Assembly: GCF_041260155.1 (NCBI RefSeq)
Contig: NC_091943.1
Span: 19,832,783 to 19,896,782 of the forward strand
Direction of reading: 5' to 3'
DNA from: Ptychodera flava
Taxonomy: Eukaryota; Hemichordata; Enteropneusta; Ptychoderidae
DNA: 64,000 bases
Positions within the stretch are counted from its first letter, which is position 1. Every line of letters begins with the position of its first letter. Below, piece after piece: positions 1-64,000 of the stretch. The notes under the pieces were generated by a model. It had not been told where the DNA came from and searched no databases. It was given only the letters and a program-made list of their open reading frames with translations. Position numbers and translations under genes: made by a program.

Positions 1-1316
1 GGTGACTTAACACATACATACAGTCATGTTTAACATCAGACACCTCACTTTTCTTAAAATCATTTTACGTTCTCCTGAATAACGTTTTTCAAAGTGTCTC
101 CGTAATTGACGATATCAGGAAGACAGAATTGAGACGATTAAGCCGGTACTCGACCTTGCAGTTCTAATATTTCTCATGGATCCGGTTAACCAGTTGCAGC
201 ACCGACTCCTGACCCATTCGTTACACTGCGTTGGCACGACACCTGTCATTTTCCATCAAAAAGTAATAAATTTCACCTAATGATAACATTTTCAATGCGT
301 AAGACCAAACACTGTAAGACTATTAACATTTCAAGAGTCAACAAAGCAATAGATTTTCCGCAAGTCTAATTAAAATTGAATGCGGGAGGTCGGCGTGAAA
401 ATTATTTCGAGCGACACTTTGTGAAAGGTTGTCAGTTTTTAGTTGTCCCATGCTACGATGGTTGCACTGCATGCTTTAGTTACTAAATGGTAAACACTCA
501 GTGCCTTGCCAGGCAGTTTTACACTGTGAGGTAGGCAGATAGAAACTTTATCGGACAAAATGGCACGTTTTCGAGAACTTCAAAACAGCGACGAGAAAAA
601 CGTTGCCTTCTGTGATACGAAATGGAGATGCATGGTCGTTGGGTGCAAACATACGGATTCGGGATAAGCAGGACTGGACGACCTCATAGTCTTTACATGA
701 TTACATAGCCCGCAGAAATTAAATGCGAAGATAGAGCGCAGGAGGATCTGTTTGATGAGAGCTTTTCACAAATTTTACATCGTGCTTTAAATGGCATTAT
801 GACCCGAATAAAGACTTATCATATTGTTCTTAGAGAGTCATTTTCATGATTTTTTCGGTGGACCGAACGTCACATACATCAGTGTACATCAATGTGTATG
901 TACGTAGATGCACATAAATCTTTGCATATGTTTTGTGTCCAGGGATTGTGAGTGTATTACTACTGAAAATTAAAGGAGATTGCACCTGATGCATTTACAA
1001 AATAATACAGTATGGATTTCAAAGACAACGTTAATATAACATTTGTATCCGTCAAATTTTAAGTTTGATTTCTAGTCAATTTTCTCAAGCTTACTGGCAA
1101 CAACTGAATGTTTATTCAGTTTTCACAATATTCTAAAAAGCTTGTCAATTTTCATCAAAAGGGAATTAATACGGAACATTTATCATAAGCAGTTTGCTTA
1201 TAATGTCGACGGGTTACGTGTTTGTTCGGTTCCTACCTATGGGTATCATGGGTTGTATACTATTCTATCTAACAAACTAATAAACTATTGCATTAGATGA
1301 TGCAATGCCATACATT
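1..1316. other. Upstream intergenic stretch
   Basis: No exon, RNA gene or clear repeat is visible here. It is AT-rich sequence leading up to the promoter of the first gene. Confidence 0.5.
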
Positions 1317-1327
1317 CTATATAAAAG
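1317..1327 (+). promoter_or_regulatory. TATA box of the secreted DUF6973-like gene
   Basis: The motif CTATATAAAAG lies about 110 bases before the start codon at 1434. A start of transcription about 30 bases downstream, near 1350, would give a 5' leader of roughly 80 bases. This is read from the sequence only. Confidence 0.65.
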
Positions 1328-1433
1328 TCCGTTAATTCAGCAACGATCATTCATAGTTCGGTGACTGGTATTAAAAATCTCTTCTCCTGGGACAAATCTC
1401 CATTCTTTTCAAGAGGACTGCTGTTTTCACACC

Positions 1434-4369
1434 ATGTGTCGACGAGATCTCATCTCTCTATGCCTATTAGGTATACTGTGGGCAGTTGGTGTTTCATCCA
1501 CTCCGCTGCCTGGCGAGGAAAGAGAAGCTGAATTTGAGAAGGAATATCTTCAACTCTTATCGAAATATGAAGACGTTTTGCCCGACATGCAGGCTGGTTT
1601 GAAGCGACTGTCGATGGTGAGTGTACATGTAAAATATGTCAAGCCCGAATCTGTCGGGGATGTGTGCTGCTCCTTTGAAATTTGCCCCATCCGTTCTGCA
1701 GTTTGGATATCGTTTTGAATCCAGTTACTAGACGAGGACTGACAGGACACAGCGAAATTATTCCACCGTTCCCGTAACAGGTAAGGTTAAGATCGAGCAA
1801 ATCCCAAGATCGAGCAAATCCCCATGTTCTTAGATTAATCAGACAACGTACAGCAAAATTTTGCAATTGGGTTTGCAAGAGAGAGCAAGCACGCCAAATG
1901 TCTTGCGTAGATGTTTTAGCTATGGCAAAATAAATTTTCCGATCACAAAGGCGGTTATCTCTCAGAGGACTTGACTGTGCGACCTGGGAACTGATTGTCT
2001 GTTGAATATACTTGACTGCTTCGGAATACTTGAAGTTTCAAATTGACAAGTCCTGACTAGAATGTATGGTAATAATATATTTTTTAATTTAATTAAAGCT
2101 CCATAAGCTGTATCTTTCGGCTATTTTTTTAGAACTGTTGTTATGTGGTTTCCCTACACTTTCTGCATTGAATCCCTAAACTGTAATTTAATGCCAAGTA
2201 TTTAGCATAACAACACAACCTATTTGAGTACAAACTCCATTGTTATTGTTGAAAATTGTATTTAAGTCCGGACTAGAATTCATTTGTAAACAATAAACAA
2301 TGATCAATACACACGTACAAGCTGTGTTGACAAAAATAATACTCGAAATTTCAGCATGACAAATGGATTAGGGTCACACACGGTAGTTGATATACAAAAG
2401 CAGAATACTGAAAAACTTGCCACATGTTACAGCTTATGTCCTTAAGTATACTGTAATTTCTTAAAGACAGACATTAATCGCACACAAAACATGTCTTACT
2501 ATCTTACTATAGGCTCTTGACGACGTCGATGAAGACATTGACGGCGACGTTCCGGAGGAGATTACCGATGTTGAAGAAAGGGCGCTTGATGATGATCATG
2601 ATGGAATTGAGCACATCGAGCGACGGACGATTCAGTATGGGAGTTGTGGTAAGTACGCAATGATCGCTTTCATGCAAATTTGGGCATATCAAATTTGAAT
2701 ATGTCTTGATGGGTTGGCGATCTTTTGGACTATTCTATCGGAAATGATAAATCAAAACGGATAAATCTTACGTAGCTATCTAAGGGAAGGGCAATTAAAT
2801 CTTGGGAGGTGGGGTGGTCACAAGCAGATTGTGAATATTTTTTTACAATTGTAAATTTTTGAATGTTTTTCCCAGTGAATTGTGAGGTGCTTATCTTTTT
2901 TCTAAGTTTTAACTGATTTTTTTTTGCAAACCAGTCTGAAGATATTTGTTCTCTAACTTTTTGACTTTGAATTTTTTCTTATGACCACCAATCCCAGATC
3001 TGATGGTCAATTCCTAATGTGACCAGCAGCGACTAGTTTCTTTGATAGTTTTAAAGAAAATCACTACCACGTTTCTATGACTGTGATCTATCCATCGTAT
3101 TGCAGGCAGTACGAAGCTACCACCAGGAATGAGGGAAGATTCGGCCTATAGGTGGCTCAGTTTTAACAAGAGGGGCATTGGTGAAAAGGCCCTTGCCTTA
3201 AAACATCTGTTCAAGGCGCCAACCATACTGTTATATGCAGAGAGAAGCAAAAGAGACGCTAGGAAGTATTACAGCAATAGTAAGTATGATAGAAAACTGG
3301 CACGTGCCTTTCAGTGTTTTAGTGAGTTATACGTAAAACTTTTATGATTTAATTTTTTTACCTTCACAGCTAGCTGTCATTTTCCTCGAATGAATTGAGC
3401 TCATTCTGTTAAAATTTGGCAACACATTACAAACCCACATAATGGCCACCTGTTCTCAGGACTCAAACGAGTGTTTGCAAGCAATCATATGTAATGATGT
3501 ATCATACGTGTATCGAGAATGGTGCGTACAAATGCTCAACTCGTTCATGACTCTTAAGTAGGGACACTGGCAGCTCAGACCTACTAAATGTCTTGCACTT
3601 TACAATACGACTTGTTAACTAGCGGACTTGACTCGACGAACCAACAAACCGAACGAATGAAGCAATTAATATGTTCACGAATGAACGAACGGACGAATGA
3701 ATGAATAAGTGGAAAAATGAATGAATGGGTGATCGAATGATAGAACGAATGAATGAATGAATGAATGAATGAATAAATGAATGAATGAATGAATGAATGA
3801 ATGAATGAATGAATGAATGAATGAATGAATGAATGAATGAATGAATGAATGAATGAATGAAATGATCACTCTCTGAAACGAGCAATCTCTCAAGCGAGGC
3901 GAATCCTAACGCCATGTAGGCAAGATTTGTGTGTCATGATTACATTTAAAACATTCGACAGCGGAAAATGTTGATACTGTGTCGCGATTCTTCTTTACTT
4001 ACTCAATAATTTGAAGGTTTTCTCCACAAATAACGGGAGTTGTTTTGTTTTCACTGACTAGGTCTACACAATGGTGTTGGGGATGCCTTTCGACACGCCT
4101 TGTTTTCGTATCGAGTGACAAAAAAATACGGTTCATCGATTGCCAAACAATTCGGAGACGCTCACGAAGTGTCCCATGTTAACCCGTTGAACGAGAGACT
4201 GATGGATCTGTACAACAACCAGGTTGGTCGTTGCCTTGCCGGGATTCGAGGAAATCGTTCTAAAGACGATGTTAGCGTAATAAAGGCAGCGATAAGTGCT
4301 GGCAGGCTACAGACAAGCCTGGACCGATCCTATCCAGGAACTCCAGCTTGCTGCCAATACGGTAAATAA
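1434..4369 (+). CDS. Secreted protein with DUF6973-like domain, four exons, 266 residues
   Basis: The coding exons are 1434-1616, 2513-2648, 3106-3279 and 4062-4369, with GT/AG borders and compatible phases (0, 1, 1), ending in TAA. Residues 1 to about 22 form a signal peptide (LISLCLLGILWAVGVSS). Residues 62-100 are very acidic (ALDDVDEDIDGDVPEE) and end in a dibasic pair at 98-99, which suggests a cleaved propeptide. The mature part has a motif set at residues 171-221: GDAFRHALFS, GDAHE and MDLYNNQVGR. This RHA / AHE / NN-x-x-GR pattern is the signature I associate with the bacterial-type DUF6973 family, whose activity is unknown to me. The conserved His and Glu could bind metal, but that is inference. 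Cysteines at 106, 222 and near the C-terminus (ACCQYGK) fit an extracellular protein. The start is the first ATG after the TATA box. Confidence 0.85.
3746..3862. repeat. (GAAT)n microsatellite in intron 3
   Basis: A near-perfect GAATGA tetranucleotide run lies in the third intron of the secreted-protein gene. The long histidine/serine/isoleucine open frames across it are artefacts. Confidence 0.95.
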
Positions 4370-4450
4370 CAAGCGACGAGTCAGTCAGATTTTCCCCTAG
4401 AAGCGTTGACAATGTGTGAAAATATTTCCTTCCAAATCTTACAGTGCATC

Positions 4451-4456
4451 AATAAA
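4451..4456 (+). promoter_or_regulatory. Polyadenylation signal AATAAA
   Basis: An AATAAA hexamer lies about 80 bases after the stop codon of the secreted DUF6973-like gene and probably sets its 3' end. Confidence 0.7.
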
Positions 4457-5355
4457 GTAAATAATTTAATGAATAAGTATGGTCATTTTTATCGTGCTTT
4501 GGCATTTGTCTTAATGTCTTACTGTCAAATCGAAAAAAGTAAACAATTCTAAAATATGCACTGTAAACATCAATCACACACAGACATATACGCAGACATA
4601 CGGTTAAACCATTGCCATGTGAACGGAAGTCAGCAATTTTATCATTTCACGCCGCTTTCGATTGTCGTTCTATGTCATATTATGGCATCGATGGATCCTT
4701 TGAAACGAGGTACACTCGCTAACTTTAGAGGACTACTCGGGTATATGGGTTGCATCGCTGTCACTTCTCCTGTATGTCAGTCTCCTGCTGAACGACCCTC
4801 CAGACCCTCTCCAGAAATTGTGATATTTCAACGGCAAAAAAAAACCAGCTACTCACATAAAATCTGTGAAGTAGCGATTTAATATGACATGAGATGAAGA
4901 TAAAATGACAAAGCGAGTTTTAAGGAAATACTGTTGAACATCGACAGTAGAGAGGGCGGCTGAGTACTATGATTTCAATGCCGTTCGAAATAGAAACAGT
5001 AATAGCATGAACGTGTAGAATTTATAGTGACTTGTGAAACAATCACGCAAAAATCTGAAAGAAAAATTACAGTACGTTTGTCTTCACCCTCCTTGCAAGC
5101 GTCACGGCTTTTGTGGAGGGACCGTGCTTCAAAGATCCCAGGGGTGCGGGAAATAAGATGAAAATGTGGCGACCGACTGTAAACTTACGCATGTAATGAA
5201 CACTATTCACATAAATGCTTGAAAACAATATTAATAACAAAGACTTGTACCCAATGACTTAGTGGTTGTACAACCAATAGTAATACCGAACTTAAGTTTA
5301 TGGTGGAAATTGTCATCCCCTCTACGCAACTTCAGTTAACAAGAGAGAAATTTGT
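4457..5355. other. Intergenic stretch without recognised gene
   Basis: No supported exon is visible. A half-copy of the GGAGGGACCGTG palindrome family occurs near 5115-5130. Confidence 0.5.
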
Positions 5356-5500
5356 GATACTGATCTCAGCGAGTCTATATATCAGTACCTACCGTTTGGT
5401 TGCAGCCAATTTCCTATAGCCTATTAAAAATTTTCGATCTCTTGTGCAGTCGCCTCTCTAGGGATCTGAATGCGTGTTCGCATATGATACGTTAGATACT
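5356..5500 (-). pseudogene. Relic of a TRAF zinc-finger exon (exon 6 type)
   Basis: On the minus strand this matches exon 6 of the two TRAF genes and its flanking intron. Shared blocks are TACCGTTTsrTTrCAGCCAA-like sequence at 5390-5408, TTCGATCTCTTG near 5435, and GATACGTTrGA near 5487. The exon-equivalent part (about 5393-5483) carries insertions and deletions and cannot encode the finger. No other TRAF exon lies nearby, so this is a lone fragment of a third family copy. A hairpin element begins three bases after it. Confidence 0.7.
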
Positions 5501-5502
5501 AT

Positions 5503-5657
5503 GAGGTTATCCCTCGATATCACCTCTTGGTGGGGTCATATTGCTGCGAGTGCGGTTGTGGGCCGCATCACACGAGTCGAAGACGAGTGTGATGCAGCCC
5601 ACAACCGCACGAGCAGCAATACGACCCTACCAAGAGGTGATATCGAGGGATAACCTC
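5503..5657. repeat. 155-bp foldback hairpin element
   Basis: The ends are inverted copies of GAGGTTATCCCTCGATATCA, and complementarity continues through ACCTCTTGG and GGTTGTGGGC almost to the centre. It would fold as one long hairpin. No target duplication could be assigned. It is MITE-like with no coding capacity. Confidence 0.85.
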
Positions 5658-6305
5658 TTTATCATATACCTATGCCCACGTTATTGAATGAATAAATCTC
5701 GTATATTAAAATATGATACGTTTCACTGTGGTTTTTCTTGATGGACTACATTTGTTTGCGTCATCTTGCTAAGGCGGATTGATATACTAGCGTCTGACGT
5801 AATCTATCAGCTGGCTCATTGACAATTATTTTACGGTTGAGCAGAGAAATGCTTGAACTCTGTCATCAAACATGTAGGATATCTACCGAATCGGTACGGT
5901 ACATGCAAGTGTTGTGTTTGGTATTATTTTCCAGAACGCATTTACCATGAATACATGATATTTTTGAAAGTTGTGCTTTTGAATTTGCCGGTCCTCCGAC
6001 ATGTCCGATAGCACTTTTGCTTGTCGTCTGCGCGTCTGTGCTTATGCACGGACGGAACAGCTGGTCTGTCATCGATCTGTCAGTGCCCGTACGGTGTGAT
6101 GCTCTGCTCTTTAATTTGTTCAAATTGGTAGCACTACTAGCAGGTTAATCCGATATCGACACATGTGTTTTATTTAGTTACCCCGCATTTCCCTATGCTT
6201 CAAAACCCTGCCACTTTTGGAGATCGGACATGATATCGTAGTCAAAGTCAAAATCATAGACGGGCACCATGGTTTGTTTTGATTAGGGCGCCACCATGTA
6301 AGTAG
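5658..6305. other. Intergenic stretch without recognised gene
   Basis: A minus-strand open frame of 85 codons (5866-6123) has no recognisable domain, signal peptide or splice context. I do not count it as a gene. Confidence 0.45.
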
Positions 6306-6482
6306 TCCGGTATGCAAATCAACAGGCCGTATCAGGCTTTGTTATGTAAATCAACAGGTCGTATCACTTTTTCATATGCAAATATTCAATTGAATGAAAG
6401 AAAGACGCGCTGATCATTCCTTTCATATGCAAATCAACAAGGCGTATCACTTTATCGACATGCAAATCAACATGATAAATCA
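6306..6482 (+). repeat. Degenerate repeats carrying ATGCAAAT octamers
   Basis: About five irregular units share TATGCAAATCAACA followed by GGCGTATCACTTT. The octamer ATGCAAAT is the classical POU/Oct binding site. The units are clear; any regulatory role is inference. Confidence 0.7.
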
Positions 6483-6771
6483 TGTCACTGAACTCAGTAC
6501 AGACACAATACAGGGTATAGGTATATGATAAAATAGAAAATTATGTCTATCGTAAAATTTAGCCATAATTATTATATTAATGTGACACCGTGTGAAAGCA
6601 GCTATAACCTTTTAGTCGAGATTTCTAGAGATAGGTGGGAAGAGATGATACGAGGCAATAGTAGGGATACAGGAGAGGCAGACAGACAAAGCGATAAACA
6701 ATGTGACCGATAGATTACACTGACACCATGTGAAGTGTTCCGTATCCACAGACCTATAGCAATATCCATTT

Positions 6772-6992
6772 TGATGGATTCTTACAGTATACAGCAGAAT
6801 CCATTAGAGTATCCATCATTATCCAGTACTGAGAATCCAGCACCGGAATACATAATGGATTCCCCCAGTATCCAGCAAAACTAAGGCTGCGGGGAATACA
6901 TGCCAAAATCCATTTTGGATACTAATGGATTCTAGTATCACAATGCATTGTGGGTCTAAAAAACACAGACCTGGCTAGATTTTGAGAATCCA
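6772..6992. repeat. GGATTC/GAATCC motif-cluster element, copy 1
   Basis: Many GGATTC, GAATCC and TATCCA words on both strands fill this interval. It is preceded by TGACACCATGTGAA at about 6721-6734. A second cluster of the same type lies at 31.0-31.3 kb. It looks like a non-coding, self-complementary MITE family. Confidence 0.65.
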
Positions 6993-7572
6993 TAAAAGTA
7001 TTTATGATGGTACTAGCCTAGCCAGTGTAACGGAAAGTATGACTACTGCAGACACTTTTTTATGCTGAGTGAAAGCGTTGCAAAAGTTGAAACACTAAAA
7101 ATATTACCACTTGTAAATTCGTTTTGCAATCAACATTGGCAGTGTCAAAAACGCTTTTTCCTAAAGATCCTATACACATACAATAAAACAAAATTCCAAA
7201 ACTTAATGTACGTCAAGAACTACAACGTTAACGATAGAGGACTATGGCCTTTCATGATCAATCATTTGAGTCAAGACATGGATTGCGTTTATACTTATCA
7301 GCTTGAAACCCCCTCCCCGATCAAATTGACCCCTCTCCTGCTGCAAGTTTACGTTTATCGATACCAGGTTTTGTTCGAGCTCGTTACAATTTGAGACGGT
7401 ATATAGTGGACGGAATCGTTCATTACCATCTGTGTAATAAAACCAAGCAAATATGTCATCGTGACGACGAGCTATACTCTCAAGAACTTGCGTCACATTG
7501 CCGAAAAAACTAAGAAAATCGCAGAAATGTAGAAGTGACCTTTACTAGCTCACTGGATGAAAATCCAAATTT

Positions 7573-7770
7573 AACATTCTTTATGCAATTGCATAAATTT
7601 GCATAAAGTTGGTCAGCTCCTTTACGCACCTTTATGCAGTGCATAAAGGTGTGTAAACATGGTGTCAGTGGTGGTGCCTATATGCATCTTTATGCACTTG
7701 TATAAAAGGGTTTAATGGCTCACTAAAATTATGTACCTTTATGCAATCCAATAAAGTTGCATAATTTTAC
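7573..7770. repeat. TTTATGCA/TGCATAAA motif-cluster repeat
   Basis: At least ten copies of TTTATGCA or its complement TGCATAAA, some imperfect, occur within 200 bases in both orientations. No coding capacity was seen. Confidence 0.75.
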
Positions 7771-8090
7771 GTGTGAGGTAAAGATTGTAAAACAACACTG
7801 AGGATGACAACTTACAGTCTCTACAAATTGAAAAGGACTATATGTGTTAAAGAATAGCTGGATGTATAGTGAGAAACATATAATCACTTCCCTGGGCTCA
7901 CATTTCTAACGTTCACTCTATATACCCATCTGGAAACCATCTTGAAGGGCTTAGTGTTTGCACTTTGGAGTCCCCGCACTGTAGTAGACACATATCCCTC
8001 CTTCAATTCTTATCATTTTGCAACTGTCTTTTTATCTTTCGACTGAAATAAAGCTTGCGTTTTGTATACCACAGTATATGTTGCTGCAGT

Positions 8091-8578
8091 CATGACGAAA
8101 ATAGTGATAGGTCAGGCAATGGCAAGTCATGCAGGGCTCTGATTCATTGCTCCATTGTCTCAAGGTGTAAATAGCCATATGTCATTAACATATCAGGAAG
8201 GTTGCCATTGATATCGCCACAGCAGTTACACATGGGATACTTCCCTTTTCGTCACACATCATTCATTCAAATGACAAATGTGTGGAGTCAGTAGACGACA
8301 GCCTATCTTGTGATAGTATTTGGTAGCCGGTATCATGACAGTTTGTGTTCGTGTCGGCTACACAGACGATCTGCCCTCTTGCGAGTTCGACTTTGTGAAA
8401 AAAAGATATGACCTGCGACCAAAATTGCTTATTTGACACATAACCAGGAGACCTGCATTACATTTTGCACCGGTATGTCATGAAGAAAATAGTGATAGGT
8501 CAGGCAATGGCAAGTCATGCAGGGCTCTGATTCATTGCTCCATTGTCTCAAGGTGTAAATAGCCATATGTCATTAACA
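8091..8578 (+). repeat. Direct 100-bp repeats flanking a dispersed ~288-bp unit
   Basis: Bases 8091-8190 and 8479-8578 are nearly identical direct repeats. The middle segment (8191-8478) recurs at about 11172-11460 without the flanking repeats. The ends of the middle unit are not inverted repeats, so the mechanism is unclear. Confidence 0.85.
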
Positions 8579-8869
8579 ACAATCAGGAGGAACCCCTTGA
8601 ATGTATAAACAAAAGCGGTTTTCTTGCTTCAGTCACTGTTGCTAGAAAGTTTAACTGAAAATAGACTTTGTTCAAGTCTGAAATTTGCATCAAATTCTTG
8701 TAAACTTGTTTTCTTTTCCTTAACTTGTTAAAAGTTGATTGAACGCATTGTCATTGAGTTGCACCCGAATCACATTTGCAGGATCGCTGTCAGCCCTACT
8801 GCACTATGGATGAAAAAAGGAATGTTATAAATTTGAAAGATTTTTGTGATGCATAGAAAATTATGAGTG

Positions 8870-8871
<2 letters not shown>

Positions 8872-8911
<40 letters not shown>
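8872..8911. repeat. (TG)20 microsatellite
   Basis: Perfect TG dinucleotide run. Confidence 0.98.
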
Positions 8912-8915
<4 letters not shown>

Positions 8916-9728
8916 GGACGTACCACAGATACGTCCATGGAGTGTCTTGGCCGTCCTGATCATGCCACAGCTGAAAAGGCCAGCGTCGACAAAGATAAAA
9001 TAATAGGTGTGAAAGGGATTATCAGGCCCTCCTGTACCCTTACATTCATGACTGCACAGACTCCACTTCTAGTGCGTTCTACAACTTTTAAGAACGTCTA
9101 CAGAAAAAAAGTAACTTGAGTAGTTTTGCGTGAAATAAAGATGACCGTGATATAGCCGTGATTAAGACAGCCTTTGTTTGCTGTCTTACTCGACCTCAGC
9201 TGACTACCATGGCAAAAGTCGGAGACTGCTGAGACGGGAAGGCCATTATCAAATTTGAAAATTGTGAATGTATCGGTCGTTTTATCCAGATGATTTAGTG
9301 TCCTTTTCGATATTAAGTGATCGAACCAAGGCCCCCGGTACGCACTCTGTGGTCACAATGCATAAGCAGTACAGTCAGGGTGAAGTGTGCAACACAGACA
9401 AAGGGAATTATTTGTTTGAGTGTGCAACAAGCATTGTCAGGGCAGGGACTTCCCTAATTACCGTGGTCACGGTCCCTCCACAAAACCGTACCGTGGTTAA
9501 TGTCGGAATGTGGAGAGGTTGCCTGATGTCATCCCACATTACGTGTATGGCATAATGTTATGAACACTCTGGTGCACGAATGCTTCAATCGTCGTTTGTG
9601 TGCAGAGGGTCTGTAGCTTGACGAAAACCCTATGATACAACTTGTCATTTGCATCGTGCGGGTTTCGCATAGTTACTATCAAATCGCCTGTGCCCTGGCG
9701 AGTGCATAGCAATTATCCGGCGAATCGA
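8912..9728. other. Intergenic stretch without recognised gene
   Basis: Two open frames of 81 and 95 codons have no domain or splice support. A half-copy of the ACGGTCCCTCC palindrome family is at about 9468-9480. Confidence 0.45.
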
Positions 9729-9935
9729 CTACCTTTCAAAATCGAACAACGAATGTTTTAAAATAATGAGTAAAATTAAATGCTGAACACAGAATCGACA
9801 ATACTGAAAATACTTTGCTGTAGCTGATGGCATCAGTAATTTGAAATACGCCCAAAGGAACCTACTATAGTCATAGTTTCCGTATGAGTAAATCGGTACA
9901 GCCAGCATCGTAAGAATGAATGTGAAAAGATACAT
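9729..9935 (-). CDS. Possible small secreted or membrane peptide, 68 codons
   Basis: The minus-strand frame starts MYLFTFILTMLAVPIYS, a good signal peptide, followed by YGNYDYSR. It contains a second hydrophobic stretch (LILLIILK) near its end. No promoter, polyadenylation signal or homologous copy was found, and the downstream part may be intron read-through. It may be a first exon or chance. I do not recognise the product. Confidence 0.25.
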   Translation of the reverse strand: MYLFTFILTMLAVPIYSYGNYDYSRFLWAYFKLLMPSATAKYFQYCRFCVQHLILLIILKHSLFDFER

Positions 9936-10554
9936 CAATGCTGTAAGGTCAAATTATTTTGCTCTTGTAGGTAAGATGTGTCCTTTTTTTAAATTTTTCC
10001 TTGTGCTTCCTAGTGTACCAAGTATTTTCTGGTCAGATTTTAGAGTTGCAAACGTTGTATCTCATATAACGGTATGACCGCCAGGTTTGTCTATTGGGTA
10101 TGTAAGTGTAAGAGTATCAGGGATAGACTTCTCCAAGTCTGTGGGCATATAAGTATCAAAAATAATAAATTGAAGGACTAAACATCGGCAAACCGTTGTG
10201 TTAATGGTAGGCTATTGCGCAGATCGTGGAGTGAACGCCGCCTGGTCAGCAAGTAACTCAACTGAAGAGAAAGCGCGACTGGGGGCCAGTCTACACCTGG
10301 GACTGTGTTCCGTTAATAAATCCTGGGCTAAAATTTAATTTCCTAATAGTATAAAACAGCATCTAATGTGCCTATCAGATATCATGAAGTTTGACGCTTG
10401 ATTGTAAAATATTAGTGCATGTTGCTTTCTAATGCTGAATTCTCATTGAGAAAACAGAAAAGTATCAGGAACTTGTCATGCTTTTCATATGCGCTGCAGG
10501 TTTCATTATGATTAGCACACTTTGCAAAACAGACGTTCAATTTACAGACATCAA

Positions 10555-10860
10555 AATATTTTTATATATTTCTGATATATTAAAGTACAGCGCCCGGAGC
10601 GCCCGCTGAAAAATATTAACATCTGGATATCACTGATATATATGTCTGATATATGAAAGTCATGCGGCTGAAGGGAATGCTGAAAAATAAGTTCGATATT
10701 TTAAAGTAATGCGCTCGAAGGGCGCACCGACAACATTTTAAACATACAGATATCTCTGACATATATGTCTGATATATTAAAGTTTCGTGCTAGCTTGAAG
10801 GGGGCTCTGAAAAAGTATTATTAATATTAAAGTTAAGCGCCTAAAGGGCGCGCCATGAAT
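10555..10860 (+). repeat. Degenerate tandem repeat with GCGCC...GGGCGC hairpins
   Basis: About four units each carry ATATTAAAGT, then a short palindrome such as GCGCCCGGAGCGCCC, then CTGAAAAA. ATATATCTGATATA-like AT palindromes are interspersed. Unit length varies between about 60 and 120 bases. Confidence 0.8.
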
Positions 10861-11171
10861 GCAACTGAATGATGAAATTTGTCGCTTGCACGATGCATTG
10901 TAGGCAAGTATGAGTCCGTGTCAAAATTCTAAAACAGACTGAACCCCTCCCCAATTGGAGATTTCAAAAAACATGGTGACCCCCCAATCATCATAGTCTA
11001 AAACGGGGTGACCCCTATGAATCCACTGCCCCCCCCCCCCGCCGAATAAACTGACCAGTCCCTTTAGTTGACTTTAGCAATTATGACTCTCAAAGGCAGG
11101 CACGTTTTATAACAACGACTAAGATCATAATCTTTCGCAAAATGCGCTCGTTCTTCATGCAGTCTCATAAC

Positions 11172-11460
11172 GATTTGTTAGGGTTGTCATCGATATCGCC
11201 ACAGCAGTTAAACATGGGATACTTCCCTTTTCGTCACACATCGTTCATTCAAATGACAAATGTGTGGAGTCAGTAGACGACAGCCTATCTTGTGATAGTA
11301 TTTGGTAGCCGGTATCATGACAGTTTGTGTTCGTGTCGGCTGCACAGACGATCTGCCCTCTTGTGAGTTCGACTTTCTGAAAAACAAGATATGACTTGCG
11401 ACAAAAATTGCTTATTTGACACATAACCAGGAGATCTGCATTACATTTCACACTGGTATG
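11172..11460 (+). repeat. Second copy of the dispersed ~288-bp unit
   Basis: This is about 95% identical by eye to 8191-8478, with shared blocks such as GATATCGCCACAGCAGTTA and CATGGGATACTTCCCTTTTC. It lacks the 100-bp flanking repeats. Open frames are not conserved between copies, so it is not likely to be coding. Confidence 0.85.
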
Positions 11461-11965
11461 TTTTTGAATATTGCCAATATACTCTTCGCCAGTGGTTTAA
11501 TTCAACCAAAGGACCGTGCTTCAACCACATCAAAAATCGACTCGGAGGCGAGTCGAGGCTGTTCAGTGGCAATGTTATTGTTAGCTTCACCGCTCGAAAG
11601 TTATTCTCGGAAACAGGACGGCAGCATTGGTCAGGGCCGGATTTCGCACATTATATGGAAAGCTGTGGTTATTTCTTCGAAATTATGTGATTGGACTGCA
11701 TACTTCTTCTTTGGGCCTTGGACTTTCGCCGCCGAAACGTCAATTAGCAAACAAATCACAAGATAGTTCAGTCACATGAATCCGTAAATTCTGATGCATC
11801 GATCTATCGTGATGAATTCTGAACTAACGCGCATTAATTTCAGAGTTAGGGGAATTATTTGTACTAGTTTCGAGAACTTATAATATCAGTATACCCATTG
11901 ATATAAAAAATAGACCGTACTGCTGCATATCAAATCAACTTTTAGACGATGAACTTCGAAGTTTT

Positions 11966-11997
11966 ACCACGGTCCCTCCCTGTGGAGGGACCGTGGT
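11966..11997. repeat. Near-perfect CCACGGTCCCTCC palindrome
   Basis: The sequence ACCACGGTCCCTCC is followed after four bases by its exact reverse complement. Another palindrome lies at 26461-26484, and half-sites occur near 5115, 9470, 11512 and 51209. It is a dispersed short foldback motif. Confidence 0.85.
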
Positions 11998-12795
11998 TTT
12001 ACATTGTACACATTTTTATATTAAAAACACTTTTCCGGAAAAGCGGGTGTATGGGAAAAGATACCGCGACTGTAGCGACTATTGCTCAAGAAAATGTCTT
12101 TTCCACTTTCTGCATTTACCTTCGTGGTCCATTAAATCCAACGTCAAGTCATAGTGAACTCTGAGCTCAGTCCCGCATGTACATTGCGACCGTGATATAC
12201 GATGATGGATTTCATAAAAAAGTGCTAGAATTTCGCTTTTCCCGTCAGTAGGCCTACATGTACAGGTTGGTAGTTATTATATCAGACTGATTTCAAACCG
12301 TGTTCATATTTCCCAAAGTTTTAATTAGGCCTAATAGCTGCTATATTTTGACCATCTTGATAAAGATCTCGCCACCGGAATATTCATGAAGGTAAAAAAT
12401 GCGTAAATCGAAATCCCATTGTGTACATGCTGAGAGGTAAACTGCACAGCTGGCAGCCTGTTGATGAAAATTGACCCCCTAGCTAGCTCGTAGCCTGCTG
12501 CTCTCTTTCTTTCTACCTCCATGCTTTAGCTGGCGAAAACGAATATATGGTTCAGTTAGCAATATTTTTATTCAACGAGAGCAAAAAAAATAACATTTTC
12601 TTCAAGATTGAGTGAAAAGTGATAGTTATCAAATTCTTTGCAAAGTTCGTTTCGTGAATATTTGAGCACTTGGGGAGCCATACTCAGAAGACGCCATTGT
12701 TATGGATAGCGTCGCGTCGCCTTCTCAACGTTGCGTTCGTCTATATTTTAGTACTGACACGTCCCGCCGGTGTCTAGGAATGTCCACTAAAGACT

Positions 12796-12975
12796 CTAAT
12801 CTTGAAATCCTGGACCGTCTCGACGACTATGCGGTACGTTTGAATCTAGTGCCAGTGTGGTGATCGCCAAAGAGTCCTGCATCAGCTGAACCACAGGCTC
12901 TTGAGTCAATGCAGGCGAACCGCTAGCCGCCACTGATACAATAAAAATCAAAAGGTGTGTAACAGCGGCAGCCAT
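12796..12975 (-). CDS. Signal-peptide-bearing first exon or small secreted peptide, copy 1
   Basis: On the minus strand an ATG at 12975 opens MAAAVTHLLIFIVSVAAS, a strong signal peptide, followed by GSPALTQEPVVQLMQ. The frame runs 59 residues to a stop at 12796. About 50 bases upstream is GAGATAAAAGAGGG, a TATA-like box, and a CCAAT box (CCAATCA) lies about 250 bases upstream. The whole block, promoter included, is repeated in inverted orientation at 18.8-19.2 kb. It may be a complete small secreted peptide or the first exon of a longer gene; no strong splice donor was identified. The function is unknown. Confidence 0.45.
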   Translation of the reverse strand: MAAAVTHLLIFIVSVAASGSPALTQEPVVQLMQDSLAITTLALDSNVPHSRRDGPGFQD

Positions 12976-13228
12976 GCACGGAGCCCGAGTAAATTTCAAC
13001 AGACGGTTTCGCCCTCTTTTATCTCAAATACAACTTGCTTATTGGGGTCGATCGATGCTCCAGTTCATCAACTTCATGAAAAATCACACCAATATCCAAA
13101 ATCTCTCTGTTAAGTCCATGAAAAAGCTGTGTTTTCGGAGCAGTGTCAGCTAGGAAACGCTGTTATCATACATGACCCACATTGACTGGGGTCAATGGTC
13201 ATGACCCACAAGGGGAAGCTTGTGATTG
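12891..13228 (-). repeat. Left copy of inverted promoter/exon duplication
   Basis: The reverse complement of this interval matches 18845-19163 closely, from the CCAAT box through the TATA-like box, start codon and signal peptide to GAGCCTGTG. The two copies diverge from each other across about 5.6 kb. Confidence 0.85.
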
Positions 13229-13769
13229 GATGACGGTTTTACGAACGTAATTTCAAAATATCGGTTAACTTTCACTTGTCCGCACCACAAGCTTCGCTAT
13301 GGCAGCGTATTCATACTGGTAAGTAAGATTTACAGTTTTCCTCATTAATGTTTTCACTTCTTATCTTACTTTGAATGAAATTTTCTTTAACATTCCTGAC
13401 TTGTTGCCATACCTAACAGGGGGTTTGCACCTAGTGCAAGTCGGAGTGGAAGCATATATTGTACAGGCTACTGCTATAGTATTTTGTTTTCGTTTTGATC
13501 ATGTGTAGTACAATGTGAAACAAGCGAAATTCGTGCAAGCTCTAAGAAACATTATTTTCTCTACGCGAGGACTACTTTAGTTCGTCGTACCCTCGAATTA
13601 AACTTGCCGATTCTCTTATTAGATAAAATTATTTACATGGTTTACAGAAATCTTTGTGACGGCGTCAGATATAATGTGGAATACTACATTTCGTTCGTAT
13701 CAGGAAACTCATAGCAAGAACTTCTTGTACTGTTGCAAATACGAAGTATTCTTAGGTCAAACAAAAAAT

Positions 13770-14116
13770 ATTGTGCTGTTCCGATAACCCGACCTACTCT
13801 ATTTTTTATCTGCCGACCCTAATTTTTTTGGAGCTACGTAAACAAGGAACTAAAAAAAAACAAAGAAAATCCGTAAAATCACACGTTCGATACTTGGCAT
13901 TTGATTTTTGCTTGAAAGAGGGTGTCTTATGTTTTTCCTTTATATACCTATATGGTACATTGTGATCTGGAAATGTTATGGCCAGTGTTTGAGCGCCCTG
14001 AACCCCTGAACAATGCATATTTAAAAATAAAATATTTTGTAAAAAGAAAAAAAAAATCCTGCCGACGTACCTACCTTATTTTTGAAAACCATGTTATCTG
14101 AACAGAACAGCACAAT
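13770..14116. mobile_element. MITE-like element with ATTGTGCTGTTC inverted ends
   Basis: The left end ATTGTGCTGTTCCGATAAC and the right end (reverse complement ATTGTGCTGTTCTGTTCAG then ATAAC) are inverted repeats about 350 bases apart. The interior is AT-rich and non-coding. The target duplication and superfamily are unassigned. Confidence 0.6.
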
Positions 14117-14619
14117 TTATTTTCTTTTTTTGGCCTCAAAGATAATTGCCAATTTACAGTGATACTCTACGAGGTTGCTTGTCAAAATTCGCGGAAATCA
14201 TTAGAAAATCTATAAAAAAAATACTATTAGTAATTATGACCACGTGTAAAAGTGTCATTCGACGTTACAAACTATTGCTCCACACGCACGCAACGTCTGG
14301 TTATCACATGACAACAGCGTGCGGAATTCACGCTAACCCGATGGTCGGAGACCAGCAGTTTCCATGCCGGACGTACCAGTAACTCTTGAAATATGTCCTG
14401 CTGTTCCTAAAGACGGGCCAGTAGCTTTTCCTATTGTACAGAAGTTTACCAGAATGTTTTGCTAAGCTAAATACCTGACAAAATTATTCAAAGATACGGT
14501 ACTGCATCAAAGCGAAAGACGTTACATGTGTTAGGGTGGAGATCTCGTCGTGATCATAAAAGAATAATTAGCGTATCGATCGAGTTGCATGTGTCGAGGT
14601 AAACTGGATTTCGATGACA

Positions 14620-15350
14620 CTTCAACTTATATGATATTGGATATTTGCAGCTACTGGGCAACACAATATCGAAATTAGAATTGTTTGGTCAGATCATAGA
14701 CCCTTGACTAAAACTAAGGTCAGATTTATAAGATGGTGAAACCTCCATATATATTGGATATTTACCCACCTTTTAGACAGTCTAATATCGTATAATTAAA
14801 GTCGGACTATCGAAGTCGGGCCTGGCTAGACCGCTGGGCCAAATCTGTAAGGTTTTGATCTCCCAGATATACATCGATTATTTACCCCGATTTGACAAGT
14901 ATAGTATCGAAGTTGATGCCGCAATGATGAAGTCGGGCTTGGCAAGATCTGTGAGATGGCAATGCAAATCTCCAACATATATATCGGACGTTTGTCCCGA
15001 AATCGCCGATAAACATCGGTGATTTTAAATAGACCACACGTGCCCGAGACACGAGATGAGTCATTCTGGTGACGATATTGGGGTCCCAATCGCCGATAAA
15101 TATCGAGTAAACATCTTTGATTTCACAGTCATTCCAGAATTGCCTAGCTATAAAGAGTCCTAAAATCGCCGATATGTATCAGCCTGGGGTAAAATATAGG
15201 CAATTTCTCAAACCCGTCGTGCAGCGACAAGAGGCAAGTCATTCTTGTATTGTCTAGTATCGATTTTAGACCAGATATATAGATCGTTACGATGACGGAT
15301 ACATGTCGGACGTCAAACGCCGATAGTAAAAAGTAAATGTCCGATATTTA
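14620..15350 (+). repeat. Degenerate tandem array with ATATCGGA / CCGATA words
   Basis: Units of roughly 120-170 bases share ATATATTGGATATTTACCC-like sequence followed by AGTCGGGCyTGGC and AAATCTGTAAG. At least four imperfect copies are visible, with many CCGATA/TATCGG words on both strands. No coding sequence seen. Confidence 0.7.
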
Positions 15351-16199
15351 AACATTGTGCATGGTACCGTCTTCATTGACCTTGATGGCCATTTGCCTCA
15401 AGTTGGTCACTGTAAAGATTACGCTTACATTTTAAATTTGTGATTTGTCTTCATGAGAGAAAATGCCGAGAGAGTTTGACCGGTTGACCTCGCTGTTAAT
15501 TTTATGCAGGAAATTACAATAACAATGCTTGGTCGAATGACGCAGTGCCTTGAGGGTGGGATCACCAGTGGTATATGGGGAGGAGTACCTTCCCGATGGT
15601 GATAAGTGGTGCAGATTACCGTCGCCTAGGTGACTGGCGTATACGCGTGCCAAAAGACACCTATGGTTGATTTCCTGTTGACCAGTCGGATGGCAGAGTT
15701 GCAAATACCTGGACTGAACCATTTGGTTTTTTGTGGGTGTCGGTGGTACTTTGACAATATAAGTAAAAATGCACATATATTGAGTTTATTGTCTTGTTTA
15801 TGAGCGGCCAGTATTTCCAACAGCATAAATTGTGTGCATTTGCCCTTGAAGGAATAACAATTTTCGAATAAAACATCGCGAATGTAACTACATTCCTTAA
15901 GCTCGACGTACGCTTAAGAACCATGAAATCGCCCGACTTTCGATTGAAGAGATGAGTTTTGCCAAACCGCGTATACAGAAAAAGTGGCAGATGACTTTAT
16001 TTTTAGAATCATAGACAGTATAGCGAGATGTAAAAAATGTGAAACAGCTCCCCACCTAACTATCCTAAATGTTTTTGTGTCGAGTTTGTGTTTGATTCGT
16101 TTCGAAAATGTGTTCCTACATTCTTATCCGATTGTTTGTGTTAATGAAATGTTTGTTTCGCTTGGATATTTGTAGAAGGTTTGGATTAGTGTGTACGGT
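15351..16199. other. Intergenic stretch without recognised gene
   Basis: Several overlapping open frames of 60-115 codons on both strands have no recognisable motif or splice structure. Confidence 0.45.
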
Positions 16200-17200
16200 A
16201 ATGTTTTTGTTTGTGTGGGGAAAGCTTATGGCGAGACGCAGCCTGACCTATGTTGTTACAAAAGTTGATAGAGTCGCCCTTTGACGCTTGCGTTTCGAAA
16301 CCCGAGTGTGGTTTCTCATCAGTCGCAGTGTAGATTCTTTCCTTAGTTTGTGTTTGTGAAAATTTATTTTAATGCATTTTAGTGGTCTTGCTTTCCGATT
16401 AGCGAGGCAAGTATATTAATTTTGGTCACGTTGTGAGTCCGTTTGGTGGTTCGGTTTGTTTTTCTATATTTCTTTACTTCGGTAAATTTGTTTTGACTGA
16501 TGTGTCTTTTAGATTTTTGCGGAGGTTTGTGAATTTTTAGGCAATAAGTACCACTGCGGGTACGGATTTTATGTTTATTGGATCAAGATACTTACAAGTA
16601 TCCTGGTTGATGTGCTTGTTCTCGTACATTTTAATTAATAGTTCATTACTTTGTTTACTGTTTGTTCTGGCTTGTTGTGTATAATACTGAGTGTTACGTA
16701 ATTGCCTTTCGCATTCGAGTACGTAATCGTTTGTGTTGACAATAACGAAAAACTGACCCTTGTCGAAGGGTTATTTTCCCAAAATTTGTCCAATGTTTGC
16801 AAGCTGGTTTATCGCGATTCTTTTGGCACGCGACATGTTTTGTTTCCTTGTTTGAAAGGGTATCTCTAGAAGTGCGAGTTTAGCAGCTTCAGATAGCTTT
16901 CAAGTTTTTGTTTTTTTGTTGTTCGTGAGTCCAATTTGACTTTTCTTTGAATGGTGTTGTTGCGATTGTTTGTGTCTCACGATGTAGCGTAGTCACATTA
17001 TACGACTTTATTTGTTGAAATCCTGAGGTGGTTTTATTCTGTTTGGTTTTGTTGGTGTCCGAATGAATTTTAAGGCTTTTGCCTAGTACTATTTTTCGGA
17101 GTTTCATAGTTTGAGCGATGATAGGTTGTTGTTGAATTTCATGTTGTTGTCGGCTTTTCTTTGGAAATAGCTGATTTATTTCCACGGCCATGTTTTCTGT
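16200..17200 (-). mobile_element. Decayed Penelope-like retroelement fragment
   Basis: Read on the minus strand, the region encodes scattered pieces of a Penelope-type reverse transcriptase. A DKGQFFVIVN block corresponds to the family's DKG-x-VV motif and is followed by ECERQLRNTQYY (the family's RQL..T.YY). A YLLPK block corresponds to the YLLPKIHKP signature at the start of the RT. The frame is broken more than once, so it is not functional. A 100-codon open frame at 16889-17191 forms the upstream part. The segment that should hold RT motifs C-E and a GIY-YIG nuclease is missing or unrecognisable. A hammerhead-like core lies at its 3' side, as is known for this family. Confidence 0.65.
16283..16322 (-). 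ncRNA. Hammerhead-ribozyme-like core (type I, short helix III)
   Basis: On the minus strand, CTGATGA (16322-16316) is followed by a perfect 6-bp helix II (GAAACC / GGTTTC, 7-base loop). Then come GAAA, a 3-bp helix III closed by CAAG (ACG-CAAG-CGT), and the cleavage triplet GTC. This order and the very short helix III match the type I hammerheads reported in Penelope-like elements. Helix I could not be paired convincingly, so this copy may be inactive. Confidence 0.6.
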
Positions 17201-17335
17201 TACTGTGATTGTTTATTTTGTATTTAATGTTGTGTTTCAGTTGTTTGTTATGTGTACGATTTTTGTTATTTCTTTTAAGTGTTTGTGTGTTCTATGTCAT
17301 CTTATCGTATTTTTGGTAGTTCCCTTTTTGGAGTA

Positions 17336-17362
17336 TTTGGTGGCCCTGAAAAGGGCCGCTTG
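17336..17362 (-). promoter_or_regulatory. Histone-mRNA-type 3' stem-loop
   Basis: On the minus strand, CCAAGC is followed by GGCCCTTTTCAGGGCC and then ACCAAATA. The 6-bp stem, TTTC loop and flanking A/C residues agree with the metazoan replication-dependent histone 3' stem-loop recognised by SLBP. No histone reading frame was found upstream on this strand, so it may be a relic, a chance match or part of a transposon. Confidence 0.5.
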
Positions 17363-18023
17363 GTATGGGTTTTTGTTAGAGCTTGGCGCGTTTGTTTTGC
17401 CGATAAGCCTAGCTTTTTATGCTTCTTTTCGCCGATTCGATGTGCTTGGTGAGTAGGTGTTTGCCGCCTTCTTGTCACCGTGTGTGCTTACATGGACAGT
17501 CTGCATAGCCCTTGAATGTGGTCTCGATTTGATCAAACTTACAATTTAGGAGTATATATCAAAACTGATAAATGATTTATGTGATTACTGTAGCTATAGA
17601 TAGGCTACACTCAGGACGGGCAGCGACGGGCAGTAATTAGTAGGCAAAACAGGTGGTTTTTCACCGTGGGCAGAACTCGGTGCAATGATACTGAACATTA
17701 ATAGTAAGCCTGTCACCTTGAAGGTAATGCTGTAGGTGAAACAAGGACACACGATGGTACAAACAACACCACAAGTGAAACGTACACACAGAAATACACG
17801 CGTTCCTACGTTGTGCCCACCCGGGCCACGCGATTAAAATATGACTGATACTGCTGGATAGTGTTAATTGGGTCGGTAAACAGTCAATTAATAGTTTAAT
17901 TGACTACCTGGGTGATTGGCAGGTCGTGTCCAACGACGCATATGCAAAGCAGGCCAAAAGACAAAAGCCCCCAAAGTTATTGACAGCTGGCCAGGGGTCA
18001 CCATGAATACGTAATGAAGCTTC
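17363..18023. other. Intergenic stretch without recognised gene
   Basis: I looked for a histone coding sequence here on the minus strand and recognised none. No other feature was seen. Confidence 0.4.
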
Positions 18024-18044
18024 ACTACGCAGAAACTGCGTAGT
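18024..18044. repeat. Perfect 9-bp stem hairpin ACTACGCAG
   Basis: ACTACGCAG-AAA-CTGCGTAGT is a perfect short hairpin. It lies about 20 bases beyond the stop of a 55-codon minus-strand frame (18063-18230) of unknown meaning. Confidence 0.7.
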
Positions 18045-18844
18045 CAAGCCCTTCTTAACCGGTCAAACTCTCTCGGCATTTTCCGGCATGTTTAACGTGG
18101 GTTTGGACATTTCAGTATTATTTCTCTTTATCAGTTGACCTAATTTTTGTATTCCCTTCATTGACTTTAATGATGAGTCCCTCAAAAGGGAGAAGTCAGA
18201 ATCGTGAGTCAAGTGTTGTATTGACTCCATTTGTGTGTGATCCGGCGTTTGTGCTGCCAAAACTTACCCATCCCTGATCGGAGTTCTGGATGCTTAGCAT
18301 TTCTGTGTTGGGACGTGTTTCAAGCCCACGCTTGTGCTCTATTTCTCAATGTTAGAAATATTTGTTGTGAAAGCTATTTTAGGAAATGGAAACGTTTATG
18401 TGTAGTGCTTAACCTTTTACTGATTTCATGTTTTTCAACACTGAGATCAGTTGCCCCAACTTTCGGTTTTGATAGTCATCTTCATTTGAACAATTAAAAA
18501 AGAATAAAAGAATTAAAAGGCATAAAAAAACAGTTTGATGTTAGGATTTTGAAGTGGTGTCTTTATTTATTTTTCAATCCCATCATATTCTTGGCCCCTA
18601 GACTGAGCGCAGGTATATATCTCCACTATATTTGGATTTGACCTGATGATCGGACCAGTTGATTTCCTTCAGGGCCAGTGATTTTTTAAAGTTACTGGCC
18701 CGCTGGGCCAGTAGAGATTTTGCATGAGTTTCGCACACTGCATGACAAAGACGTTTCGGATACTGATCGAACGTAATTACGTGTAACTAAATCTCTCGAG
18801 TGTAGCACCCCCTGAAACGGATGACGTATCCCTTAAAAGTAACA

Positions 18845-19163
18845 ACCAATCAGAACATTTCGTGATAGGTCAATGTGGGTCATGTATGATAACAGCGTTT
18901 CCTAGCTGACACTGCTCCGAAAACACAGCTTTTTCATGGACTTAACAGAGAGATTTTGGATATTGGTGTGATTTTTCATGAAGTTGATGAACTGGAGCAT
19001 CGATCAACCCCAATAAGCAAGTTGTATTTGAGATAAAAGAGGGCGAAACCGTCTGTTGAAATTTACTCGGGCTCCGTGCATGGCTGCCGCTGTTACACAC
19101 CTTTTGATTTTTATTGTATCAGTGGCGGCTAGCGGTTCGCCTGCATTGACTCTAGAGCCTGTG
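18845..19163 (+). repeat. Right copy of inverted promoter/exon duplication
   Basis: Matches the reverse complement of 12891-13228, including CCAATCA, the TATA-like GAGATAAAAGAGGG and the signal-peptide exon. Similarity ends abruptly after GAGCCTGTG. Confidence 0.85.
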
Positions 19164-19169
19164 AGCTGA
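19080..19169 (+). pseudogene. Signal-peptide exon, truncated copy 2
   Basis: The ATG at 19080 opens the same signal peptide as the minus-strand copy at 12975, then GSPALTLEPVS and a stop after 29 residues. The two copies differ just after the EPV codons, so either this copy is cut short or the shared part marks the true end of a duplicated exon. Its promoter motifs are retained. Confidence 0.45.
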
Positions 19170-19899
19170 ACGGTTCTCGTGTAAGCTTACAATTTACCAG
19201 GTATGTATGTACAGTATTGTATAGCTATTCACTTATTCTTGACCAGCCAAGTGTCTGGGATGGGATACGTCTACTCCTTCTGGTATAAACGTGTCCAGCA
19301 AAATCTGTATCTGGCACAGTATCGAACGTTTGTTTGTTTTAAATCATCGATATTCCTGATAATTTCAAACGAATAATGAACATCGAATTTCCGGGTCACT
19401 TTATGCTAATGAGTGTTGATACCTGTCAGGGACTGGACAAAAATTACGGGTGGGGGGATTGATTGGTGTTTTTAGAGGCCTGTGTTGGCACCAGATTGTC
19501 TCACCAGAAAATTTACCAACCAGATTACAGTTTCAATGGAAAACAAAAGGTAGTCCTCCTACATACTTAAACAAAAGCAATCCCAGGGATCAGCAAAAGT
19601 GCCTTATAAAATGGAAAATAATGACCCTTCAAAAAGTGTTAGCAAGGAAAAGATTGTCCCTCCAAAATTTTCATGTGCCCTGTGAGTCACAGTCTGTATA
19701 AATGATATCTTAATAATTGACATATAAGTTCTCATTTAACTTTGAACTGTTAAAGAATACTTTTAACCTTTACAAAAAATCACTAGGGTGAAAGACAAAT
19801 ATCACATTTTTTGTTCACATCTGTTCTTTCAACCAATATTCTCATTGTGCACATTTTCAATTGCCAAACATATATATAAGCACAGATTTAGCTTGTGTT
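19170..19899. other. Intergenic stretch without recognised gene
   Basis: Short open frames only. A GGGACTGGACAAAAATTA segment near 19431 resembles one at 21768 and looks like scattered repeat debris. Confidence 0.4.
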
Positions 19900-20590
19900 G
19901 TATTTCAAAATACCTTTTCATATTTTCTTCAGAGACCAGAATGTACATGTTTAGTGAATCAACATTCCGGTGAAATTCCAAAATCAAATTTCTTGAACAC
20001 ACATTCACTAGTAACCAGCTCAATCTAATCAAGTGTATTAACAGTGTTCAAAATAACACCTGTCCGGCAGTTCGAGACTGGTTGTTTTTCTGCAGGACTT
20101 GTAAAATAAAAAGGTTACCAGTCTTGCGGACAGGTTGACTTTAGCGTGGGGAGTCTTCTTTAAAAATATGTCTGCTATTTTTTCTCTGGGCTCCCATTCA
20201 AATTTTATGGCAAGACAGTTTTCTTTCCCGTAAATTCATCCTACTCAACAGCGCATAACAAAAATACTTAGGCACAAAAAGCAATCGCAGTATCAGGACT
20301 GGTAAGTTTTTGGCAGGACAGGCAACTTTTTGAAGTTACCAGTCCTGGTGACTGGTTGATTTTTTCCACAAATTTCGAACACTGGCATTAATATCAATAA
20401 TTAAGCATCTATAAACACACAGATATAGCTATTGATTTATTGCAAAAAAATCATGGTTTCCTCATGGACTACAATGTATATTGAATAATCCAAAAATCAA
20501 ATTTTTTGTACACAGATGTATTTTGCATCCAAATTCCAACTACTAGAATTACATAAATTATCAAACATGGATAAATGTACATAAAATGCA
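19900..20590 (+). repeat. Degenerate interspersed repeat split by a MITE
   Basis: The blocks GTGAATCAACATTCCGGTGA (19953) and GAATAATCCAAAAATCAAA (20483) share a pattern with 28736-28770 (GTGAATCAACATTTCAGTGA, then AAATCAAATTTCTTGC). Several diverged copies of one AT-rich repeat are therefore present at about 19.9, 20.4 and 28.7 kb. Confidence 0.6.
20042..20384. mobile_element. hAT-like MITE, about 343 bp
   Basis: The ends are CAGTGTTCAAAAT and (reverse complement) CAGTGTTCGAAATTTGTGG, typical of hAT-type non-autonomous elements. The flanks GTATTAA and GCATTAA are an imperfect match to the expected 8-bp duplication. The interior is filled with GACTGGT / ACCAGTC and GGACAGG words, also self-complementary. 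Confidence 0.65.
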
Positions 20591-21211
20591 TGTTGCATAG
20601 GGGAAAACTGTCAATATTTTGCCTAACAGATTCCAATGTATTAAATTTGATATTTTTTTAGTAAAGCACTGTATTGGCCACATCCTGTTTTCAAATAGTT
20701 TCAATAGTTGCGCAAAAAATGGTAACCCTGCCCCAAAGGCATGCATGACAATTCAAAATACTTTTTTAAAAAATGGACCCCAAAAAAGGCCTTACCCCCT
20801 GTAATTTCTGTTCAGTCTCCATGAAAAGTAATCCAAGGAACACATGATTTATACGCTCTATTGTTTGTTGAACCTCTACTCAAAATGGCTGTGCATGAAG
20901 GTTAATAATAAGATAATGAAGATTTGCTATCCTTTATTTTCTTTTGAAACTGTAATCAGTTGAATGTTGGCCGATTTTTTAATTCAATCCCACAAGTCCA
21001 CTTATTCAAGCTCAAATTTATGTATGCACAATGGCTCAAGGACAGAATAGGGCCCATTGATATTTTTTGACCTTTTTTTTCTATAGTCATAGGAGACATT
21101 ACATTTAATGATTTATGTTGTCAATTTATTTCCTTTGTCACAATAATAGTATTAATTTAGAAGGTTATAAATAATGCAAAGTTACATGTACATGACGACT
21201 AGCATGTTTAA

Positions 21212-21282
21212 CCCATTGCACCCTGACCCCCTGGTACTCTATGACGTCATCAGACATTTATGTCTGAGCCGGGTTCAAAGGG
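21212..21282. mobile_element. piggyBac-like mini-element, 71 bp
   Basis: TTAA duplications flank inverted ends CCCATTGCACCCTG and (reverse complement) CCCTTTGAACCCGG. TTAA targets with CCC...GGG ends are the hallmark of piggyBac derivatives. Confidence 0.65.
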
Positions 21283-23241
21283 TTAAAGAACCACTAGCTG
21301 TAAGTCTTGAAATTTGTTTACCTCAAAATACATGTATCTCCCCATTTTGTCCTGGTTTTCTGAATTCTGCCCTATAGTATCGTTTATGTAACTTGTGTGA
21401 CAAATTATTGATATGTTGGACTTGCACAACTCTACAAATTGCTAAGGACTGTGATTTTTACTGTGCGCACCGGTAGGATTTCTCCGAGAGTGCCCCTGCT
21501 TTGCAAACATAGACAATTACTCATACACTGCAGCACAAGAGAGTTACCTGTACGACCACGGATAAGGCTAATTCACGTGCCGCGAGCCAAAGTTCAGTTT
21601 TGCATGATTAGCATTTTAAGCTAGTAGAAATAGGTGCATTTTCACTCTAATTCACTTTATCGATTAATCTTCACTGTTAAATCACATTTAATGAGGCCTT
21701 GTATGTGCATAAAGTGGTGACCTGTGATATGTGTGTTCACGAATTCAAACTGTGCTGGCCGGTAAGGGACTGGAAAAAAATTTATAGGGAGGGAGGGCGA
21801 ATTTTTCAAAACGATGCTGAGAAAAGTGACTCTCCCCAATCGTTATGCTGTCCCTGTACGTGCTATAGTCAACGTCAATAATATTTTATTTGACAGATCT
21901 TAAGTAATTCATGATGTGACGCCTCATCCCACCAAATATGAAGGCTATTGCACTAATACTGGCAAATAAGTTAAATTCAGGTCAGAGGTCATCCTGGTTA
22001 CTTGATGTTTTTTGCTGTACACTTTCCTCCCATGATGGCCGTCCAGCAAAAATCAGACCTATAGCCATATTGGCTGGGTCAAATGTCATCCTGGTCGCTT
22101 GATATTTTAGCAGAAATCTTAGTTAACATAATCAATCATCTCTTTCCACTAAACTTCAGACCTCCACCTCTGTTAGCTACAGTGTTGGGTATTGAACTTG
22201 TTTAACATTTCACACTACCGGTATGACTGAGGTGAGCCCAACTTCACTGCGGGAATGTATGAACTACATGCATTAGCATGAACTCTGTGTGACCAAACAA
22301 TTCAGAGAATGTTGCGCCCTGAGTGGCCCATCAAATGATGAAGTAAGGGCCATTCAACATTTTATCGCATGAATTGCACAATGCTCTGTGCATTACATTG
22401 GACTGCTTTGTGCAGTTTGTGTGAAGATTTCAGTGCAGATATGCACAGTATACAGGGTTTTTGCTTGTATGCACTGTGATGGGATTTAATGTTTTGGCAA
22501 ATATTTAATCACATTGCAATCTTTATCTTGTCCAAAATTGCATGTACAGTCCCAGTGTTAGTTAATAATAAGTGTATACATCACCAAAATTAGAACATTC
22601 TCACAAACTTATTTTGGCTTGACGTTAAAATCATAAAAACAATGCTAGAAGATACAGCTAGTGGGGGCTTAAGTTAACATGAGATTAATTTAATCTTACC
22701 TAAACATGATATGTCATTTTATTTCTGTTTCTGCTGAAAATGAAATGTGGTGTTACTTTCAACATGCACATTTTAGATATTGATATGACCATTGATGTAA
22801 AAAGAGTCAATTTTTCATCAATGGTCTGACAGTCTACCAGCTCTGAGATACTGCAGGAATGCATAGTGCAGTGTGAATCCAATGAAGTTGAGCCTTTTCA
22901 GGCAATGAAAACGCTTGATATATTTCTGATTCAAATATGTGTTGATGGACTGTCAGATTAATATGGTGATTCATCGTCATTATTGTCACGTGAAATCTGA
23001 TGATTCATCATCTGTGTTTTAAGATAATTTAATTTTTCACAGTAGGATTTTTAACTCTTTTTATTTATTTCCTTGCAAGTTGCAGGTCCCGTGGAGATAT
23101 TTATTAGGCGTTGAACAAATAAGAAAAGTGTAGTGCCCCAAGGAATGACAGAGTCACACGAAAAGGCATGCCAACAACTGAGAAGAATATGAGAGGTATG
23201 TACTTCATACACATGTACAAAGTCTGCACTGATAAGTTTTT
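21283..23241. other. Intergenic stretch without recognised gene
   Basis: No convincing exon. A segment with good AG and GT borders at 23086-23195 is closed in all three frames, so at most it is non-coding. Confidence 0.4.
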
Positions 23242-24381
23242 AGCTACTATAGACTATAGTCTATAGAAGCTATTGGGATGGGTATCCGTCCGGCGTCCGT
23301 CGTCAGTCTGTATGTATGTATGTATGTATGTATGTATGTATGTATGTATGTATGTATGTCCGTTTGTGAGGCGTCCGTCCACTCAAATATCTTGAGAACC
23401 ACAGTACTTACTGATTTGATATTTGTTGTGTAGATGAAAAATATGATTTTGAGAAACTATTTTTTTTAATTTTTTTATATACTTGAAAATAGGCAAATTA
23501 ATGCCAAAAAAGGCGTTTTTGGTAAAAAATCTTCTTCTTCATAACCACTGGTCAGACAGCTTTGTTATTTGGTATACAGGTCCCTAGGGGTAACCCAACT
23601 TAGATTGTTCAAGTTGTGATGAAATATGCAAATCTGTATTTTTAAGGAATTTTTTTGTCATTTTTGGTCAAAATTTGACTTACATTGTGTGTAATTCTTG
23701 TACTGTATAAACCCTATCAATTCACCCAGAAAAAAATAATTAATATGATTTTAAATAATTGAATAATTAGGAAATCATCAAAGCCAAAATAATTTTATTG
23801 TAGAATTATCAGAAAGTTCAACTTTTTTTGACAGTTCATAGTGAAATGCTTACCATCTTGGAGGATTAAAACATGTAAAGGCAACTTTCCTGAATCCCAA
23901 CTTTGACATATTCTGAACTGTCATATATTGTGTCCTGTATGTTTAATATCTAAAAGAAATTGCTCAAAATAGTCAATAGAGATAGAGAAAGTTCTAATTT
24001 CCATTTATGGTTGACTTGGTAAGGATAAAATAAAATTACTTTTTGAGGAAAAAAATAGAGTGGTCAATTAAAAGAGTGGTCAAAGTGATAGGGTTTTTCT
24101 GGTAAAGCTAGGCTGTAAGATTCCTCATGTGCTATTTATAGCAATTATGCAATCTGTGTAAACAGTGCAATGAAAGTTACATGATTCCTTATAATGCTTT
24201 TGATGACCTTGAACTTCTTAAGTTTCAAACAGTTGTCTCTTCAGTGTGCTTTCTCTGAGTATGTACAGTCTCAACTTATTCAACAGAACTTACTTACAAT
24301 GTTAATTTGAAAGTTAAAATGTGCTTGGTTAATAGGATGAAAATACTGATACTTAATTTTGTATCCATGTCTATAGTAGCT
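23242..24381. mobile_element. 1.1-kb non-autonomous element with AGCTACTATAGAC ends
   Basis: The left end AGCTACTATAGAC and right end GTCTATAGTAGCT are exact inverted repeats 1.14 kb apart. Just inside the left end lie GGCGTCCGTCG modules and a (TATG)n tract. The interior is AT-rich and non-coding. The superfamily is not assigned. Confidence 0.55.
23309..23358. repeat. (TATG)n microsatellite
   Basis: Perfect tetranucleotide run inside the AGCTACTATAGAC element. Confidence 0.97.
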
Positions 24382-25589
24382 TCAGGGACTTTGGCCCTAT
24401 GTTTTGTTTAAAGTTGTGAACTTTGAAGGACATGCTAACCAAAGCACCAGTGTTGGTGAATTATGGTACATGAACATGGTTAAGCAGAACCATTACAACA
24501 CAAAGTAAGACAATTTTACTATAAGTTGACCGTTGATGTTTGGTTATATTTGCAGAGCACCTAGCTAACAGCAATAAGCAACAAAATCTGCGTTTATAAT
24601 CTTCTTTTGAAGATACAAATGTAATTGATAGTGATGTAGCTTAGCCCATGTCAAACTTTGAAATCACAATGAAATGTGTAAAGTCTGCAATTTTATATAA
24701 AGAAGCAGAGTGTTGAAACAACTTAAGGGGGCTCGTACATGAGTTCCAAACACAAATGTACATGACATACAATAATTGCATAGTCAAACCTAAGAAATGT
24801 TCTTTTTAACTCTGTCTCCCAACACTTGCCAAAATATTACTGAAGGAATCCTTGAAGTGTACTTTATGAACTTTGTACGAGAAACAAAACATCTAAACAA
24901 TATCACAAGACAAACTGTCGTTAGAGAGTTTGTTGCAAATTGTGTAATGAAAGATGAAACAAGCTTCTGTTCTGATAACATGTTCCAGATTTCATGACAT
25001 GCTCAAAAACCATAATTTTATCTTTTACTAAAATAGTATGAAACTATTTTCCTATAAACTTAAACCTAAACTACAATCCAGTGGAGACTATGTCATCAGC
25101 GATGACTTCTAGTTCAAGCACCAACAGATTAACTCTTAAAGGTATTGAATTTGATCCCAGGGCCTAGGAGTGGCACATCTAAAACAGTGTGTATCTTTGC
25201 ATCAGAGGCGGAATAAACTATGAGTGTATCTATTTATCCAGGAAATCTTAATCTCGACTGCTATGTTTGTACCGTACACACATAGAGCCAGTCAACGTTA
25301 GGGACACAAAAAAAAACACAAGGAACAAACAGGCAGTGGTTTTGAACAAAATCAATGTACCCGGTACTTCAAAATGAAAATATTCATACCTTGACGCACT
25401 TTGAACATAGCTCGTAACAAAGGACAATGGAAAGCCCATGGAACTACGTGTACAACTATAACAGCCACTCATGTAGTTGGTGCACAGTGAAGATTTTTCA
25501 GATCAACAACTTTTACGGATGGTGGACTTACCTTTCCTACTGCAAGGCAATTGTTATCTAACTCGATTTAGCATGAAATTTTTTTATGG
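24382..25589. other. Intergenic stretch without recognised gene
   Basis: AT-rich sequence with short open frames only; no feature recognised. Confidence 0.4.
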
Positions 25590-26831
25590 ACTGTGAGGTA
25601 TGTAGTAAGAGTGCCTTCAACAGCATACTCCGAGTTCCAAAACCGAGTCGGACTTACAAGTCCGAGTACTTGGACTTGCATACTCCGAGTAAAACTGCTT
25701 ACTCGGACTTGTATACTCCGAGTACATGACCTACTCGGACTTGAATACGTCGAGTTACACTTGCTTATAGAAAAAAACAATGCTGGAAAAAACACAGGAA
25801 CAGCGTATACACTGCAGTGCATTTCCAGTCGCTCAGAGAAAAGAGTTGTTAACGCAATCTGTCTGACCTCTGATCCGATCTGTGTATCTTGTACAACACG
25901 CTCAAGTCATCGTCGAGTGTAGCTACCGTCACGCAAATTATGAGTTTGTCTTGTCTTTTCGTTTCATTACCGGATCAGATCCTGATTGATACATGACTTG
26001 AATTGGGCACAAAAACGTTTCAAGATCACCGCGATGCAGCGCGGCAAGTTATTAGAACACGGACGCCATAATTGAATGACCTGTCGACCTGTGACGTCAT
26101 GGCCGTGGTTTGCTGGCGTAGCGAGGCCATGATAAACTTGCCCAAGCATTTTAGGCATATTATATCTTGATAAAATAATTAAACTAGTAATTTTTCAAAA
26201 TAAAATGAGCACAGTGCGCTCGTCTATGGTATGAACCGAGTGCGAGTGACCACTTGGTCGTAAATAATGACCTGACTTGACCTGTGATGTCATGCATTGA
26301 TTTAAGTTCGCTGGACCGATTGTGATATCGAACTGAGTAACTGACTGGACTTGCCTGAAATTTATTGGTTTTTAATGCAAATGTTACGTCTAAGTCATCT
26401 TTCAAAAACTTTGCCGCCGGCCGTGGCAGTAGCTTTCTTCTGAGGGTAAAATCACGGTCCCGGTCCCTCCTTGTGGAGGGACCGTGGTTAAATATACATT
26501 GCGCAACAGATTACAAGACATCGTGAAAATGATTTTTTTTTTCAAAAGAGCAGATTTTCGACATATCGATCCGCGCTAGCCGTAAACTCTGTGAGTAATA
26601 AATACTTTTTTCGACAGATCGTTTCTTGTCCGGCATGGCAAAATATGCATTTATAGGAACACGTATTACTCGGCGTATTCAAGTCCGAGTAGGCCATGTA
26701 CTCGGAGTATACAAATCCGAGTAAGCAGGTTTACTCGGAGTATGCAAGTCCGGGTACTCGGACTTGCAAGTCCGACAGGGTTTTGGAACTCGGAGTGTAT
26801 AGTTTGAGATACTCCTACATACCTGGGACTG
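25590..26831. mobile_element. Foldback element with modular TACTCGGACTTG arms
   Basis: Arms of about 180 bases (25590-25775 and 26650-26831) are inverted repeats that begin CTGTGAGGTATGTAG / CAGTCCCAGGTATGTAG. They are built from repeated TACTCGGACTTG and CATACTCCGAGT modules. The roughly 870-bp interior has no recognised gene and holds one CGGTCCCTCC palindrome (26461-26484). Confidence 0.75.
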
Positions 26832-28935
26832 TTGACGCGGTGTTTACAGTTTACATGGTGGCAAATCCTTGTCGAATCGACGACTGCTGCATAAACAGTC
26901 ACTGAAGAATCTGTGCATGCATTTACAAGCACTGGATATTTTACCATTTTTAATCGAAAACCGTTCGTATACGTGTATGATGGTGACAAAAACAACATAA
27001 GGAATCTTGCGTACATTGTTACTGATTACTTTGACCAAACAAAAATCACCCAAATGCTGAACGATGATCATACAGAACTCTTCAGGTTGCAGGATTAAAT
27101 GACCCCAAGCCCGATCTCAGTCAACAGTGCCGGGCTCGACGTCTACTCTAACTGGACAAGAGAATATACTAAATTTACCTTGAAAAAAATTCAAATTGTG
27201 TATCATATTGAAAAAAATCTACTGGGGCCACGGAGCGAATTTAAAAAACCAACAAAACCCAACAGAAGCAGTGGAATGATCATTATTGTGCAAGGTCGTT
27301 GTATTATATGTCAGGGTAAAAAAATTGTAGCTTTGAAATTTCTGGACGGTATAAAAGGCTCAGTGGTAAAAATGTTTATTCATTGTTGACATCGTATCGA
27401 TCTGATTGACACAACAAATGTTTGATCGTGCATCCCCTCGTGATTGGCAGCTGTTTGAAAGCTTTCCCCTATTGTTCTTTGAATGCTTCGAACACGTCCA
27501 CAGCATCGCAGCAGTTTTCGCATCAAAAATCAACTTAAAATGGATATAATGAGAGAATTTCACCAACAAGGTGATGCCACAAGTATTCACAAAAGTAATA
27601 TGTTGGAACATGCTTTAATTTACTCTTTGGTTGTTGAAAACTCCAGATTTTCGGGAGCATTCGTTGATGCTGTTACCATGTGCCACTCATGTTGGATTAT
27701 GAATGCCCAGGGAGATAGGGGGTATTTATAGGCTCCGAGTCCCCCTGCCTTTAATCCATACTGGCACCCATACGCAGTCAGTTCAGTCTTTGATTTGGGT
27801 GATTCCCCAGCATGACATGCCCTCTTTTTAGTTCAATATATGTAAATGTTACAAGGCACTGTAGGTCAAGCTGCATGGTACAAAAATATTTCTACCTCAA
27901 TATTCCATCCTAATTTGACAGATTTAATATTCTAACGTATATGTCTTACTGTATTAGTTCTCGACCAACGTACAAAGACTTGGTCCATTTGCTGAAGCAT
28001 TAATTGATGATATGTTTTGCAAAATTAATAGTGGAAGCACGACCATACACCATGTGTCTTGGAGATACATTGATGTTAGTCTCTCCTAACAAAAACAGGA
28101 ATATTTAGTAAATAATAAAATAGGCAATGAATCAGTGAAAAAACATTTTTATCTTCATATTTGTATATTATGCATAAACTTGTCAGTTGTGCAACAGTAC
28201 ATAGATGACCAGTTTATTCATCAAGGGAGCATTCAGTTATTACAGCCAGCACAATTTGAATGGGTTGGGGTTCACTTTAAATTGTTAAAAAGTAGTTTAA
28301 GTGTCAAAACATTTTTTGGGAGATAAAATGATTCGCTGCATTATTTCACTCTCGGTAGTCATTTAACTGTAAATCTGAACAAAAGTATAATTATCTGCCA
28401 CTAAACATCTTGCCTTGGCAACTCTGAGGCTTGTCTTATTGTAAATCGAGCTCACTGAGAGCAATGAACAATTTCTATTACTTACATATTAAAGATATAG
28501 CAAGTTTTGTCAGGGAAATATTTAACAGTGACCTGTTGACCACTAGTACCATGAAAATAGAAATGTTTAGTTGAAATTCCAATATCATTACTGTTGTCCA
28601 CATCTGAACCTTCAAACACCCTATTTGAATCAAGTACATTTGTATCAATTGTCAAACACCTCAGAAAGCACAGAATGTGTTTGTTAAGCATTGTAAAAAA
28701 ATTATTCATAGTTTTCTCATAGACTCCAGTGTATAGTGAATCAACATTTCAGTGAGATTCAGAAATCAAATTTCTTGCATACATATCAACTTTTAACCAT
28801 TCTAGTCTAATGAAGTACTTTCAAATGAATTATCAAAGGTCTATAAATACAAAGATTTAAACAAAACAAACTAAATGGATAATGTACAATTCTGATGATT
28901 TATTCTGTGTATCGTTATTTACAGAAATTGAAGGA
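26832..28935. other. Intergenic stretch, open frames of unknown meaning
   Basis: Plus-strand frames at 26913-27098, 27099-27389 and 27483-27731 follow one another with mixed hydrophilic composition. They show no domain, splice context or promoter that I recognise. They could be debris of a larger element. Confidence 0.35.
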
Positions 28936-28978
28936 CGCAAACGGGGCTATCCAAGGACTAGCATGAAGCTGAAGACAT

Positions 28979-29197
28979 TTGGTAGTTGTGTGTGTTTCTT
29001 CTGAGGACAGCGAGCAGGACAGAAGTTGCAAGGGTGGTGCCTTTATTCGGAGACACTTGCCATGGGATAGAGAGAGAAGTGAAACTACGTACATTATGGA
29101 AAAACACTTGCATCAAAGGAAATGCATATTGAGGCTACCTTGCATTGAGGGCGTGGCCCCAATCAGACCAGAGCCTGAAGATGAGGATGGTGGGCCA
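28979..29197 (+). pseudogene. Open-frame remnant with an LPW..E-type motif, ended by an insertion
   Basis: The frame encodes an acidic stretch, then IRRHLPWDRERSE, LHQRKCILRLPC and RPEPEDEDGGP. The spacing of LPW, a basic helix and RP-x-P-x-D resembles a C-terminal motif of a large invertebrate family of zinc-finger/P2X7-tail-like proteins, but I am not certain. It stops being native at 29198, where an RSS-ended element begins. Removing that element and one target copy gives an immediate TGA after GGP. Confidence 0.3.
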
Positions 29198-29814
29198 CAC
29201 AGTACTAGAGATTTCCCACAATACATCATGATTTGTACCAATGTAGATTCCCCTGTGAAGTCTACCATGTCTCCCATGTGTAGACAAATTCCTGGACCAC
29301 GTGTAGAAATTCTGAGAACGTACTTTATAAAACACCTTTCTTCTCAATTCCCATTGTAAAGGATTAAGAAAATTGTGCTTGATTGAGAGAAGAGAAAGGA
29401 TTTTTGTAAATTTTCCACTGATTGTGTCCTCAGCCATACAGAATAAAGTGATGGAAAGTAGGGAGAATTGTTGCACCTGTTTTATGAAACGAAAGGATAT
29501 TGATTTTTTCCAAATAGAAAAGACAAAAGAAATTTACATGCTAACTATTTTCAGAGAATGACCCCTTCAGTTGGTAATAACTTGCTTCCCAAAACTGTGA
29601 CATTTGTAGTACCTGAAGAATGTGACTTTTGTGGTTATTTAATGGTTTCTTTGAAATTTATACTGCAATATTTCAACGTACTTTTAATAAATATAATTAA
29701 TCAATTATCGTGAGACTTCACATTATTGCTTTTATGCAGAACTGAAAAAGTTACAAGAAAACTAACGTCGTTGGTACAAATCGAACAGCATTGTGGGTAA
29801 TTGATTGTACTGTG
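29198..29814. mobile_element. RSS-ended non-autonomous transposon (Transib/RAG-like ends), copy 1
   Basis: 617 bp. Ends are inverted repeats of about 45 bases starting CACAGTAC, with shared inner blocks CCCACAAT and GATTTGTACCAA. The 5-bp direct duplication GGCCA flanks it (29193-29197 and 29815-29819). A second copy at 62304-62915 is similar along its length. No transposase frame. A CACA-type terminus plus a 5-bp GC-containing duplication is the combination known for Transib/ProtoRAG transposons. Confidence 0.8.
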
Positions 29815-31031
29815 GGCCATGAGCCGTTATACAGACAAATGACAATATCAACAGCGCTGACAACTCAATACAGGACAATGTTAATGTATAAGCATATGTT
29901 TTTGCATTTTCTTGATTCTGCTAAAAGCTCAATGATGCATTTTTAGTTTTGAACAAAGACCACTCAACTTTTGAATTTTATTTACTAGATACAGGCTGTA
30001 CTCATGTTATTACACCGACGAGTCATAAACAGTGATTATTTGTATAATTGTATTTTTTGGGAATTTTTTCTATTCTTGGTCAAGAAAGCTTCTCTGAGAC
30101 CACAACTCCAATTGATTTGAAAGTTGGTGTGGAGGTTTTTAGGGTACAGCTCAGTAAGACTGTTTCAAATTGTGGTGAAGTTTGCATAATTGTATATTTG
30201 GCAAAATTTTTACCATTGTCTTTTGCCAAGTCTTTTTTTTTTAAATCGCTGCTACAATTGTACAGACGTTCAATAAATGACTTGAAATATTGGTTTCAAA
30301 AAGTCTGGTTATATTATTGTTTGTGATTTTTTTTCAGAAACCGCAGCTTTTGTTTAACACATGTGTCAATTATTGTAAATATTTCATTGGATTAGTATTA
30401 TTCAGTGAATAAAAAGGACATTATTTTTTAATTGCATAACAGTTGTATGAACTTAAATTGTTGATGTGTGTAGTGTAACATGTGAGTATGAGTAAAATGA
30501 AAGAATACTAGTATATCATGAGAATACCGGTAATACATTTTAATCAATAATGGTAGATATTGTGCATACCATCCTATGGCAATATGCCTGCACATAATTC
30601 TGTAAACACAAAATGGAAGAATGCAGAAAAGATATTAAATATCCGCGCTGTACATATATATCAACTTGGTCCTGTTTGTTTCCCCATAATAGAACTAACT
30701 GCCCCATATCTATTTCTAAGCATGTCTATGCATCATTACCAGTGTAATTGTTGATAATTGCACTGAAGTAAGGCCTTTTGAAATGGATCTGTCAAAAATA
30801 ACATAAAGGATACAGAGCGCATGTTTAGAAGCAGAATACAAGGTTATTTTGGTATACAATTATGAAAATAAAATGATGAAACAGTACAAAATGTGCAAAA
30901 GGTACAGGTTACTGTTTCAAGTAAATATCGATTCATGAGAAATTCAAAAAATTAAAAGGAATGACAGCAGAGCAGTGATATTTTATTCGATTTCACGCAA
31001 GGTACCATGGGAAAATTTAAGGCAAGAGGGT
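29815..31031. other. Intergenic stretch without recognised gene
   Basis: AT-rich, short open frames only. Confidence 0.4.
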
Positions 31032-31280
31032 GGATTCCCATGATCACTAATTTCACGCAGAATCCATTGAAATCCTGCACAGGATTATTCAGGAGACTGT
31101 CTTATGGAATCCATTAAATGCTGTAATGGATCTGATGTGGATTCTAAAAGTGTTCCGTATATAGAAGAATCCATAATTGGATACCTTAGGATTCCCTGAG
31201 TACCCACAATGGATATCTCTGGATTCCCTTGGATTCTGATTGAATCCACGGAGGAATCCACAACAATGCTTGATGGATTC
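31032..31280. repeat. GGATTC/GAATCC motif-cluster element, copy 2
   Basis: About a dozen GGATTC or GAATCC words lie in 250 bases, as at 6.8-7.0 kb. Just outside (31287-31302) is TTTTTCACATAGTGTGACAT, whose complement resembles the TGACACCATGTGAA beside copy 1, suggesting a shared terminus. Confidence 0.65.
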
Positions 31281-31302
31281 TGGCTTTTTCACATAGTGTG
31301 AC

Positions 31303-32149
31303 ATGACGGAGAAATGGAAAATTGGCGCGACTCTAAATCGTTAAAAGACGAAGTTACCGAGAAGAGGAAAAAAGATATTTAAAGGTTTACTAAAACTTTT
31401 GATGGTTTGACTTTTAGAGGCGCATGATTTCAATTGTTCCAGCACCCACTAACCAGGAAATCTTCAAACTTGACTAACTTTGAGTCACCTTTTTATGCTG
31501 TCTTGATCTCATATTTTGTTTAATGTGTTAAATGTTCCAGCGTGTTTAATACTCCTCACCCCATCGAGTGTATCCTTGCTGGTGCGTTCGTTGTCGATTT
31601 TGTCAAAGTTTATCCGGTGATAATCCGGTGACAAAGTCAACGGATTTGTAACTTATAGCCTTGCTTGCTTTGGCGCATTAGGCAATCAAACGCATCGGTT
31701 AATAGATGCAACATAGTGCATGACTCACTATTTTTATCACTATTCCTTCCTAAGAATTACTAAAAATAAGTCCATGGCATTTACTTTGAAATAAATTGTG
31801 GAAAAAACCAAGGAAGTGAATTTTAATGGAAGTTTTTGATTAAAATTCGCAACATTACAAATTATTACTAAATTCCAACTTTTTAGTTTACTATCAGTAA
31901 TTTCAAGTAAATTTTTCCATAGTATTGTATTAAATAACAGTAGGATCGTTGGTATCTTGACAACAAATGAATTATGCATTTAAATAATGTAAATAACAGT
32001 AAAACCAAATGTTGGTAAGTAGTCGTTGTTTGACATATATATGACTGTTGAGCTAAGAATCCTTTCACTTCTTCTTCTGTCTGATGATTGCAGGATGCAT
32101 GAAACTTAAGTAACATATATCATTACTTTGTACTTGAAGTAATTTTGTG
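31303..32149. other. Intergenic stretch without recognised gene
   Basis: AT-rich; nothing recognised. Confidence 0.4.

Positions 32150-32233
<84 letters not shown>
32150..32233. repeat. (TA)42 microsatellite
   Basis: Perfect TA run. Confidence 0.98.
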
Positions 32234-32236
<3 letters not shown>

Positions 32237-33911
32237 CGGTGGGTCTGTGTGTGTATAAAAAACGGTGTATAGGTGTATACATGATAAAATTACGGGATAA
32301 GACAAGTTATAGAATTGCAGTCCAACGTGATTCATTTTGCACTGCATAGTATGGTATGGCGCGGTCATCTAGCATGGGACGTTATATCGCTTTCTTACAT
32401 TGTCGTCACTGTGACATGTGATCTGTTGTGGGAGGTGAAGCTACAATGATTGGGGCAGAACAAAATCGCCGTCAAACATTCACGAACACATGGGCATGAA
32501 GGAAATGCAACTCAGATGTGAACACAATTTATATGTTCCCGTGATTTGAGAAGAGACCCGACTGAGATTCCCCAGCGACTGTGAGACATTCCATCGCTGA
32601 CCGTTACATGTCGGCTTGAGTGTTGTCATGTATTGCAGTAAAATACCACTGGCGTCAATCAGTAGATAAATATTTTATTCATTCCCAAGGCTTTACTTTT
32701 CACAAAATGACACATTGTGTGGTGCATTTCAATTAAATTACGATAATAACCAACTTGAAGTTATATTTCGCAGACTGAAAATCCACAGGTCGTTCACTTT
32801 GAAGGGGAAGTTTGGTTCCAAATATAACTTTTGAATAGTGTGTTTTGCATGTCGTTCCGTTTATAGCCTGCCGCTGGCTAAATTGACCCGCTATAATCAC
32901 AAAGAAATTGTCAGCTATTTCCAGTCATGATAACTTGTTTGAAAATTGTGCAATTCTGCAAACCTCGTCGTTACGGCCAGACAAAAGTGCACACGGTACG
33001 TTTATCAATCATTCAGCTCTTGTTTCGTATTCAGTTTATCATCATGGCCTGTATTACTGTGACATTATCACCATCTCATGCAAACAAAGTTCTCTTCCCC
33101 AGTTGTCACTTTTTGTGTAAAAAGGAATGAATTTGCAGTAAACGTGTTAAATCTTCAACTTTTTCTCACTAGGGGAGTGGGTTTTCCCTTCCCATGTGCC
33201 GGCCGACTATGTACTTGAGCGTAATCAATATGCACAAGATCAATCTTATATAAGATGAGAATTTATCGCAGGAAATATTCCACTAGCAATAACACAGAGT
33301 GCGACCCATTAAAAGATTTAATATTCCATCAGCGTAAAAGAAATGTGAACATGTATAGAGCCTTGTACCTCTATTATGTGTGAAAACGTTGGTCATGTTA
33401 CACAAACGATGGACTGAATAAACCCCGACATTGAGCAGGATATTGAATAATACTGTATTTTACGATAGGGTGAACAGTCAAAGAGTTTCCAAGTACACAT
33501 GACTGGCGTTTATTACTGCTCACCGCCTCCCTCTGGGGAATGGATGAAATATGTCGTCAAAGTGTTTCAAAAACAGATCCAGCGTCCCTGCCACATAACA
33601 AAACGAGCCTATACCGTCAGGCCGTTTTCTTTACCCCCTTGCTGATCGTGACGGTCCTGATCAGATTTTGGCAAATCACCATGGAGACGATATCAGTGGA
33701 GTAACTTAAATGAAGGCAACGACACGAACTCACAGCAAACTGCAGACAAGTCTTGCCCATCGCATAGTTGTAAATCAACCACTTGCTTTTATGTCTTTTA
33801 TGTCTGTTGTTTATTTCACTGGAGTGTCATGATAGATGTTATATTTTTTGACCTTCATTAAAAGAGGATTTCAAAACCTACTGATTTATCGACATTAATA
33901 AATGAAGGTTG
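32234..33911. other. Intergenic stretch without recognised gene
   Basis: Two overlapping plus-strand open frames near 32908-33130 have no recognisable domain. No exon could be supported. Confidence 0.4.

Positions 33912-33943
<32 letters not shown>
33912..33943. repeat. (TAG)n microsatellite
   Basis: Trinucleotide run; the tyrosine-rich minus-strand frame over it is an artefact. Confidence 0.95.
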
Positions 33944-34098
33944 TTTCAAACCATTGTTTATTCACTATTGCTCTATAGAAAGTTGTACAGAAATGAAAAT
34001 ATATATCAAAAACGCAAACAGATTCCGAATTAAACGAGAGAAAAATGAAAGGGAATAACTGAGAAATATAATAAATATAAAAATATCTACATACAATT

Positions 34099-34099
34099 A

Positions 34100-34133
<34 letters not shown>

Positions 34134-34160
34134 TAATAATAATAATATAATAATAAATAA
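34099..34160. repeat. (AAT)n microsatellite
   Basis: Nearly perfect trinucleotide run that ends about 50 bases before the large inverted-arm element. Confidence 0.95.
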
Positions 34161-34207
34161 CGAACACTGAAAGTAGGAACACAAATAAGCGTCCGAATTA
34201 AATATAT

Positions 34208-36110
34208 TAGTCGGGTCGGAAGGTAGGGTTCCCATGCACCCCATGGATGTATTTTTTAACCTACATTTTTGTAATCCTTAGGGTCTATATTTAATGAATT
34301 TTGATGTTCCCAAAATCAAATCGTGTCCCATGGGGTTCATTTGGCGCCATCTTTGCCGCCATCTTGGCCGCCATCTTGGATTTCAACGATGGGGTAGGGG
34401 TCACGTATCTACCGCTCGACGGAAACAGAAACAATAAAATACTATAAACGTTACATTTTTAGAAAGCCAAGATCATGGCCTTTTCATTGATATATAACTT
34501 AATAGGGATTAATTAATATTCGAACGTCAATTAGACTTTATATCGGTCATTGGCCGATAAATCGTAAAATTTGCGAAATTTCACACGCAATAATTAAGTT
34601 CCCGTTCCTCCAAACAATTTTTCATAAGGTATTTAAATATTTTTTGGAAGAACTCAGTGCAATAAACAAGAAAACAACATTAAAAGTATGTGTCTTGAGA
34701 TTTAGTGGGTGCATGAGCTTGTTTTCTTATTACGCGGTATGCCATATATCCGTGTGTAACATAAGGGGTAGGGGTAATGTTTCCCTTTCTGTTTCGAATC
34801 ATGAATGATGAAACCATAAAAATGTTACATTTTTTGAAAGTGCTGCATCAGACCTTTCTAAAAATATATAGATTTATGGGGAAAAATTGCATATTAAAAA
34901 GTTACAAAGCTTAAACCTTTCGGTTTGTGTCGATTTTAAGTGATTTTTTAAGAACGAAATTACAACATATGGTGTAGGGGTAATGTTTCCCTTTCTGCCT
35001 CGAACCATGAATTACGAAACCATATAAATGTTATACTGTTTGAAAGCTCTGAAATTGGCCTTTCCAAACATGTATAGTTTTATTGGGAAAAGTCCATATT
35101 TTAAAGTTACAAAGCTTATGCCTTTCAGTTTGTGTCAAATTTAAGTGATTTTTTAAGAACGAAATTACAACATATGGGGTAGGGGTAATGTTTCCCTTTC
35201 TGCCTCGAACCATGAATTATGAAACCATATAAATGTTATACTGTTTAAAAGCTCTGAAATTGGCCTTTCCAAACATGTATAGTTTTATTGGAAAAGTCCA
35301 TATTTTAAAGTTACAAAGCTTAACCTTTCAGTTTGTGTCAATTTTAAGTGATTTGTTACAAAGCTTAAACCTTTCGGTTTGTGTCAATTTTAAGTGATTT
35401 TTTTAAACAAAATTATAATATAAGGGGTAGGGGTAATGTTTCCCGTTCTGCCTTGAACCATGAATTATGAAACCATATAAATGTTATACTGTTTGAAAGC
35501 TCTGAAATAGGCCTTTCCAAACATGTATAGTTTTATTGGGAAAAGTCCATATTTTAAAGTTACAAAGCTTATGCCTTTCAGTTTGTGTCAATTTTAAGTG
35601 ATTTTTTTAAACAAAATTATAATATAAGGGGTAGGGGTAATGTTTCCCGTTCTGCCTTGAACCATGAATTATGAAACCATATAAATGTTATACTGTTTGA
35701 AAGCTCTGAAATTGGCCTTTCCAAACATGTATAGTTTTATTGGGAAAAGTTGCATATTTTAAAGTTACAAAGCTTAAGCCTTTCAGTTTGTGTCAATTTT
35801 AAGTGATTTTTTTGAACAATATGCACAAAACAGTTAGTCCGTTGGCCAGGTATCGAAATCATCCCCTCTAAGGCATTTTACCCACTATAATTTTCTGTTA
35901 GCTAGTATTCTCAGCTGTCATAATCTGTTTATTTTCCATTTAACTGATGGTGTGTGAGAGTGTAACGACTTGTTTTGTGAAGGGCTGTCACGCCCTCCGT
36001 AGTAAAATAGGAATGGGTTAGGGGTAACATATTTACCGCTAGTCGGAAACAAAAACAAAAAAGTACCATAAACAATACATTCTTAGAAAGCCCAGATATA
36101 AGCTTTTTAC
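34208..36110 (+). repeat. Left inverted arm with ~200-bp tandem units
   Basis: GGGGTAGGGGTAATGTTTCC recurs at about 34774, 34973, 35177, 35424 and 35627. Units also share CATATAAATGTTATACTG and GGCCTTTCCAAACATG. Confidence 0.85.
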
Positions 36111-36133
36111 TTTTTTGATAATTATTCGACTTT

Positions 36134-36188
36134 AGATGGCGCCAATATTCCGTATGTACATGGCGCCATATTCCGTATGTACATGGCG
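36134..36188 (+). repeat. 23-bp tandem duplication
   Basis: GGCGCCAATATTCCGTATG plus TACAT is repeated directly as GGCGCCATATTCCGTATG plus TACAT, just inside the left arm. Confidence 0.85.
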
Positions 36189-39100
36189 GTCAGCAGCTGA
36201 ATCATTCACATAACAAACGTTGATATGGCCTGAAACTTCGGTAAATTCATTCAAGCAAACTCTTGTTTGATTAAGTTGATAGTTTTCCTTTCTTTTTATT
36301 TCGAGTATTTGCCATGGCATGACTGAAACGAACCTTGAAACGAAGGCTGTACGTATCTATATTAGTCCGAGCCTGAGCGTGATCTGAGAGCAAACAGATC
36401 CGCAGATAATGCGAACGATCGCAACCGTTACCAACAGCTCATTATGCAGAGCCATGCCCCAAAACGCCCAACCATACTTGGCACTAATCATGATCCCAGT
36501 CCATTTCGAGCCGGGCTTTAAGGGAAGTGCAGTGGCCTTTGAAAGACCCTTTGGTTTGGTTTTGTACCGTAGTATGAAGAAAACCCGACCTGTCGTCGTT
36601 GCTGTGAATGTTTGTGTTGTTTTTAGCCTCTTTTATTGCCTATTTGAAGAATCGTCTTTGCAGCCTTCCATCCTGCGTTCTGTGTAGCGAGTGTCTTCGA
36701 TCGCTCTCTTAAGTTTGTGATGTACAACTGTCTTGAGTCCCGGTGCTTTATTGGGTGTAGAGGTAAATAGTTAGAGATCAGGGTGATAAATTGGTTGCCG
36801 CAGTGTCTTTCCAGGTGTTGCCACTTTTGAAGGATTCAACACTCGGTATTTTGGCCTGGTAAGTATTCTTTAAGGTGTACCTGTAGGCTACGTGGTACTG
36901 AATAGGGGCCACTTAGGTTTCAACACATTCGATACTCTTGGCTTTCGCTTATACCCCGTTGTATGAGTAACTGGGATCGGAAATGGGAAAGGCTTAATTA
37001 ATATCCATCTTTGCTATAATTAATTCTCGTTTGGCTTACAGATGGCCACCTCTACTTGTTTTCGGTGAAAATTTGACTTTCAATTGGACAAAACATTGAG
37101 TATGACTTTCTTCTGTGTGTTATTTAGGCCTATGAAAAATATGAAAATTGCATATGTATTGTTGTCAAATATCTCAAATCTTAGATTGAAGAGATAGGCT
37201 TAGGCTTCCCTGTAATCATACAAATGAGTTAAATGGGAATTTATTGGAGTAGATTACAGTAATCGAAGAGAATGGTTGACACTATAGAAAGACTTATCTC
37301 GGATTGCGGGGACCTAACTATAAAAGAACAGCACAGAATACTTGCCGGATGTATTGACTGTTCATGTATAGTACAGGCTAGTACAACATGGAATGTAAAA
37401 CATACAAATCAAAGAAGTGGCAAATTTTCTCAACTTTTCACAAAGTTTATATTCCATCATTACTATCAGGATTAGGATTTTCCCAATCTATAAATAAGCT
37501 ATTACTTGATTACACCTTGATTCAGCATGACTAACATTTTGCATTTGCCACGCAACCATGCAGCCATGCCCGTTCCTGGGATCGCGAACAATGCCTTTAA
37601 CGAAGCTTTTGAACGCTTTTTGTGAATTGTGTAAGAATGTCCTCTCTGTGGAGTATAATGTGTGAAGCCGTTGTCTAGCTCGCTTGACTCTGATGATTAT
37701 GTTGATTATTTTTTCTCAGCTGCTGGTGGCTGATCTAGCTCGAAAGTTAGATCAATCTAGTCTCTCTGATTCGATCATGCTGGTGGGAATGGTATCTTCA
37801 AGCATTGACCCTAAAACGTCCGTTTGTAGGGTCTTTGCTTCAAAGACGTCAGGGTCTAACATTGTTAAATGTCATCCATGATAAGAAACTAATGATAGAT
37901 TCACTCACAAGGCATTTTAAACATTGAGGTGTCAATGGGAATATAAGCCTTTTTAGTCATTTTCTGAGGTTTGTCTCGCCTTCTTATTGCTTGGTGTAGA
38001 GAGTGTTTGTTCGCCTTCTGTTTACTATTTAGTTGCGTAATTTGAATGCGTTCTGTGACATTTGGCTTTTCGGGTTTTAGTTCCAGAATTATTTTGCTAT
38101 TGAATTTTAGTACCTAGTCGAAAATGTAATCCCCCTTGGGAGTATATAGTGTTCTGCGTTGTAAAATAATTTCGAAAAATTGGTTATGATCTCTTGTTTT
38201 TCTGTAAGGAAGGTAAAGTGTTGTCGATCCATCTTATCTTATTATGGAGAAGCTATATTGTGGATTAATGGTGATTGGTTTTCAGCGATAAAAGATTCTC
38301 TCGTGTTCCCGTGTGGTATTAAAAGTAACACTATTAATAGTGAGCTCTGATTTGCCCAGACGGTCACGTGACTGTGCATGTATTTACGATATACTGTAAA
38401 GTTGGCATTCCTATCTCCAAAGTGGGTTTCTTTCACATTGTTTGTATTTTCATCACAAGTTTCAATATACTGATATAATATAGCGATAAACAACCCCTAT
38501 AAGTTGGGTACACCACTCGAGCTCGGTTTTGACCATTTCACTCCTTATACACACGACTGAAGTTCGTGCGTATATGTTGTTTACCGGTCGAAACCGTGTG
38601 GTATCCTTTCAAAGTGGTGCTTTATTGCTTATATATCTCTCGCGATACAATTAAAGAAAAGGGATTGATTGTTGCTGCTGTCATATCAACTTTGCATGAC
38701 GACTATGACATCCAATTTAGTGTTTGTGGGTTTGGAATATATAATTTTTGACATATTATAGCTGTTAACTTTCTTTCCCTAATTTGAGTTATTGAAATGA
38801 GTAAAACGTCTTTTATAACCACTATTTTAGCTTTTTAGTGCTATTCAATGCTATAGAGTATTTTTCTATGTTCCTTTTAACAAGTAAATGTCAGTAAAGT
38901 AACACAAACTTTTGAGTTTAGGCATTGTCACTGCATCATTTTTGAGTTTACCCCATCAAGCCATATCTTGTTGGAAAAACAACTGCGTTAGTGTTTAGAG
39001 AGATGATATTTATGTGGCTTCCTTATTCGCTGCGTTTGGTAGGAGAGGAAACATTACCCATACCCCTATCCCTTAAATGTATATTATAGAGGGATGTACG

Positions 39101-39359
39101 GCATACCATATATTAGGTAAACAATCGACGCACCCCATAAGTCTCAAGAAGATACACTCTTTTAATGATTTGACTTCTCTATTGCATTAAGTTCTTTCAA
39201 ATGATATATAAATACCTTGTAAAAATTGTTTGGAGGAACATGAACTTAATTATTGGGTTTGAAATTAAGCAAATTTTACAATTTACATTTCATGTCCGAT
39301 ATAAAATCTAATCGATTTTTGAATATCGATTTATCCCCATTTAGTTGTATACCAATGGT

Positions 39360-41199
39360 AAGGGGATTATCTGGGCTTTCTAAGAATGTATTGTTTATGG
39401 TACTTTTTTGTTTTTGTTTCGACTAGCGGTAAATATGTTACCCCTAACCCATTCCTATTTTACTACGGAGGGCAGTGACAGCCCTTCACAAACAAGTCGT
39501 TACACTCTCACACACCATCAGTTAAATGCAAAATAAGCAGATTATGACAGCTGAGAATACTAGCTAACAGAAAATCATAGTGGGTAAAATGCCTTAAAGG
39601 GGATGATTTCGATACCTGGCCAACGGACTAACTGTTTTGTGCATATTGTTCAAAAAATCACTTAAAATTTACACAAACTGGACGGCTTAAGCTTTGTAAC
39701 TTTAAATATGCAATTTTCCTCCAATGAAACTATACATGTTTGGAAAGGCCAATTTCAGAGCTTTCAAACGGTATAACATTTATATGGTTTCATAATTCAT
39801 GGTTCAAGGCAGAACGGGAAACATTACCCTACCCCTTATATTATAATTTTGTTTAAAAAATCACTTAAAATTGACACAAACTGAAAGGCATAAGCTTTGT
39901 AACTTTAAAATATGGACTTTTCCCAATAAAACTATACATGTTTGAGAAGGCCAATTTCAGAGCTTTCAAACAGTATAACATTTATATGGTTTCATAATTC
40001 ATAATTCGAGGCAGAAAGGGAAACATTACCCCTACCCCATATGTTGTAATTTCGTTCTTAAAAATGACTTAAAATTGACACAAACTGAAAGGTTTAAGCT
40101 TTGTAACTTTAAAATATGGACTTTTCCCAATAAAACTATACATTTTGGAAAGGCCAATTTCAGAGCTTTTAAACAGTATAACATTTATATGGTTTCATAA
40201 TTCATGGTTCGAGGCAGAAAGGGAAACATTACCCCTACCCCATATGTTGTAATTTCGTTCTTAAAAAATCACTTAAAATTGACACAAGCTGAAAGGCATA
40301 AGCTTTGTAAGTTTAAATATGGACTTTTCCAATAAAACTATACATGTTTGGAAAGGCCAATTTCAAAGATTTCAAACAGTGTAACATTTATATGGTTTCG
40401 TAATTCATGATTCGAGCAGAAAGGGAAACATTACCCTACCCCATATGTTGTAATTTCGTTCTTAAAAATTACTTGAAATCGACACAAACCGAAAGGTTTA
40501 AGCTTTGTAACTTTTACTATGCAACTTTTCCCCATAAACTATATATTTTTAGAAAGGTCTGATGCAGCACTTTCAAAAAATGTAACATTTTTATGTTTCA
40601 TCATTCATGATTCGAAACAGAAAGGGAAACATTTACCCCTACCCCTTATGTTACACACGGATATGTGGCATACCGCGTAATAAGAAAACAAGCTCATGCA
40701 CCCACTAAATCTCAAGACACATACTTTTATGTTGTTTTTCTTGTTTATTGCACTGAGTTCTTCAAAAAATATATAAATACCTTATGAAAAATTGTTTGGA
40801 GGAACGGGAACTTAATTATTGGGTGTGAAATTTAGCAAATTTTACGATTTACGGCCAATGGCCGATATAAAGTCTAATCGACGTTCGAATATTAATTAAT
40901 CCCTATTAAGTTATATATCAATGAAAAGGCCATGATCTTGGCTTTCTAAAAATGTAACGTTTATAGTATTTTATTGTTTCTGTTTCCGTCGAGCGGTAGA
41001 TACGTGACCCCTACCCCATTGTTGAAATCCAAGATGGCGGCCAAGATGGCGGCAAAGATGGCGCCAAATGAACCCCATGGGACACGATTTGATTTTGGGA
41101 ACATCAAAATTCATTAAATATAGACCCTAAGGATTACAAAAATGTAGTTAAAAAAATACATCCATGGGGTGCATGGGAACCCTACTTCCGACTAGACTA
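39360..41199 (-). repeat. Right inverted arm with ~200-bp tandem units
   Basis: Reverse complement of the left arm, with the unit motif GGAAACATTACCCCTACCCC recurring at about 39810, 40018, 40223, 40424 and 40626 (some copies one C short). The arms differ by scattered substitutions and small indels, so they are not freshly copied. Confidence 0.85.
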
Positions 41200-41983
41200 T
41201 ATACACCTGTTTACTATAAAATTAATCGAAATTCCTTTAAATTCAATTGAATACACATATAACTTACGATCTTTAGAGAAAGTAGAATAACAAGCTTATA
41301 GTATAATAACTCTGGAATTCACTGAAAGTCGATTATTCGCAAGAAATTATATAAAATTACGAATACTGTACGTCTCTTTGCACAACGGTATTATTTGACC
41401 ATGAGGCTACGATTGTAGTTCAATAATAGCGAATCGGTTCATCTGCTGATTGCTAAAATCTCAGGAATAAACTCTTGAAATATCATAAACGAAAAGCAAC
41501 AAATAATTTAAATGTCTTAAGTATTGAAAATGTAATAACGAAAGTTTTTATCAACTGTCTAGTTTAATATTGGAATATTACGTGAATATATGTTGAATAC
41601 ACAAGAACACATTCATTTTACACCATAAAAACTCTAAGTTTCAAAGATAATAATTGCATGGTTACAAAAGATGAAAAAAGACTATACCTTTACATCTAAC
41701 TTGGTTTTAAAAGAAGTGCTTTGGCCACATCACTTTTTGCATGAAAACTATGATAAAGTATTTTTACCAGATATTATTTCTCACTACAGGTACAATAGAG
41801 TTATCTGTACAAAAGCACTGAACGGAATTTCGGATGTAGACTGTATACACACTCTTGGAAACAGTGCTGGTGGTGACTTTACCGTTTTTTGTAATAGTGT
41901 ACTAGGTATGTATTTTTGCGGAATGATTCGACCTTTATCTTATACCATCTCCCATGTGTTTTGGTAATATGCTTCATACATTC
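41200..41983. other. Region downstream of TRAF copy A
   Basis: AT-rich. A 98-codon plus-strand frame (41671-41967) has no recognisable motif. No clear polyadenylation hexamer was seen for the minus-strand TRAF gene. Confidence 0.4.
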
Positions 41984-44900
41984 TTACAAATCGCTAGTAT
42001 CGACAATAATTCGAAGAAAAGCCACATCCTGCTTGACATAGGCATTATCGCTGCCATCAAGTAGGTTAAGCGGTAGAAAGAGAGGACAGCCAGACGCGAT
42101 ATTTAGATCACTGGTCGGGCGCTGGAAAGAACTGGAATTTGGATCTGGCCGAAATGCATCGATCATATGCTCCTTGTTGTTCTGGTCGATCCACATAAAC
42201 GTAACTTTCTGCCTGAATGGCCATCTTAAGATGGCGTCGTACTCTCCCTTCATGATGACGAAGAAAAGTGAAACGTGGTTTCCTTTTCCCATACCATCAC
42301 CGTTGAGATACACCCTGGCGCACATCTTGTAACCGAATCGACTTGTGAAGAAGTAAGGAGAGTATAGCGATAACGTACGGCCTGATATAGCATCTCGTCT
42401 CTTCCTTGCGAAGTCGGTTATTTTCCACGTTAGGACCCCGTCATAGCTTGCCATTTCTAAGGACTGTATGCGAAGATCATGTTCGGCGAGCGTAACGTCT
42501 TTCAGTGCCATCACCTTATCTTGTGCCTTGAGTTTGTTCATCATTGCTTCGAGACGTTCTTTAAACCGTTTGTCTTCTTCCATCGCTGCCCGTATGGCTG
42601 CTGCCAATCTTTCTACCTCTCTGCTCAAGACAGCGACCACGCCCTCGGAATTTGTCGCCCTTGTTTCTAGAACATCGATTTTGTTTTTTATCTCCACTGC
42701 TATGTTTTTAGTTTTTCCAGCTGACGAGGTACGCTTTCCGAATCTTCCAGCGCCGGAGAATGGGTCGCTCTCTCGTTCACTTTCTTCAAATCATTCTCAA
42801 GGTCTTTTACGCGAGCTTGTAGAATTTCGACTGAGTTCTGATGTTGTGTAACAAGCGCGGTCGTTTTGTTGATATGTCGAGTATTTCTTTTGTAACTCTC
42901 AGAAAATGACTTTACTTTGATCGTCTCGGTTAAAAGTAATTGCATGTGCACTTCCACTGCTCCATCACCGTGTTCTGCCTCTTTGCCACGCTCAACCTGA
43001 CAAAATAATTTAGATCAAATTGGTTGATTTTAATGACAAAAGCAACGGGATTTAAGGACAAAGTAAGTAATGATCCCTGTTACCCTGTAATCCCGGTTCG
43101 TAAAGCCTGCGTAAACGATTGCTGTCATGGAAACCGGACGCTTAAGCTCTTGCACAATTACTGGTTGATGATCTTATTATAGTTAAATACCGAGTCCTGG
43201 GACATATTGAATAACGAATTTCATGTTCCCGTTATAAGAATTAATCGCAAATTATCTACATCTTTATCAAACATACATGACTATGGACGTAGTTATAACA
43301 GGAAACTTAAACTTGCTCAATAATATCATTAGTTGACAAAGTACATGTATCTTTGTTAAGATAGTACACACACCAAACTGAAACAAATCACACCATTCCC
43401 TAAGTCTTTCGAAATTAAGAATAGATAACAAGAGTCACCTTGCAAACTTTGACACCAAAGAACAATTTACCAATATTTTCTGAAAATTGAAATTTCAAAA
43501 TGGCCACCATCCTAATGTTATGGCAAATTTTAATTTTCAAAAAACTAAGCCGAGGAAAAATTACCCACTCCATGACCTTCAAAATGAGCGTCTGTAAACG
43601 GTAGGCCAAAGAATATTTTAAAGTTCGAAAGTCTGAATATCTGTCCCCTCCCTTAATGAGGTAAGTGAATGCCATTGGGCGTTTAGCTTCTTGCTGTTAT
43701 AATACATTACAAAGTATAAATGGAGTAAACAAAGTGACTTAATGGGGACACTAGCTTCTAGGGCACGTTTTCTTAAAAGGGACCATTTCAAACTCTATCT
43801 TTAGAAGTGCATTATGAAATATAAATAAAATTAAATATGTAAACCTGACTTGATCACTGTCAATTCTAACAACAAAGCGTAGTATTATATGACTTGAGTG
43901 GTTGTGCAGCAGTGGTTACGCTGCTTTATTGTCTACCAGGAATCTCCTTTCTCTGATATCTGACTTTGTATTTAGTCACAAGGAAGAGTACTGATCTCAG
44001 CTAGTTTGCATCTATACATACCGTTTCATTACAGCCAATTTTATGGAACTTGCACCACTCTCGATATCGTGCGCAGTCGCCTCTCGAAGGATCTGTGTGT
44101 TCTTGCAGCTGATACATGAGACATAAGAGATAATATATTTAAATATCGCTGACGTTAGTGACGATAATTGTTTACGAACAGTGTCATCTATAAGAAGACA
44201 ATAATGGATTGAAAAGTCAAATCTCACATGCCATGAACAAAGGTCACAAGGTCACAAGATCAGGTCTTTACATTTCTTACTATTGTACGATTATTGCAAG
44301 ATTAATGCTGTACATATGGAATATGCGTTACACTGCAGTTACCATCTTAAGAATTCTCAAAAGGGACATGATAGAAAACAACACGACTTAAGAGATAGTC
44401 AGGCGGAAAGAGAGGTTGAGATGCAATAGTACAAGGAGGTCAGACAGAAAGACAGCCAACGTCACCAAGAGATACTGAGAAAGGCAAGGTAAACCTGTCA
44501 GAGAAGTTGGGGAAAGTGTGACGCTAAAAAGTGGTGATGAAGTTACTGAGGAGAGTGGGAACGATAAATTTACAAGTTGATGACTAACTTTCAACAGACG
44601 AAAAATAGTTTTGACACCATACATTAAAAACGTGCAGAGCGAAAAAAGGCAGAAAATCTTCAAAACTTGACTCACCTTATCTCTTGGGAGTTGTTTGAAA
44701 CAGAACTTGCAAGTGATGGGAAACTTGGCGCACTCTCGTTCATGAATCTTAAAAGAAGCAGTAAGGAGAAATCAGTGCATTAACGACTCGTGTTAACTAC
44801 CTATCAATCAAGTGATACGCAAAATACAAATGTTGAGCTAGAACAGGTAGATAAACTGAAAGATCCGTCGCTCGGGGGCGCTCTCTAAGCCCCCCCACCC

Positions 44901-47900
44901 CTTCCGAGACTTGCAACAATTAGACAAGAACAATCGTGAAGTGAATCCCACACTTTATTATAGTACTTCCTCCGTATAGTTTACCTCTTGAAATTTGGTG
45001 GAAGATTTTCTTATGAATATGCTACATGCCTACAAGCAAATTAACACATTAAGCAAATGAACAGGTTAGACAGAAAGTGAAGAAGAAAGATAGGGGAAAA
45101 CGAAGTACATGCTGTTTCGTTGTCAACAACAGCAAAAAATTGAAGTCGAACATACCTTAATTCCTTTAAAAATTAACAGCACACTGCAGTGTTCACAATT
45201 TATCAGTCTCATAACACAATCTATCTGTATATGTCGTTTAAGATCTCGTCTTTTTACTCGCTGTTTGCAACCACTGGAACATACCACCTCTGCGTATTCA
45301 CACTCTAGTTCATGATTCTACAGGTGAAACAACATGGAGGAAATGCCGATATTTTGAGGTAAATAACGTAAGTTTTATTACTCATGCATATAATTTAAGA
45401 CGTTATGGACGGAAACCCCTGTGTACTCTTACCGTAGTCATGATAACTCCCTGTGATATCTGCATTTTCATGTGCAACGCTGTCTTTGTTCACCATTATC
45501 GGAACTTTTGCCTTAGTAAGGTCAAATAATGCAATAACACGATTGGAACTAATTTGGGATAGTTGGATCTCTATATTTTTCAAATTTCTCAAAAGTGTTA
45601 TGTGCCCTTTAGCCGAATTTTCCGATATTACATATTAATCATAAAAACAAGTGTGTAACTTAAAAAGAAAAGCAGATTAGGTAACATTTGCAGATTAAAT
45701 CTACATTACTTCATCATCCAATTTTCCCAAAATAGTTCCAATCGTGTTCAATAAAGATTATGATAAAACAAACAGCATAAATAGACAAGGTCTTGGGACA
45801 ATGATGAGAATAAACTCAGTTTTGTTACAATTTATAATATAGAATAGTTTCAATGCCACCTCTCGGCGATGGAGTTAGAAGGCAAGTCATCACACACTGA
45901 CGATGGAGATTAATTAATTTGAAAGTGTCTTGTGCCCTCAACGGTATAGCCTATACAGGAACCGATAGATCCCGAGCGAGCATACACTTTACTTTTCGAA
46001 ACTTGCGATAACTTACATATGAAAACTATCTTGTCTTGTTTAAATTTGTACTAAAGCAGCATAATTTTCTCTGATTGTTATGTTCCCGTTTGTGTTCGCG
46101 GCGTTTTTTTATGAGATTTGTATCTCGGCAGATGACACACACTCACTAGTCCTTCGTACTTTATGCTTCTCTCGTAAATCACAGACAAATAGTCTGTGCG
46201 TAAATTTAATACATACAGTAAACCCTCGCTCTAACGACCATGCTTGGGGACAGACAAAACGTTCGTTAAAGTGAGGTCTTCTTTGAAATGAGGGAATTTG
46301 AATCCAGACTGGCCTGGCCCGGGGGACACATTGCACACACGTTATAACTGATAATTCGTACTACTGGTGGTCGGTAGAGCGAGGGATTATACTGTACTCT
46401 GCTTTTACTGCATCAAAATGGCCGCCGACATGTAGCTATAAAATTTAGTTATTACCAGACCCCTTCGCTGTTTCAATGGAAATACCAAAAATTACGATAA
46501 ATCGACACACGGTCGGATGTTTTATTGAATGTCATTTTTACTTAGGATGGCTAAAAAAAAGAATGCATTCTAAGACTTAAACAGAAATGAACACTTCATT
46601 AGCAGCACTGGCGTCATATTGGCATATCATTGTGGTCTGATGTGGCATGACTGACATGGTCGATTGCGTAAAGTGGCGTCTTGTCTACCGTGAAATGTTA
46701 CGGTTCTCATGTCAAGATACAAAAAAGTCTGAAGTATCGATTTGACAATTCAAGACAGCATCGCCGCGCGTGATCACTGAGGTCATACAAAAATAATTGT
46801 AATGATTGTAAATGGGATCTTTGACAGGATATTGAAGCAAGACATACAGCGGCGATTGCAGGAATGATTGGTTTATTTCATAATATATAGGGTAGAACTT
46901 CGGAAATGATTTATAAAGATACATATTATAATCAGAAAACTGGGTATATTTTTTTGTGAGTTCTGAGGGTAGTACACAATACTGCCATTACAGGACACCA
47001 GCCTGGCACCTGGCACCACACCAATAGCAGAACGCTGAATTATTGTAAAATTGCCGAACATTTGCGAAAAATTGTGAAACCAGATGACATTTGTTTCGTT
47101 TCGTTTCAAATGGAGCTTTTGATGTCTATGTACTTTCAATGACATCGACGTTCATGACTGAATGGCTCATCAGACTCTGGGAAACCTCGAAGCTTTCAGA
47201 GAGTAAATTCCTAAAAAACTAGCTACTATTTAACCGCCCTTCGATGCAAACCACATACGGGCTCAATGTGCATCACACTTACTTGCCACAAACAATTCAA
47301 TTTCATGTTTACATGTAGTCGAGGGAAAATTGATAAAATTTCCTGATGGCATGTCTTTGTCACACGGTGTTATTCTTTAGTATCGCATGAATTGATACAA
47401 GGTGCAGAGAAAATGCAGAGAATAGGTAAAGTCATATAGATTAAGAATAGATATCTCTTGAGTCTCTTTCAATTCGGGGCTGTGTGTAAATTTTGTCTGA
47501 TGACAAGAGAAGTAGATTGTAGTTGTGACAGTACAAGAAAGTGAAATTCGATCAGGACTCATACCGGGACTGAATATCAATATTTCATAAATAATCATCC
47601 CAACAAATCTAATTTAATTATTTCAAATGAAGAAAGATGTCAATACCATGTACTTTTCGAATATTCCGGACCAATCACATCCATCATTAGTACATTTAGT
47701 TAGAAGACTCTTCATCTCACGTTTGATGGCAAAATCTTGATAAACCTGAAGTTAAAAATAAAATAAAAAGAAATGTGTAAACATAACAGCCGAACAATAA
47801 AGGTAAAAAGCCAAGCCTGCCTGATTAATCCGTGAATTATCTGCACCTTTTAAATGTTAATTAGAAAGAAATGTACTATGACAGTTATGCCACGAAACTT

Positions 47901-49986
47901 GTGAGAGATCATGTATTAATGTATACACAGAGAAAGAGATGTAGATGCATTGCAAGGGGCCATCATGAAGTCTTGTCGCTATGAATACTATGAATATCGC
48001 TGGAAAACCCACTTGCACTCTTGTTGTCCTAACGATATTTTATAACTCAGGCAAAGCAAAATAAGAGTAATGTTCCACACAGAAAGACCCGAAATAATTA
48101 TCTAACCGTTTTTTGCTACATTCTTAGATTACTTACCAATGTCTTCGGGGACAGATATTCGTTCTCTGAAATTTTTACAATTTGTTTTGGATCTACCACT
48201 TGTGGTGGCTCATTTAAAATATCTTGGAGTAAGAAAAATTTTCACCGTCTTTGTTTTTCTGAAATGGAATTTGTTCCCCGAGAGTTAACACCGGAATGGG
48301 GGCAGTTTTGAATTACTAAAATCGGTAAAATTGAAGGTAAGTTATGTCAGACTCTAGTATTCTTGATTTTCGTAAAAGGGTGTTTAAAGTTTCAATGAGG
48401 AAAATTTTAGCAAAAATTAAGCAAAAGCTAGTCTTCCAAATTTCGAGGTGCGAACTACCGTGCATGTCTATGCTATGGAGAGGGAAAACAGGTGAAAAAT
48501 AACGCTGACGGCATCCCCTACATTGGATGTTCGCTGCAACATTCTTTCGTACGAAGTACCTCCATATCAATATGGATTTCAGGTGGGAGGGTCCCTAATG
48601 GAAGAAAAGTTTTGCGCATTTGATCACTTGCAGAAAAATGTTAACTGAAAAGAAGTAAGTAGTCATCCTTCCAAATGAAAAATGGAGTCGAATTAGCAAT
48701 GTCTCAAACATTCAAACTCACCGTATCAGTTCGAATAACCATGTATTCTGCCTGTGGGTCTTCTTTAGAACATTCTGGACAGTAACCACTGCCTGTTGCC
48801 CTACGAAAATAGTCGAGCCTTGTACTTAGATGGAATGGCAAATATTGCAAGATGGTCACACAAATACATACATACATACATACATACATACATACATACA
48901 TACATACATACATACATACATACATACATACATACATACATACTTTCACACATACATACATACACACATGCATACATACATACATACATGTATGCATGCA
49001 TGCATGCATGCATGCATGTATGTATGTATGTATGTATGTATGTATGTATGTATGTATGTATGTATGTATGTATGTATGTATGTATGTATGTATGTATGTA
49101 TGTATGTACGTACTTACATGTATGTATGTATGCATGTACATACATACATACGTACGTGCGTTCGTGCGTGCGTGCGTGCGTGCGTGCGTGCATGCATGCA
49201 TGCATGCAGGCAGGCAGGCATACATGCATGCATGCATGCATACAGGCAGGCAGGCAGGCACGTAGACAGGCACATACGTCCGTCCATCCATCCAACCAAC
49301 CATCCATCCATATATCTATTCATCCCTCCATCCATCCATCCGTTCAAACATCCATCCATACATGTATGCGCATGCATGCATCCACCAATCCATCCACGCA
49401 TCTCAAAGCAATGAAGTATCGATATGGCGAGTACTATGAGTTAATACCAGTATAAGTTTCTCAATAGTCCATGTTATGTCTTTCTGGTCAGATCGCTTGT
49501 AAAGTTTGACCTTCTAACAATGAATTTTGCTTCCTTTTTCAGGTTTGACAATTTAAGCTTACGTATACGGCATTTTTGTTGAGTTTAATGCATTTTCACT
49601 TTATGAAAAGGATGCTCAAACTTAACCATGACATTCATTACATCGATAAAGATAAGCAAATGAAAGCGAAATATACCCCTCCGTTTGCAAGTAGGTTGCC
49701 CCTTTCAATTCTGAAAATTACTACTTTGTCGGGGAATCTACGCGTTCGTTATGACCGAATATATTATTACTGTGAAGATGATAATCTACCCTTTTTATGA
49801 GCAGAACAATCAAAAGAGAAACGAAAGGGCTATATACCTCAGAAGTTCTTCAACGCAGCTGACACAAAATCTATGTCCGCAAAAGTTTTGTCGAGGATCT
49901 CTCAAAATAAACTTGCAGTTTATACAAGTATACTTCTCTGCTTCATCTTTTCGTCGTATCAATGACAGTGTAGAATAGCCAGTCAT
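41984..49986 (-). CDS. TRAF3-like RING/zinc-finger/MATH adaptor, copy A, with two frameshifts
   Basis: Minus-strand exons: 49986-49838, 48800-48722, 47745-47647, 45317-45156, 44747-44676, 44108-44023 and 42996-41984. Borders are GT/AG with matching phases. Exons 1-2 form a complete C3HC4 RING (residues C21, C24, C36, H38, C41, C44, C57, C60; CGHRFC visible). Exon 3 carries VYQDFAIKREMKSLLTKC and the first TRAF zinc finger, exons 4-6 further zinc fingers, and exon 7 a coiled coil and a MATH domain (KMCARVYLNGDGMGKG, ending VDTSDL). The total of about 553 residues matches TRAF3. Such proteins bind receptor tails through MATH and act as ubiquitin-ligase adaptors. Against copy B it lacks one base in exon 6 (near 44040) and one in exon 7 (near 42705), both in A-rich runs. 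Either it is a young pseudogene or these are sequence errors. Confidence 0.85.
46216..46394. mobile_element. pogo/Tigger-like MITE in TRAF A intron 3
   Basis: The ends CAGTAAACCCTCGCTCTAA and (reverse complement) CAGTATAATCCCTCGCTCTA are inverted, about 179 bases apart, and flanked by TA. Both have the CAGTA...CCTCG pattern of pogo/Tigger elements. Confidence 0.7.
48862..49398. repeat. Compound tetranucleotide array in TRAF A intron 1
   Basis: (CATA)n runs 48862-48942, then mixed TACA/GCAT, (TGTA)n about 49017-49120, then CGTG, GCAT, GGCA and ATCC tracts. The CATA and TGTA blocks are reverse complements and could pair. Long open frames on both strands are repeat artefacts. The array starts about 60 bases upstream of the exon 2 acceptor. 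Confidence 0.95.
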
Positions 49987-52104
49987 AGTACGATTATTTG
50001 CAAGTCAAACTTGATAAGGTGTGTCGTTGTATTATCCGTTTGCTGTGTTTGTCAGCTTGGTTATTATGCTTCAGTGAAGTTCTTGGCGTACTTATATCCC
50101 TCTGGATTCTTCAGAGTAATGAGAGGATGACAGCAGTGTCGAGTTAGAGAAACAGGGTTCAGCGCCTTGATAAGTTTGATTTGTATTAGCTGACAAACAT
50201 TGGCTCTCACACAGTCAATAATTGCTGCAACTTAGTCTGAAATATATAAACAGATAAGATAAAATATTAATACTGCAAAACCGTTATTCATCATCAATTA
50301 CAGTAGTTGCATAAACGATGGAACAGTTACGGTTTAATTGCGATCTCGAGATTCTCCCGAGAGATGTTGGAGTTGACGTGAGTTGATGATGATGATGACG
50401 ACGACGACGATGATGATGATGATGATGATGATGATATCTGGGTCCCAGTTAAAGTACTTGATTCTACTTCTTTTGTATGAGAAAGGTTACTTCTAGGCAA
50501 AAATAAACACGTTTTCTTGAGAGTAGATAGTTTACGGGCCTGACCCTGTCCTTAAATATATCTCTGAATTCCAAATGCCTGCTATTTGTACTCGTGATCA
50601 GAAATAGTTTAAAGGTGGACTCAATGAAGATGTCATTTCAGCAATCTGTCGTGCGTTTATGATTGTGCCGGTACAGTAAGTGAACGAGATGAACGTGATT
50701 GGGGGGGGGGGGGGGAGGTTGTTTTCCTCTGCACCAACTTGCAGGAGCGCGTTAAGCACAGTACATCACAGATTCCACTCTAATGCATTCTCCGATTGAC
50801 ATGCTTTCATTATTTTTCGTAATCTTCACTTTTGTCGTAATTTTACGATTGTTACGAGCGACGTGTTGACATGGCTTACAATATTTTGGGCAGCTGAAAA
50901 AGCAGACCATTGATATTGTGATTTTAAAGCGAATACTTACTATACCTCGTGCAGCCTGGTGTTCACAATCAGCTGGTTCAGATGAACTTGATCGTACGTA
51001 CGTAGTTGGTGGCTTCGCCGCTTCCGTGATTGCGCTCATGAACACAGATCCAGACTGAAGGTATAGCTGCAGACGCTGCAGACTTACCATGTCAGGCTAG
51101 TATACGTTTGGATTTGAAATGTTATTTGTAATGAATGAGGTCATGAGATGACGCACTTTTGTAATGCAAATGAGTCAGCTACTATAGTTTGACAATATGT
51201 CTATACACGGTCCCTCCACAAAAGGAACCCTGTGGTGTCCATGAACTCCATGGTGCCATGGAGCTAGAAACAGACGTTTCTAGCCTACTTCATGCAGAAA
51301 TAGCACTATTGTATCTATGATGCAGGACAACGGATTTCAAACACGAAGTTGTTTGCAATAATAGCTTTGAAGTACATATGCTGTGTCATGTTGAGGCAGG
51401 TGAGGTTTCAGGCTAAGTGTGGTACTGAGGGTGCAACGGTTGACTTATAGACGCTCGTGTATAAGAGTATAGTGTAGATATGGTCCCGATGCCCAGGGAC
51501 ACTATCTGAACCGTGGAGACATGGTTGTAGTACTGCTGCTACCTGAATCAATACCCCAAAACTATAACAATCTACCTCCATGGCTACACTAACGCCATAC
51601 CGTAAGCTCAAAGCTCCGAAGGTTGAACCATAGACAGTAGAGGGGTGTCTACGCTTGAACACGATTCTGTAAGTTCATAATAAGGTCAAAGGGCGCTCGT
51701 CATTTTAATATAATTACAGGATATCCACTCCGAGTCGTTTTCACGCCCGGAAATAAACTTTCAACTTCAATGTTATAAATGTGACTATTGGGTATACTTT
51801 TGCTTGTTCACCATCTGCGCATTTTAATTTTTTAACGTCGATTGAAATGGAGAGATTATGTGTACATACCGGTACATGTGTGAGCAATGGCGTCGACTTG
51901 AGTCTCGCAGACAACTAGTTCACTGTTACGTTCTGATCAGAAAAAGATGCGCTCTTAACTCAGGTAGCGGTCGAGATCACATCGGGCGGGCAAGAGTATC
52001 CTCAGGCTAAAATCATGTTTTACCTTTATGTCGCTCGTGTTCACACACATGAGCTAATGTCGCAGCGATGTCTGTCAGTTTTTTTGTGTGTGTATTTGTG
52101 TGTG
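49987..52104. other. Upstream region of TRAF copy A
   Basis: Presumably holds the promoter and 5' leader of the minus-strand TRAF gene, but no TATA box or leader exon could be fixed. It contains a (GAT)n tract (50385-50434), a 16-base G run (50700-50715) and a CGGTCCCTCC half-palindrome near 51209. Confidence 0.4.
50385..50434. repeat. (GAT)n/(GAC)n microsatellite
   Basis: GATGATGATGACGACGACGA then GATGAT repeats. Confidence 0.95.

Positions 52105-52159
<55 letters not shown>
52105..52159. repeat. (TGTC)n microsatellite
   Basis: Perfect tetranucleotide run following a (TG)n tract. Confidence 0.97.
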
Positions 52160-52444
52160 TGGTTCGAGATCTCAAAAGCGGCATCTCGGATCTGAATCAA
52201 ATCTTGTAAATAGATTTTGTTAGGAAATAGCAAGAACTGATTCGTTTTTGGTGGATTTGGCTTTTATTCTTTTTGTATGATTATTTGCATAATTAAGCTT
52301 AATGCTTTTAGAAAAATGGATATATATTTAGAATGCATAGCTGTAGATACAGCGAACTCTCATAATTAGGAATGTGTATCTTGATTGACTTCATCAAAGA
52401 TGACGAAACGTCCATGTGCATCGAAGATAACATGATATAACATT

Positions 52445-52875
52445 ATGAAAGGCATTTAGCACTTTTTTCTTCAGCTAATTACTAATTTGCGTATTTAACA
52501 AACTTTCTTTATTAACGACATAAAACTCGAAGGGCTTGAGCAAAGTTTCTAAACTTACCATGGCTTTTGATGAGACAATGATATCAAAACTGAAAGAACT
52601 TGAACATAGTTGACGAAAGTGTTATGTATATTAATTATAAAGTTTTGAAATAGAAATGAAAGGCATTTTGCAGTTTTGCGTCAGTTAATTTATCATTTGC
52701 ACATTTAATGAGCTTTCACAGTTTGGAATGTAAAGTTTGAGGGAATTAAACTTGTCCAAAGGCAATGGCACTTGCTATTAAGTGGTGATACAATGACAGC
52801 AGTCAACGACATTTAGTATTTTCATTTGAGCTAATTACATGTTTGTATACTGAATTATTTTTGAAATTAACCTAA
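52445..52875 (+). repeat. Three diverged copies of a ~200-bp unit
   Basis: GAAAGGCATTTAGCACTTTT, GAAAGGCATTTTGCAGTTTT and a shorter ACGACATTTAGTATTTT start three units that continue with TCAGCTAATTA-like and TTTGCryATTTAA-like blocks. No coding sequence. Confidence 0.65.
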
Positions 52876-53629
52876 TGTGAATATTGTTCGTGATGTTGAC
52901 CATAACAATTTTGATGACGTTGCAAACTTACTATAAAAGTTTGAATTTACAGACAACTTTAACTGCAATATATACTGGAACACGTGAGAGCATTCTACTT
53001 AAGTTTCCAATATGCCACGTGTCTCACTCTAAGCCAATATATGATATGTAAGGTGTACCAAATAATATTGCCGCTTCTACTCAAATACTTTGAACGTAAC
53101 GGTCACAACAAAGGATTCGATTCTGAAGACATGTATTTCATTGCGTGCAACTCAACGTCTTTGCACTTGATTAACATTTAGATGTCAGAAAGCATGGTCG
53201 ACTGAAAATACAAAGATCTCAGGAATGTGTTGGTTGGATGAGAGTTCGAAAACGGCAAGCCAGAAAAAGCGCATAACCTTTCAGACGTTGTTTCTTTCAT
53301 ATGAGCTTGCGAATTGCGTAATCAAATGTAAGGCCAAAGTAAGTAAATTCTTTGTATTGCGTCCTCGCGCGCCTAGGTTTTTGGAGATTTTTCGGGAAAA
53401 AAACAAACTTTCCTTTCAAAATTTCGCCGTTGGTGGCGTTATTTTGTCGCAAAAACAAATCGTGGCTTTTAACTTTGCGACGAAACACTCCTTTACGGCA
53501 GTCATATTTCACTAATGGACCATGCAGTGACGTAAGACGTCTACACATTTACCCCTGTCGATACTCTCAGCCTCACGCCGGGGCCCTGTTGTGGCTTTGC
53601 CTGTTGTGGCTTAGTCGTCACGATGAAAA

Positions 53630-55141
53630 ATGGATGAAAGCAGGGAAATAATCGAAGTTAAAAAACAGGAAACCTTTGCACGGCAACTTGAAGGCATGGT
53701 CATCGCGAGCAATCGGGACTTGAACAGAGAGAGATTCAGTCGGCCGATTGGACTTTACTACCACGACTCAGAGAGTATGGCAGACGGAAAAATCGGAAAG
53801 AGTTGAGGCCTATGCTAGTCAGTTGGTCTTTTAGGTTTGCCACAAATTTGGTAAATTCGTCCATTTTTTCTTGAAACAAAAAAAAAAAACAAGTGATCAA
53901 TCCTGTAAACGAAAGGCCTTTACGTACTATTTTGTTCAGTTTGGGTATGGGAAAGTATATTAGAATCCCTCTTTGAAAGTTCAAACTTGTAGGGGGCGGT
54001 CTTAGCTGCTCTTGAAGGAGGTCACACTTTTCTGCATTAATGACATCGGCTGGTAATTTATTCCAGGTGTCCACAACTCTTGCTGAAAAAAGTACTTTCT
54101 TGTGTTAAGTCGAACGGTTAGTTTATGAAGTTTGGGACAGTGTCCTCAGGTTAACGAGTTTGATGAGATCAACATTCTGTTTGCTTTTTTGCAAACTTAT
54201 CACATTTGCTTGAAGGTTTTAAGGTAGAATGAAGTAGATCGCCCAAGTCATTTTCTTCAGTCACTACGTCCCATCCAGTGATTGTTCATTGAGTATTTAT
54301 TGAAGGGGTTGTTGTAGCCAATATGCGTCCGCCAGTGTTCACTCATTTTTTGTAGCTTGTCCAAATCAGCATGTAGAATTTCAGGATCACTACAATTTCG
54401 CAAGGGATATGTCTTGGTATTGTCAGTAAATTTTTGAGTTCAGAACTAATTTCACCGCCAGTATGATTGATGTAGATTAGAAAGAGTACTGCTCCAAGAA
54501 CTGAACCCTTTGGGACACCACTTGTGACGTATTCTCCATTTATGACTACTCGCTGTTTTCGTATTTGTCAATCATGCTTTTACCCACTGTAGAATATTTC
54601 CATTTATACCATGATACTTCATCTTTTCAATCAATCTGGGGTGTGGTAACTTTGAAAGTGCAAGGAATATAGATGTGAAGCTTCCATCTAAATTTGGGTC
54701 TGGTGAGTCTGTGTGTGGAGACTGACAATTGCGATACGATTTCTTTTATTTGATGGAAAGGTGCTGGTTTTACGGATGGTCCCGAGGAAGCTACAGGGAA
54801 TACTTTTGTCAATTATATCATCAATGTCTTCTTCTCTCTGATGCCCTATCTTTCTAAAATTGAATGCAGAGGCTACAAGTTACCATTTTTATTTGGTGTT
54901 TTCTTTCAAAACAGACACCTTTCAGCAAAACTATGACATTCCATCAGAGCGTAGACATTACAAGAAACTTGAAAGAAACGTACAAGAACTTGAGGACAAA
55001 AGACCGTTACTGTATACTGTTATAGTGTACCCATTCCTCAAACTGTCCAGATTTTGTGCAATGGTATTGACATGTGGACACTTTGAATGCACAAGAAAGA
55101 AATCCAAAACTAATAAGAGAAAAGCAAACGTCAAAGAATGA
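53630..55141 (+). CDS. Two-exon gene, 123-residue protein of unknown function
   Basis: Exon 1 (53630-53774) starts MDESREIIEVKKQETFARQ and ends in phase 1 at a GTATGG donor. Exon 2 (54915-55141) follows a pyrimidine-rich acceptor (CTTTCAAAACAG), keeps the frame and ends at TGA. A polyadenylation hexamer follows at 55240. The joined product is charged and helical in its first half, continues with RRHYKKLERNVQELEDKRPL, has a short hydrophobic stretch (LLYTVIVYPFLKL), then a cysteine pair region and a basic tail (RKKSKTNKRKANVKE). I do not recognise the family. A CRE-like TGACGTAA at about 53527 lies 100 bases upstream of the ATG. The 1.1-kb intron contains an antisense LINE. Phase agreement and the polyadenylation signal support the model; there may be further exons. 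Confidence 0.55.
53790..54860 (-). mobile_element. 5'-truncated LINE (CR1/L2-like), broken
   Basis: On the minus strand, scattered reverse-transcriptase motifs appear in order: RLIEKMKYHGINGNILQWV, QRVVINGEYVTSGVPKGSVL with GAVLFLIYIN after it, LHADLDKLQ, and finally RVVDTWNKLPADVINA, the typical C-terminal block of CR1/L2-type LINEs. Several frame changes and internal deletions (including the YADD region) make it inactive. It lies inside the intron of the two-exon gene in the opposite direction. Confidence 0.85.
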
Positions 55142-55239
55142 CTGTTTATTTGATCCATTTGTTATGAAAATGCATACAGTGATCATACAGTGTGCCACAC
55201 TGTGACAGGAGTATTCATGTGGTTTAAGAAAAATTGTTC

Positions 55240-55245
55240 AATAAA
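55240..55245 (+). promoter_or_regulatory. Polyadenylation signal AATAAA
   Basis: The AATAAA hexamer is 98 bases after the stop of the 123-residue protein gene, supporting 55141 as its terminal exon end. Confidence 0.65.
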
Positions 55246-56224
55246 GGTAAACAGCTTTTGTGTTAAATTTTCTGTGTGTGTTTTTAGCCGCTTACCCGCA
55301 TACCTTTTAGGATTTTAAGTGGACGCAAAACAAAGAATTTACTTACTTTGGCCTAATTGATTAAACAATGACTGGTACTTTTCTAGTTTGAGCATTTAAA
55401 ATTTCTGAAGAGAGTGTGGTGATGTGGGGTTTTATGATCAAGGTTGCTTAGTCTGACTTCGCAGATAAGTAACAACAATCGTGTATTTGCAATGAACTTA
55501 CTAGGTTTATTGCTGCACAGACAGTGCGAAAGAAGGAATGAACAAGACTTTTCGTGTTGCAAATTAAACGCGCCTTTCACAGGCTTGCAAAGAACGCTAT
55601 AGAAAGCTAAAGGAGACTCTAGTCCACAGTGATTTGGTAGAAATTCATTGAAGTGTCTGATTGGCTGAATCTATCGCATCGAGGATCCGCACGGTCATAT
55701 TACTACAAAGTTCAAATAAACTGTTATTTGTCTGTAACGAAATACTGAACAGTCTAGCAGCAACATAGGCATCCCCATAGTACATTTTTCTACAGTGTTA
55801 GATTTTTCGACTAGAACCAATCAAAACAGGATAGTGAAGGCTAAAATAGTGTAAATATCTGGATAATTATTGTGAAACTTTATTTGCTGTCGATAACTTA
55901 TTCGGTCAATAAGGCCGGTCTTCTATAAGGTCGCTACGATAAAAAAATTACAAAAGTATAAAAAAGTACAAAAAAGTACAAAACCGAACATTATAACAGA
56001 CAACGAACACGAGAAAGACGGCAAACAGAGCCGAAGTAGAATGCAAGTACACGTTACATCTAATCAATGAGACTTTCATAAATGCGACTTGAATGACTTA
56101 AAGACACTTTTAAAGATAATTTAAACACAATTCTAATTTTTTTGTTCGGTGTACAATGTTTGCGAAATAATTTTGAATAATTGTCCAAAGTTTGAGTTAT
56201 GATTTAATCAGCTGCATCAAGTTA
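55246..56224. other. Intergenic stretch without recognised gene
   Basis: Nothing recognised apart from short A-rich repeats near 55950-55985. Confidence 0.4.
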
Positions 56225-56815
56225 TTTATAGATTATGAGCTATTCCTGAATAAAAGTGTCTGAAAAAATTGTATAATTTTACGTTGAGTATTTCACAGCG
56301 GCTGCTTTTAGATGGAAGTACATTGCATTGGTATAGCAACAGATAATTATACTCTTGTGAAGTTCACTCTTTGGGAATTCAAAAGAGACAGTTCATAAAT
56401 ATAACCATCATGATGATCATACATTCTCAGAGTTTAATTAATACTAGTACTAGTACTATCGGCATTACATGTAAAAGCTCTAGCAGTTTGACCGTGCACG
56501 TCTGCTTTATTCTCATGCACTATTCATGTATAGTATAAGCTAAGCTTCTCCAATGTATAGTTCAAAATCTGGCCACTGTAAGGGAGCCTTCAGTAATTAC
56601 AGGGGACCGGATAGGCCTGATGATACAGTGTACAGAATCAGCTATTCCGGGATAAAAGTGTCTGAAAAATGTGCTTGACGTTCATTTTTTATGGTTGTTG
56701 CTCCGGATTGAATATATTAGTAAGAACGAACAACTATACTCGTTCGATGTTCACTTTTTGCGAATACAAATAGAACTGCTCATACATATGATCATGATGA
56801 TCATAAGTTCTCAAA
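56225..56815 (+). repeat. Direct duplication of a ~200-bp segment
   Basis: 56225-56430 and 56636-56815 share GCTATTCC, ATAAAAGTGTCTGAAAAA, GAAGTTCACTyTTTG and ATGATGATCATA in the same order, about 410 bases apart, with clear divergence. Confidence 0.7.
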
Positions 56816-56907
56816 CATGTACTGTCAATATAGTGATGCTAAAAATGATCATGGCATAACAGATATGTTTCAAGTAAGGGGCGACGTCAAAAGATCGATG
56901 TTTGAAA

Positions 56908-57217
56908 AAAAACTTAATTGCTTAAGTTTGGGGGTGGGGGGTTGGCCAAATTAATTTCTGTGCAGTCAAAAACGATTAACGTCTTTTTGGCAAATTTTAC
57001 GATTTCAAGGCTGGTTTTTGTACGCTAAAACCGATCCAGTCACCCGTTTTTTGTTACTTTATAATGGTTTTCAATTTTTATTTAATTCAATGGTACATTG
57101 GTACGTCGTTTGAAAGAACTAGTACAGGTATGAGTCCGCAATGTTTTTCAATTTTAGGTCAGTTAAGTTAGAAGGGGGGCGGGGGGGTTGAGGCCAAACT
57201 TAAGAAATTAAGTTAGA
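56908..57217. repeat. 310-bp inverted-repeat element
   Basis: The left end AACTTAATTGCTTAAGTTTG and right end CCAAACTTAAGAAATTAAGT are inverted copies, each next to a G-rich tract (GGGGGTGGGGGG, GGGGGGCGGGGGGG). MITE-like, non-coding. Confidence 0.65.
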
Positions 57218-57673
57218 TTTATTAGATTGAACTTTGATGTTGCCCTAACACCGGTCAGACAGAGTTTGCACAACGTGAAAAATTAATGCTTTCAGTATTG
57301 AACAGTAAGTTTTGTCTTATACAGGACAAAATAGTGTACCTGTAGCTTTACCATAATCTTTTACTATATTTCACTCACTGAATTGCGCAGGTAAACAAAA
57401 TTAATATATATAAGTGTGCATCGTGAGGCAAAATGTCTCGCCACGCAGTGGCAGGGAGGGTCAAGTTTTAGACAAAAGACAGAGAGGAGATTCATATGTT
57501 AAATGGTAGGATAGGATAGGATCACATTTTGCAGTACAGGTTTGTCTGATTCCCTCGGCCTAACACGCCCCTTAATTAATGAAGGCTCCCTAAACCATTG
57601 CAGTTAAAAATGTGTAGAAGAAGTTTTAGGATGCATGGTGTTGCTCAAATGCTCTATTTCACATTTTGTTAAC

Positions 57674-57679
57674 TTTATT
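57674..57679 (-). promoter_or_regulatory. Polyadenylation signal of TRAF copy B
   Basis: TTTATT on the plus strand is AATAAA on the minus strand, about 62 bases after the TRAF B stop codon at 57741. Confidence 0.55.
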
Positions 57680-57740
57680 ATTCACTAACATGGCTATTAC
57701 TGATATAATCTACATTCATATAACATATAGTTCAGCCTCT

Positions 57741-60538
57741 TCACAAATCGCTAGTATCCACGGATATACGTAGGAATGCGACATCATCCTTGACGTAGGC
57801 ACTGCGGTCGCTATCGAGTAGGCTAAGCGGTAGAAAAAGCGGACAGCCCGAAGCAGTATTGAGATCACTCGTCGGCCGCTTGAAGGAACTTGAATTTGGA
57901 TCCGGCCGGAAAGCATCGATCACGTGCTCTTTGTTGTTCTGGTCGATCCACATAAACGTGACTTTCTGCCTGAATGGCCATCTTAAGATGGCGTCGTACT
58001 CTCCCTTCATGACGACAAAGAAAAGGGAAACATGGTTTCCTTTTCCCATACCATCACCGTTGAGATACACCCTGGCGCACATCTTGTAACCGAATCGACT
58101 TGTGAAGAAGTACGGTGAGAATAGCGACAGCGTACGGCCTGATATTGCATCTCGTCTCTTACTTGCGAAGTCGGCTATTTTCCACGTTAGGGCGCCACAA
58201 TATCCAGCCATCTCTAGCGATTGTATTTGAAGATCATGTTCAGCGAGTGTAACATCTTTCAGTGCCATCACTTTATCTTGTGCCTTGAGTTTATTCACCA
58301 TTGCTTCGAGACGTTCTTTATCCCGTCTGTCTTCTTCCATGGCTGCCCGTATGCCTGCCTCCGATCTTTCTACCTCTCTGCTCAAGACAGCGACTACGCC
58401 CTCAGAAGTTCTCGCCTTTATTACCAGGGCATCGATTTTGGTTTTCATCTCCATTGCGGTGTTTTCAGTTTTCTCTAGCTCACGATGTAAGCTTCCCGAA
58501 TTTTCCGGTGCTAGAGAATAGGTTGTTTGCTTGTTCGCCTTCTTCAAATTATCATCAAGGTCTTCTACACGAGCTCGTAGAATTTCGACTACGTTCTGAT
58601 GTTGTGTAACAAGCGCTGTCGTTTTGTTGATGTCTCGAGAATTTATTTCATATCTCTCAGAAAATGACTTTACTTTGATCGCCTCGTTTAACAGTAATTG
58701 CATGTGCACGTCTATCGCTCCATCACCGTGTTCTACCTCTTTGCCACGCTCAACCTGTCAAAATAATTTTGATATGAAATGTAAGTTTCCATTGTCATGG
58801 CAACCGGACGCTAAAGCTCTTGCGCAATTACAGGTTTGTGATCTTATGATGATTAAATACGGACCCCACAGACATATTCGATAAAGAATTTAATGTTTCC
58901 ATTACAAGAATTTTATCGCGATTGATCTACATGTTTATCAATCATACATGAATATGGACGTAGAATATACATGTGTGTTACAATAGGAATTAGAAAATGT
59001 CTTGTGTCGTGACAAGTAAAGTAGCTGTTACTCTATTCTACCGTCTGGTATAAATCCCCATCCCCTGATATCCGACTTTTTATTTAGTTCCTAGGGCAGG
59101 GCACTGGTCTCACCGAGTCTGCATGAATCAATACCTACCGTTTCATTACAGCCAATGTCATGGAACTTGCACCATTCTCGATCTCTTGCGCAGTTTCCTC
59201 TCGAGCGATCTGTGTGTTCTTGCAGCTGATACGTTGGACATAAGAGATAATATAATGTATTGCAAACAACGTGTGTGTCGTTTAGATGAAAACAGTAGTG
59301 GGTTGCAAAACAGTTGTATAACCTGTTACATATCTCTCATGCAATAAACAAATGTCCTCACAAGGCAACATATCTTTACATTCATTACTATTGAAAAGAT
59401 GAATGCTTTTAATACGTATGACGTGCACCTCACATTCCACATGTTGAAGTTACACTCTTGCTCGTCTGAGTCAAGTGTAGGTGGACAATCTTAATGCCCC
59501 TTTAAAGGGACTAGGTAGAAAACGAGTCGACGGAAAGAGAAATCGAGACGCGATGGTACGGATATAGGAAAGACAGCTAACATGATATGACAGATACTCA
59601 AACAGGCGATGCAAAAATGTAAGCGAAATGGAAAATTGCGCGACGCGAAATAGGTGGAGATGAAGTTACTAAGGATAGGTAGAAACATGAAATATACTAC
59701 AATAAAAATCTATGTAACTGTTGATTAACTAACTTTCAAAGACAACAAAGTTCCAATACTTTCGACACTATACATTGAATATATACGAAAAGAAAAACTC
59801 TGCAACAAAAATCTAAAAAATAAAGTAACTCACCTTATCTCTTGGGAGTTGTTTTAAACAGAATCTGCAAGTGACGGGAAACTTGGTGCATTCTCGTTCA
59901 TGAATCTTAAGAGAAGCAGTAAGGAGGCGAAATCAGTGCATGAGAAACTTATATCCGAGTCAACTGCATATCAGTCAAATCATATGCAAAATACATGAGA
60001 GTGTTGAGCTGGAACAGGTGGAAGACTGAAGATCCGTCGCTCGAGGGCGCTCTCTACCCCCCCCCCCCCTCTAAAGGAAGGGGGCGTAGAGAGCGCCCGG
60101 ATCTTTCAGTCTGTTAGGTAGACAATAAGACAAATTCGTGGATGAATCCTACACTTTATTATAGCACTACCTCTGTATAGTATACACCCGTGGGCAGTTT
60201 AACTGTTGATTTCAAAATTGGAGAAGGATTTTCTTACGAATATGCGACATGCATTCAAACACACCGATGCGCTAAACAACTAACCAAACAGGTTAGGTAG
60301 GGAGTGAAGAAAGAAAGACAGGGAATCAATGTGCATACTGTGTATATGTAGTTGTCAAAAATTGAAGTCAAAATACCTTAATTTCTTTAAAAATTACCAT
60401 TGTATCGCAGTGTTCACAATTTATCAGTCTCATCACACAATCTATCTGTATATGTCGTTTAAGATCTCGTCTTTTCATTCGCTGTGTGCATCCACTGGAA
60501 CATACCATCTCAGCGTATTCACACTCTAGTTCATGATT
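57741..60538 (-). CDS. TRAF3-like adaptor, copy B, last four exons (5' part outside window)
   Basis: Minus-strand exons: 60538-60377 (54 codons, zinc fingers, HELECEYAEMVCSSGC), 59905-59834 (24 codons), 59225-59139 (29 codons) and 58754-57741 (337 codons plus stop). All are phase 0 and open. The last exon holds a coiled coil of about 140 residues (HMQLLLNEAIKVKSFSERYE and on) followed by the MATH domain (KMCARVYLNGDGMGKG, FRPDPNSSSF, ending VDTSDL). This predicts trimerisation and receptor-tail binding. It is a tandem paralog of copy A 15 kb away with homologous introns, but without A's frameshifts. No counterpart of A exon 3 was found before the homologous intron resumes at 62231. The RING exons would lie beyond 64000; CTCAC at 63995-63999 could be the donor of exon 2. 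Confidence 0.9.
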
Positions 60539-60959
60539 CTAAAAGTAAAAAAACATCGAAAAAATACCAATATTTTAGTTGAAAGAACTCTTAGTTTTAT
60601 TACTCATGCATCTAATTCCAGATGTGATGGACGAACTCCCTGTGTACTCTGTCCCTATTCATCAGAGTACCTGTGATACTATCTGAAACGCTGTCTGTGT
60701 CTATCATTATCTTAACCTTTGCCTAATTAAGGTCAAATAATACAGTAAAGATTATGATAAAACAAACAGCGCAAATAGTCGGTTCATGGGACAGTGATGG
60801 GAATAGACTCACAATTTGTTACTCTTCGAAATACAAAATACATCAAAGACCAACTGCAGAGAGTCAGGCAATAGAGTTGGAAGGCAAATCATCTTACATT
60901 TGATGATAGACATTAATTTAACAGTCTGTCATGTTGCGTATGGGCTGCTGCGCTGAGGG

Positions 60960-61603
60960 ATGCCTGCAAAAAAGATGCTCGGATACATTATCACCTGTCA
61001 TTATCTCTGACTCACAAATGTTCCCAAATATTGTTGTTTCATAATCAAAAACCTGTAACAGATTCTTTGGAGTTTCATGGCCAGTTCTATACACGCTTCA
61101 ATCTTTCGTCAGTATTACATTTAACGTGGCGTTCCCAAATGATATTTAAAGATTTATTCAATAGTTTGATGAAAGATATCATACGAGGAGATGCAAACAT
61201 AAAATCCATTTTTCCTGCCGTGTGATCTCGTATTCGACGTTTTCTTATAAATAATACGAATATAAGTTTCATTGTCTTTCGATTATTCAGTCGAATCTCA
61301 GAAGATCAATTCGCTCTTGACGCGCACTGTCTGTCCTGTGAAATCGCTTTTAAGTCCGGCAAGCTATGTTCTATCTATAGTGACATCTATATGTCTTTTA
61401 ATGAACAACTTGCAGATTATATTTTTACTTTATACAAACAAAGAAATACCAAGTTATATTTATTATTAGTAACTGTTATTATACTGTAATACTTTATCTT
61501 ATTGAAGAAAAATTTGAACTAATTTTTGTATCACACTTTTAATTCCACAAATTTGATGTAAATCCTTTATTTACAAGCAAGCAATAAAATATTATTATTA
61601 TTA

Positions 61604-61640
<37 letters not shown>
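60960..61640 (+). mobile_element. Possible LINE 3' end with (ATT)n tail
   Basis: Open frame pieces such as SCEIAFKSGKLC and ADYIFTLYKQRNTKL are followed by untranslated sequence, AATAAA and a perfect (ATT)n run (61590-61640). That layout fits the 3' end of a non-LTR retroelement. No RT motif is visible, so the assignment is weak. Confidence 0.3.
61590..61640. repeat. (ATT)n microsatellite
   Basis: Nearly perfect trinucleotide run after AATAAA. Confidence 0.95.
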
Positions 61641-61641
<1 letters not shown>

Positions 61642-61908
61642 ATTTTTATTATAAGTGACAAAGATACGAGTTATATAGCAATATAATGGCGGCCATTTGG
61701 AATCTATGACGTCACAAGCCCTCTCGGTTGCCCAATTTTTGGAGCAATAACTAATTTTGATCTACACATATATGTGAACCCCTGTAGCAACTTTGGCACT
61801 TTTGTCATCAGTGTAACGATCTTGCTGGTTTTCGTTGCTAAGCCACCTAGCTATTACCGACAACTTCATTCAAATTTACCGGTACACGAGCATCTAGTGT
61901 GTCGTCAC

Positions 61909-62054
61909 TCAATCTGATAAAAATCAGATGTAGAGTACGGCGACGTCTGTACTTGCGCGGGGTACACTTGCTGTCGCCTCTCACAGACAGCAAGAGAATA
62001 CCTCGTACGCGTAAGTAGACGTCGCCGTACTCTACATCTGATTTTAATCAGATG
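61909..62054. mobile_element. 146-bp hairpin MITE with 8-bp target duplication
   Basis: GTCGTCAC flanks both sides (61901-61908 and 62055-62062). Inside, ATCTGATAAAAATCAGATG and then TAGAGTACGGCGACGTCT are mirrored at the other end. The element folds almost completely. An 8-bp duplication fits hAT- or P-type mobilisation. Confidence 0.85.
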
Positions 62055-62303
62055 GTCGTCACCAGGCCTTTTTTTTTCAATGTGAACACTTTTATATGCA
62101 TATTCACTTTATCAATATCTTAGCGCCGCAAGATAAATTCTCTATACAAATCAAAAAAATTAAAGCTGCAAGCAGAGTTGATTGTATCCAAGCAGTTAAC
62201 AGCAGAAGTAGAGAGCAGTAAAAATTAAGTGCCTTTAGGTAGAACGCGTCTTGGGGACAGATACTCTGGATCTAACATTTCTACAATTCTTTCTGATCTA
62301 CCA

Positions 62304-62915
62304 CACAGTACAATAATTACCCACAATTCTCTTTGATTTGTATCCTTGAAGGTTACTTTTCTAAAAACTTTTTCAGTTCTGCATGTAAGCACTAATATGC
62401 AGCATCAGAATAATTGTCACATAATATCAAGTAAAAGTACGTTTAGATATTTCAGTGAAAGTTTCAAAATAACCACAAAACAACCATACAAGTCACATTC
62501 TTTAGGTACTACAAATGCCTCGTTTTTTGGGCAGCAAGTTATGACGAACTGAAGGGGTCATTCTCTGAGAAAACTTAGCATGTAAATTTCTTTTGTCACT
62601 TCCATTGCAAAAAATCAATATCCTTTTGTTTCATAAAACAGGTGCAACTAGTCTCCCTACCTTCAATCACATTATTCTGTATGGCTGAAGTGGCAAATTT
62701 TATAAAAATGCTATCTCCTCTCTCATGCAAATATGCATAATTTTCCAAATTATCTAAAATGAGAATTAAGAAGAATGGTGTGCATAAAAGTACGTTTTCA
62801 AAATTTTGATAAATAGTCTGTGAATTTGTGTACACATGGGAGACATGGTAGACTTCACTCAGGAATCTCCGAGGATACAAATCATAATGGATTATGGGAA
62901 ATATAGAGTACTGTG
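62304..62915. mobile_element. RSS-ended non-autonomous transposon (Transib/RAG-like ends), copy 2
   Basis: 612 bp, inverted relative to the 29.2-kb copy. The ends start CACAGTAC with inner blocks CCCAnAAT and GATTTGTATCCT. TACCA is duplicated on both sides (62299-62303 and 62916-62920). The homologous intron of TRAF A (48194-48198) has a single TACCA with no insertion, an empty-site control. No transposase frame. Confidence 0.85.
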
Positions 62916-63719
62916 TACCACTTGTTGGAGCTCATTTTAAAGCTTTTTGAGAGAGAAAAACTTTTACCATCTTAGTTTTTTGAAAATCCGGAATTTTATT
63001 TTCCCCATTGATTTAACACAGATGGCATCCATTTTGAATTTCAAATATCGCAAAATGTTTGGTAGTTGTTACGCTAGTTTCAAACTTTGTGCGGTGACTC
63101 CCGATTTTTATTGTTGATTTGGTAAGAGAATGGTTTGAAGGTTTCGCTCAGGAAATTTTGAGCAAAAGTTGAAGTCTTTCACTTTCGAGGAGCATGCTAC
63201 CTAAAGTGCTTGAAGTGCTGCACAGCACAACTATACTCAATATACAAGTGTACAAGTTTGTAGTTGAATACCTAGCAGCAGGTAAAAGTCACTAAAGGTC
63301 AATCCAAACATTTGGAACAAATTCAGGCACTATATTGGTCCATGTCTAACAGAGAATGGTCCTCTCTCTCCCAATCAGAAACCCTTAAATAAGGTATGAC
63401 ATACTTAATGAGGTATATCAATCATGAATGAGACGACGTGCCACATTCCACGTAATACCAAAGCTGTGCTAGTTGCAATGGCTGAGATCTGAAAAAGTGG
63501 CTCAAAGGTCACCGAAATTCGTCTCCGAAAGTAAGTAAGTAAAGTAATATTGCCCAATGCTGCTCAATATTCAACCTAAACTAGACCTCTACTCCATGTA
63601 GTTCCGAGATACATGAACGTAGCTCAAAGGTCATCCAATGCCATATGCAAAATGTTGGAAAATGTTTTGTTTCATACCGGTCAGTGTTTTTCCAAAACAA
63701 AACCTCCAGCCTTTGCAGC

Positions 63720-63856
63720 CATACATACATACATACATACATACATACATACATACATACATACATACATACATACATACATACATACATACATACATAC
63801 ATACATACATACGCACTCACACACGCACTCACACACACATGCAGACAGACAGACAG
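63720..63856. repeat. (CATA)n microsatellite with CTCACA and AGAC tails
   Basis: Perfect CATA run 63720-63812, then CACTCACA and (CAGA)n. Open frames on both strands are artefacts. A CATA array also occurs in an intron of TRAF A, but at a different position relative to recognisable homology. Confidence 0.97.
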
Positions 63857-64000
63857 CCATTATATAGACAGAACTATTACAGATTTAATAGCAACGATGG
63901 CACTTTGTGAAAGGCTCGAACATATATCATAAATGATAGTTTAACATGATGACAAAAGCGCACGACTATTTTCGCCACATATAACGCTTAGATACTCACA

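Follow-up and report, generated by a model that had tools for sequence, protein, structure and literature searches.

A non-autonomous transposon family with near-symmetric CACAG ends and 5-bp target-site duplications in Ptychodera flava, most likely of the Transib superfamily

Two copies of a short element near duplicated TRAF genes

The window analysed here, a 64,000-nucleotide stretch of the Ptychodera flava genome (NC_091943.1, positions 19,832,783 to 19,896,782), holds two TRAF paralogues with MATH domains and two copies of a short element, copy A and copy B, which lie in opposite orientations (Table 1). Both copies had been described in an earlier note on this DNA, and their coordinates, ends and flanking duplications all proved to be as it gave them; the elements, their ends, the duplications and an empty site for copy B can be read directly from the DNA. 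The copies align at 79 percent identity over 624 columns (E near 1e-151), with 494 of 605 aligned bases identical and a Kimura distance of 0.21. None of the three stop-to-stop ORFs of at least 80 aa that overlap them has a Pfam match at E 0.1, so a transposase would have to come from elsewhere. The two copies form a non-autonomous family of cut-and-paste DNA transposons of about 0.6 kb, which is real and ordinary. One might instead see in them unrelated AT-rich stretches whose ends and duplications are fortuitous, as the low GC content of both copies (33-34 percent) would allow, but the alignment, the matching boundaries, the duplications at both copies and the existence of an empty site all speak against chance, and since the alignment and the empty site already refute it, we give it practically no weight.

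Table 1. Coordinates of the element copies, their ends and duplications, the empty site and the TRAF paralogues within the window
Feature	Position	Strand	Remark
Copy A, non-autonomous element, 617 bp	29198..29814	+	sequence alignment
Copy B, 612 bp, in the opposite orientation to copy A	62304..62915	-	aligned to copy A
Terminal inverted repeat of copy A, start CACAGTAC	29198..29239	+	inner limit approximate, about 40-50 bp
Opposite terminal inverted repeat of copy A	29773..29814	-	inner limit approximate
Terminal inverted repeat of copy B	62304..62345	+	inner limit approximate, about 40-50 bp
Opposite terminal inverted repeat of copy B	62874..62915	-	inner limit approximate
Left target-site duplication of copy A, GGCCA	29193..29197	.	
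Right target-site duplication of copy A, GGCCA	29815..29819	.	
Left target-site duplication of copy B, TACCA	62299..62303	.	
Right target-site duplication of copy B, TACCA	62916..62920	.	
Empty site in the paralogous region near TRAF paralogue A, one TACCA	48194..48198	.	blastn, flank scoring
TRAF paralogues with MATH domains	41984-42697, 57741-58709	-	MATH E 1.3e-43 and 2e-44

At all four element ends the first 8 bp are CACAGTAC, a string that occurs six times in the window, four of them at these ends, where 100 shuffles average 1.71. Similarity between the inverted ends extends over about 40-50 bp (6 to 9 per ten columns) and then fades, and a second conserved block, GATTTGTA, is present at every end, starting at position 33, 33, 33 and 32. 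Because the first 8 bp and this second block are equally spaced to within one base, the ends are near-symmetric and lack an asymmetry of the 12/23 type. A profile of the four ends, featuring positions 1-8, a ATTNCCCA block and positions 33-42, recovered all four in a search of the window at E 3e-11 or better; the next match was partial (6937-6955, E 0.052), and the profile found no copy with these ends in the window beyond A and B. Scans of viral and prokaryotic DNA (four of viral_contigs and two of genome_contigs) gave no matches either, and such DNA is little informative about further copies.

With the ends fixed in this way, each copy is flanked by a perfect 5-bp duplication, as had been claimed: among lengths of 2 to 9 only 5 fits, and when pairs of 5-mers with that spacing were drawn at random, 362 of 200,000 agreed. 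Copy B alone would permit the reading TACCAC with a shared C, but copy A and the symmetry of the ends favour 5 bp.

Old relics of the family may be present in the window, because, once the copies are masked, the top two weak blastn matches (1000-1040 and 23684-23706; 35.6 and 33.7 bits) exceed the best of 20 shuffles (31.0). The former, 41 bp long, weakly matches the inside of copy A (80 percent) and is possibly a relic, and the latter is a 23-bp match (91 percent) to one element end and possibly a relic end. We do not count as a third copy the stretch at 23400-23707, which has CACAGTAC at its left and this match to the right end at its right, and which remains unproven. Its left CACAGTAC belongs to another local repeat, which scores 32 (500 shuffles reach 27 at most), its flanking 5-mers AGAAC and TAAAC agree at three of five positions, its interior alignments (scores 51-52) are AT-rich, inconsistent in orientation and without a control, and 23684-23706 is absent from the end-profile matches up to E 100. 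Another CACAGTAC, at 50757, looks isolated.

An empty site beside TRAF paralogue A

Between 14 and 16 kb from the TRAF region that carries copy B lies its paralogue, and blastn of the two regions yields two pieces, 48141-48199 with 62248-62304 (E 3e-5) and 48194-48324 with 62916-63050 (E 8e-13), which stop and resume at the insertion of copy B and overlap by TACCA plus one C. The 60-bp flanks of copy B have 46 identities with the empty site on each side; joined (60+60 bp), they score 56.5 there, a value that none of 10,000 positions sampled elsewhere in the window reached, the best of them scoring 3.5. With the flank homology broken at the duplication, and with this flank score, the side of TRAF paralogue A carries an empty site, in which TACCA stands once and no footprint of excision is seen. 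It had been proposed that this empty TACCA fixes the element boundaries and lies in a homologous TRAF intron. The blastn pieces and the flank score bear out the boundaries, but do not show the placement in an intron: the clearly conserved TRAF exons lie 3' of the site on the minus strand, which puts the site upstream of them, and past 40 kb neither strand has a match to the RING pattern, which an intron-split RING would escape. Short translated matches flank the site, one of 15 aa (E 4e-4) and one of 18 aa (1e-3), and the insertion may lie in an intron, the 5' flank or an exon. Per site, the flanking DNA of the TRAF paralogues has diverged by 0.25-0.27 (over 51 and 123 aligned sites) versus 0.21 for the element copies. 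Taken with the empty site, these figures are most simply read as an insertion of copy B after the TRAF duplication, which implies no date.

Candidate movers of the family

We think that the family moves by cut-and-paste with a transposase encoded elsewhere, most likely one of the Transib superfamily (probability about 0.6). What follows about the enzyme, its superfamily, the way it cut and the sequence of events is inferred: a transposase encoded elsewhere would have bound the inverted ends and cut at CACAGTAC, the element would have been joined to target DNA cut with a 5-bp stagger, gap repair would have produced the 5-bp duplications, and copy B would have landed near one TRAF paralogue after the TRAF regions had duplicated. 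In the passages of the literature available to us, 5-bp duplications and CAC termini are described for Transib and RAG-like transposons. The duplications are present at both copies and confirmed by the empty site, and CAC termini resembling the RSS heptamer are present at all four ends. The CAC ends favour Transib, but they are weak evidence, as CACAG is also found elsewhere in the window: an element at 12892-19163 begins CACAGG and has an 8-bp duplication, AGCTGAAC, so CACAG alone is not diagnostic, and at least two kinds of transposon in the window have CACAG ends. Non-autonomous Transib members resemble copies A and B in their duplications, CAC termini and near-symmetric inverted ends, and most Transib families are described in those passages as having symmetric ends. 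Copies A and B differ in their heptamer, CACAGTA, and in having no nonamer-like block, a comparison made with descriptions of Transib. A figure legend gives some Transib ends nonamer-like blocks after 20-22 bp spacers, whereas at spacers of 20-22 bp the four ends here match at only 1 to 3 of 9 positions. The lack of such a block, which is not defining for all members, counts mildly against Transib, and is softened because Hztransib, as far as its description was available, has little or no nonamer similarity. The Transib reading is further weakened by there being only two copies and by the window having yielded no transposase with these ends. Counting RAG-like members as part of the superfamily, we nevertheless judge a Transib mover rather probable.

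The transposase search was a Pfam scan of 30 of the 97 stop-to-stop ORFs of at least 80 aa in the window, plus two ORFs with MATH domains. No transposase was found among these 30 ORFs. The matches below curated cut-offs were GAE_BBS1, PMG, USP32_N and DUF7334 (E 0.017-0.049). An ORF at 4058-4369 matches Pfam DUF6973 (E 6.9e-18). Among the papers searched, none joined CACAGTAC to the terminal inverted repeat of a transposon.

That 5-bp duplications with CACA-type ends are known for Transib and ProtoRAG, as the earlier note had argued, agrees with the published descriptions we could consult, but the same descriptions assign 5-bp duplications to hAT5 as well. A transposase of this hAT lineage might therefore have mobilised both copies. 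What they share is the 5-bp duplication; hAT ends in general usually follow a CAGNG-like pattern, against CACAG here. We regard hAT5 as unlikely, and Transib as the more likely mover. It is also conceivable that the family belongs to another CMC-type transposon (EnSpm or Chapaev-like) or to a Ginger2/TDD element. In the portions of the literature consulted, the CMCT group has CA..TG termini in most cases and duplications of 2-5 bp, and the TDD elements of Dictyostelium have 5-bp duplications; the same portions give fungal EnSpm families 3-bp duplications, Ginger elements TGTNR termini, and newly found Ginger2 families, animals included, duplications of 4 bp, and we hold an origin of this kind to be improbable.

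The resemblance to V(D)J signals that first drew attention to these ends is accurate as far as it goes. The heptamer CACAGTA was said to be one base from CACAGTG, and it does match at six of seven positions, with A in place of G at position 7. Vertebrate signals share most of that heptamer with the copies, but copies A and B have neither a nonamer nor a 12/23 spacer pair. The best matches to the RSS nonamer ACAAAAACC at the four ends are 5, 5, 6 and 5 of 9 (spacers 11-13 and 20-24), and 1705 of 5000 random sequences reach at least 5 of 9. Position 7 is G in the RSS and ProtoRAG heptamers according to the text available to us, and other RAG-like ends are there described as varying at this position too. 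Because a vertebrate RAG screen (PMC9723617) lists CACAGTAGA in a table, seen without its heading, an A at position 7 may be tolerated.

Could the family then depend, as a non-autonomous satellite, on a RAG1L/RAG2L (ProtoRAG-like) transposon, and not on a plain Transib? Such an element would share with copies A and B the 5-bp duplications, the CAC termini and a pair of conserved blocks at each end, separated by a spacer, and the sections of the RAGL literature consulted report non-autonomous RAGL elements in an oyster and several deuterostomes. ProtoRAG has spacers of 27/31, versus the spacer equal to within one base in A and B, and some RAGL ends are described as symmetric, as these are. But RAGL ends are given there as having AAA at positions 8-10 (PMC7204232), whereas the four ends here read CTA, CAA, CTC and CAA and so lack this A-rich block, and none begins with the CACTATG of ProtoRAG. 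Against a 17-position protostome RAG-like consensus from the same source, the ends match at 7, 7, 7 and 8 positions, below the mean of 8.7 to 8.9 for random sequence with CAC fixed. The search for proteins, a partial one, gave no match to RAG1L or RAG2L, whose genes are convergent in such transposons, in the three ORFs overlapping the copies or, counting these, in the 30 of 97 window ORFs scanned. The duplications and CAC ends thus suit the earlier proposal of a RAG1-like transposase, but the missing nonamer and AAA and a consensus match at or below chance do not, and at the level of sequence we see no specific evidence for RAG1/RAG2-like mobilisation. We consider a RAGL satellite very improbable. 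No more credible would be a divergent RAG1/RAG2-like driver whose ends might have kept CACAGT while the A-rich block was replaced by the near-symmetric GATTTGTA block; recognition of the ends would then differ from that of the ProtoRAG and RAGL ends described, which we find equally hard to credit.

If the mover is Transib, as we prefer, these copies add one more non-autonomous family together with a cleanly inserted copy close to a duplicated TRAF gene. Only if the partner were RAG-like would they show another way in which RAG-type enzymes read their ends, which would be of greater import.

Other repeats in the window

Repeats in the window were viewed as the best 20 of 35 direct families and the best 25 of 340 inverted pairs. 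A scan for ends plus duplications, viewed for 150 of 878 candidates, as far as position 34.4 kb of the window, needs 10 exact end bases and so cannot find the family of copies A and B. The element at 12892-19163 is 6,272 bp long, with 295-nt inverted arms that are 99 percent complementary and start CACAGGCTC; no Pfam match was found in the 8 of its 11 ORFs of at least 80 aa that were scanned. The stretch at 25605-26818, whose four ORFs have no Pfam match above cut-off, has 169-nt inverted arms that are 85 percent complementary and contain repeated CTCCGAGTA motifs. A further element of about 7 kb, at 34223-41185, has 334-nt inverted arms, 99 percent complementary, with TA at both outer edges. 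Inside both arms lie arrays of about 204-bp repeats. The six overlapping ORFs of at least 80 aa, all of them scanned, yielded no more than a single Pfam match below cut-off.
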